Assembly: GCA_013152315.1 (NCBI GenBank) | Contig: JAADGP010000110.1 | Span: forward strand, 1 to 44,029 | DNA from: FCB group bacterium | GTDB lineage: Bacteria > Fidelibacterota > Marinisomatia > Marinisomatales > JAADGP01 | Direction: 5' to 3' | Length of the DNA stretch: 44,029 nt | In this document: one piece after another, positions 1 to 44,029 of the stretch | How the letters are laid out: every line of letters starts with the position of its first letter | Numbering within the stretch: the first letter of the stretch is position 1 | Translations under genes and position numbers: made by a program | The notes under the pieces: model-generated | Database searches by the model: none | The model's input: the letters and a program-made list of their open reading frames with translations, nothing else | What the model was told of the DNA's origin: nothing

Positions 1-1368
1 ATAATGCTTCCCTACACACCCCTTCATCACCTGTTGCTGCGACATGGATTTGAGGCCTTGGTAATGACCAGCGCGAACTACAGCGAGGAACCCATTTGCA
101 TCGAAAACGAAGAAGCCTTTCAACGGTTACACCAAATCGCCGATTATTTCCTGGTACACAACCGGGATATTTACCTGCGCAGCGACGATTCGGTAGTCAT
201 TCATCTGGCAGGCAAACCAAGGCAAATCCGGCGCAGTCGGGGGTACGTGCCCCAACCGATATTCGTCCGTTCCGACGGCCCTCCCGTACTGGCGACAGGA
301 GGCGAATTAAAAAACACCGTGTGTCTGCTGAAAGGCAACCATGCGATCCTGAGCCAACATATCGGCGACCTGGAAAACCTGGAAGCATACAATTTCTTCC
401 GGCTGACCATCCACCATCTGGAGCGCATTTTCGACACCCGTCCGGAACTTATTGCGCATGATCTGCATCCCGGGTATTTATCGACCAAATGGGCGACAGA
501 TCAGAACGAAACACCGGTTTTGCCGGTCCAACACCACCATGCCCACCTGGCCGCCTGCCTGGCCGAAAATCATCATCCCGGCCCGGTGATTGGTCTCATT
601 ATGGACGGCACCGGCTACGGCATCGACGGGACGATCTGGGGCGGAGAAGTACTGATCGGCGGTTACGACGGGTTCAATCGCTTCGGTTATTTTGAACCGC
701 TGCCGTTGCCGGGTGGCGATGCCGCGATCAAAGCGCCCTGGCGGACGGCAGTCAGTTACCTGTACCGGACCTATGGCAAACACCTCCCGGACCTACCGTT
801 TCTCCGGGAACACGATAGCCTTCCGATAATCGAAATGCTTGAAAAAAACATCAATTCCCCCCTCACAAGCAGTTGCGGACGGCTCTTCGATGCGGTCGCC
901 GTTATCGCCGGCGGTCGGCCGACAATTCATTATGAAGCGCAGGCCGCCATTGAATTTATGCAACAGTGTGAGAGCCTTTCCCTCCGCCCTTTCGATTATA
1001 TCCTGGATCAAAAGCGGGATCATTGGGAAATTTCGATCCCGCCCCTTATCCGGTCCGTTGTCCGGGCCTGTGAAAACGGTGAATCAATTTGCAGAATCAG
1101 CGGTCGCTTTCACAAAACTTTGATTGAGATATTTACCGAAATCGCCACCTTAGCGCGACGCGAAACAGGCATACCGGATGTCGTATTAAGCGGCGGAGTC
1201 TTTCAAAACCAGGTGTTGTTTGCAAACCTGATACCGAAGTTGGAGCGGGAGGGATTCCGGGTCCTTGTCCATTCCCGGGTTCCCACCAATGATGGCGGCA
1301 TCGCGTTGGGGCAGGCCATGATCGGAAGGCAATATTTACTGGCCCGTGATAAACAAAATAATGATTAA
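1..1368 (+). CDS. hypF: Carbamoyltransferase HypF, C-terminal part (cut by window start)
   Basis: HypF makes the thiocarboxamide on the C-terminal cysteine of HypE that becomes the CN ligands of the [NiFe] hydrogenase active site. The window opens inside the gene in frame 1, so the acylphosphatase and zinc-finger N-terminal parts are missing. What remains begins in the YrdC-like domain (VMTSANYSEEP, then the RRSRGYVPQPI linker) and continues through the whole Kae1-like domain: the metal-binding HHHAH motif, DGTGYGIDGTIWGGE, and the late SGGVFQNQVL motif. About 455 residues are present of a usual ~750-780. It is followed 27 bp later by hypC, then hypD and hypE on the same strand, so it is the upstream member of a hyp maturation operon. 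The in-frame ATG at position 4 is internal and is not the real start. Identification is very secure. Confidence 0.96.
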   Translation: MMLPYTPLHHLLLRHGFEALVMTSANYSEEPICIENEEAFQRLHQIADYFLVHNRDIYLRSDDSVVIHLAGKPRQIRRSRGYVPQPIFVRSDGPPVLATGGELKNTVCLLKGNHAILSQHIGDLENLEAYNFFRLTIHHLERIFDTRPELIAHDLHPGYLSTKWATDQNETPVLPVQHHHAHLAACLAENHHPGPVIGLIMDGTGYGIDGTIWGGEVLIGGYDGFNRFGYFEPLPLPGGDAAIKAPWRTAVSYLYRTYGKHLPDLPFLREHDSLPIIEMLEKNINSPLTSSCGRLFDAVAVIAGGRPTIHYEAQAAIEFMQQCESLSLRPFDYILDQKRDHWEISIPPLIRSVVRACENGESICRISGRFHKTLIEIFTEIATLARRETGIPDVVLSGGVFQNQVLFANLIPKLEREGFRVLVHSRVPTNDGGIALGQAMIGRQYLLARDKQNND

Positions 1369-1395
1369 TTTAGAAAAGTAAACCAGGAGCTCTTT

Positions 1396-1680
1396 ATGTG
1401 TTTAGGCATTCCGGGGAAAGTCGTGAAAATTTTCGATGAAAACGGACTCAAAATGGGTCACGTGGACTATGGCGGCACAATGAACAAAGCCTGTCTCGAA
1501 TACGTCCCCGAAATCAAGGTGGGGCAATATACCGTCGTTCACGCCGGGTTCGGGATATCCATCATCGACGAAGAGGAAGCTCAGAAAACGTACGAAGTAT
1601 GGGAAGAATTTGTGGATGCCGCCGCCCGGGAAGGCGTCGATATTTACGGAAATCCCTTGAAAAAAGATGAATCGGAATAA
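1396..1680 (+). CDS. hypC: Hydrogenase assembly chaperone HypC/HupF
   Basis: A 94-residue protein starting with the family signature MCLGIPGKV, whose Cys2 (after Met removal the N-terminal cysteine) binds the Fe(CN)2CO fragment together with HypD and hands it to the large-subunit precursor. The body matches the small OB-like HypC fold, with the conserved VHAGFGISIIDEEEA stretch at residues ~50-64. Length is normal. An AGGAGC Shine-Dalgarno-like stretch lies about 8 bp before the ATG. It sits between hypF and hypD. A 144-bp spacer with a small hairpin separates it from hypD. Confidence 0.97.
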   Translation: MCLGIPGKVVKIFDENGLKMGHVDYGGTMNKACLEYVPEIKVGQYTVVHAGFGISIIDEEEAQKTYEVWEEFVDAAAREGVDIYGNPLKKDESE

Positions 1681-1765
1681 CGGGATGGAAAGAAAACAAC
1701 CAAAAACCGACAAATACCATTCACAAAAGCATGCTTCAATCAAATGTTCTGAAAAAATAATCCGG

Positions 1766-1792
1766 GACCGGCATCGAAACGCGTCCCCGGTC
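1766..1792 (+). other. Small hairpin between hypC and hypD
   Basis: The arms GACCGG (1766-1771) and CCGGTC (1787-1792) form a 6-bp GC-rich stem with a 15-base loop, followed by GCAATTTTAAAA. It could be a weak terminator or an mRNA-processing hairpin within the hyp operon. The stem is short and the T-run weak, so this is tentative. Confidence 0.3.
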
Positions 1793-1824
1793 GCAATTTT
1801 AAAACATAACTATCTTATTGCCGT

Positions 1825-2913
1825 ATGAAATACTTAGACGAATTCCGTGATCCGAAATTGGCAAAGAAAATCGTGGCCGCGATCCGCAACACGGTGACGC
1901 GTCCCTGGGTAATCATGGAAATTTGCGGTGGCCAGACGCACTCCATAATCAAAAACGGTATCGACCAGGTACTTCCGAAGGAAATCGAACTGGTTCACGG
2001 CCCCGGTTGCCCGGTTTGTGTCACTCCCTTGGAGATCATTGACAAAGCGATTGAAATCGCTTCCCGTCCCGAGGTCATCTTCACCAGCTTCGGCGATATG
2101 CTGCGGGTGCCCGGCAGTCGAAAAGACCTCTTTATGGTCAAATCCGAAGGGGGTGATGTCCGAACGGTTTATTCCCCTTTGGAAGCGGTTAAAATCGCCC
2201 GCGAGAACCCGGACCGGGAAGTTGTGTTTTTTGCCGTGGGGTTTGAAACAACGGCTCCCGGAAACGCCCTGGCCATTCACCAGGCCGCGCAGGAAGGATT
2301 GACAAATTTCAGTGAATTGGTCAGTCACGTATTGGTACCGCCGGCAATGGAGGCGCTGCTGTCCGCGCCCGACAATCGGGTCCAGGGTTACCTGGCGGCC
2401 GGTCACGTCTGCACCGTCATGGGTTGGGAGGAATACGAACCGATCGCGAAGAAATACAAAGTCCCGATCGTTCCCACCGGTTTTGAACCGGTGGACATCC
2501 TGGAAGGAATTCTGCTGGTCGTGAAACAACTGGAGGAGGGCCGGTATGAAGTGGAGAATCAGTATCTTCGTTCCGTGAAACGGGAAGGGAATCGTCCGGC
2601 GCAAAAACTAATTAAGGAAATCTTTGAGGTGACCAATCGCAAATGGCGCGGAATCGGGGAAATCCCTTCCAGCGGACTGAAGATCCGTGACAAATACGCA
2701 GATTACGATGCCGAACATAAATTCGATGTAGGCGACATTCAAACCAACGAAGCGGAAATCTGTATTAGCGGGATCATACTCCAGGGATTGAAAAAGCCGA
2801 AGGAATGTCCCGCCTTCGGGAAGGAGTGTTCCCCCAGCCATCCCCTGGGGGCCACCATGGTTTCCAGCGAGGGGGCCTGCGCCGCATATTTTAAATATCA
2901 ACGGTTACAATAG
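1825..2913 (+). CDS. hypD: Hydrogenase formation protein HypD
   Basis: HypD is a [4Fe-4S] scaffold protein that, with HypC, assembles the Fe(CN)2CO unit of [NiFe] hydrogenases in the cytoplasm. The 362-residue length is typical. Visible signatures are [15 protein letters not shown] near residue 31, the redox-active [10 protein letters not shown] motif near residue 67, and a cysteine-rich C-terminal part with [15 protein letters not shown] and [12 protein letters not shown] that supplies the Fe-S cluster ligands. The ATG at 1825 gives the family N-terminus (KYLDEFRDP). No strong Shine-Dalgarno precedes it. It is 5 bp upstream of hypE. Confidence 0.97.
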
Positions 2914-2918
2914 ATCCC

Positions 2919-3983
2919 ATGACGCGCCCTGAAATAAATTTCCCGGAATCACTGTCCTGTCCCGTGCCGATCATGCACCATGAAACCATCCAGTTGGCCC
3001 ACGGCGCCGGCGGCAAGCTGTCCGCCGAGCTGATCGAAAAAATATTTTTACCGCGTTTCGCGAACGAACAATTGAACAAACTTGAAGACCAGGCCATCCT
3101 GGACAATCCCGGGAAGCGACTGGCTTTTACCACCGACACTTTCGTTGTGGATCCAATCTTTTTTCCGGGTGGCGACATCGGCGAGTTAGCTATTAACGGT
3201 ACCGTCAATGATCTGGCCATGAGCGGAGCGGAGCCGCTCTATCTGAGTGTCGGGTTCATCCTGGAAGAAGGTTTGCCGATCGCCACGCTGCACCGGATTG
3301 CCGTAAGCATGGAACGGGCCGCCGGGAAAGCGGGAGTTGCGATTGTCACCGGAGACACGAAGGTGGTAAACAAAGGAAGCTGCGATAAACTGTTTATCAA
3401 TACCAGCGGCATCGGGGTGCTTCCGGATGACGTTCATATTTCCGCGGGGAATCTTCAAGTCGGCGATCGGATTATCCTTTCCGGAACAATTGCCGACCAT
3501 GGCATGGCCGTGCTCACCAGCCGGGAGGGGCTGTCTTTCCGGTCCCGGGTTTCCAGCGACACCGCCGCTCTGAATCAACTTGTTCGAAAAATGTTGGATA
3601 CAACGACGGATATCCACGCTCTGCGCGATCCCACCCGGGGCGGCGTGGCCACCACGCTGAACGAATTCGCGCGCCAATCCAAGGTGGGAATCCGGATCTA
3701 CGGGGATCGTATCCCGGTTCGTCCCGAAGTACAGGGAGCATGCGAGGTACTGGGGATCGATCCGCTCTACGTGGCAAACGAAGGAAAGCTGATCGCTGTT
3801 GTACCGGAAACACACGCCGCCGATGTCTTAACCGCCATGCATACCGATCCACTGGGTGAAAAGGCGGTGATCATCGGTGAAGTAGTCGGCGATCATCCCG
3901 GAACCGTGGCTATTAAAACCGGCCTGGGAGTAAGCCGCGTCCTGGATATGCCGGTGGGAGAACAATTACCACGGATATGCTGA
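2919..3983 (+). CDS. hypE: Carbamoyl-dehydratase HypE
   Basis: HypE carries the carbamoyl group received from HypF on its C-terminal cysteine and dehydrates it with ATP to the thiocyanate that gives the CN ligands. The protein ends in the diagnostic PRIC. The PurM/AIR-synthase-like fold shows in LAHGAGGKLS near residue 30, the TTDTFVVDP nucleotide-binding stretch, DTKVVNKG and LRDPTRGGVATTLNE. Length is 354 residues, normal for the family. Only 5 bp separate it from the hypD stop, so the two are probably translated together. The first ~20 residues are longer than in many homologues, and an in-frame ATG near MHHETIQLAHG is an alternative start. hypA and hypB are not in the window and may lie upstream of hypF or elsewhere. 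Confidence 0.96.
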   Translation: MTRPEINFPESLSCPVPIMHHETIQLAHGAGGKLSAELIEKIFLPRFANEQLNKLEDQAILDNPGKRLAFTTDTFVVDPIFFPGGDIGELAINGTVNDLAMSGAEPLYLSVGFILEEGLPIATLHRIAVSMERAAGKAGVAIVTGDTKVVNKGSCDKLFINTSGIGVLPDDVHISAGNLQVGDRIILSGTIADHGMAVLTSREGLSFRSRVSSDTAALNQLVRKMLDTTTDIHALRDPTRGGVATTLNEFARQSKVGIRIYGDRIPVRPEVQGACEVLGIDPLYVANEGKLIAVVPETHAADVLTAMHTDPLGEKAVIIGEVVGDHPGTVAIKTGLGVSRVLDMPVGEQLPRIC

Positions 3984-4253
3984 GACATTGGATAGGGACA
4001 GAAATGGTTCAAGAGCCAAGACTCGAATCCGGTGTGACGGATGGTTGAGTGGGAAATATACCTTTCGGTTCACAACAACCGGCGATTCGGGAACCGGCGC
4101 CCGATTTCCATCCTCCGACCGAAAAAATGGATCTGTGTATTTCAAACGGCCGCCTGGGGTCAAGCTATCACCAAAACGGAATCTTACTTGTGGTAACTGC
4201 CTGTTTTCATAAATAAATTCCATCCGCGCGATCATGATAATCGGAGTTAAACA

Positions 4254-5150
4254 ATGTTAAAATATACTTTCAAAACCGCCTTATTAGTTCTGCTTTCAGG
4301 ATTTCTTTTTATCAATAGTTGTTCATTGAAAAACCTGCCTTTTAACCTGGAGTGGTACAACAAATATTCCCAAAAAGCACCTAAGAAATTCATCAAGCCT
4401 ATCGGTTTGGAAACAATAAACAGTTTTGCTTTTAATAATGTCGCCATTATTGAGTTTACCGTCGAATTCCTGGTGGACATCCCCGACCTGGCAGCCAAAA
4501 ACCTGACCGATGAATTGTATAAAATTTTTGTTGAAACGTTGGAAAACAATACCGAATGGAGCATAATAGACGGTCGCCGAATTGCCAGGAGCCCCATTTA
4601 CAGGGCATTGGACAAAAAAGATAAATTGTATCAGTATGATGATTCAAGAACGGGTAATAAGGACAGGACTTTTGTCAGTAAAACCTTTAGCGCTTCACAC
4701 CTTGGAATTTTATTGGCTCCCGAACAAAAAAGAAGATCCTTGCGCAGTTCCGAGAATGAATGGTTCGAAGCCGGTGTATTAAACGACGTAAACGGCGACG
4801 CCGCTCTTAAAGCGCATACCGTTATCGATTATACCGTTAAAAAAGGCAAGGGTCGCTTAATCATTGCCAGCCGGAATAAAAAGCTTTCCCAGCCGACCGG
4901 GATCGAGATTGAAATCGGTTATTCAAAAACATCCGCTCCGGGTATCGGATTTCCGGAAAAAAACGGGGAAAAATTCATCTACAATTACAATAGCCGGTGT
5001 TCGTTCGAATTAAAACGCCCTCTGATTTCCTACAATACCATACGTTCGAATGAAGGTGTTTTTAACCTGGAAGATTTTGTCTTCCGCAGTCACGAGATGT
5101 TTACAATATACACCTCCATGTTGGCAACTGAAATCGCGGCGAAACTATGA
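4254..5150 (+). CDS. Putative lipoprotein of unknown function
   Basis: A 298-residue protein that I do not recognise. The N-terminus is a lipoprotein-type signal: positive start (MLKYTFK), hydrophobic core (LLVLLSGFLFI) and a lipobox-like INSC with Cys23. The mature part is soluble and mixed alpha/beta, with no membrane segment. Two features recall outer-membrane-anchored lipoproteins of the CsgG/curli-assembly style that carry an enzyme-like alpha/beta half (NNVAIIEFTVEF, then a helix and TEWSIIDGRRI), but no family can be assigned. A CGGAG Shine-Dalgarno sits 7 bp before the ATG. It follows hypE by 270 bp and precedes the VKOR-like gene on the same strand. Its base composition is more AT-rich than the hyp genes, which may mean a different history. 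Whether it belongs to the hydrogenase function is unknown. Confidence 0.7.
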   Translation: MLKYTFKTALLVLLSGFLFINSCSLKNLPFNLEWYNKYSQKAPKKFIKPIGLETINSFAFNNVAIIEFTVEFLVDIPDLAAKNLTDELYKIFVETLENNTEWSIIDGRRIARSPIYRALDKKDKLYQYDDSRTGNKDRTFVSKTFSASHLGILLAPEQKRRSLRSSENEWFEAGVLNDVNGDAALKAHTVIDYTVKKGKGRLIIASRNKKLSQPTGIEIEIGYSKTSAPGIGFPEKNGEKFIYNYNSRCSFELKRPLISYNTIRSNEGVFNLEDFVFRSHEMFTIYTSMLATEIAAKL

Positions 5151-5227
5151 ATTTTCCCCTTGTACCCCGGTCTGTTGTTAACCGGTGTGCCCACATGTAG
5201 ACTCGCCGGAACTACAGCATCGCGGCC

Positions 5228-5674
5228 ATGGCCAGCTCCTTATTCGTTATCTTACTGATTGTACCAGCCTTAATAGGATGGTGGAGTTCTCTCTATTTTT
5301 ATCTGGTTCACAAAGAGGTAATCTCTGCGGAAGTATCCTGGATGTTGAAGTTTCTGCGAATGACCGATTGCCGGTGTGATGAGATTGTTGATACGAAATT
5401 CGGGCGGACTTTCGGGAAATCGAACGCTTACTGGGGGCTTTGGTATTATTTAATACTGATTGCCCTGGTAGCGGGCTATCAACTATACGGAATACCAACA
5501 ATCGAATTCCTTTTTATTGTCGCCCTGCTGGTTTTCGCTTACAGCGTATATCTTGCCTGGGGATTGTACATATTAAAAGTTCTGTGTCGTCCCTGCTTAA
5601 CGGTTCACGTAATCAATTTGCTTATTTTTGTGGTTTTATTATTTAAAGTGTGGCCGTTACTATTTGTCGCTTAA
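5228..5674 (+). CDS. Vitamin K epoxide reductase (VKOR) family membrane thiol oxidoreductase
   Basis: A 148-residue, four-helix membrane protein. Bacterial VKORs re-oxidise periplasmic thioredoxin-fold proteins and pass electrons to quinone. The family pattern is visible: loop cysteines at 48 and 50, followed by DEIVDTKFGRTFGKSNAYWG, which matches the VKOR segment where CD is followed by S/T, a FG turn and a small-residue G-Y stretch, and the quinone-side active-site motif C120-R-P-C123 near the last helix. The two loop cysteines are spaced C-x-C, closer than the usual wider spacing. There is no thioredoxin fusion. The partner is probably the separate thioredoxin-like gene converging from the other strand, whose 3' end overlaps this one by 32 bp. 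The start at 5228 lacks a clear Shine-Dalgarno. An in-frame TAG at 5198 limits any extension. Confidence 0.8.
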   Translation: MASSLFVILLIVPALIGWWSSLYFYLVHKEVISAEVSWMLKFLRMTDCRCDEIVDTKFGRTFGKSNAYWGLWYYLILIALVAGYQLYGIPTIEFLFIVALLVFAYSVYLAWGLYILKVLCRPCLTVHVINLLIFVVLLFKVWPLLFVA

Positions 5675-6212
5675 CTGGTTGGGTTGACAAATTACCTAAA
5701 TGCGTTTTGAATAAACCGGCCAGTTTCTCGTCGTCACCGGTTCTGAATCCGGTATGAATCATTTTTATCAACCCTTCGGAAGATATATAGAAAACCGCCG
5801 GCAACGAATAAATGACATAATGAATTTTCGAAGTATTGTTAATATCCACCGCAATCGGTAAATCAATCTTCAGTGAATCTTTCCATTTTATGAAGTCTTC
5901 CTTCGAACCGTTTATCCCCAATAAGATTACATCGATTCCGGCATCCTTATATTTATTTTTCAATTCTTCCAAAAGCTGAGCCAACCGGCGACAAGCATTA
6001 CAGTGAGGGGAAACAAAACAAAGTAAAATAGGTTTGGGCGGTTTTTCCCATTCTCCCAGTCCAATCTTATCGCCTTCCAGCAATTCCGCGTAAAAACCCG
6101 GAGCCGGCCTGTCGATTTTCACCTTTTGTTTGGCATAATAAACGATGGAATTAATAAAGAAACCTGCCAAAATGGAAATGATCACCAGGACAATTATTCC
6201 CAGAGTACTCAT
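5643..6212 (-). CDS. Membrane-anchored thioredoxin-like (TlpA/ResA-type) protein
   Basis: A 189-residue protein with one N-terminal membrane helix (residues ~5-26) and an exported thioredoxin-fold domain. The active site is C71-N-A-C74 in VSPHCNACRRL, and the cis-proline loop is SLPAVFYIS. Family members transfer electrons to or from cysteines of exported or membrane redox proteins. Its ATG starts 1 base after the hyaD stop (TAA, C, ATG), so it is the last gene of the hydrogenase operon and probably translationally coupled. Its 3' end runs 32 bp into the convergent VKOR-like gene, the likely oxidase partner. Hydrogenase operons of other bacteria carry thioredoxin-fold helpers (HyaE/HoxO type), but this one is a membrane-anchored CXXC protein and not an obvious HyaE. 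Confidence 0.85.
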   Translation of the reverse strand: MSTLGIIVLVIISILAGFFINSIVYYAKQKVKIDRPAPGFYAELLEGDKIGLGEWEKPPKPILLCFVSPHCNACRRLAQLLEELKNKYKDAGIDVILLGINGSKEDFIKWKDSLKIDLPIAVDINNTSKIHYVIYSLPAVFYISSEGLIKMIHTGFRTGDDEKLAGLFKTHLGNLSTQPVKRQIVTATL

Positions 6213-6213
6213 G

Positions 6214-6681
6214 TTATGTCATTGACAGCCAATTCATTATTATTTTCCGGCCTTCCGCTACCGCTTGCGGCAACAGTTCCCGTGCGGCAGGACTTAATCC
6301 AATCCCCATTTTCAGATCCTGAGGAGGAATACCTATCAGCGCAATTTCATTGGGAAATCGGTCATGAAGTTTAGCCAGGGACAATAACTCGCTTAATCCG
6401 ATTTGGTGGGAAGACAATTTCCGATGAATGAATGCCGGTAATTCTTCGTTCCTGTACACATATACTTTGCATTCGTACTCGCGCGGTATCAAAGCGTCAA
6501 ACACCAGGAGACAGTCAGTGGATTCAACATAATCCAGTAAATAGATGCCCTGGGTTCCGCCGTCGATGATATCCACCCCTTTGGGAAAAGGATCCGACTT
6601 TTGGAGCTGTTTTACCGCTTCCACTCCAAAACCTTCGTCTCCGAACATGATATTTCCAAGGCCTAATACGTTTATTTTCAC
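6214..6681 (-). CDS. hyaD: Hydrogenase maturation protease (HyaD/HybD family)
   Basis: This endopeptidase removes the short C-terminal tail of the [NiFe] large subunit once nickel has been inserted. The 155-residue protein shows the family nickel-sensing residues: Glu16 in NIMFGDEGFGVEA, Asp62 in VFDALIP and His92 in SSHQIGLSELL, at nearly the same positions as in E. coli HybD. It follows the cytochrome gene by about 104 bp, a gap that holds a strong hairpin, and is immediately followed by the thioredoxin-like gene. The start ATG has only a weak ribosome site (CCTGTGAAA). Confidence 0.95.
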   Translation of the reverse strand: MKINVLGLGNIMFGDEGFGVEAVKQLQKSDPFPKGVDIIDGGTQGIYLLDYVESTDCLLVFDALIPREYECKVYVYRNEELPAFIHRKLSSHQIGLSELLSLAKLHDRFPNEIALIGIPPQDLKMGIGLSPAARELLPQAVAEGRKIIMNWLSMT

Positions 6682-6716
6682 AGGGTAAGTTCCAAATCGG
6701 GTGTTCTATGTTGATT

Positions 6717-6751
6717 GAGGAGGTGAAATCGATAATCGGTTCCACCTCCTC
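6717..6751 (-). other. Strong hairpin inside the hydrogenase operon (hyaC-hyaD spacer)
   Basis: The arms GAGGAGGTG (6717-6725) and CACCTCCTC (6743-6751) form a perfect 9-bp stem with a 17-base loop. On the - strand no T-run follows, so for the operon it looks like a 3'-end-stabilising or processing hairpin after hyaC. On the + strand it is followed within 8 bases by six Ts, so it could stop antisense transcription. Either role would separate hyaABC levels from hyaD and the thioredoxin-like gene. Confidence 0.5.
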
Positions 6752-6785
6752 GTTCGCGTTTTTTAGCTATTAAATTGGGTTATTC

Positions 6786-7478
6786 TTAGTCGGCGTATTC
6801 CGCGCACTCTTCCACGCGGTTTTTGTACCCGGTAATGATGGAAGAGGTTATGCTGGACCGGTTCACAATGTCATGTCGTACCACGGCATACAGATGCAAA
6901 ATCAGATACACCGGGAATACCCAGGCCACCAGATGATGCATGGTATGCATGGTAAGGCTGCTGCCGAACAGCAATACAACCCATCCGAACATGGTATCCA
7001 AAAACCCTCCGGGATTATTCTCGCCATACATGGCCAAACCGGTGAGGATCATAAACCAGGAACCCAGGAACACGAATAGGAAATGTGTCAGGGCCGCAAC
7101 CGGATTATGACCACAGTAATCGGGCTCTTCTTTTTTCAGGAAGAGGTAGCTGGCCAATTGTTCCTTAAACGGCTGTCCCCACCATGCCGGTAACCAGGGC
7201 TTAAACCCACCGAACCTTCCGTACCGATCGTTCCCGAACAAGGCCCAGTACAACCGAAACAGGAAATTGGCAATGAATATGAATGCCGTTCCGAAATGAA
7301 TGTACCTGACCCAGGCCATACGATGGTACCAAACCGCTTCACCAACAGGAGGACTGATAATCGGAAACGCCATGTAGATGCCGGTAACGAAGAGAACGGC
7401 AATGGACAGCGCGTTGATCCAGTGGTAGATCCGTACCGGAAGACGCCAGACATATTGTTCTTCAATTATTCTTGCCAT
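6786..7478 (-). CDS. hyaC: [NiFe] hydrogenase cytochrome b subunit (HyaC)
   Basis: A 230-residue di-heme membrane cytochrome that anchors the periplasmic hydrogenase and passes electrons from the small subunit to the quinone pool. Four hydrophobic helices are visible. Candidate heme-ligand histidines are in RIYHWINALSIAVLFVTGIY, RYIHFGTAFIFIANFLF, and the last helix (MHHLVAWVFPVYLILHLYAV). The family end motif VVRHDIVNRSS is present. It begins 13 bp after the hyaB stop, with a GGGGGT ribosome site before the ATG. The presence of this subunit identifies the enzyme as a membrane-bound respiratory uptake hydrogenase. Confidence 0.96.
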   Translation of the reverse strand: MARIIEEQYVWRLPVRIYHWINALSIAVLFVTGIYMAFPIISPPVGEAVWYHRMAWVRYIHFGTAFIFIANFLFRLYWALFGNDRYGRFGGFKPWLPAWWGQPFKEQLASYLFLKKEEPDYCGHNPVAALTHFLFVFLGSWFMILTGLAMYGENNPGGFLDTMFGWVVLLFGSSLTMHTMHHLVAWVFPVYLILHLYAVVRHDIVNRSSITSSIITGYKNRVEECAEYAD

Positions 7479-7491
7479 GGTCTACCCCCAA

Positions 7492-9210
7492 TCACGAGAT
7501 CTTAACGGTGGTTATTTCGTTCCCGTTCATGTCCATAATGTGCGATGCGCAGGCCAAACAGGGGTCAAAGGAATGAATCGTTCGCAAGATTTCCAGGGGC
7601 ATGTTGGGATCGTCCATCGGTGTGCCTTTCAAGGCGGATTCATAGGCGCCGGAGCGTCCTTTTCCATCGCGCGGAGACGCGTTCCATGTGGAAGGGACAA
7701 CAATTTGATAATCCGCGATTTTCTGATCCTTGATATGAATCCAATGTCCCAGAGCACCCCGCGGAGCTTCGGTAAATCCGAACCCCTGACATTCACTGGG
7801 CCACCGTTCCGGATCCCACATACGATCGTTAAATGTACGCACATCCCCGGACTTTATGTTTTCCATAAGCTGATTATAGAAATGCAGCATAAAGCCGGCG
7901 GTCTGTTTGCATTCAATTCCACGTGCCGCCGTGCGTCCTAAAGTGGAGAACAACGCCTCGGGCCCAACATTCAACGTTTTCAAAACATAGTTCACCGTGT
8001 CAACAATCATCGGATCGCCTTTGGCGTATTGAATCAACACCCGGGACAAGGGGCCGACTTCCATCGGGTTGTCCTTCCAGCGCGGCGTCTTCAACCAACT
8101 GTACTTTTTATCAACGTCCAGGTATTTGTAAGGCGGCTGGGGACCCGTGTATTGCGGATTGGTCTCTCCTTCCCAGGGATGCAATCCTTTGCCATTGCCA
8201 TTGGAATAGGTGTACCAGCTATGGGCGATCTCCTCTTTAACCTGGCTCATATCCTTGGGATCAACATCGTAAATCGTATTCAAATCCTTATTTAGGATTG
8301 CTCCCCGCGGCCACAGAAATGAATTCGGATCATTTACACTTTTCTCGGGGAAATCGCCGTAGGCCAGGTAATTCCCCAAACCACCGCCATATAACCAGCC
8401 TTTATAGTAACCGGCTATGGCAATCAGGTCGGGAATATACACCTGGTCGATGAAGGTAATGGTATCATCGATAATTTTCTTAACCAGGTTCAGGCGTTCG
8501 ATATTGATTGCCCGGTCGCTGTTCAGGTTAATGGCGCTGGCCATTCCACCCACCAGGTAATTGGGATGGGGATTTTTCCCGCCAAACACCGTATGTATTT
8601 TGACAATCTCTTTCTGGAAATCAAGGGCTTCCAGGTAATGGGCCACGGCAATCAGATTGACTTCCGGTGGTAACAGATACCCTTTGTGCCCCCAATAGGC
8701 ATTGGAAAAGATTCCCAGTTGGCCGCTATCCACAAAGGCTTGCAGACGCGCCTTGAGATCTTTAAAATACCCGACGGAGGATTTTGGCCAGGGTGAAATG
8801 CTCTGCGCGATCCGGGAAGCTTCCGCCGGATCGGCGCTCAGAGCGCTGACCACATCCACCCAATCCAAGGCATGCAGATGATAGAAGTGAACCAGGTGAT
8901 CCTGGGTCTGCTGCGTGGCGTTCATCAGATTCCGGATAATCCGCGCGTTGGGAGGAACCTCAACCCCCAGTGCGTCTTCGACGCAACGGATGGAAGCCAG
9001 GGCGTGAACCGTCGTGCATACGCCGCAGATCCGCTGGGTAAAGGCCCACGCATCACGCGGGTCCCGGCCCTTTAAAATGATCTCCAGACCGCGCCACATC
9101 GTCCCGCTGCTGTACGCTTCTTTTATGGTATTATTGCCATCCAAAACGGCTTCGATCCGTAAATGACCTTCGATCCGTGAAACCGGATCGACTACAATTC
9201 GTTTTGCCAT
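7492..9210 (-). CDS. hyaB: [NiFe] hydrogenase large subunit (HyaB, group 1)
   Basis: The catalytic subunit, which oxidises H2 at a Ni-Fe(CN)2CO centre. The 572-residue precursor has both Ni-binding cysteine pairs: RICGVC near residue 60 and DPCLAC near the end. The maturation site is DPCLACASH followed by the 15-residue tail IMDMNGNEITTVKIS, which the HyaD-type protease would remove after the histidine. It lacks its own export signal, as expected for co-export with the Tat-targeted small subunit. A GGAGG ribosome site precedes the ATG, and the gene starts 3 bp after the hyaA stop. Length and N-terminus (VDPVSRIEGHLRIE) are typical of group 1 uptake enzymes. Confidence 0.98.
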   Translation of the reverse strand: MAKRIVVDPVSRIEGHLRIEAVLDGNNTIKEAYSSGTMWRGLEIILKGRDPRDAWAFTQRICGVCTTVHALASIRCVEDALGVEVPPNARIIRNLMNATQQTQDHLVHFYHLHALDWVDVVSALSADPAEASRIAQSISPWPKSSVGYFKDLKARLQAFVDSGQLGIFSNAYWGHKGYLLPPEVNLIAVAHYLEALDFQKEIVKIHTVFGGKNPHPNYLVGGMASAINLNSDRAINIERLNLVKKIIDDTITFIDQVYIPDLIAIAGYYKGWLYGGGLGNYLAYGDFPEKSVNDPNSFLWPRGAILNKDLNTIYDVDPKDMSQVKEEIAHSWYTYSNGNGKGLHPWEGETNPQYTGPQPPYKYLDVDKKYSWLKTPRWKDNPMEVGPLSRVLIQYAKGDPMIVDTVNYVLKTLNVGPEALFSTLGRTAARGIECKQTAGFMLHFYNQLMENIKSGDVRTFNDRMWDPERWPSECQGFGFTEAPRGALGHWIHIKDQKIADYQIVVPSTWNASPRDGKGRSGAYESALKGTPMDDPNMPLEILRTIHSFDPCLACASHIMDMNGNEITTVKIS

Positions 9211-9213
9211 GAT

Positions 9214-10305
9214 TTAATCCTCCTCGGTTTCAACGGTTTTGGATTCTGACGTACCTTTCTTAATGGCCGTACCAATGGCATGAGCCGCCATCCCGGCCGC
9301 CGCGGCACCTACTGCGACTACGCCGATTTTATCGGCATTGCTGTTGACGCCAACGAAGGATACGTCGGCTCTCCGCGTATAAAACGGTCCGTTATCCCAG
9401 AAATCAGGTTCCGAGCAACCAAGACACGGGTGTCCGGATCCGATCGGGAAACTGACTCCTTCATTCCATTTAATCGAGGAACAGGCATTATAGGTGGTGG
9501 GGCCTTTACAACCCATTTTGTACAAACACCATCCCTTGCGCGCACCATCGTCATCAAAACTTTCCACGAACATTCCCGCATCAAAATAGGGGCGGCGTTC
9601 GCATTTATCATGAATCCGTACCCCGTAAAACGTCTTGGGGCGTTTCAACCGATCGAGGTCGGGCAATTTGCCAAACGTTAGGAAGTGGGTAATTACGCCG
9701 GTCATGACTTCGGCAATAGGCGGGCAACCCGGAACGTTGACGACGGGTTTGTTTTTAATAATCTTATGTACCGGTGTAGCGCCGGTGGGATTCGGTCTGG
9801 CGCTTTGGACGCATCCGAAGGAAGCACAGGAACCCCAGGCAATTACGGCCATCGCGTCCGCGGCCGTTTCTTTCAACACATCCAGGAAGGATTCACCGTT
9901 TATCGTGCAATAAACGCCGTTGTCTTTCAGGGGTACATTCCCTTCCACAGCCAGGATGAATTTTCCCTTGTATTCCTTCATTATCTTTTTTCGAATTTCC
10001 TCCAACTGAAATCCGGCGGCGGCGCTGAGCGTGTCGTCATAATCAAGCGATATCATGTTTAATACGATATCCGCTACTATGGGATGGGAAGAACGAATAA
10101 ACGATTCACTGCAACAGGTGCACTCCAAACCGTGCAACCAGATTACCGGAATACGAGGTTTTTTCTCCATGGCGCTAACAATCCGCGGAACCATCGTCGG
10201 AGCCAACCCCAGATACACCGACATCAGGCTACAGAATTTCAGAAAATCACGCCGTTTCACTCCCCTGGCTTCAAAAACCTCAGCGAAGGTTTCTTTCTTT
10301 TCCAC
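9214..10305 (-). CDS. hyaA: [NiFe] hydrogenase small subunit (HyaA), Tat-exported, oxygen-tolerant type
   Basis: The electron-transfer subunit, with proximal, medial and distal Fe-S clusters. I place the start at the GTG at 10305, which has a GGAGGGG ribosome site 5 bases upstream and gives a 363-residue precursor. The twin-arginine signal is KRRDFLKF at residues 17-24, then a hydrophobic stretch. The proximal-cluster region has C62-T-C64-C65 and GSC160ASFGC165, so both supernumerary cysteines of the six-cysteine [4Fe-3S] cluster of group 1d enzymes are present (standard enzymes have Gly at 64 and 165). Distal and medial ligands occur in [22 protein letters not shown] and HPCLGCSEP. The C-terminus has one Gly/Ala-rich membrane helix ([20 protein letters not shown]) that anchors it to HyaC. 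It starts 23 bp after the marR stop and shares that gene's promoter. Confidence 0.97.
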
Positions 10306-10328
10306 AATTCCCCTCCTATTTTGATTGG

Positions 10329-10895
10329 TTAAGTCTGCTTGACAGAACCCACACCCCTTAGTATATGGAGATAACAATGCCCGCTATGAGCACTGATTGT
10401 GCATTCCTGGTCATAGGCTCCGTTACATTGCAGACAGATCAGGTCTATGTTTTCCTCTTGTTCGAGAGAATAGCGAATATATTTTTCCAATAATCGGTGA
10501 AATGTTTTTAACTCTTCGTCGGAAAAATTGGCCATGATGGCTTCCTGGGTACTTTGCCGCTGAGCCTGATAGGTCTCCGCGATGGCCCTGCCTTCCGGTA
10601 ATAAGGAGACAATAGTGGAACGTCGGTCAGTAACAATCCCGGCGCGTTTTACCAGGTTGTTCCGCACCAATTTCTCAATATTCTTGCTGGCCGCCGCCCG
10701 GCTGACGGCGGAAATGTTTGCCAGGTCGCTGACGCTTCGCGGCCCGGTGTTAAACAGGACTTTTAATATCGTAAACTGGGTACGCGATAACGGCTTATCA
10801 GAAATTTTTTCCAGGTAATTGCGTTCATGAACTTCATAAAATATTTTCGCGAGGATTCGAATGTTTTCGGCGATTCTATTTGTTATGGGGACGAT
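10329..10895 (-). CDS. MarR-family regulator with four-cysteine C-terminal tail, first gene of the hydrogenase operon
   Basis: A winged-helix repressor-type protein. The open frame runs from the stop at 10914-10916 to 10329 and encodes [16 protein letters not shown], the recognition-helix region [20 protein letters not shown], and the wing [19 protein letters not shown], followed by a long dimerisation helix. The tail has Cys at about 154, 157, 165 and 174 (C-x2-C-x7-C-x8-C, with two nearby His), suited to binding a metal or Fe-S cluster. No ATG, GTG or TTG occurs in frame before the helix-turn-helix. The first canonical one (TTG, ~10670) would delete it. The best-placed candidate is ATC at 10893-10895, six bases after a GAGG. 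ATA 10884-10886 is another. It lies directly upstream of hyaA and under its own palindrome, so autoregulation of the operon is likely. Confidence 0.8.
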
Positions 10896-10930
10896 ACTTA
10901 ACCTCGTTAATAATTAACAAGGTTAAGTAT
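10894..10930. promoter_or_regulatory. 37-bp operator-like palindrome over the hydrogenase operon promoter
   Basis: The left arm ATACTTAACCTCGTTAAT (10894-10911) mirrors the right arm ATTAACAAGGTTAAGTAT (10913-10930) around base 10912. Of 18 pairs only one (10905 with 10919) fails. Each half contains TTAACC and GTTAA elements typical in style of MarR sites, where two dimers or one extended dimer bind. It covers the -10 box and the presumed transcription start of the marR-hya operon and ends at the marR start region, so binding would block transcription. Its RNA could also fold and mask the GAGG ribosome site. Confidence 0.75.
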
Positions 10931-10954
10931 ACGATCGGGCGGCCTTAATTGCAA
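10926..10954 (-). promoter_or_regulatory. Sigma-70-like promoter of the marR-hydrogenase operon
   Basis: Read on the - strand: -35 box TTGCAA (10949-10954), a 17-bp spacer and -10 box TATACT (10926-10931). The start of transcription would fall near 10919, giving a leader of about 25 bases before the marR start. The -10 box lies inside the 37-bp palindrome. Confidence 0.6.
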
Positions 10955-11599
10955 CTGATTTTTCCGCAACGGACCGCCACAAATCGTTGGTTCCATTATG
11001 AAATAACGGCAAAATATCGAATCAATGACTTGTTCCATTAACTTCTTCCGTCGATCTTATATTGAATTCCGGACGCAATGTTTTATACCTGTTATTTGAA
11101 TCCGTAACGCTAGGAATACTTGAAATCAGGGGGATGTGTTGTGCCCTGATCCTGTCGGTATTTCCATTTAAACCGGGACACGGAATAGAGGTGCGGAGCA
11201 ATAATCACGTTTTACGCTTCAAATAATCACTTATCATATTTCTCCGACAGTCGCTGCGCTCCGACACGCATCCCATTTCACGAATACTATGGGACCTCCC
11301 GTCGACGGGATAACAAGAGGAAGAATATAATTTTAGGTTCCCAAAAAAAGCGTTGCTTTGCTGCTTTTTTGCCCACAAATTTTCCCCTAATTATGGATAC
11401 AAAATTCCACATCATTACAACTGACTTCTTATTTTTATGCAATCGTTGGTTGTGGCCCGAACGGGCCTAATGTTTTTATCATCCGTGTCCAAGGGCACAA
11501 TCAATAAAATTATCCTGGCAAAGTCCAAAACAAAATCACCTTAAGTTTTTATAACCGGTCCGGTTATTGAAACTACGAAAAATGAAAGGGAAAATTCCG
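10955..11599. other. Intergenic stretch between the hydrogenase operon and trpB2
   Basis: About 645 bp with no convincing gene. It holds several inverted repeats: TCCCGTCGACGGGA, a perfect 14-bp palindrome at 11297-11310; the arms TCCCAT and ATGGGA just before it; and GGCCCGAACGGGCC at 11454-11467, followed by TAATGTTTTTATC, which could be a small terminator. AGTCGCTGCGCTCC (11249-11262) recurs in reverse at 24787-24800. The trpB2 promoter must lie near the right end, but I see no clear -35/-10 pair. Confidence 0.5.
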
Positions 11600-12970
11600 A
11601 TGAAGCGAACCAAAATATTGCTGAATGAATCAGAAATGCCGAAACAATGGTATAACATGGCAGCGGATTTACCAAGCCCTCCCCCACCGCCACTGAATCC
11701 GGGGACGCGCCAACCGCTCGGTCCCGAAGACTTATCGCCCCTCTTCCCCATGTCCCTGATCCTACAGGAAGTCAGTCAGGAACGGTTTATCGACATCCCG
11801 GAACCGGTTCTGGAAGCCTTGACTCTGTGGCGTCCAACGCCGTTGATCCGGGCCCATCGACTGGAAAAGGCATTAGGCACACCAGCTAAAATCTACTATA
11901 AATACGAAGGGGTCAGCCCCACGGGAAGTCACAAACCAAACACGGCCGTGGCCCAGGCTTATTACAATAAACAAGATGGTGTTAAACGCCTTTCCACGGA
12001 AACCGGTGCGGGCCAATGGGGCAGTTCCCTGGCCTTTGCCGCAGCTCTGTTCGGACTGGAATGTAAGGTTTACATGGTCAGGATCAGTTTCGAACAAAAA
12101 CCTTATCGAAAAGCGCTCATGGAAAGTTATGGCGCTCAAATCGTGGCCAGCCCCAGTCCCGACACCCAGTCAGGGCGTGCGATTCTGGCGGAAATTCCCG
12201 ATACTCCGGGAAGCCTGGGGATCGCGATATCCGAAGCCGTGGAAGATGCGGCTACCCGTGAGGACACAAAATATTCCCTCGGGAGCGTACTGAATCATGT
12301 TCTTTTGCATCAAACAATTATCGGCCAGGAAGCAATCAAACAACTGGAAATGGCCGGTGATTATCCGGACAAAGTCATCGGATGTGTCGGCGGGGGATCC
12401 AATTTCGCCGGCATTGCCTTTCCCTTCATGAGAGATAAAATCAACGGGAGACAAATCGATTTCATCGCCACGGAACCGGCTTCCTGCCCAACCCTCACCA
12501 AAGGGGAATACCGTTATGATTTCGGTGACACGGCACAGCTCACACCATTGATGCCCATGTACACGCTCGGACACAGCTTTGTTCCGCCGGCCATCCATGC
12601 CGGTGGTCTCCGTTATCACGGTGACGCGCCATTATTGTGCCACCTGGTAAAAGAAGGACTTATCGGCGCCGAAGCGTACACCCAGGTTGATGTTTTTGAA
12701 TCAGCTATTATTTTTGCCAGAAACGAAGGCATCATTCCCGCGCCGGAATCCAACCATGCCGTTCACGGCGCCATCAAGCACGCTCTCCAGGCAAAAGAAG
12801 AAGGCAAAGAAACAACCATCCTCTTTAACCTGTCCGGACATGGATTCTTTGATATGTCCGCTTATTCAAATTACCTGGCCGGCAACCTGATTGATCACGC
12901 CATGACCAACGAGGAGGTACGGGAGAACCTGGAAAAGTTAGCCGGATTACCGCTCAGCTTTCCGGGTTAA
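11600..12970 (+). CDS. trpB: Tryptophan synthase beta chain, TrpB2 type
   Basis: A PLP enzyme that joins indole (or indole derivatives) and serine to give tryptophan. TrpB2 forms act without a tightly bound TrpA and often serve as stand-alone enzymes. The family-specific long N-terminus with a proline-rich segment ([13 protein letters not shown]) is present. The PLP lysine is in [14 protein letters not shown], the serine-binding loop is [10 protein letters not shown], and the phosphate loop is [10 protein letters not shown]. The late [10 protein letters not shown] is also typical. The ATG at 11600 follows an AAAGGGA ribosome-site-like run and gives 456 residues. A TTG at 11567 and an ATG at 11582 are less likely starts. 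No trpA or other trp gene is adjacent, and a terminator hairpin follows, so it is a single-gene unit. Confidence 0.95.
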
Positions 12971-12995
12971 ACACACCCCCGAACGACAAATAACA

Positions 12996-13046
12996 GCTCA
13001 ATCCGCCCGTTAATCGATGACCTGACGGTCGGATTGAGCACCTTTT
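12996..13046 (+). terminator. Terminator hairpin after trpB2
   Basis: The perfect 10-bp arms GCTCAATCCG (12996-13005) and CGGATTGAGC (13030-13039) are followed by ACCTTTT. The loop contains a further CCGT/ACGG pairing. It begins 26 bp after the trpB2 stop. Confidence 0.65.
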
Positions 13047-13172
13047 CGTACATCACACTATCCGACCATAACAACGGTTACAAGCTCGGAATTAAGTCCC
13101 ACTTTTGCACACCTTCCGGCAAGACGTTTATTGAGAGCAGGTTTCCGTTCTTTTTATCCAACCCACCCAAAT

Positions 13173-13196
13173 AACAGTCAGGAGAGGGCTGTTTTT
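13173..13196 (+). terminator. Small terminator-like hairpin just before the fusion gene
   Basis: The arms AACAGTC (13173-13179) and GGCTGTT (13187-13193), with a 7-base loop and one G-T pair, run into a T-stretch (TTTTT overall) followed by ACTCCCTTTT. It ends about 28 bp before the ATG of the 1538-residue gene, so it could be a second trpB2 terminator or an attenuator for the downstream gene. Confidence 0.4.
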
Positions 13197-13223
13197 ACTC
13201 CCTTTTAGTCCTAAATTTGCTCG

Positions 13224-16200
13224 ATGTCAATTCCTCTGAATAAAACGGTTGCACAGCTTCTGGACCGCGCCAAACGGTCGACGATTAATCCGCGTGAACT
13301 CCTCGAAGTCGCACAACGGTTACAAAACAACGATGTGCCTTCGGCCGTGATTCACGAATTCCTGAAATTGGGCCATTATCCCACCGTGAATTCAAGTTTT
13401 TACCGCTCCGAACTGGGGCGGGAATGGTTTTCGGTCCTGGTGGAACTGATCAAATCGTCCGGTTACCACGTCGGATATTTAATGCGACAGAGGGCCCGGC
13501 AATACGCTGATAAACCATTATTTCAGTTAATACGGGGGAAGCAGGTAAAATCCTGTTCTTATCAGGAGAGTTGGAAGCGAATCAAACAAATCGGTTGCTC
13601 CATTTTATGTTTTACGGAGAAAACCAAAACCCCGGTAATCGGTATTTACACTCCCAATTCCCTTGAGGGAGCACTGGTGGATTTAGCCTGCTTGTCCTTT
13701 AATTTCCGGGTGGTTCCGATCCCGGCCAATGTATCGGAAAATCACCTGATCTACATTCTACATCATGCCGGAATTACCCATTTATTCCTGGGAGGAACAA
13801 CACCCTGCTCAATTTTTCAACAAATACCAAAACAGTCGTTACAACTATCGGTAATTCAACTTTCCGACACCGATAACATTGATTATCCCACCGTATCATG
13901 GAATTCATTTATCGCCCAGGGAACCGGTATTTCCGACAAGGTGTTACTCGAGCGCCTTTCCTCCGTCGGGATGGATGAACTTGCTTCTGTTATGTACACT
14001 TCAGGAACCACGGCCGATCCGAAAGGAATTATTTTTACGCAGACCAATATTATTTCCAAACGATTCGCGCGCGGTCTGGCCTTGCCCGAATTTTCTTCCG
14101 CTGAGGTTTTTTTGTCCTATTTACCCTTATACCACACCTTCGGCCGTTTTCTCGAATTATTGGGATCAATATTCTGGGGAGCAACCTACACTTTCGCGGA
14201 ATCCCCGGCCTTTAAAACCCTGTTAAAAGATTTTTTATTGGTAAAACCCACCGTGTTCATCAGCATCCCCAAGCGGTGGATTCAATTAACGGAATTTTTA
14301 GGTTCGCAAATCGACATTGAAGAAGCGCCAACCGAAAAGATCACGGATAAACTAATGCAGATTACGGGGGGACGATTGAAATGGGGTTTGTCCGCGGCGG
14401 GGTATTTGGATCCGGATATATTTATTTTTTTCCGGAAACACGGCATTAACCTGTTAAGCGGTTATGGAATGACCGAAGCTACCGGTGGAATTACGATGAC
14501 TCCTCCCGATGACTACCAGCGCGATTCGGTAGGAAAACCCTTACCGGGTGTGGATGTAAAACTGGCGGAGGATGGCGAATTACTCTTGCGTGGTCCGTAC
14601 ATATCCCCCGGCTATTTTCAGGATACCGAACCGGCTAATCGCACTGACGGCTGGTTTCATACCGGGGATATTTTCCGGGAAAAACGGGGACATTATTACA
14701 TCGTCGACCGGAAAAAGGAAATCTACAAAAACAGTCGGGGACAAACCATCTCACCCCAAAGAATTGAGAATATGTTCCAGGATTTTGAAGCGATAAAATC
14801 GGTGTTTTTAGTGGGGGACGGTCGGGAATACAATACCTTGCTAATTTATCCCGATTTCAAAAACACGCCGGTCGAATTTAAAAAAGGCAACGAACAAGCA
14901 ATCCGGGATTATTTCAGCTCATTGGTTCAATCCGTGAATAGTTTCCTGGCACCGTATGAACGAATCGTCAATTTCGCTTTGATTCAACGGGATTTTTCAA
15001 CCGAATACGGAGAATTAACACCCAAGAAAACTTACAAACGAAAAGTAATCCTGAAAAATTTTGCGTCCATAATCGAACCGATGTACGCCAAAGACTACAT
15101 CAGCCTGGTTTATAACGATTATGAAATCCAGTTGCCGAATTGGTTTCTCAGGGAAAAAGGAATCATAAGATCGGATATTACCTGGGATGGACGCGAAATA
15201 CGAATCCGCAATCATCCCGATAAACTACCTTTGCACTGGAACGGGGAAACGGTGCTCGTGGGAGATTATCGCTATTCCTGTCCACAGGGCGCATTGGATA
15301 TCCAGGCGTTGTTAATGTCTCCGGAACTGTGGCTTGGGAACCAGACACTGGTAGAATTTATCGGCGATCCTATTTTCAGAATTATCGAATTCGAACCGCC
15401 GACGAAAATAACGTTAGAAGAACGACAACTTATTTTTAACCCCGATTCTTCCGGTCGGGAACTGAACAATATTTTAAAAAACAGTATTCGTGATCAAAAG
15501 CCCACCCTCTCCAGTTTGCATACCGCGGCTAAATTATTGCAATGCGGCGAGCGTTATGAACTCCTGACGGCAATCAATCATTTGCACCAGGCTATTAACC
15601 AACACCCCAACGATATTGCCCGTGTCGGATTAGCATTACTGCGCCGTATGCAATATCACCCCACCTTAAGAATGAGACTGAAAACCCTGGAATTGATGTT
15701 GCCCCTTCTTCCGGGAGACCAATTCATCACCCACCTGCTGGAAATTTATTCCTTTGCCGTGCAGACGAGATCGGTTGAAATGTTGGCGCTGGAAGAACAG
15801 GCCCTACGGGAATCACACTTCAGGGCTCTCCTGTCGTACCTCGGCTATTTACGGCAAGAGCCGGACCTGATTACGAGCGAACAAATCGGGCTCATCGAGT
15901 GGTTATTGGACCTTGTTTCCGATTATGGAAAGGTGCATCCTTCCAGTTACGTTTGGAGTCGTGCGGAGTTAATCTGGTGGCAGATGTCGCCGGTTCCCGA
16001 ACCACTCCTTTCGGCTTCCGAAAAAGCGTATCATAATCTTGTCGATGGTTTTCGCAAATGGCTGGGACCCGTGTCCAAGTTGGCCATAGACAGGGAAACC
16101 GGGGAGGAATATGATTGGGCGGACGTGATAGAATTCGACGAGGGCATTGACCGGGAACTCCAGGACCGATTGCTGACGGCCTTATCCAATACTCCCTTGA

Positions 16201-17840
16201 TCCGGGAAGCCGTTTTTATCTTTTCGAAACGCCGGTTAATACAATTGGACGATATCCAAAGGCGCGGAATCTGGATCAGCCTGCTGGGGCGGAATCATGG
16301 TAAGAGTGTATTCCGGGTCCTGGTACAGACACGCGAGATGGACGCTTTTAATTTCGTGATCAACGTTAATGAAGAACTGGATAAGGAATTCATTCAGGAT
16401 GAGATACGGTGGCTGGTCATGACCGGTTCATCGATTCACGGTCCCAAGTTGGTTGAAGATTTCGGCGGCTATTGGCCGGAGTATGACCTTTACACCGAAG
16501 AATATGTTCCCGGTGAAACGCTTTATCAATACCTGGAACGGAATCGGGAAGAAATTGCCAGCAAAAAAGCTCTGGATCGTTGGCAAATGCGCTGGCTACA
16601 TTTTATCTGGAACGGTTTAATGGCCTATTTTGATTTTTGGCGCCGCTCAAGCTATACCCTCCGGATTGACAACCCTACCGCGAAAAATCTTATCATTCCC
16701 GAACATGACTATACTTCCGGCACGCGCTTAATCTCGATTTCGAACCGTATTTCCGTCGGTCGCGTATCCGACCTGGTTTTTGATTTATTCGAACGCTTTA
16801 TCCTGGCCACTGAAAAAGAATATCCCGGACTAAAACGAATGGCCGATTGGGAAGTTTTGTTCACCGCCATGTTCCAGACCATTTCCGTGAAAAGGGGAAT
16901 CAGAGTTCTCAGAACCCTATTGGAAGAATTACAGGACGAAGCGCTGCTTAACAAGGCGGAATCGCTGGGGTTAACGCCCAAACGGATCGCCGACTTTATC
17001 GATGATGTTAATGTAAATGGCATTCTTACCAAACAAGTGGTATTTGCCGCCCTGCGTTATGAGCGCTGGCTGGAACTGAACCCCGAGGCCACTTATAAAG
17101 CCCGGGGTAATATTCTTCAGGAATTATATAAAGATTACGGACTAAACGGTCTGTTGGAAGATTATCCGGAAACCCGCATTCGATTTTTCCTGATGACCTG
17201 TTTCAAAAACGCCAATCGGATTCTGACAGACAGGTTGCTACAGTTGCAAAAGGACCTTCGGGCGCGGACAATCAGTATCGAAGAACTCGAACATAAATTG
17301 CATGAAATCCATGAATCGCTGGAATTAACCGAAGAAGAAGAATATTTCTTCACACGGTTGTTATTCGAGCACTTGGATGCGGCCGAATACGGAGAACTAA
17401 TCGCCTGGGACCTGGGTACCGGCGGACGATTGGATCTGATCACTCTAACCGAGGACAAATTCGGGGACCGTTACCGAATAAGACCGCCGTTTCATCCCAA
17501 GGAAATCGCCAAGTTTCATTCCATATTGTTACAGGCGAATTTGTCCGCAACGTTTCAACAGGCTCATGAATTCCTGTTAATAATAAATGAAAAAGATCAA
17601 CTCGTCGGGGGTGTTTACTGGAAGAAGATAAGCCCGCAGGTGGCCTACGTGGAAAAAATTGTGATTCGGCGACAATATCAAAAACGTCACCTAAGCGTTC
17701 GGTTGCTGGAGGAATTGTTTAACCGTTTGCGAACCCGGCGCTTCAAATATGTAACCGTCGGCTTCTTCCACGCCGGTCTTTTTTACAAATACGGGTTCCA
17801 GATTGACAAACAATTTGGTGGTTTGGTAAAAGTCCTTTAA
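13224..17840 (+). CDS. Giant multidomain protein: acyl-CoA synthetase/AMP-binding + unknown helical/kinase-like part + GNAT-like C-terminus
   Basis: 1538 residues. After a ~75-residue helical start, residues ~80-620 are an AMP-binding (ANL) module of the long-chain acyl-CoA synthetase kind: P-loop YTSGTTADPKG (~257-267), GYGMTEATGG (~413), TGDIFREKRGHYYIVDRKKE (~481-500, with the hinge Asp-Arg) and a C-terminal lysine region after KNSRGQTISP. These enzymes activate fatty acids through acyl-AMP. No carrier-protein domain follows. Residues ~630-1420 match nothing I know. Within them ~1050-1170 look faintly like a kinase or aminoglycoside phosphotransferase fold (a hinge-like YTEEYVPGETLYQYL, then RIDNPTAKNLII in place of a catalytic loop). 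Residues ~1430-1538 resemble a GNAT acyltransferase (VAYVEKIVIRRQYQKRHLS, then a helix), but the usual Q/R-x-x-G-x-G acetyl-CoA loop is degenerate. No signal or membrane segment is evident. It is flanked by terminator-like hairpins, so it is a single-gene unit. Confidence 0.85.
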   Translation: MSIPLNKTVAQLLDRAKRSTINPRELLEVAQRLQNNDVPSAVIHEFLKLGHYPTVNSSFYRSELGREWFSVLVELIKSSGYHVGYLMRQRARQYADKPLFQLIRGKQVKSCSYQESWKRIKQIGCSILCFTEKTKTPVIGIYTPNSLEGALVDLACLSFNFRVVPIPANVSENHLIYILHHAGITHLFLGGTTPCSIFQQIPKQSLQLSVIQLSDTDNIDYPTVSWNSFIAQGTGISDKVLLERLSSVGMDELASVMYTSGTTADPKGIIFTQTNIISKRFARGLALPEFSSAEVFLSYLPLYHTFGRFLELLGSIFWGATYTFAESPAFKTLLKDFLLVKPTVFISIPKRWIQLTEFLGSQIDIEEAPTEKITDKLMQITGGRLKWGLSAAGYLDPDIFIFFRKHGINLLSGYGMTEATGGITMTPPDDYQRDSVGKPLPGVDVKLAEDGELLLRGPYISPGYFQDTEPANRTDGWFHTGDIFREKRGHYYIVDRKKEIYKNSRGQTISPQRIENMFQDFEAIKSVFLVGDGREYNTLLIYPDFKNTPVEFKKGNEQAIRDYFSSLVQSVNSFLAPYERIVNFALIQRDFSTEYGELTPKKTYKRKVILKNFASIIEPMYAKDYISLVYNDYEIQLPNWFLREKGIIRSDITWDGREIRIRNHPDKLPLHWNGETVLVGDYRYSCPQGALDIQALLMSPELWLGNQTLVEFIGDPIFRIIEFEPPTKITLEERQLIFNPDSSGRELNNILKNSIRDQKPTLSSLHTAAKLLQCGERYELLTAINHLHQAINQHPNDIARVGLALLRRMQYHPTLRMRLKTLELMLPLLPGDQFITHLLEIYSFAVQTRSVEMLALEEQALRESHFRALLSYLGYLRQEPDLITSEQIGLIEWLLDLVSDYGKVHPSSYVWSRAELIWWQMSPVPEPLLSASEKAYHNLVDGFRKWLGPVSKLAIDRETGEEYDWADVIEFDEGIDRELQDRLLTALSNTPLIREAVFIFSKRRLIQLDDIQRRGIWISLLGRNHGKSVFRVLVQTREMDAFNFVINVNEELDKEFIQDEIRWLVMTGSSIHGPKLVEDFGGYWPEYDLYTEEYVPGETLYQYLERNREEIASKKALDRWQMRWLHFIWNGLMAYFDFWRRSSYTLRIDNPTAKNLIIPEHDYTSGTRLISISNRISVGRVSDLVFDLFERFILATEKEYPGLKRMADWEVLFTAMFQTISVKRGIRVLRTLLEELQDEALLNKAESLGLTPKRIADFIDDVNVNGILTKQVVFAALRYERWLELNPEATYKARGNILQELYKDYGLNGLLEDYPETRIRFFLMTCFKNANRILTDRLLQLQKDLRARTISIEELEHKLHEIHESLELTEEEEYFFTRLLFEHLDAAEYGELIAWDLGTGGRLDLITLTEDKFGDRYRIRPPFHPKEIAKFHSILLQANLSATFQQAHEFLLIINEKDQLVGGVYWKKISPQVAYVEKIVIRRQYQKRHLSVRLLEELFNRLRTRRFKYVTVGFFHAGLFYKYGFQIDKQFGGLVKVL

Positions 17841-17895
17841 TTCCAACAAGACAACCGTCGTGAAACGTGAATAAAAGAGCCAAGGCCCAAATTCC

Positions 17896-17936
17896 AAGAA
17901 CCAAAATAATTACAATTCTGCAGGCTCTTGGTTCTT
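17896..17936 (+). terminator. Possible terminator hairpin after the fusion gene
   Basis: AAGAACCAA (17896-17904) and TTGGTTCTT (17928-17936) form a 9-bp stem with a 23-base loop 55 bp past the stop. The following TTAAAAC is only weakly T-rich. The arms belong to the GAACCAAGA/GAGCCAAGA motif family seen in other spacers of this window, so it may be repeat-derived. Confidence 0.35.
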
Positions 17937-17999
17937 TAAAACAGCTTCAATCGTTATTATTTACAAAGCACGCCAGAGAAACAATAATCGAATATTCCG

Positions 18000-18083
18000 T
18001 ACCGCGGGCGAGACTCGAACTCGCACGGCCTCGCAGCCACTAGATCCTAAATCTAGCGTGTCTACCTATTCCACCACCGCGGC
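18000..18083 (-). tRNA. tRNA-Leu (anticodon UAG)
   Basis: An 84-base type II tRNA. The acceptor arms GCCGCGG (5') and CCGCGGT (3', one G-U pair) are followed by discriminator A. The anticodon stem CTAGA/TCTAG encloses TTTAGGA, giving anticodon TAG. A long variable arm (TGGCTGCGAGGCC region) and the T-loop GTTCGAGTC are present. CCA is not encoded. The long variable arm and discriminator A fit leucine. Confidence 0.95.
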
Positions 18084-18393
18084 ATTTTAAAACAAACTAC
18101 CGGTTTCAACCCGGAAGGCCTAAAACATTCGGGAGACAGGGCCCATTCAAATCCGCCACAAGCGGAGAAAGAAAATCCATCCCTGAGAGCCTCGGGTTAT
18201 TTGCCGTTTAAGAAAAAGCGATTGAAATTACAACGGAATGCCTTTCCTGAAAATGAGTGTTATTTCTCCCGTTATGTTTTGAACATCCACGTTAAAGTCT
18301 TCCCTTCAGTCATATAAAAGAAATCACCAGGTTGAAGAAATTCGGCTCCCGGTATAACGGAGAGGATCGTTTCTTCTTCAACCTCCGGGTATG
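18084..18393. other. Spacer between tRNA-Leu and secA
   Basis: About 310 bp with no firm gene. On the - strand after secA an open stretch (18272 to ~18392) would encode about 40 plausible residues ending FYMTEGKTLTWMFKT, but it has no usable start codon and may be a gene remnant. The secA-proximal end holds the hairpin described separately. CCGG, TTTCAA, CCCGG near 18102-18117 is a small inverted repeat upstream of the tRNA. Confidence 0.4.
18330..18383 (-). terminator. Possible secA terminator or 3' hairpin
   Basis: The perfect 10-bp arms GGTTGAAGAA (18330-18339) and TTCTTCAACC (18374-18383) begin 11 bp past the secA stop on the - strand. The following sequence has only a delayed T-rich run (TTTCTTTTAT), so termination is uncertain. 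Confidence 0.4.
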
Positions 18394-21300
18394 TTAAACC
18401 TGAGTATATCCCCGATTGATGTACTGTTGCAGTTTTTTATATTTGATTTGAATCTTTTCTCCTTTGGGACTGACAACGGTAATCTTTTCATTGCGTCCGA
18501 TTTTGGGGCCTGCTTTAACCGGTATCCGCGACGCTTGTTGAGGACGGTTGGGCGCTTCCTGTCGGGCTGCAGTCGGTTGACCGGTAAAACCCATACCGGT
18601 AGTATCTTCATGTTGAATCCGGACATTTCGGACTCGTTGTTGCGCCACCTGGGGCGCCCTTTCCAGGCCCTGGATACGGGTACGAAACAGTCGCTGAACT
18701 GTTGTCCGGTTCATGTCAGCCATCATCTCCTGAAAAAGTTGGAATCCTTCCGTTTTATATTCCAATAATGGATTCTTTTGTCCGAATGCACGCAGGTTTA
18801 TCCCTTCCCGGAGTTGATCCATGGCATAGAGGTGATCTTTCCATTTCTCATCGATGGTTCGCAATATTACAAACCGTTCGAACCCGCGCATAATTTCTTC
18901 CGGGATCAGCGCTTCCCGGGCTTCATACACACTCTTGGCTTGCTCAAAAATAAATTGCTTAACATCGTCGGCCGTAAAATCATCCGTACCCAGCGCTTTT
19001 TGAATAATCGGGAAATCCACATCAACCAATAAATGGGAAGCGATGGTTTGTTTTAAGCGGTCCCAATCCCATTCCAAGGGGTGCTGGTTACGATACATGT
19101 TGATTTCTTCATCGATAAAATCTTCAATGATTTCCAGCACTGTGGCCTTCATGTTCTTGCCATGCAGGGCCTGATTTCGTAAATCGTAAACGACCTGCCG
19201 CTGTTGGTTCATCACATCATCGTATTCCAACAGGTGCTTCCGGATACCAAAGTTCCGGGCCTCGACTTTCTTTTGCGCGTTTTCAATCGCCCGGGTCACC
19301 ATTCGATGAGTAATTACTTCTCCGTCCTCAATACCCATCCGATCCATGATGGAGGCGATCCGATCGCTGCCAAAAAGACGCATAAGATCGTCTTCCAAGG
19401 ACAGATAAAAGCGGGTGGAACCGGGATCGCCCTGGCGCCCTGCTCTTCCTCGTAACTGCAAATCAATCCGTCGCGATTCATGCCGCTCGGTACCGATAAT
19501 GTGCAAACCGCCCAATTCCTTCACGCCTTCACCCAACTTAATATCGGTACCCCGACCGGCCATATTAGTAGCGATCGTAACGGCGCCTTTCTGACCAGCG
19601 CGCGCCACAATCTCCGCTTCCCTCTGATGCTGTTTGGCGTTCAAAACATTATGAGGAATTCCCCGGCGCTTTAACATCCTGGATAATAGTTCCGACGCCT
19701 CGACACTAACGGTACCGACCAAGACCGGTTGTCCCCGTCGGTAACAATCGGTGATTTCCTCAATTACGGCGTTATATTTCTCGCGTTTGGTCTTGTATAC
19801 CAGATCGTTATGGTCAATCCTGATGACCGGTCTATTGGTGGGGATTACCGTGACATCCAGATTGTAAATGGATCCTAACTCTTCGGCTTCCGTTTCGGCG
19901 GTACCGGTCATACCTGCCAGTTTATCGTACAAACGGAAGTAATTCTGAAGCGTAATCGTGGCCAAGGTCTGGGTTTCCCGTTCGATGGTGACATTTTCCT
20001 TGGCTTCCAGGGCCTGGTGTAAACCCTCACTGTAGCGTCGGCCGGGGAGAATTCTTCCCGTAAATTCATCAACGATAAGTACTTTGCCGTTTTGAACTAC
20101 ATATTCCACGTCCTTTTCATATAACGTGTAGGCGCGAAGCAATTGATTAATATTATGAATCCGTCCACTACGTTCCGCGTACAGTTGGTAGGCCTTTTCT
20201 TTCTCCTCGGCTTTTTCCAGCGCCGATAAATCATCCCGGTTGTCGATATCATGGAGCATTTCTCCTAAATCGGGTATGATAAATGTTTCCGGGCTTTCGG
20301 GCGCGATTGTGTTGCGACCTTTTTCCGTCAGATCAATAATGTGGGTTTTTTCATCAATACTGAAATATAAGTCCTCATCCACCTCGTGCATTTTTTTATC
20401 CCGCAGGAACTCCGATTCCACCTCGTGCACCAGTTTTTTCATACCCGGTTCCTGGAAAATCTTCATCAACTGCCGATGCTTGGGCATTCCCCGGCTGCAT
20501 TGTAACAGTTTTATTCCGGCTTCCCGGTCCTTACCCTCTTTCAATAACCTTTCCGCTTCGCGAACAAGCTCCGAAACCAACGCGGTCTGTTTACGCACCA
20601 GACTCTGGACCATCGGTTTCAACTCCTGATACGTGTTGTCCACCGGCGCATCAACCGCACCGGAAATAATAAGCGGCGTCCGGGCTTCATCGATCAACAC
20701 GCTGTCCACTTCATCCACTATCGCATAGTAATATCCCCGCTGTACCTGTTCTTCCGGAGAGAGGGCCATGTTATCCCGGAGATAGTCAAAACCGAATTCA
20801 TTATTTGTTCCATAAGTAATATCACAAGCGTAAGCCTCCCGACGTTGATCATTATCCATTGTGTTCTGGATATAACTAACCGTCAGTCCCAACCGCCGGT
20901 ATATTTCGCCCATCCATTCGGCGTCACGACGAGCCAGATAATCATTTACGGTAATTACATGGACTCCCCGCCCGGTAAGCGCGTTGAGATAAATGGGCAT
21001 GGTAGCCACCAAGGTTTTTCCTTCACCGGTTTTCATCTCAGCCACTTTGCCCTGGTGTAAAATAATCGCCCCGATTAACTGCACATCATAAGGGACCATA
21101 TCCCAAGTGATATCCTGCCCGGTAATCTTCCAGGTTTTTCCCAAGAGACGTCGACACGTCTCTTTTACCATCGCAAACGCTTCGGGCAATATTTCATCCA
21201 GCTTTTCCTGCTCGACCTGATACAGGCGCTTATGTAGCTCATCCCGGTCCAGATGATCTTTTGCCAGCGCCCGCTCGGTTGTCTCTCTGAGATGCCTGAT

Positions 21301-21459
21301 TTCAGCCTTAAATTCTTCCGTCCGCGCGATCAGTTCCTCGTCGGACTTTTCTCTGAGGGTTTCATAGATGGCGTTGATCTTTTCAACGATCGGCTGCAGA
21401 GTTTTGATCTCACGTTCCGATTTGGTGCCGAATAACTTCTTTAATAATGTGTTTGCCAT
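18394..21459 (-). CDS. secA: Preprotein translocase ATPase SecA
   Basis: The ATPase motor that pushes unfolded proteins through SecYEG at the inner membrane. It is 1021 residues, longer than the ~840-900 of many bacteria. Walker A is AEMKTGEGKTLVAT, the DEAD-like box is VDEVDSVLIDEARTPLI, and later helicase motifs are NMAGRGTDIKLG and GRAGRQGDPGSTRFYLS. The extra length lies mainly in the region after RTPLIISGAVDAP (residues ~270-420), a charged helical insertion known from SecA of FCB-type bacteria. The C-terminus (KIQIKYKKLQQYINRGYTQV) lacks the cysteine-rich zinc motif that binds SecB. nusB lies 19 bp upstream on the same strand, so the two form an operon. Confidence 0.98.
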   Translation of the reverse strand: MANTLLKKLFGTKSEREIKTLQPIVEKINAIYETLREKSDEELIARTEEFKAEIRHLRETTERALAKDHLDRDELHKRLYQVEQEKLDEILPEAFAMVKETCRRLLGKTWKITGQDITWDMVPYDVQLIGAIILHQGKVAEMKTGEGKTLVATMPIYLNALTGRGVHVITVNDYLARRDAEWMGEIYRRLGLTVSYIQNTMDNDQRREAYACDITYGTNNEFGFDYLRDNMALSPEEQVQRGYYYAIVDEVDSVLIDEARTPLIISGAVDAPVDNTYQELKPMVQSLVRKQTALVSELVREAERLLKEGKDREAGIKLLQCSRGMPKHRQLMKIFQEPGMKKLVHEVESEFLRDKKMHEVDEDLYFSIDEKTHIIDLTEKGRNTIAPESPETFIIPDLGEMLHDIDNRDDLSALEKAEEKEKAYQLYAERSGRIHNINQLLRAYTLYEKDVEYVVQNGKVLIVDEFTGRILPGRRYSEGLHQALEAKENVTIERETQTLATITLQNYFRLYDKLAGMTGTAETEAEELGSIYNLDVTVIPTNRPVIRIDHNDLVYKTKREKYNAVIEEITDCYRRGQPVLVGTVSVEASELLSRMLKRRGIPHNVLNAKQHQREAEIVARAGQKGAVTIATNMAGRGTDIKLGEGVKELGGLHIIGTERHESRRIDLQLRGRAGRQGDPGSTRFYLSLEDDLMRLFGSDRIASIMDRMGIEDGEVITHRMVTRAIENAQKKVEARNFGIRKHLLEYDDVMNQQRQVVYDLRNQALHGKNMKATVLEIIEDFIDEEINMYRNQHPLEWDWDRLKQTIASHLLVDVDFPIIQKALGTDDFTADDVKQFIFEQAKSVYEAREALIPEEIMRGFERFVILRTIDEKWKDHLYAMDQLREGINLRAFGQKNPLLEYKTEGFQLFQEMMADMNRTTVQRLFRTRIQGLERAPQVAQQRVRNVRIQHEDTTGMGFTGQPTAARQEAPNRPQQASRIPVKAGPKIGRNEKITVVSPKGEKIQIKYKKLQQYINRGYTQV

Positions 21460-21478
21460 TATGTTAATTCTTTTTCTT

Positions 21479-21919
21479 TTATGTTTGCGTAGTATCCCGA
21501 TCCGACATTTCTTTATAAACCGCGTCCAAAATTCCGTTCACAAAACCGGGACTTTCTTCCGTGCTATACTCTCTTGCTATTTCAATTGCTTCGGTAATCG
21601 AAACCTTCGGAGGTACGTCTTCGATAAAATATAATTCGCTGATCGCCAACCGTAATATTAAACGATCCAGGCGAGCCACCCGGTCAAAATTCCAATTCTC
21701 CAGATGGCGGGTGATTTTTTCATCAATCCAGGAACCATTATGCACGGTTTTCCAATAAAGATCCTGAACAAATGTTTCGGTTTCCTCATTGAAGTCATAG
21801 CGGGAAAGAATATCACGTATGACTTTCTCCGGATTGTCCTGGGTAAGCTCCAAAGCGTATAATGCCTGTAGCACGCTTTCGCGCGCCAGGCGGCGCGGAT
21901 GTTTTTTACCGGTAGTCAT
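21479..21919 (-). CDS. nusB: Transcription antitermination factor NusB
   Basis: A 146-residue all-helical protein. NusB binds boxA RNA with NusE/S10 and supports rRNA antitermination. The N-terminal signature RRLARESVLQALYALELT and the late LRLAISELYFIEDVPPKVSITEAIEIAREYSTEESPGFVNGILD segment (described here by its first and last parts: LRLAISELYF and FVNGILDAV) are clear. Length is typical. secA starts 19 bp downstream. A 113-bp gap separates it from the acyl-CoA dehydrogenase gene upstream on the same strand. Confidence 0.96.
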   Translation of the reverse strand: MTTGKKHPRRLARESVLQALYALELTQDNPEKVIRDILSRYDFNEETETFVQDLYWKTVHNGSWIDEKITRHLENWNFDRVARLDRLILRLAISELYFIEDVPPKVSITEAIEIAREYSTEESPGFVNGILDAVYKEMSDRDTTQT

Positions 21920-22032
21920 TTTAATTCACCCGGCGGGTCAATAAAAAACCTCACCTTTATGCCTTTGTTTATGTTCATCATTGTAAATACGTACGACCTG
22001 ATCAATGTTTTAATCCCTGTTTAGGTTACGGT

Positions 22033-23181
22033 TCACGCGCTGCCCTTTAATACTTCGCGGGCGATGACCATTTCCTGAATTTCGGAAGTGCCCTCATATA
22101 TTTGCGTGATTTTGGCATCACGCATCAATCGTTCCACACCATATTCCTGCATATAGCCATAGCCACCGTGGATCTGCACACAATCGCGGGCCGCGTCCAC
22201 GGCTGTTTGGGAAGCGAACAATTTCGCCATCGAAGCTTCCTTTACATAGGATTTATGCTCATCTTTCAATTTGGCGGCCTGCCAAATCAACAACCGGGCC
22301 GCCTCAATGCGCGTTGCCATCCGGGCAATTTTCGATTGGATGGCTCCAAACTGAGCAATCGGCTTCCCGAATTGTTTCCGTTCTTTCGCGTACTCGATAC
22401 TATGATCCAAGGCCGCTTTCGCGATTCCCAAAGCCTGGGAGGCTATTCCGATCCGCCCCCCGTCAAGTGTATGTAAAGCAATTCGAAAACCAAGTCCTTC
22501 TTCACCAATCAGGTTTCCGGCCGGAACACGGCAATCCTCAAAATACAATTCACACGTATCCGAGCCCCTGATTCCTAATTTATCTTCCTTTTTACCCGTC
22601 GAAAACCCGGGAGTTCCTTTTTCAACAATAAAAGCCGAAATCCCCTTATAACCAATTCCCTTTTGCGTAATCGCGAAAACAAGCACCAGATCGGAATTAA
22701 TGCCGTTGGTGACCCAATTTTTGGTTCCATTTAAAACATAACTGTCACCATCTTTCACCGCAATGGTACGCATATTGCTGGCATCCGATCCGGATTGCGG
22801 TTCGCTTAAACTAAACGCGCCTAACAATTCGCCGGTAGCCAACCGAGTAAGGTATTTTTTGCACTGTTGCTCGTTTGCCCATTCCACGAAAATCTGACAA
22901 ACCAAAGAGTTGTTCACCGACATAATTACTCCCGCGGAAGCATCAACGCGGGAAATTTCCTCAATGGCAATCACATAACTGACCGCATCCAGGCCGGCGC
23001 CGTTCCACTTTTCGGGCACCATCATACCCATAAATCCCAATTCGCCCATCATCTTAACCTGTTGAGCCGGGAATTCCGCTTTCTCATCGCGCGTAATTAC
23101 CCCGGGGGCCAAATGCTTTTCAGCAAATTCACGCGCCGTCTTCCGAATTAATTCCTGTTCCTCGGTCAAATGAAAATCCAT
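22033..23181 (-). CDS. Acyl-CoA dehydrogenase (short-chain/butyryl-CoA type)
   Basis: An FAD flavoprotein that introduces the alpha-beta double bond in acyl-CoA and passes electrons to electron-transfer flavoprotein. The start ATG at 23181 overlaps the thiolase stop by one base (TGATG), which signals translational coupling and gives the family N-terminus DFHLTEEQELIRKTAREFA and 382 residues. FAD-binding LSEPQSGSD and NWVTNG stretches are visible, and the catalytic Glu is in QIYEGTSEIQ, the position used by short-chain enzymes. With the thiolase it forms a beta-oxidation or butyrate-type module. The exact chain-length preference cannot be read. Confidence 0.93.
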   Translation of the reverse strand: MDFHLTEEQELIRKTAREFAEKHLAPGVITRDEKAEFPAQQVKMMGELGFMGMMVPEKWNGAGLDAVSYVIAIEEISRVDASAGVIMSVNNSLVCQIFVEWANEQQCKKYLTRLATGELLGAFSLSEPQSGSDASNMRTIAVKDGDSYVLNGTKNWVTNGINSDLVLVFAITQKGIGYKGISAFIVEKGTPGFSTGKKEDKLGIRGSDTCELYFEDCRVPAGNLIGEEGLGFRIALHTLDGGRIGIASQALGIAKAALDHSIEYAKERKQFGKPIAQFGAIQSKIARMATRIEAARLLIWQAAKLKDEHKSYVKEASMAKLFASQTAVDAARDCVQIHGGYGYMQEYGVERLMRDAKITQIYEGTSEIQEMVIAREVLKGSA

Positions 23182-24368
23182 CAGATTCTCTCTATTATGA
23201 CTGCCGATGCTTCTCCGCCACCGATACAAAGGGTTGCCAGACCGGTCCGGGATCCGGTTCTTTCCATCGCATGGATCAAGGTAGTTAATATCCGTGCTCC
23301 CGATGCCCCGATCGGATGTCCCAGGGCAATTGCGCCCCCGTTGACGTTTACTTTTTCGGGGGCTATTTTAAAATCGTCGATGGCCGCCATCGCGACGGGC
23401 GCAAAGGCCTCATTGATTTCCCACAAATCGATGTCGCCGGGTTGCATTCCGGCTTTTTTCAGCGCTTTTTCGATGGCTTTTGTGGGGGCGGTGGTAAACC
23501 ATTCCGGCGCGTGAGCGGCCGATGCCTGGGCAACAACGCGCATCCCGGGGTTCAAATTCAAATGTTCCGCCATTTCCCGGGACATTAGCAAAACCGCCGC
23601 GGCTCCGTCATTGATTTTGGAGGCGTTGGCGGCGGTGATTGTTCCGTCCTGCTCAAAAGCCGGACGCAGTTTGGCCATTTTCTCGAACCGGGCCCGCCCC
23701 GGTTCTTCATCCTGGTCGATGGTAATCGGCTCGCGCTTGCGCCGGGGAACTTCCACCGGGATAATCTCCGCGGCAAACCATCCCTCAGCCTGAGCGCGCT
23801 GCGCCCTGAGATACGATTCTTTCGCGAATTCATCCTGCTGTTCCCGGGAGTATTTTCTCTCCCGGGCACAGAGCTCGGCACAGTTTCCCATATGCATGTC
23901 ATTGTACACATCCCATAAACCGTCTTTGATCATGCTGTCGATAAGTTTCCCGTGTCCCAAGCGATATCCCTCACGCGCCTTCGGCAATAAGTAAGGGGCC
24001 AACGACATATTCTCCATCCCGCCGGCGACCACACAACGGGCATCGCCCACCTGAATGGCCTGGGCGGCCAACATCACGGCTTTCAATCCCGAACCACACA
24101 TTTTGTTAATGGTCAGGCACTCGACCCCATTCGGAAGACCGGCAAATATGGCCGCCTGCCGCGCCGGCGCCTGCCCCAATCCCGCGGACAATACATTCCC
24201 CATGATGACTTCATCCACCTGCCCGGGATTAATTCCGGCCCGTTCGATTACTCCTTTAATGGCCAGGGCTCCTAAACTTGGCGCCGATATTGAGGATAGA
24301 GCTCCCTGGAAAGAACCAACCGGCGTTCGCCCGGCGGCAATAATTACAACTTCATGAAACTGGGACAT
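23181..24368 (-). CDS. Acetyl-CoA acetyltransferase (thiolase)
   Basis: A 395-residue type II thiolase that condenses two acetyl-CoA or cleaves 3-ketoacyl-CoA. The nucleophilic cysteine is in NKMCGSGLKA near residue 90, the catalytic His is in NEAFAPVAMA near 350, and the second Cys and GGG loop are in TLCIGGGEASAV. The N-terminal AAGRTPVGSFQGALS is typical. It is the first gene of a two-gene unit with the acyl-CoA dehydrogenase. A GGAAGTAGCG stretch precedes the ATG. The 686-bp spacer upstream must hold the promoter. Confidence 0.96.
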   Translation of the reverse strand: MSQFHEVVIIAAGRTPVGSFQGALSSISAPSLGALAIKGVIERAGINPGQVDEVIMGNVLSAGLGQAPARQAAIFAGLPNGVECLTINKMCGSGLKAVMLAAQAIQVGDARCVVAGGMENMSLAPYLLPKAREGYRLGHGKLIDSMIKDGLWDVYNDMHMGNCAELCARERKYSREQQDEFAKESYLRAQRAQAEGWFAAEIIPVEVPRRKREPITIDQDEEPGRARFEKMAKLRPAFEQDGTITAANASKINDGAAAVLLMSREMAEHLNLNPGMRVVAQASAAHAPEWFTTAPTKAIEKALKKAGMQPGDIDLWEINEAFAPVAMAAIDDFKIAPEKVNVNGGAIALGHPIGASGARILTTLIHAMERTGSRTGLATLCIGGGEASAVIIERI

Positions 24369-25054
24369 TCGCTACTTCCTGTTAAATTATGGTTTGGAAA
24401 CTGTTTAAATAAATTATGCCTGGTCGCAAAACCCGCGCAATGACTTGCGAAGCATTAAACAACCCCGAAGACTCAGAGGCCGAACCCCTAACCCTTCGAG
24501 TTCCGTCGAAGCGGGACCTTATGGTAGTATCACGAACAGTGGAAAAGATCACATTTACCGTCTTTTGAATACCTTATTTGAATGGATCATAATCCCTATT
24601 GAGGCGGGGTTACCCCGCATCGAATCCATACTTGAAATTAGTAAAATTTACTGCTATTCACATAAACTTTCGATCGCTACTCATATTATTTACCAAACTA
24701 TTGTATTCTTTATTTTTGAATAATCATAAAGGCCAGGACAACGGCTGAGGAGAAGAAACGTATTGGAGCGTAGCGGAGATCCCGATGGAGCGCAGCGACT
24801 ATCGGGATGAATTGTGGATCGTGCAAACGAGCGAAGAACCAAGAATCAAGATTAGAAATTCCTCATTGTGGAATCAATCTCTCCTTAATCTCCACCTGAG
24901 CCTGAGCCTTTTTCAATTTCAATACGTTTACGTACTCTTTCTACAAGTTAAATTATTCCGTAACGGTGCCCGCGGTTCGATTCATTGGAATCAACGCGAT
25001 ATAATTTCGAGTTTTTCGCCGGGGATGGAGATTCTTCTCCGCGATTGTTCATGT
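24369..25054. repeat. Gene-free spacer of degenerate repeat-like elements
   Basis: About 686 bp between thiolase and phoH with no credible gene; the short open frames have no family features. It contains CTTCGA/TCGAAG hairpin arms near 24497-24514. The inverted pair ATCCCGAT and ATCGGGAT flanks GGAGCGCAGCGACT (24787-24800), whose reverse complement recurs at 11249. GGAGCGTAGCGGAG lies just upstream of it. GAACCAAGAATCAAGATT lies near 24835, and CTGAGCCTGAGCC near 24897. These look like worn copies of dispersed intergenic repeats. Confidence 0.5.
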
Positions 25055-25996
25055 TCAGGATCCATTGGCACGGTCATAGGCTTTGATGATTTCCCGAACC
25101 AAATGATGCCTGACAACATCCTCTTCGGTAAGCTGCACAAAACCGATGCCGTCGATCGCTTTCAAAATATCAATCACCTGTATTAAACCCGAATCCGATT
25201 TCCTGGGCAGGTCCACCTGGGTAATGTCACCGGTGATTATGGCCCGGGAATTAACCCCCAGGCGGGTCAGGAACATCTTCATTTGCATGGTGGCGGCATT
25301 TTGGGCTTCATCCAAAATCAGGAAGGCGTTATTCAGCGTGCGTCCCCGCATATATGCCAACGGAATAACCTCAATAATATTCTTCGCCAGCAGTGGTTTA
25401 AGTCGGGTCTGGGGAATCATTTCCCCCAACGCGTCATAAAGAGGCGTCAGATAGGGATCGACTTTTTCTTTTAAGTCCCCCGGTAAAAACCCCAGGCTCT
25501 CGCCGGCTTCCACGGCGGGACGACAAAGGATTATCCGGTCCACCTCATGATTGTCCAGCGCCGCGACGGCAAAGGCAACGGCCAGGAACGTTTTCCCCGT
25601 TCCTGCCGGCCCCACACTAAAAACAATGTCGTTTTCCTGAACCGCTCGCACGTACCGTTCCTGCCCCGGTGTTTTTGCTGAAATCGCGCCTTTCCGCCCG
25701 TAATGAATCACTGTGTCCGGCACTTTACTTTCGTGTCCGTTGTCAACGGTAACAATATGAATAAGCTGTCGCACATCATCCTGGGTCAGGCTGCTTTTCC
25801 GCGATAAGGTCTGTATCATTTCATGGAAAACCTCGCGGATCAATTCAATTTGAGTTCTTTCCCCTTCCAGGTAAATTTCATTGCCCCTTACCAGGAGTTT
25901 GGTAGCAAAAGCATCTTCAATCAATTTCAAATGGGAATCGGCTACCCCGAATAAGGAGGTAAGATCCACACCTTTTAATTCAATTGTCTTTTTCAT
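25055..25996 (-). CDS. phoH: PhoH-family ATPase
   Basis: A 313-residue cytoplasmic P-loop ATPase of the PhoH/PhoL group, linked in other bacteria to RNA metabolism, often next to ybeY. The N-terminal small RNA-binding-like part (residues ~1-100) precedes Walker A GPAGTGKTFLAVAF near 137 and Walker B FLILDEAQNA near 230. The GVNSRAIITGDITQVDLP segment is strongly conserved in the family. ybeY is not adjacent here. The start ATG lies 73 bp from the divergent TatT-like gene, so a shared promoter region is likely. Confidence 0.95.
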   Translation of the reverse strand: MKKTIELKGVDLTSLFGVADSHLKLIEDAFATKLLVRGNEIYLEGERTQIELIREVFHEMIQTLSRKSSLTQDDVRQLIHIVTVDNGHESKVPDTVIHYGRKGAISAKTPGQERYVRAVQENDIVFSVGPAGTGKTFLAVAFAVAALDNHEVDRIILCRPAVEAGESLGFLPGDLKEKVDPYLTPLYDALGEMIPQTRLKPLLAKNIIEVIPLAYMRGRTLNNAFLILDEAQNAATMQMKMFLTRLGVNSRAIITGDITQVDLPRKSDSGLIQVIDILKAIDGIGFVQLTEEDVVRHHLVREIIKAYDRANGS

Positions 25997-26069
25997 TCCT
26001 TTTGATCGTGGCTATTTTCTGACCATTAATTTAAGGTATGCAAACGTTTTACCCAGCTATTTACGCCGT

Positions 26070-26954
26070 ATGAGAACAACGAGCAATTACGGATTCGACA
26101 GTTTTAAAGGGTTTTTCATTGTCGGGCTTTTCATTGCTTTCAGCTGTCAACCTTCCCGATTTACATCGCAAAGCAACCTCGAAAAAAACGCGAACTATTT
26201 GGAACAACAGGGTTATTTGCATTGGGAAAAACGGACAACTCCCAAAGACGCGCGAATGGCCCGTTATTTTTTATCGCAAGCCTATTCCCTGAAACCGAAA
26301 AATCTTGAGCTGGCCATTGCCGTAAGTCGCGCTTATTATTTTGAAGCGCAATACATTGAACCCGATCCGGCCGCAAAAGACAGTCTTTTCCTGTTGGGGG
26401 CGGAAATCGCGAAGCAAGCGCTTCTGAATTCACCCCGGGTTGTAACGGCCTTGCAGGATGTACCGAGGGACAGCAACGCAATCATCCAGAAAGCCATTGA
26501 GGTCGCCGATGAACAATTGGTTCCGGCCCTTTATTGGTGGGCGGCAAACATCGGGCGCTATCTGGTTACCAAAGCCGTCATGACCCGCATGCAACATCGG
26601 GAGCAGCTTGAAATGATCATGCACCGTGTCCTGGCTCTGAACCCAAACTATTATTATGGCGGACCATACCGCTTTTTCGGGACCCTCTATGCCCGTCTGC
26701 CCGGGGTGGCATTGTCGCAATCCAAATCCTACTTTGATCAGGCCATTACCGCCTATCCGGACTACCTGGCCACCCGCGTACTCATGGCACAGTATTACCA
26801 CACCAAAGCCGGCAACCGGGAACAATTCCACGCCGAACTGGAAAAGGTCATCGCCGCGGATCCCACGTTGATCCCCGAGGTCATGCCTGAAAATCTGTAC
26901 GAGCAGGAACACGCAAAAAAATTACTGGAACAAGAAGCTTCATTGTTCGAGTAA
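26070..26954 (+). CDS. TatT-like lipoprotein (TRAP transporter T-component family)
   Basis: A 294-residue lipoprotein of tetratricopeptide-like helices. The ATG at 26070 is chosen because it gives an export signal: FFIVGLFIAF followed by the lipobox-like FSC. An upstream in-frame ATG at 25881 lies inside phoH and is unlikely. The body has helical pairs (DARMARYFLSQAYSLKP, LELAIAVSRAYYFEAQY) and the family-like PYRFFGTLYARLPG, SYFDQAITAYPDYLATR and EQFHAELEKVIAADP segments. In spirochaetes, TatT pairs with a substrate-binding TRAP protein. No TRAP genes are next to it here, so its role is open. Confidence 0.75.
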   Translation: MRTTSNYGFDSFKGFFIVGLFIAFSCQPSRFTSQSNLEKNANYLEQQGYLHWEKRTTPKDARMARYFLSQAYSLKPKNLELAIAVSRAYYFEAQYIEPDPAAKDSLFLLGAEIAKQALLNSPRVVTALQDVPRDSNAIIQKAIEVADEQLVPALYWWAANIGRYLVTKAVMTRMQHREQLEMIMHRVLALNPNYYYGGPYRFFGTLYARLPGVALSQSKSYFDQAITAYPDYLATRVLMAQYYHTKAGNREQFHAELEKVIAADPTLIPEVMPENLYEQEHAKKLLEQEASLFE

Positions 26955-27049
26955 TTTGGACAACAAAAATTTAATTGTTTCCACTCTTCACCCGTTTATC
27001 ATAAAATCAAACCGGCGGTGTTGATGAAACACAAGCCGCGTATGAAACA

Positions 27050-27661
27050 ATGATGACTATTTTACTATCAGCAACCTTCATTACCCTACTGATATGTATA
27101 TTTTTCTTACTGTTTTTTCCATTTCACGTGAAAGTGCGCGGAACACTGATAATGAACTCTGCTGCATTCAGTTTAACCGGGAAAGTATTGTTCGGCGGCA
27201 AATCCTTCGGCGTGGGTGTTAAATCGACCCGGTTTAATGAAGTGTTTATCGGTCCCTATTCAAAACCGTGGTTTACCTTTCGGTTCAAACCGCAAGCGTG
27301 GAAAAAAGACCAGGGAAAGACGGAACCGAAGACATGGATGACCAGGATTAAAAAACAATCCCCCCTGCTAAAAAGCGCAAAGGCCGGATTGGGCGCCATA
27401 AAATGGGACCATTTTTCACTGCGGGGAATTGTGGGCTTTCAAAATCCCATGACTACCGGAATTACTTTCGGATTACTTCACGGCCTTCAATCCATTATTC
27501 CCGACGAACGGATTACGATTGCCATTACTCCTCGGTTTCCGACGACATTTCGTGAATTTCCCGGATCACACACCGATCTTTCGGCATCCTTGGGAATAAA
27601 ATTCCAACCCGGCGTATTTATCTGGAAAGCAACGCTGGCTTACTTAAATTTCAAACCATAG
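27050..27661 (+). CDS. YtfI-like (DUF2953-type) membrane protein
   Basis: A 203-residue protein with one N-terminal membrane helix (LLSATFITLLICIFFLLFFP), then a beta-rich domain (FHVKVRGTLIMNSAAFSLTG) and a basic linker. Its position directly before a GerW/YtfJ-like gene, 12 bp away, copies the ytfI-ytfJ pair of Bacillus, where YtfI is a DUF2953 protein. The assignment rests on this synteny plus the overall layout, not on a strong motif. A perfect palindrome resembling a parS core lies inside the gene. Confidence 0.6.
   Translation: MMTILLSATFITLLICIFFLLFFPFHVKVRGTLIMNSAAFSLTGKVLFGGKSFGVGVKSTRFNEVFIGPYSKPWFTFRFKPQAWKKDQGKTEPKTWMTRIKKQSPLLKSAKAGLGAIKWDHFSLRGIVGFQNPMTTGITFGLLHGLQSIIPDERITIAITPRFPTTFREFPGSHTDLSASLGIKFQPGVFIWKATLAYLNFKP
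27122..27133. promoter_or_regulatory. parS-like core palindrome
   Basis: TTTCACGTGAAA is the inner 12 bp of the classic bacterial parS site (TGTTTCACGTGAAACA), here flanked by CA and GT, so the outer two bases on each side do not match. It lies 13 kb from parAB, inside a coding sequence (Phe-His-Val-Lys). It is a candidate ParB nucleation site. Confidence 0.4.
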
Positions 27662-27673
27662 AAAGGAGTGCTT

Positions 27674-28081
27674 ATGAACATAACCGATTTAATAAAAAAC
27701 ACCCTGGAAGAACTCCAAAATCTGATGGTCTCAAAACTTATTGTCGGGGACCCGATCCAAACCGGCGATCATACAGTTATCCCCGTATCAAAAGTAATGT
27801 TCGGTTTTGGCGGCGGTGGAGGTGAAAACACCTTTAAAAAAGACAATACCGGAACCGGACAGGGAATCGGCGGCGGCTGGTCGATTGAACCGGTTGCTTT
27901 CGTTGTTATCGGCCCCGAAGGGGCACGTTTACTAACGATCGGTGAAAAAGAAAACGCCGTTTCCAAATTGATTAACCTCGCGCCTAAGGTAGTCGATGCC
28001 GTAAAAGATATGGTCGAAAAAAAGAGCGAACAATCGAAAGAGAGTGAACAAACCGGGAATGAATCCTCGTCTGAACAATGA
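27674..28081 (+). CDS. GerW/YtfJ-family protein
   Basis: A 135-residue soluble protein. The start ATG at 27674 is 5 bases after AAAGGAG; a GTG at 27668 overlaps that ribosome site and is unlikely. The N-terminus MNITDLIKNTLEELQNLM, then VVGDPI-like KLIVGDPIQTGDHTVIPVSK, the glycine loop GFGGGGGE and GIGGGWSIEPVAFVVI are the hallmarks of the family. In Bacillus YtfJ/GerW acts in spore germination, but members are widespread in bacteria that do not make spores, where the role is unknown. The C-terminus is charged and repetitive (EKKSEQSKESEQTGNESSSE). Confidence 0.9.
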   Translation: MNITDLIKNTLEELQNLMVSKLIVGDPIQTGDHTVIPVSKVMFGFGGGGGENTFKKDNTGTGQGIGGGWSIEPVAFVVIGPEGARLLTIGEKENAVSKLINLAPKVVDAVKDMVEKKSEQSKESEQTGNESSSEQ

Positions 28082-28093
28082 ACGGCGGTATAG

Positions 28094-28164
28094 CCTCCGT
28101 GGATAATTCCCGACTATCTTACTTTGACATACTCGTAAAGCCACGGAAAGGAGGGGAATTATCC
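28094..28164 (+). promoter_or_regulatory. Structured leader of plsY with mutually exclusive pairings
   Basis: GGATAATTCCC (28101-28111) is perfectly complementary to GGGAATTATCC (28154-28164), which overlaps the ribosome site AGGAGG (28149-28154) and the start region. Alternatively CCGTGG (28097-28102) pairs with CCACGG (28141-28146), and CCTCC (28094-28098) can pair with the GGAGG (28150-28154) itself. The two 5' arms share bases 28101-28102, so not all pairings can form at once. This is the layout of a translational switch, but no known riboswitch class is recognised. Confidence 0.45.
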
Positions 28165-28169
28165 CTTTA

Positions 28170-28781
28170 TTGAAATTATTTTCCGTTATGGTAATCGGAT
28201 ATTTGCTGGGCAATATCCGGATTGGTTTTCTTCCGACACGGTTTACCCAAAAAGGTGAATCTCGCAGCACGGACACCGGTAATACCGGGATTCCCAATGC
28301 GGTAGCTACCCGGGGATGGAAGTTTGGTCTGGTTACTTTTTTCATTGACGCTCTTAAAGCCACATCGGCTGTTTATATCAGCAACCTTCTTTATCCCGAT
28401 GAAACTGTGTTGGCCTTTCTATCCGGCACCGCAGCCGTATTAGGAGACATCTTTCCTTTCGTGATGAAATTCAAAGGGGGGAAAGGAATCGCGCCACTCT
28501 TGGGAATGTTATTGATCTTCGATATCAGGATTGCTTTGCTTATGGTAATAATCGGATGCCTAGGAGTGATTATATCGAATTATATTATGTTGGGGTCCCT
28601 GATTATCGTCATCCTGTTGCCGATTTTTTTATTTTATTATGGTTATTCAACCCCTATTATTCTGATGAGCATGTCCATCTCAATTTTGGCGATCTGGAAA
28701 CACCGGATTAACTTTCAACGCCTTGTAAACGGGGAAGAAAAAACTTTTCGATCCATATTTAAGAAACAAAATAAGGGTTGA
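28170..28781 (+). CDS. plsY: PlsY-like glycerol-3-phosphate acyltransferase (divergent)
   Basis: PlsY moves an acyl group from acyl-phosphate to glycerol-3-phosphate, the first acylation of phospholipid synthesis. The 203-residue, multi-helix membrane protein has the PlsY layout: YLLGNIRIGF near the start, motif 1 as DTGNTGIPNAVATRG, motif 2 as GDIFPFVMKFKGGKG, and motif 3 as KHRINFQRLVNGEE. Several usual residues are changed: GS to DT and the Arg of motif 1 to Ala, and the His before FP to Asp. It may be a paralogue with altered activity. The first canonical start, TTG 28170, is 15 bases from AGGAGG. In-frame ATC at 28161 (6 bases away) or ATT at 28158 are better spaced. Confidence 0.82.
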   Translation: MKLFSVMVIGYLLGNIRIGFLPTRFTQKGESRSTDTGNTGIPNAVATRGWKFGLVTFFIDALKATSAVYISNLLYPDETVLAFLSGTAAVLGDIFPFVMKFKGGKGIAPLLGMLLIFDIRIALLMVIIGCLGVIISNYIMLGSLIIVILLPIFLFYYGYSTPIILMSMSISILAIWKHRINFQRLVNGEEKTFRSIFKKQNKG

Positions 28782-28845
28782 TCCGATCATGTCACGTAAC
28801 TATTATAGAAATAGCGCGTTGACATGTCAAAACTGAAAAAAGGCA

Positions 28846-28900
28846 GAGGATCAGGCGAAGGCTGAGGTCAAGAGCCAAGATTCACGTTTCATCCGTCGGT
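28846..28900. repeat. Degenerate intergenic repeat (GGCTGAGG / GAGCCAAGA)
   Basis: Between plsY and the CBS gene, GAAGGCTGAGG is followed by TCAAGAGCCAAGA (28868-28880). The latter 13-mer recurs exactly at 4009-4021 after hypE, and related words occur at 17877, 17896 and 24835. No gene is visible in the 28782-29012 spacer. Confidence 0.4.
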
Positions 28901-29012
28901 GTGTGGATTGCCCCAGCCTATACCTCGGTCTTAACGAATATCCGGGAATAAAAATAGAGCTCGACATAAATTTATACGATCGTAAACAATGGATTAAGAA
29001 CAGGAGTATTTC

Positions 29013-29417
29013 ATGGCAACCAAATTCACCGTAAGAGATTTTATGGCAAAGCATTTGATTACTTTTCCGCCCGATATGAATGTTTATGCCGCGATTGACA
29101 CCCTTTTAAAAAACAAAATTTCCGGGGCCCCGGTTGTTGATGAAAACGGCAACATCATCGGTATGTTGTCCGAAATGGACTGTATGCACACGATATTGGA
29201 GTCATCCTATTACAATACGCCGGGAGCTTTGGTATCCGATCTTATGTCCACCGAAGTAACCACTGTTGACGCAAATATGAGCATAGTTTCCCTGGCGGAA
29301 AAATTCATCAACAATTCGTACCGTCGTTACCCGGTTGTCGAAAACGGGAAGTTAGTGGGACAAATCAGTAGGCGCGATGTTTTGCGGGCAATTCAAAAAA
29401 TACACAAGGCGGGGTGA
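29013..29417 (+). CDS. CBS-pair domain protein
   Basis: A 134-residue protein made almost entirely of two CBS motifs: residues ~5-62 (VRDFMAKHLITFPPDMNVYA through VVDENGNIIGMLSEMD) and ~75-130 (VSDLMSTEVTTVDANMSIVS through VVENGKLVGQISRRDVL). Such stand-alone pairs bind adenine nucleotides (AMP, ATP, SAM) and tune partner proteins. The partner is unknown. A CAGGAG ribosome site lies 7 bases before the ATG. It is isolated between repeat-bearing spacers. Confidence 0.93.
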   Translation: MATKFTVRDFMAKHLITFPPDMNVYAAIDTLLKNKISGAPVVDENGNIIGMLSEMDCMHTILESSYYNTPGALVSDLMSTEVTTVDANMSIVSLAEKFINNSYRRYPVVENGKLVGQISRRDVLRAIQKIHKAG

Positions 29418-29489
29418 GACTATAATCAAAAGTGCGACCCCGGATAATGTCGCCCCTTCTTTCGGAATTCTACTATATTAAATAGCGAT

Positions 29490-31241
29490 TTACTGCTCTT
29501 TTAACTGAAGCCCCAATTCATCCAACTGTTCTTTTGACACCGGGCTGGGTGCATCATCCATCAGAGACATGGCCGATGTGGTTTTGGGAAAAGCAATTAC
29601 CTCGCGGATATTCGGCGCACCCGCCAACAGCATAACCAGGCGATCAAAACCAAAGGCAATCCCGCCGTGGGGCGGAGCGCCATACCGAAATGCTTCAAGC
29701 AGAAACCCGAATTTTTGCTGCGCTTCGGCATCGCTGATACCCAACAACCTGAATACCCGTCGTTGAATATCACGTTTATGAATACGAATGGAACCACCGG
29801 CGATTTCGTATCCGTTCACGACCAGGTCATACCCCCGGGAGCGCGCTGATCCCGGATCGGATTCCAGCGTATCAAGGTCTTCCGGTTTGGGCGATGTAAA
29901 CGGATGGTGCATGGCCGTGTAACGCTGTTCTTCCGCGTTCCATTCGAACATCGGGAACTCAACAACCCATACCGGTTTGAAGACATTTTTATCGGTCAGA
30001 CCTTCCCGTTGACCCAGTTCTGTCCTTAAAGCGCCTAACGCCTGTAAAACTGTTTCGCGCGCGTCACCGACGATAAACAGGATATCACCGGCTTCAGCGT
30101 TTAAATCCTGTTGAATTTTCCGTTTCAATTCCGGGCTGAAGAATTTCGAAATCCCCCCGGTTAATCCTTCCGCGTCCACCTTCATCCAGGCCAATCCCTT
30201 TGCGCCGTAATGCTTGACGAAATCGGTAAGCTGGTCAATCATTTTGCGGCTGTATTTGCTCCCTCCCCTCAGGACCAGGGCCTTTACGCATTCAGCTCCC
30301 TTAAAAGCCTTAAACTCCGACCGGTCCGAATAGGGTTTAAACTCCTGCAGTTGCATCCCGAACCGCAAGTCGGGCCGATCGGTTCCGTACCTTTCCATGG
30401 CTTCACTATAGGTGATTACCGGAAATGGATCGGGTAAATCAATGTTCCTGATTTCCTTGAATACGGTTCGCGTTAAGCCGGTGCACAATTGCAGCACATC
30501 TTCTTCATCGATAAACGACATCTCCAGATCAATTTGCGTAAACTCCGGTTGCCGGTCCGCCCGCAGGTCTTCATCCCGAAAACATTTCACGATCTGGAAA
30601 TAACGATCAAAGCCCGAGATCATCAGCAATTGCTTATAGGTCTGCGGCGACTGGGGCAAGGCATAAAATCTTCCGTGATGCAACCGGCTGGGAACCAGGT
30701 AATCGCGGGCACCTTCCGGGGTGGATTTCATCAAACAGGGAGTTTCAATCTCAACAAAATCGTGTTCCGATAAATAGCGGCGAACGGTTTGATAAGTCCA
30801 ATGCCGTATTAACAGGTTTTTCTGTAATTCTTCGGTTCGAAGCTCCAGGTAGCGATATTTCAACCGGAATTCTTCCGTTGCGCTGTTGCGATCGGAAATC
30901 AGGAACGGCATCGCTGCGGCCTCGTTTAACATTTCCATATCACTGACCAACACTTCAATCTCACCGGTTGGAAGCTTCGGATTGATGGCTGACGAGTCAC
31001 GTTTTTGGACGCTTCCTTTCACGCTGATAACATCTTCCATCGATAATTTTTTCACCAGGTCAAAATCACCCTGGAAAGCTTCAGTGTTAAATACCAACTG
31101 TGTTTTTCCGTATCGATCCCGGAGATCGACGAAAATAACCTGTCCGTGAAGGCGCACCGAATTGACCCAACCATTCAGCGCTACCGACCGATTTACATCC
31201 TGAATTCTCAGGGAACCGCAAGTATGTGTTCGCTTAAACAT
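29490..31241 (-). CDS. aspS: Aspartyl-tRNA synthetase
   Basis: A class II synthetase that charges tRNA-Asp (possibly also tRNA-Asn). Started at the ATG at 31241 it is 583 residues; a TTG 12 bases upstream is an alternative. The OB-fold anticodon domain is at ~15-110 (SVALNGWVNSVR), and motif 2 follows (FRDEDLRADRQPEFTQIDLE). The bacterial GAD insertion is at ~285-420, and motif 3 is GIAFGFDRLVMLLAG. Length matches bacterial-type AspRS. No gatCAB genes are visible, so whether it is discriminating cannot be told. Confidence 0.97.
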   Translation of the reverse strand: MFKRTHTCGSLRIQDVNRSVALNGWVNSVRLHGQVIFVDLRDRYGKTQLVFNTEAFQGDFDLVKKLSMEDVISVKGSVQKRDSSAINPKLPTGEIEVLVSDMEMLNEAAAMPFLISDRNSATEEFRLKYRYLELRTEELQKNLLIRHWTYQTVRRYLSEHDFVEIETPCLMKSTPEGARDYLVPSRLHHGRFYALPQSPQTYKQLLMISGFDRYFQIVKCFRDEDLRADRQPEFTQIDLEMSFIDEEDVLQLCTGLTRTVFKEIRNIDLPDPFPVITYSEAMERYGTDRPDLRFGMQLQEFKPYSDRSEFKAFKGAECVKALVLRGGSKYSRKMIDQLTDFVKHYGAKGLAWMKVDAEGLTGGISKFFSPELKRKIQQDLNAEAGDILFIVGDARETVLQALGALRTELGQREGLTDKNVFKPVWVVEFPMFEWNAEEQRYTAMHHPFTSPKPEDLDTLESDPGSARSRGYDLVVNGYEIAGGSIRIHKRDIQRRVFRLLGISDAEAQQKFGFLLEAFRYGAPPHGGIAFGFDRLVMLLAGAPNIREVIAFPKTTSAMSLMDDAPSPVSKEQLDELGLQLKEQ

Positions 31242-31377
31242 ATCTTTACTCAAATATTAGGGACTGGAAACGTTGCTTGATATTAATACTAATTGTTGAT
31301 AGAAATTGACAGAAATAGTCTCTTAATGAGCATCCGGGTATTGAGGATTAAACAGACTACGAAGTGGGGAAACAAAC

Positions 31378-31398
31378 AGCTTTTATTGATGAAAAGCT
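31378..31398 (-). terminator. Possible terminator of the atp operon
   Basis: The arms AGCTTTT (31378-31384) and AAAAGCT (31392-31398) form a 7-bp stem with a 7-base loop, 32 bp past the atpC stop. On the - strand it is followed by GTTTGTTTCCCC, a modest T-run. Confidence 0.45.
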
Positions 31399-31430
31399 TC
31401 CGTCTTTCCTTTCAATCGCGTAAATGATAT

Positions 31431-31826
31431 TTATCGTTGAGCCACGCGCAGTCGGTTCAACGCTCTTTGAAGCGACGATTCCGCGCGGACCACATCAATT
31501 TTATGTTTTTGGGCCAGGCGTTCCCTGGCACGTTGGATTGCTTCCTTAGCCCTCTCCACATCGATTTCATCCGATCTTTCCGCCGACTCCAGCAACAGTT
31601 GTACTTTTTTTCCTGTCACTTCCGCATATCCACCACTGGTGGCAAAGTAACGGGTTTCATTGTCCCGGATAATTTTTATCTCCCCAACGGTCAAGGCAAA
31701 CACTGACTTGGTATGGTTGGCCAGCACTCCAAAGAGACCATCGATCCCGGGACAACGGACATAGGAAACCTCCCCTTCATCGTAAATCCGGGTTGGTGTA
31801 ACGATTTCTAATTGAAAGGTACTCAC
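31431..31826 (-). CDS. atpC: F-type ATP synthase epsilon subunit
   Basis: A 131-residue stalk subunit that links gamma to the c-ring and inhibits ATP hydrolysis. The N-terminal beta-sandwich starts with TFQLEIVTPTRIYDEGEVSYVRCPG and has the typical GLFGVLANHTKSVFAL (each quoted part is one continuous family signature). The C-terminal helical hairpin (ERAKEAIQRARERLA) is complete. It lies 2 bp after the atpD stop, the last gene of the operon. Confidence 0.97.
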   Translation of the reverse strand: MSTFQLEIVTPTRIYDEGEVSYVRCPGIDGLFGVLANHTKSVFALTVGEIKIIRDNETRYFATSGGYAEVTGKKVQLLLESAERSDEIDVERAKEAIQRARERLAQKHKIDVVRAESSLQRALNRLRVAQR

Positions 31827-31828
31827 AC

Positions 31829-34112
<2,284 letters not shown>

Positions 34113-34124
34113 ATGACCAACCGC

Positions 34125-35654
34125 TTAAGGGGCTTCTTTATATGTGGTCAGGAAATCTTCAATCACTTTTCGCAGTTCCGTTTCAATGTCTTCCGTAATC
34201 TCCTGCTCCTCCAGGATGCGGGTCAAAATCAAACTCCCGGACGATTCAAGATAACTTAAAAACTCGCGGCTGAATTCCTTGGTTTGCTTAATCGTTAAAT
34301 TATCGAGATATCCGTTAATACCGGCAAAAATCACCACTACCTGGTGTTCAACCGAAAGGGGCTCAAACTGGCCCTGATTCAGGATCTCCACCAACCGGTA
34401 GCCGCGGGTTAATTGTTGGAGGGTGGCTTTATCAAGATCGGAACCGAATTTTGCGAATGCTTCCAGTTCACGGAACTGGGCCAGGTCCAGTCGCAACGAA
34501 CCGGCAACCTGTTTCATCGCCTTAATCTGGGCATTACCACCTACCCTTGAGACGGAAATACCCACATTAATCGCCGGGCGGACGCCCGAATAAAAAAGGT
34601 CCGATTCCAGAAATATCTGACCGTCGGTAATTGAGATCACGTTGGTGGGGATGTAGGCCGACACGTCACCTTCCTGGGTTTCGATGATTGGCAAAGCCGT
34701 TAAGGATCCACCACCGAGGCTGTCATTCAGCTTGGAAGCCCGTTCCAATAAACGGCTGTGGAGATTAAAAATATCACCGGGATACGCTTCCCGACCCGGC
34801 GGCCGTCTTAACAACAAGGATATCTGCCGGTAAGCAACAGCATGTTTTGAAAGATCATCATAAACAATCAACGCGTGTCTACCGTTATCGCGGAAGTACT
34901 CTCCCAGTGTGCAACCGGCGTAGGGAGCGATAAACTGCATGGGCGCCGGATCGGAGGCGTTCGCGGCGACAACGGTCGTGAATTCCATGGCTCCGTGGGC
35001 TTCCAGCTCGGCGACCACCCGGGCAACCGTGGAAGCTTTTTGCCCGATGGCCACATATATGCAGTACACGGGGGAATCGGTCTCGTGCGTATATTTCTGA
35101 TTGATAATCGCGTCAATCACAATGGCGGTTTTACCGGTTTGCCGGTCACCGAGAATAAGTTCCCGCTGCCCCCGCCCGATGGGAATCATGGCGTCAATCG
35201 CCTTGATGCCGGTCTGGAGCGGCTCCATTACCGGTTGCCGCGCCAAAACACCCAGCGCTTTCCGCTCGATAGGCATCGATTCCCCAGCCGAAATGGGCCC
35301 CTTTCCATCCATGGGATGCCCCAGGGGATTCACCACCCGGCCCAACATGCCTTCACCGACGCCGATTTCAACCACCGCGCCCGTTCGTTTCGCCAGGTCA
35401 CCCTCCTTAACCAGATAACTCTCCCCAAAGAGCACCAGGCCGACATTGTCCTCTTCCAAATTCAAGGCCATCCCGAATACACCGTTGGGGAGTTCGACCA
35501 ATTCGCTGGCCATGACATTTTCCAAGCCACTTACGTGGGCAATACCATCCCCGACTTCCAATACTTCACCCACTTCGGAGACATCGATATGCACATCGTA
35601 TTTCTCAATTTGTTCTTGTAAAAGTGCTCTTATTTCTTCGGTTTTGATTTCCAT
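34125..35654 (-). CDS. atpA: F-type ATP synthase alpha subunit
   Basis: A 509-residue regulatory nucleotide-binding F1 subunit, started at the ATG at 35654 ([18 protein letters not shown]). A TTG 15 bases upstream is the only alternative. The P-loop is [13 protein letters not shown] near residue 170, and the alpha signature is [13 protein letters not shown]. It lies 18 bp after atpH, within the conserved atpHAGDC order. Confidence 0.98.
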
Positions 35655-35672
35655 AGATTTACCAACCAATTG

Positions 35673-36212
35673 TTAAGTGTGTAAAAGTTCCTGCCTGAGC
35701 TGTTGCAAACGATGTTGCAGGGATCCATCGACGACAATATTTCCAATCCGCAATTTGATTCCGCCGAGGAGATTCGGATCGACAGAAACCTGAAAATCGG
35801 CTTTTTTACCGGTAGCTTGTTCCAAAGATTCTCTTATGTGTGTACGCATATCTTCTTCCAGTTCCCGGGCGGTGTAGGCATTAACCGATACCAAGTTTAA
35901 AACGTCTTTTTGTTTTTCCCGGTATACAATCGCCGTCCGCGGGAACAGGTGCCATTCCCTTTTCCCGGCCAGAACACCAAAAAATTCGGCTGCTATCGGG
36001 TGACACTGTTTCTTCAGTATCGCCAACAATATTTTGGTCTTGTCTTCCGGCCTGATTTTGGTAGTATGGAAAAAGGCTCTGAAGACGCCATCGGTTTTTA
36101 TTAACTTGGATATGATTCCTAACGACCCACCCACTTCGGCAACAACATTATAATGTTGGGCGACATTTATCAGCGCCGAGGCATATTGCTTCGCTTTCCG
36201 GTTAAGCTTCAT
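35673..36212 (-). CDS. atpH: F-type ATP synthase delta subunit
   Basis: The 179-residue stator cap that binds the top of F1. The N-terminal helical bundle (AKQYASALINVAQ, in place of the usual A-x-x-YA-x-AL) and the conserved C-terminal VDPNLLGGIKLRIGNIVVDGS stretch (21 positions in the protein; its core is LLGGIKLRIG) identify it. Its start overlaps the atpF end by 11 bp, so translation is coupled. Confidence 0.95.
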   Translation of the reverse strand: MKLNRKAKQYASALINVAQHYNVVAEVGGSLGIISKLIKTDGVFRAFFHTTKIRPEDKTKILLAILKKQCHPIAAEFFGVLAGKREWHLFPRTAIVYREKQKDVLNLVSVNAYTARELEEDMRTHIRESLEQATGKKADFQVSVDPNLLGGIKLRIGNIVVDGSLQHRLQQLRQELLHT

Positions 36213-36708
36213 GAATCGTTTTCACGCTTTGTAAGGAATCCCGAATAAGCGCCAGATTGTCATCCTTGGACAAATTTTTCTCAATTAATTTGCCGGCTAT
36301 TTGGATAGATAAATCCACCACTTCGGTTTTTATTTCTTTTATCGCCTTTTCCTTTTCCATCTGGATTTGCTTTTCGGCGTTTTTCAGTATCGCATCAGCC
36401 TTCCCCTTGGTTTTCTCCAGGACCTCATCGCGAAGCCGATTGGCTATTACCTTTCCTTCGGCAACAATTTTTTGGGCTTCATTCCTGGCCTTAGCGATAA
36501 TGGCTTCCGACTCTTGTTGCAAACGTTCCAGTTCCTGTTTGGCTTTTTCCGCGTCTTCCAATGACTTGCGGATCGTCTCTTCCCGCTTCTCCAGCATGGC
36601 TAACAAGGGCTTCCAGGCGAACTTGGCCAACAGGAAAAAGAGAACCAAAAAAGTTATGATCGTCCAGATAAATAAACCTGGATCAGGTTGTACTAAGGGA
36701 TTTGTCAT
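36202..36708 (-). CDS. atpF: F-type ATP synthase b subunit
   Basis: The 168-residue peripheral stalk. One N-terminal membrane helix (FIWTIITFLVLFFLLAKFAW) is followed by a long charged coiled coil (EKREETIRKSLEDAEKAKQE onward). Only one b gene is present, so the stalk is a homodimer. It is separated from atpE by an unusually long 163-bp gap. Confidence 0.96.
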   Translation of the reverse strand: MTNPLVQPDPGLFIWTIITFLVLFFLLAKFAWKPLLAMLEKREETIRKSLEDAEKAKQELERLQQESEAIIAKARNEAQKIVAEGKVIANRLRDEVLEKTKGKADAILKNAEKQIQMEKEKAIKEIKTEVVDLSIQIAGKLIEKNLSKDDNLALIRDSLQSVKTIHEA

Positions 36709-36765
36709 CGCTTTCTCCCAGGATTCAGGTGGTTTATTGTGTGGTCAGCTGTATACGACACAGTT

Positions 36766-36793
36766 ATCATAATGATTACGATGTAATTATGAT
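36766..36793 (-). other. AT-rich hairpin between atpE and atpF
   Basis: ATCATAATGATTAC (36766-36779) and GTAATTATGAT (36783-36793) pair with a small bulge and a 3-base loop. It is in the 163-bp space after atpE, where an mRNA-stabilising or processing hairpin would help make many more c than b subunits. Confidence 0.4.
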
Positions 36794-36871
36794 TGTCTCA
36801 AGTAATGGTTTACGTTATATACTTTAATCGGTAATCCACTGCCCAATAAAAATCACCGTCGCTCCATCTAA

Positions 36872-37096
36872 TTATTTCATCAGGACAATGAGTAATGCAA
36901 ATACCTCAGCCAGAATCGCTACCCCTTCCAGAAGGAACAACGGTAAGTTAACGGCGGCGGTAATTTTATCTGCTGCTTCCGGTTGCCGCGCTATACTTTC
37001 CGCCGCGGCGGCAGTAAAACGACCAATTCCGATACCTGCACCGATCACAATCATCCCCAGACCGAGAGCAGCGCCAAAGTAGTGTAGGTTTTCCAT
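36872..37096 (-). CDS. atpE: F-type ATP synthase c subunit
   Basis: A 74-residue two-helix proteolipid of the rotor ring. Helix 1 is glycine-rich (GAGIGIGRFTAAAAES), the cytoplasmic loop is ARQPEA, and helix 2 is PLFLLEGVAILAEVFALL. The ion-binding carboxylate is Glu57. The Gln of helix 1 and the Ser/Thr after the Glu that mark Na+-binding rings are replaced (Ile24 and Gly58), so H+ coupling is expected. A second glutamate, Glu64, lies seven residues later, on the same helix face. Pro52 is also inside helix 2. Length is at the short end of normal. Confidence 0.96.
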   Translation of the reverse strand: MENLHYFGAALGLGMIVIGAGIGIGRFTAAAAESIARQPEAADKITAAVNLPLFLLEGVAILAEVFALLIVLMK

Positions 37097-37121
37097 GATT
37101 CACACCTCTAGTTATTTTTGT

Positions 37122-38045
37122 TTAATGATGAACGTTTATTGCCATACCGATAAAAACGGCAGACAGCATGGTAAAGACATACGCCTGAACCAGAATTACG
37201 ATTATTTCCAAGGCCGAAACACCGACCGCCAGGGGGACGGAAACAACAATACCGATTCCAATCCCGGCCAGGGCACTGTGGAACAGGCCGGTGAAGATAA
37301 AGACAAACGAGAGGATGGCCAGAATAGCAATATGGCCTCCCGTCATATTGGCGGCTAAACGCATCGTCAGGGCGAATGGTTTAACCAGCATTCCCAGGAT
37401 TTCAATGGGTATCAGCATAATATAAAGGGGCCACGCGAAACCCGGGGGAACCAAATTTTTCCAGTGTTGAATAAATCCGTGCGCCTTTGAACCCGCAATA
37501 ATAATCGCGGTAAAGGTAATCAACGCCAAACCGGCAGTCACATTATAATTACCGGTCGCGGTTGCGCCGCCATGCAAAAGCGTGTTAATAAATTGAGTCT
37601 CTTCCGGTCCAACCCGGAGAATCAGGCGGTTTATGGCCCCCAACACGTCAAACAGGGGGACCAATCCGAAGGCATTGGCAGTAACGATGAAAAAGAAAAA
37701 GGTAAGAATCAAGGGGGTCCATGATAATAAATACTTGGGGCCCACGTTGGGCAATACAATCGAATCCCTGATGTACTCCACAATCGCTTCCAGGGCGTTC
37801 ATAAACCCGGTTGGAACCGGACGATCCTGTTTTAAGTACTTTCTGACATACCAGGTAATAACCGTAAAAACCAAGGCGGAAACAATCCAAAGTACTAAAA
37901 CATGCTTGGTAACGGAAAAATCAATCCCCCACAGGGTCGGTAATTCAAAGATAGGGTGTTCCGGTGAACTATTGGAAACGTGTTCAATAATTACCTCACC
38001 AGCGTCAAATTCATTGGCGCCGTGGCCTTGTGCCGCTAAGCTCAT
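37122..38045 (-). CDS. atpB: F-type ATP synthase a subunit
   Basis: The 307-residue membrane stator that carries the proton half-channels. The essential arginine is in ALTMRLAANMTGGH near residue 230, and the end helices (LEIIVILVQAYVFTMLSAVF) are typical. A ~40-residue hydrophilic N-terminal extension precedes the first helix. It lies 25 bp upstream of atpE and 18 bp downstream of the AtpI-like gene. Confidence 0.97.
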   Translation of the reverse strand: MSLAAQGHGANEFDAGEVIIEHVSNSSPEHPIFELPTLWGIDFSVTKHVLVLWIVSALVFTVITWYVRKYLKQDRPVPTGFMNALEAIVEYIRDSIVLPNVGPKYLLSWTPLILTFFFFIVTANAFGLVPLFDVLGAINRLILRVGPEETQFINTLLHGGATATGNYNVTAGLALITFTAIIIAGSKAHGFIQHWKNLVPPGFAWPLYIMLIPIEILGMLVKPFALTMRLAANMTGGHIAILAILSFVFIFTGLFHSALAGIGIGIVVSVPLAVGVSALEIIVILVQAYVFTMLSAVFIGMAINVHH

Positions 38046-38063
38046 CGTCCTCGCCTAAGTTGT

Positions 38064-38423
38064 TTAATTCTGTTTAGCTCTGAAGGTCTTGGTAAAATAA
38101 AGCGCTTCCAAACCATGAAGCAGGATAAAAAAGCCTGCGAAGCTAATAATAAATGCAATAGGGTCAAAAGCTAAAATGACCATGATAATCACTATATAAA
38201 CACCGTATAAGACCATTTTCGCTATTAAGGCTTTCACTAAAAAATCCGTCATCTTCCGCGGGTCTTTATTATGGGTACGTTTCACCAACAAAACGGTTGT
38301 GACGCCCACCAGAAGGGGAGCAATCATTCCGAAGAATATTTCCCCCGTATAACGGGGCATCAACCCCGAAATAATGCCCCAGGCACCGAAGCAGAACAAG
38401 ATTAAAAATAAACTGAATTTCAT
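38064..38423 (-). CDS. AtpI-like small membrane protein of the atp operon
   Basis: A 119-residue protein with four hydrophobic helices (FSLFLILFCFGAWGIISGLM, GMIAPLLVGVTTVLLV, ALIAKMVLYGVYIVIIMVI, FIISFAGFFILLHGLEALYF). The start ATG at 38423 is preferred over a GTG at 38441. Size, topology and position between atpZ and atpB fit the ATP synthase I role (c-ring assembly or Mg2+ handling). Sequence resemblance to AtpI is weak, so the name rests mostly on context. Confidence 0.65.
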   Translation of the reverse strand: MKFSLFLILFCFGAWGIISGLMPRYTGEIFFGMIAPLLVGVTTVLLVKRTHNKDPRKMTDFLVKALIAKMVLYGVYIVIIMVILAFDPIAFIISFAGFFILLHGLEALYFTKTFRAKQN

Positions 38424-38512
38424 AAGAAAACGCCCATCCACATCGCGATTTTAAAAACAGCCTTAATGAGGTATTTCATCATAACCAACAATTCCGAATC
38501 TCCACCTCCGGA

Positions 38513-38758
38513 TCACCGGGGATTTTTCCAAACAACTTTCGCGATCTCATACAAACCGACGATTATTCCTAACAGCAAACCGCCCAATAAAAACCACGGT
38601 TCCGTGTTATACCAGCGATCAATCAAATATCCCAACCCACCTAACAGGATAATCGCGCCGATCATGGTATAGGAAGCGGAAGCGGCGGGGCCACTTTGAC
38701 GAATCATCTTCTGAAGATAACGGAAAGAGCTTGCTAAAAAATTTTCTTCATCGGTCAT
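38513..38758 (-). CDS. atpZ: AtpZ/AtpI-type F0F1 assembly protein
   Basis: An 81-residue protein with two membrane helices (ASYTMIGAIILLGGLGYLID and FLLGGLLLGIIVGLYEIAKV) separated by RWYNTEP. The GYLIDRW...PWFLLGG pattern is that of the AtpZ family, which heads many atp operons and is thought to carry Ca2+/Mg2+ or assist ring assembly. It is followed by the AtpI-like gene. Confidence 0.85.
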   Translation of the reverse strand: MTDEENFLASSFRYLQKMIRQSGPAASASYTMIGAIILLGGLGYLIDRWYNTEPWFLLGGLLLGIIVGLYEIAKVVWKNPR

Positions 38759-38786
38759 TGATTTGCCTGTTCCCAGCGGCGTCTAA

Positions 38787-39164
38787 TTATTCTTCTCCGA
38801 CATCGTTTGCTTGAACCGCTGATTCATTCAATGATCCGACATCACAACGTCCCTCGAATTGCGCTCCTTCTTCAATTGCCAGGCGGCGGTAAACCAAATC
38901 TCCGGCGAGCGCCGATTCCTTACCCAACACAACGCGGTTTCCGGCGGTAACATTCCCTTTTACCGTCCCGCCGATATGGACGTCACTGGCCGTAATATTA
39001 CCTTGCACCAACGCGCCCCGGGCAATTCGAACCGGGCCCTTGGTGGTGACATGTCCATATATTTTCCCATATATGATCAAGCCGCCTTCCAACTCTATGT
39101 TGCCGGTAACCGTCGCGTCCGCGCCGATCATCGTGTGCACATTTTGAAAATCGATTTTACTCAT
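38787..39164 (-). CDS. Bactofilin
   Basis: A 125-residue polymer-forming cytoskeletal protein. Repeating beta-helix turns are visible: GADATVTGNIELEGGLIIYG, GHVTTKGPVRIARGALVQGN, DVHIGGTVKGNVTAGNRVVL. Short, disordered, polar ends flank the core. Bactofilins recruit cell-wall enzymes. Its start overlaps the end of the M23 peptidase gene by 8 bp (ATGAGTAA), a common pairing that implies the two work together in envelope shaping. Confidence 0.96.
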   Translation of the reverse strand: MSKIDFQNVHTMIGADATVTGNIELEGGLIIYGKIYGHVTTKGPVRIARGALVQGNITASDVHIGGTVKGNVTAGNRVVLGKESALAGDLVYRRLAIEEGAQFEGRCDVGSLNESAVQANDVGEE

Positions 39165-39963
39165 TGTTTCCCGGACTTAAATCCACCGTTTTATATTCGG
39201 GGAAAAATTCCATCGGGTCAATTGCTTTTCCTCCGCGCCACACTTCGAAATGCAAATGAGGACCGGACGAAATACCCGTGTTGCCGACCAATGCGATAAC
39301 ATCTCCCCGCTTTACAAAATTATGTTGTTCCACCAGATTTTGCTGATTATGGCCATAATGCGTAAAGTAGCCGTTGCCATGATAAATGATGACAATATTT
39401 CCCAAATCGTACGTCCATCCCGCATACACCACATACCCCGAGGCAGCGGCCAATACCGGTTCTCCCTTTTTTGCGGCAATGTCAATCCCGTAATGGTTTT
39501 TCTGGTGATAAATCGACGCCTTGTCCATCCGTTGCGTAACATACCCTTTAACCGGAGCCAAAGAGGGTATATTCTCCACGTAGGAAAGGTGGAATTCCTC
39601 CTCTCCCGGGTATCCCGCTGAATACGCGGTCGTGCTGGTATCGTCCAGACCTTCTTCGGGGGTAAATTTTAATTGCGTTCCCAATGTTTTCCGGATTAGC
39701 TGGTCCATCTGCTTCATGCGTTGTAAATCTTGCATTAACGCCATGATTTCCATGCGCTCTTTTACCATCCCATCGTACTTGGCCTGAATTTCATCGAATT
39801 GACGCGCCCTTGGCAACGAATACACCCCCACTCCAATCAGTCCGGACAAAATCACGACCAAAATGAAAATGAAAAACACCAGTTTGCCACGGGATATTGT
39901 AAACTGCTTGTTTTCATCCCCATTATCGGGAATTATTAAGACTGTATACCTGTCCGGTTTCAT
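39157..39963 (-). CDS. M23-family peptidoglycan endopeptidase (membrane-anchored LytM type)
   Basis: A 268-residue zinc peptidase that cuts peptide cross-links. A cytoplasmic start is followed by one membrane helix (LVFFIFILVVILSGLIGVGV, residues ~30-50), then a coiled coil (EIQAKYDGMVKERMEIMALM) and the LytM domain. The zinc motifs are HYGIDIAAKKG (H-x3-D) and HLHFEVWRGG (HxH), so it should be active. It lies upstream of, and overlaps, bactofilin, and lies 6 bp after parB. Confidence 0.95.
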   Translation of the reverse strand: MKPDRYTVLIIPDNGDENKQFTISRGKLVFFIFILVVILSGLIGVGVYSLPRARQFDEIQAKYDGMVKERMEIMALMQDLQRMKQMDQLIRKTLGTQLKFTPEEGLDDTSTTAYSAGYPGEEEFHLSYVENIPSLAPVKGYVTQRMDKASIYHQKNHYGIDIAAKKGEPVLAAASGYVVYAGWTYDLGNIVIIYHGNGYFTHYGHNQQNLVEQHNFVKRGDVIALVGNTGISSGPHLHFEVWRGGKAIDPMEFFPEYKTVDLSPGNNE

Positions 39964-39969
39964 TTCACA

Positions 39970-40836
39970 TTATGAAATTGAGCGCAACAAATCGATAATC
40001 CGTTCCAGATCGTCTTCGGAAAAGTACGACACTTCAATCCGGCCGCCTTTTTGTTGCGGAAAAATTTTTACCTTTGTTCCCAGGATCGATATAAGTTCAT
40101 CCTCCAGAGCTTTTACCTGCTGATCGACAACTTTTTCGGCGCTTTTCTTCTTCGGCGCCGGTTTCGGGGACGCTTTTGATTTCGCGTAAGCCTCCGCCGC
40201 CCGGACGCTCATCCCGTTTTGAACAATTTGTTTCCATAGTTTGTATTTGGCGGCGGTCGTTTTCATCATCAGGATGGCGCGGCCGTGTCCGGCCGAAATA
40301 CTCCCCTCGCGGATACTGTTCCGAATTTCCATCGGGAGCGTTAGTAACCGCAAGGCATTAGCGACGGTTACTCTTTTTTTACCCACCGCCTGTGCTATTT
40401 TTTCATGGGGCAAATCAAACTTGCTGTTTAAAAAGGCATACGCTTCCGCTTCTTCTATGGGATTCAAATTTTCGCGCTGGATGTTTTCAATGAGGGACAT
40501 TTCCATCATTTCCGCCTCATCGGACACCTCTACAATATAGGCCGGGATATCACGCAATCCGGCCATCAATGCCGCGCGCAGGCGTCGTTCCCCCGCTACC
40601 AGGATATACTGGTCATCCTCAATCCTGACGGTAATCGGCGTAAGCACTCCCTTCTCCCTGATCGACGCCGCTAATTCCTCCAGGGCAACTTCGTCAAATT
40701 GTTGTCGCGGTTGATGGGGGTTAGGTTTGATGTCCTTAATCGGAATGGTGGCAGCGCCCTGGCGGGTGGCGGGCGGCATCTCCTCCCGGGGTCGTATTAA
40801 GGCTTCCAGGCCCCGGCCTAAGCGTTTATCGGACAC
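39970..40836 (-). CDS. parB: Chromosome partitioning protein ParB/Spo0J
   Basis: A CTP-dependent clamp that loads at parS. I take the GTG at 40836 (SDKRLGRGLEALI, the ParA-stimulating N-terminus); the frame extends 18 bases upstream inside parA. This gives 288 residues. The CTPase domain has the ERRLRAALMAG motif near residue 80, and the helix-turn-helix is EKIAQAVGKKRVTVANALRL. The C-terminal dimer domain is present (IEVSYFSEDDLERIIDLL). It overlaps the parA end by 11 bp. Confidence 0.95.
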   Translation of the reverse strand: MSDKRLGRGLEALIRPREEMPPATRQGAATIPIKDIKPNPHQPRQQFDEVALEELAASIREKGVLTPITVRIEDDQYILVAGERRLRAALMAGLRDIPAYIVEVSDEAEMMEMSLIENIQRENLNPIEEAEAYAFLNSKFDLPHEKIAQAVGKKRVTVANALRLLTLPMEIRNSIREGSISAGHGRAILMMKTTAAKYKLWKQIVQNGMSVRAAEAYAKSKASPKPAPKKKSAEKVVDQQVKALEDELISILGTKVKIFPQQKGGRIEVSYFSEDDLERIIDLLRSIS

Positions 40837-41590
40837 GTTCCAAAATCTCCTCAACTAGATTCATGTAATTGCGAGCCCCCGTGGAATTGGCATCATACAG
40901 CAAAGCAGGCTTTCCAAAACTGGGGGCTTCCCCTAAACGGACATTACGATGAATCACGGTTTTAAACAATTTATCTTCGAAATAACTCTCCACTTCCTGG
41001 GCCACTTCCTTCGATAAATTCAGACGGCTGTCGTACATGGTCAGCAGCACGCCGGCGATCGTTAAACTTGTGTTTAAATGTCTTTGAACCAACCGAATCG
41101 TATTCAACAGTTGTCCCAAACCTTCCAGAGCATAATATTCACATTGAATCGGAATAATAATCATATCCGAAGCCGTAAGTGCGTTGATCGTCAGCAATCC
41201 CAGGGACGGGGGACAATCCAGAATAATAAAATCGTATTTGGATTTAATCGGTTCCAGGGCGTTTTTCACCTGATATTCCCGCGCCATTAAACTTACCAAT
41301 TCTATTTCCGCCCCCACCAAATCGTGGGTGGAGGATACAAGGTCAAGGTGGTCAAACTGTGTCTTGGTGATCGCCTGATCAATGGGAATGCCCCTGATTA
41401 ACACATCGTAAACGGTAGCCGGCGAATCTTGCGTCAAATCCGAAATACCCGTAGTGGCGTTGGCCTGGGGATCCAAGTCGATCAACAGGGTTTTCATTTC
41501 GGTAACCGCCAAACTCACCGCTATGTTAACGGCTGAGGTGGTTTTCCCTACACCACCTTTTTGATTTGCTATTGAAATTATTCGTGACAT
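40826..41590 (-). CDS. parA: Chromosome partitioning ATPase ParA/Soj
   Basis: A 254-residue deviant-Walker ATPase: ANQKGGVGKTTSAVNIA near residue 8, LLIDLDPQANAT near 40, and LDCPPSLGLLTINAL near 120. It moves ParB-parS complexes over the nucleoid. It is the first gene of the long - strand block leading through parB, M23 and bactofilin to the atp genes. The 471-bp spacer upstream should contain the promoter. No good Shine-Dalgarno is seen. Confidence 0.97.
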   Translation of the reverse strand: MSRIISIANQKGGVGKTTSAVNIAVSLAVTEMKTLLIDLDPQANATTGISDLTQDSPATVYDVLIRGIPIDQAITKTQFDHLDLVSSTHDLVGAEIELVSLMAREYQVKNALEPIKSKYDFIILDCPPSLGLLTINALTASDMIIIPIQCEYYALEGLGQLLNTIRLVQRHLNTSLTIAGVLLTMYDSRLNLSKEVAQEVESYFEDKLFKTVIHRNVRLGEAPSFGKPALLYDANSTGARNYMNLVEEILERVR

Positions 41591-41778
41591 CTGACAGGAG
41601 ACTTTGAATTTACCTTCAAAAAAAGGGAAATGAATTTACTTGTATGTCACTGGGGATACAAGGCGGGTTACCACTTTGTTGCCGGATGACAAGTAAGGTA
41701 TGAAACGTTATTAAGTATATGCAGAACCTTCGAATAGACCATAGATTCCATGATTCCCAAAATGGTACGCTGCAGTAA

Positions 41779-42002
41779 GTCCCGTAGGGACGACATATTT
41801 ATAGCCATCACGAGACAATAAACACAAGTCCCGTAGGGACGAAACGGCAACGGCAAATGGTAAACACATTTGCTCCAAAATATCCCTAATTCGTGTTTGC
41901 CGTTGGGAATAGGATATTCCCCTGTATTGAATTGCCGCGTAGGTTTTATATTTCGTCCCTGACGGGACAAAGTTAAATAAATTGTCCGGTCCCGAAAGGG
42001 AC
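41779..42002. repeat. Cluster of four GTCCC/GGGAC hairpins
   Basis: Four small hairpins share the stem GTCCC/GGGAC but differ in loop: GTA (41779-41791), GTA (41828-41840), TGAC (41955-41968) and GAAA (41989-42002). The first two are identical over AGTCCCGTAGGGACGA, 49 bp apart. The constant stem with a changing loop suggests selection on folding, or a dispersed repeat element seen in several copies. They are too irregularly spaced for CRISPR. Confidence 0.6.
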
Positions 42003-42009
42003 TGTAAAT

Positions 42010-42042
42010 TTGACAAAACAATAATGCAATAAAGCTTTATTG
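42010..42042 (+). promoter_or_regulatory. Putative promoter/operator of tdh-kbl
   Basis: A perfect -35-like TTGACA (42010-42015) is followed by the perfect 16-bp palindrome CAATAAAGCTTTATTG (42027-42042), which ends 19 bp before the tdh ATG. No well-spaced -10 box is obvious. The palindrome covers where it would be, as expected for an operator. Confidence 0.4.
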
Positions 42043-42061
42043 TAACGACGCCAAAACGGAT

Positions 42062-43102
42062 ATGAAAGCTCTCGTTAAACGTTCCGCCGAACCCGGCCTT
42101 TGGATGGAAGAAGTTCCCGCCCCCACGCTGACCACCAATGATGTATTAATCAAAATTGAAAAAACGGCTATCTGCGGCACCGATCTCCATATTTATGAAT
42201 GGGACGACTGGGCCCAACGAACGATCAAACCACCCCTAATTATTGGTCATGAATTTGTCGGGGAGGTCGTGGAAATCGGGCCGGGTGTCACCCATTATTC
42301 AATCGGGGACCGTGTCTCCGGGGAAGGACACATCACCTGCGGGTATTGCCGCAACTGCCGGGCCGGCAAACGGCATCTGTGCAATCTCACGATCGGCATC
42401 GGCATTAATCGCGACGGCGCGTTTGCCGAATACCTGGTAATGCCCGAAAGAAACATCTGGCCCGTCCATCCTGACATTCCCTCCGATATCGCCTCCTTTT
42501 TCGATCCTTTCGGCAACGCCACCCATTGCGCCCTGTCCTTCGAAATGGTCGGCGAGGATGTTCTAATTACCGGGGCGGGTCCGATCGGAATCATGGCGGT
42601 TGCGATTTGTCGCTTCGTGGGAGCCCGCCACATCGTGATTACGGACGTGAACGAATATCGACTCGCCTTGGCGCGAAAAATGGGGGCGTCGCTTACCTTA
42701 AACGTGACGCAGGAAAGAATCGAGGACAGTATCGACCGGCTGGGCATGACCGACGGGTTCGATATCGGACTGGAAATGTCGGGCAACCCCCGGGCTTTCA
42801 GCGATATGGTAAAAACCATGTATCATGGAGGGCGCATCGCCTTGTTGGGCATCCTGCCGAAAACCACGCGGATCAACTGGGACGACGTAATTTTTAAAGG
42901 TCTTCATATCAAAGGGATTTACGGCCGGGAAATGTTCGAAACCTGGTACAAAATGACGCAAATGCTGCAAAGCGGACTGGATATTTCCCCGGTTTTGACT
43001 CATAAATTTCATATCGATGATTTTCAACAGGCCTTTGACATAATGGAATCGGGCCGCTGTGGAAAAGTAATATTGGAATGGGATTCATATGAAACAAAGT
43101 AA
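42062..43102 (+). CDS. tdh: L-threonine 3-dehydrogenase
   Basis: A zinc-containing, NAD-dependent medium-chain dehydrogenase that oxidises threonine to 2-amino-3-ketobutyrate. At 346 residues it has the catalytic-zinc Cys and His in [13 protein letters not shown] and [10 protein letters not shown], the structural-zinc cysteines in [15 protein letters not shown], and the nucleotide-binding [10 protein letters not shown]. The late [14 protein letters not shown] is specific to Tdh within the family. The kbl gene begins inside its last codons (14-bp overlap), forming the usual threonine-to-glycine pathway operon. Confidence 0.97.
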
Positions 43103-44029
43103 GGAAATATATCAATCCACCCTCGAACGGATCAACGCGGACGGTTTGTACAAAAAGGAACGCACAATTACCACCCCCCAAGGGGTTACGATAAACACCG
43201 TGGAGGGAGGCGAAGTCCTTAATTTCTGCGCGAATAATTACTTAGGGCTGGCGAACCATCCGGATATCATTGCCGCGGCCCGGAAAGCCTTGGAAGAATA
43301 CGGGTTCGGGTTGGCATCGGTACGGTTTATCTGCGGAACCCAGGACATCCACAAAAACCTGGAAAAAACCATCGCGACGTTCTTCGGCACCGATGACGCG
43401 ATCCTGTACACCAGTTGTTTTGACGCCAACGGCGGTCTGTTCGAAACCCTGTTGGGACCGGAAGACGCGGTTATCAGCGACGCCTTAAACCACGCTTCCA
43501 TCATTGACGGGATCCGGTTGTGCAAAGCCCGGCGCTATCGCTACGCGCACAGCGACATGAAGGAATTGGAGGACAAACTTAAGGAAGCGCAAACCGCCCG
43601 TTTGCGTCTCATCGCCACCGATGGCGTCTTCAGCATGGACGGGGATATTGCCCGTTTGGATGAAATCGTTCCCTTAGCGAAAAAATACAACGCCATGGTT
43701 ATGGTTGATGATTCCCATGCCACCGGGTTCGTCGGCCCGACGGGCCGCGGATCGGGTGAGTACCATGGTGTTTTGGAGGAAATCGATATAATAACTTCCA
43801 CCCTGGGGAAAGCGCTGGGAGGCGCCTCGGGAGGTTTCACAACCGCCAGCCGGGAAATTGTTGACCTGTTGCGGCAACGGTCCCGCCCCTATCTCTTTTC
43901 CAACACGTTAACCCCGGCTATCGTGGCGGCAGGCATCAAGGTGTTCGAAATGCTGTCGGCCACAACGGAATTACGGGATAAGCTGGAAGCCAATACCCGC
44001 TATTTCCGGCAAAAAATGACCGCCGCCGG
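43089..44029 (+). CDS. kbl: 2-amino-3-ketobutyrate CoA ligase (glycine C-acetyltransferase), 3' end cut by window
   Basis: A PLP enzyme that splits 2-amino-3-ketobutyrate with CoA into glycine and acetyl-CoA, finishing the step begun by Tdh. The ATG at 43089 overlaps the tdh end by 14 bp. The first ~313 of about 395 residues are present. Visible features are [15 protein letters not shown] near residue 40, [16 protein letters not shown]-type substrate loop, [15 protein letters not shown], and the PLP lysine in [14 protein letters not shown]. No frameshift is seen up to the window end. Confidence 0.95.

Follow-up and report, generated by a model that had tools for sequence, protein, structure and literature searches.

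The window analyzed here is a 44,029-nucleotide stretch from a member of the Fidelibacterota, the phylum also known as Neomarinimicrobiota. It carries, on the forward strand, a single uninterrupted open reading frame (13224–17840, +) encoding a protein of 1538 residues. Upstream (4–10377) lie NiFe-hydrogenase structural genes and the maturation genes for HypD, HypE and HypF, the last truncated by the window start, and a TrpB2-type tryptophan synthase beta-like gene (11567–12970, +; NF009057, 751 bits) immediately precedes the frame on the same strand. Downstream (21479–24368, −) lie a SecA gene and, after it, genes for NusB-like, acyl-CoA dehydrogenase and thiolase proteins.

The protein (13224..17840, +) is organized as an acyl-activating (ANL) module, a beta domain, a solenoid, a pseudokinase, a helical bundle and a GNAT domain, and full-length homologues share the identical order. 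The individual modules are of known kinds and their fusion is a conserved multi-module enzyme; the architecture as a whole appears to be undescribed. Among open-licence papers, we found none matching such a fusion and none reporting an acyl-activating enzyme with a conserved pseudokinase within it.

The AMP-binding N-domain of the ANL module (residues 88–465; 13485..14618, +) matches Pfam PF00501 (7.4e-55) and contains the P-loop YTSGTT..PKG, the A5 motif GYGMTE and the A7 motif TGD, whereas the C-domain (AMP-binding_C_3, residues 504–623; 14733..15092, +) matches PF23562 (6.5e-12) and contributes the hinge Asp and a putative A10 Lys. The candidate A10 lysine is K601 within GELTPKKTYKR (15024..15026, +), assigned by its position near the C-domain end and not from structure, and it is Lys in 40/40 representatives. 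The P-loop, GYGMTE and TGD are invariant or nearly so across these 40 proteins, which also keep the hinge DRKK with the single exception of a K497I substitution. The first-pass annotation had called this module intact, in agreement with the Pfam domains found above cut-offs and the motifs kept throughout the representatives. The top family-level scores belong to FadD11-type fatty acid-CoA ligases and carboxylic acid reductases, from which the fusion differs in having neither a reductase nor a phosphopantetheine domain; the score against NF038343 (166.9 bits) is far under the curated cut-off of 950 bits, and PDB entry 5mso is matched with an E-value of 5e-25. Judged from its sequence, the ANL part probably activates a carboxylic acid, fatty-acid-like in nature.

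About 775 residues separate the ANL module from the GNAT domain. Residues 626–1400 of the window protein, searched alone, matched no Pfam or NCBIfam family, and the same segment of 32 homologues, each scanned separately, matched no Pfam family. The roughly 800 residues following the ANL module had been described as matching no nameable family, a description that stands, and no known family with a different role claimed the region by sequence. Neither Pfam nor NCBIfam covers this large, conserved middle region. Family searches extended to E-values of 10 returned NB-ARC in scattered members (E 0.02–0.08) and one weaker stray match, both of which we rejected as chance. The region was correctly seen as unassigned by sequence, but it is not one unit: modeling of residues 626–990 and 930–1400 with AlphaFold2, combined with Foldseek searches, resolves it into several modules comprising a beta domain, a solenoid and a kinase fold.

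The AlphaFold2 model of residues 626–990 (38 sequences, mean pLDDT 91.5) has a small beta-rich domain that leads into stacked helices. The beta-rich domain (residues 626–695; 15099..15308, +; pLDDT about 95) has no family name, and a conserved EIxIPxWxLREKG...DIxWDG...GDYxY pattern runs along it after the ANL module. The helices are predicted to form an ARM/HEAT-type alpha-solenoid (residues about 743–946; 15450..16061, +), as suggested by the model and by a profile search of the PDB, in which the 626–990 alignment retrieved armadillo-repeat chains (2.7e-7). The best Foldseek matches of the solenoid are to armadillo, importin and beta-catenin structures and are weak (best E 1e-2).

The model of residues 930–1400 (mean pLDDT 89.5) shows strands and helices in kinase order, and residues about 1010–1215 (16251..16868, +) are predicted to adopt a bilobal protein-kinase fold. 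Foldseek returned 286 PDB matches at E ≤1e-3 (best 1.8e-5, probability 1.00), the best 50 of which are all kinase-fold proteins; Bud32, PRPK, FGFR2, JAK2, JAK3, EGFR, PsiK and corramycin phosphotransferase are among the matches listed. Searching the viral structure library BFVD likewise yielded mostly protein kinases (best 5.9e-5). The alignments to kinases have large r.m.s.d. and moderate TM-scores (target-normalized up to 0.59), which indicates a kinase-type fold rather than a close kinase relative. A PDB profile search reached the JAK2 pseudokinase with an E-value of 1.3, which by itself is not significant, and hhalign probabilities against Pkinase (PF00069) and APH (PF01636) were 2.5 and 2.7%, respectively, also not significant, with comparison alignments built from KSB1-phylum genomes and only four sequences in the APH one. 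Both scores exceeded those of five shuffles, and the best local Pkinase match places the hinge in register. Since the profile–profile comparison is not significant, the kinase assignment is based on predicted structure, and we do not claim membership in the known bacterial pseudokinase families (ActPs1-3, GLW, CP1, DYD and DLHK), which likewise have a protein-kinase fold in which catalytic residues have been lost (PMC12599244). The review of these families makes no mention of acyl or acetyltransferase partners (PMC12599244).

We placed the kinase motifs using the secondary structure of the AlphaFold2 model. The beta3 ATP-binding Lys position is occupied by N1047 (16362..16364, +), which is Asn in 37/40 representatives and Lys in none of the 40. 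The catalytic-loop equivalent extends from N1150, at the HxD Asp position, to N1155 (16671..16688, +); residue 1150 is Asn in the window protein and Asp in 11/40 representatives, and residue 1155, the Asn following HxD, is kept in 36/40. The alpha-C Glu is also kept in 36/40, the expected DFG site (residues 1171–1173) reads SIS, and D1162 in the PEHDY loop that follows the catalytic loop (16707..16709, +) is invariant (40/40). The beta3 Lys, HxD Asp and DFG Asp expected of an active protein kinase or APH are all missing from the window protein, and the modeled fold looks catalytically dead, while N1047, E1060, N1155 and D1162 make up a conserved non-canonical set within it. This pattern fits a pseudokinase, which may have retained ligand binding. 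These observations, namely the predicted fold and the lost catalytic residues, support the kinase-type layout with a non-standard catalytic loop proposed from the first reading of the sequence. The HxD Asp survives in some members of the outer group and in a minority of the inner ones, which may point to a kinase-like ancestor that underwent gradual loss.

A bundle of AlphaFold2-predicted helices (residues 1216–1394; 16869..17405, +), with a strongly conserved FAxLRYxRWxxLNPxAT motif, lies between the pseudokinase and the GNAT domain (residues about 1395–1538; 17406..17837, +). The suspected GNAT-like end is a GNAT by sequence, as two Pfam families score above cut-off, PF13673 (Acetyltransf_10, 28.5 bits versus 23.6) and PF00583 (Acetyltransf_1, 27.2 versus 20.7), with a match spanning about residues 1422–1525; PF00583 is also found in three outer homologues. 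In the PDB, the closest chain (E 1e-4) is GCN5 of Tetrahymena, a protein lysine acetyltransferase, and weak NCBIfam similarities, all under cut-off, connect the domain to amino-acid N-acetyltransferase and RimI. The acetyl-CoA (pyrophosphate) loop was reported to be degenerate, which is true of the window protein, where QKRHLS departs from the R/Q-x-x-G-x-G/A consensus, but not of several relatives, above all outer ones, which have a near-canonical R-x-x-G-[ILV]-S loop. The loop glycine is found in 6/7 of the outer representatives and in 6/33 of the inner ones.

All modules are co-retained and each is under purifying selection, as seen in simple Nei–Gojobori counts for two pairs of homologues. 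The window protein and its relative L022 are identical at 1391 of 1538 residues, with synonymous distances of 0.6–0.9, and their dN/dS ratios run from 0.020 (GNAT) through 0.031 (pseudokinase), 0.042 (beta domain), 0.049 (ANL module) and 0.066 (helical bundle) to 0.124 (solenoid). The L024/L050 pair yields 0.070 for the GNAT, 0.095 for the pseudokinase and 0.28 for the ANL module. In these close pairs, the pseudokinase and the GNAT have lower ratios than the ANL module, which argues against decay of either part, and on these ratios we reject reading the degenerate GNAT loop as a sign of decay.

The fusion occurs in 69 of 175 sampled Neomarinimicrobiota genomes and in 10 of 82 genomes sampled from the phylum of a KSB1 genome, two lineages known almost solely from metagenomes. 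Homologue frames are mostly open and about 1500–1630 residues long, and the shorter ones that we inspected are at contig ends or broken. Full-length homologues keep the same arrangement, and neither a standalone middle region nor any other order was seen in the Neomarinimicrobiota (175) and KSB1 (82) samples. The fusion was found in 0/247 Desulfobacterota and 0/299 Pseudomonadota genomes, samples with no internal positive control that provide weak evidence of absence, and the lack of relatives on plasmids and viral contigs is likewise weak evidence. In a tree of 43 proteins, the KSB1 sequences group apart from the inner Neomarinimicrobiota and from two outer families within the latter phylum, which are likewise separate from each other; the KSB1-phylum protein L114 is very divergent and still has ANL and GNAT domains. 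Genome T3L19 encodes two copies (L049 and L074), indicating that paralogues exist.

A gene encoding a GAF-HD-GYP protein lies directly upstream of the fusion gene in divergent orientation at 36 of 62 loci, usually with a gap of 25–190 bp, and this head-to-head arrangement suggests a shared divergent promoter region. At locus L061, for instance, the c-di-GMP phosphodiesterase-like gene spans 6132–7892 (−). In the outer clades, the fusion gene was not seen with this neighbor, and the homologue in the window's own genome is on another contig; a link to c-di-GMP is possible, and synteny alone could account for the association. In most loci, the flanking genes are on the opposite strand, with a cytochrome-oxidase assembly cluster downstream in 32 loci (identified by eye from sequence) and SecA downstream in six. 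No conserved operon pointing to an acceptor or an acyl substrate was found at the loci compared.

We favor, tentatively and at somewhat less than an even chance, the interpretation that the protein couples an acyl-CoA synthetase with a GNAT acyltransferase and that the solenoid and the pseudokinase serve as scaffold or regulator. The ANL half would convert a fatty-acid-like carboxylic acid and ATP into an acyl-adenylate and then an acyl-CoA, and the C-terminal GNAT would transfer the acyl group of this product, or of acetyl-CoA, to an amine, likeliest on a protein. The solenoid and the dead kinase fold would join the active sites, bring in the acceptor and/or switch the enzyme via a ligand. 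Every catalytic step, the nature of the acyl chain and of its acceptor, and which way regulation runs are our inferences. The domain assignments, the invariant ANL motifs, the solenoid and the kinase fold with its losses argue for this coupling, as do the maintenance of the full-length architecture, the low GNAT and pseudokinase dN/dS and GCN5 as closest solved relative; the off-consensus CoA loop of the lineage, variable in the family, and the flanks without a conserved operon naming acceptor or substrate count against it. If the two catalytic ends cooperate, acyl activation and acylation would take place in one chain governed by a pseudokinase. The self-contained acylation machine proposed in the first-pass annotation is therefore partly supported: its anatomy holds, whereas transfer by the GNAT of the ANL-made acyl group, and of long chains instead of acetyl, is putative, and a GNAT regulating its own chain is a serious alternative. 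It is improbable, in our estimation, that N1047, E1060, N1155 and D1162 serve to bind the acyl-adenylate or a nucleotide and thereby control or join acyl transfer between the ANL and GNAT parts; if true, this would be a pseudokinase-controlled acylation enzyme in one chain, of which we found no description.

The large domain of Pat is an NDP-forming CoA-ligase-like regulatory domain. Like the fusion, Pat of Salmonella and R. palustris is a large single chain with a C-terminal GNAT after a large regulatory domain (PMC4053389), whereas the fusion has an AMP-forming ANL module with intact motifs and a pseudokinase. Acetylation of the active-site Lys is how GNATs such as Pat and AcuA switch off AMP-forming CoA ligases (PMC11255334; PMC4053389), and AcuA binds AcsA tightly, blocks it and acetylates this residue (PMC11255334). 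On this close precedent, the fused GNAT could acetylate or clamp K601 of its own chain at high acetyl-CoA, with the pseudokinase and the solenoid sensing the signal that sets the brake, in a one-chain version of AcsA–AcuA. The Lys at position 601 in 40/40 representatives and the strictness of the fusion in the samples seen are consistent with such a self-braked synthetase, the leading alternative, which we nevertheless regard as rather unlikely. K601 in ELTPKKTYKR is at most a candidate Pat-type site, the Pat/AcuA enzymes act on substrates that are separate proteins, and the GNAT being the most constrained domain also fits a catalytic main role. The Bacillus AcsA–AcuA and the Acs–Pat systems likewise pair an AMP-forming CoA ligase with a GNAT lysine acetyltransferase, and the active-site Lys is retained here; however, the fusion is one chain in which about 775 residues (beta domain, solenoid, pseudokinase and helical bundle) separate the two, its ANL part is closest to FadD11/carboxylic acid reductase-like ligases and not to acetyl-CoA synthetase, and acetylation in cis is putative. 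Coupling of synthetase and acyltransferase requires an acceptor, whereas self-braking requires K601 only; we prefer the former, and the separation is not decisive. Even as a self-braked ligase, the protein would offer a natural fused model for GNAT control of AMP-forming ligases.

The protein could also be a small-molecule N-acyltransferase, in which the GNAT passes the acyl group of the ANL-derived acyl-CoA to an amino acid or a lipid head group and the middle region is purely structural. Both halves are present, and the weak, sub-cut-off NCBIfam similarity extends to amino-acid N-acetyltransferase as well as to RimI, but the closest solved relative modifies protein lysines, a strongly constrained pseudokinase is heavy machinery for such an enzyme and biosynthetic neighbors are absent at the loci compared, making this reading doubtful. 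Least probable of all, in our view, is a signaling hub in which the pseudokinase, on binding a nucleotide or a c-di-GMP pathway partner, gates the ANL module, leaving the GNAT mostly as a ligand sensor. The divergent GAF-HD-GYP gene at 36/62 loci and the conserved, non-canonical N1047, E1060, N1155 and D1162 would suit this role, whereas the distribution of that gene, not seen in the outer clades and on another contig in the window's genome, argues against it, and the linkage may be mere conserved synteny.

The SecA-to-thiolase block adjoins the fusion gene only in the window's close relatives (L022, L024, L050 and L073, plus duplicates), and a TrpB-like relative lies upstream in L022, L027 and L058 as well. 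In a second setting, the fusion gene follows outer-membrane-type genes (neighbor clusters 32, 25 and 21), as observed in L028, L029, L041, L063, L068, L072, L074, L075 and L077.
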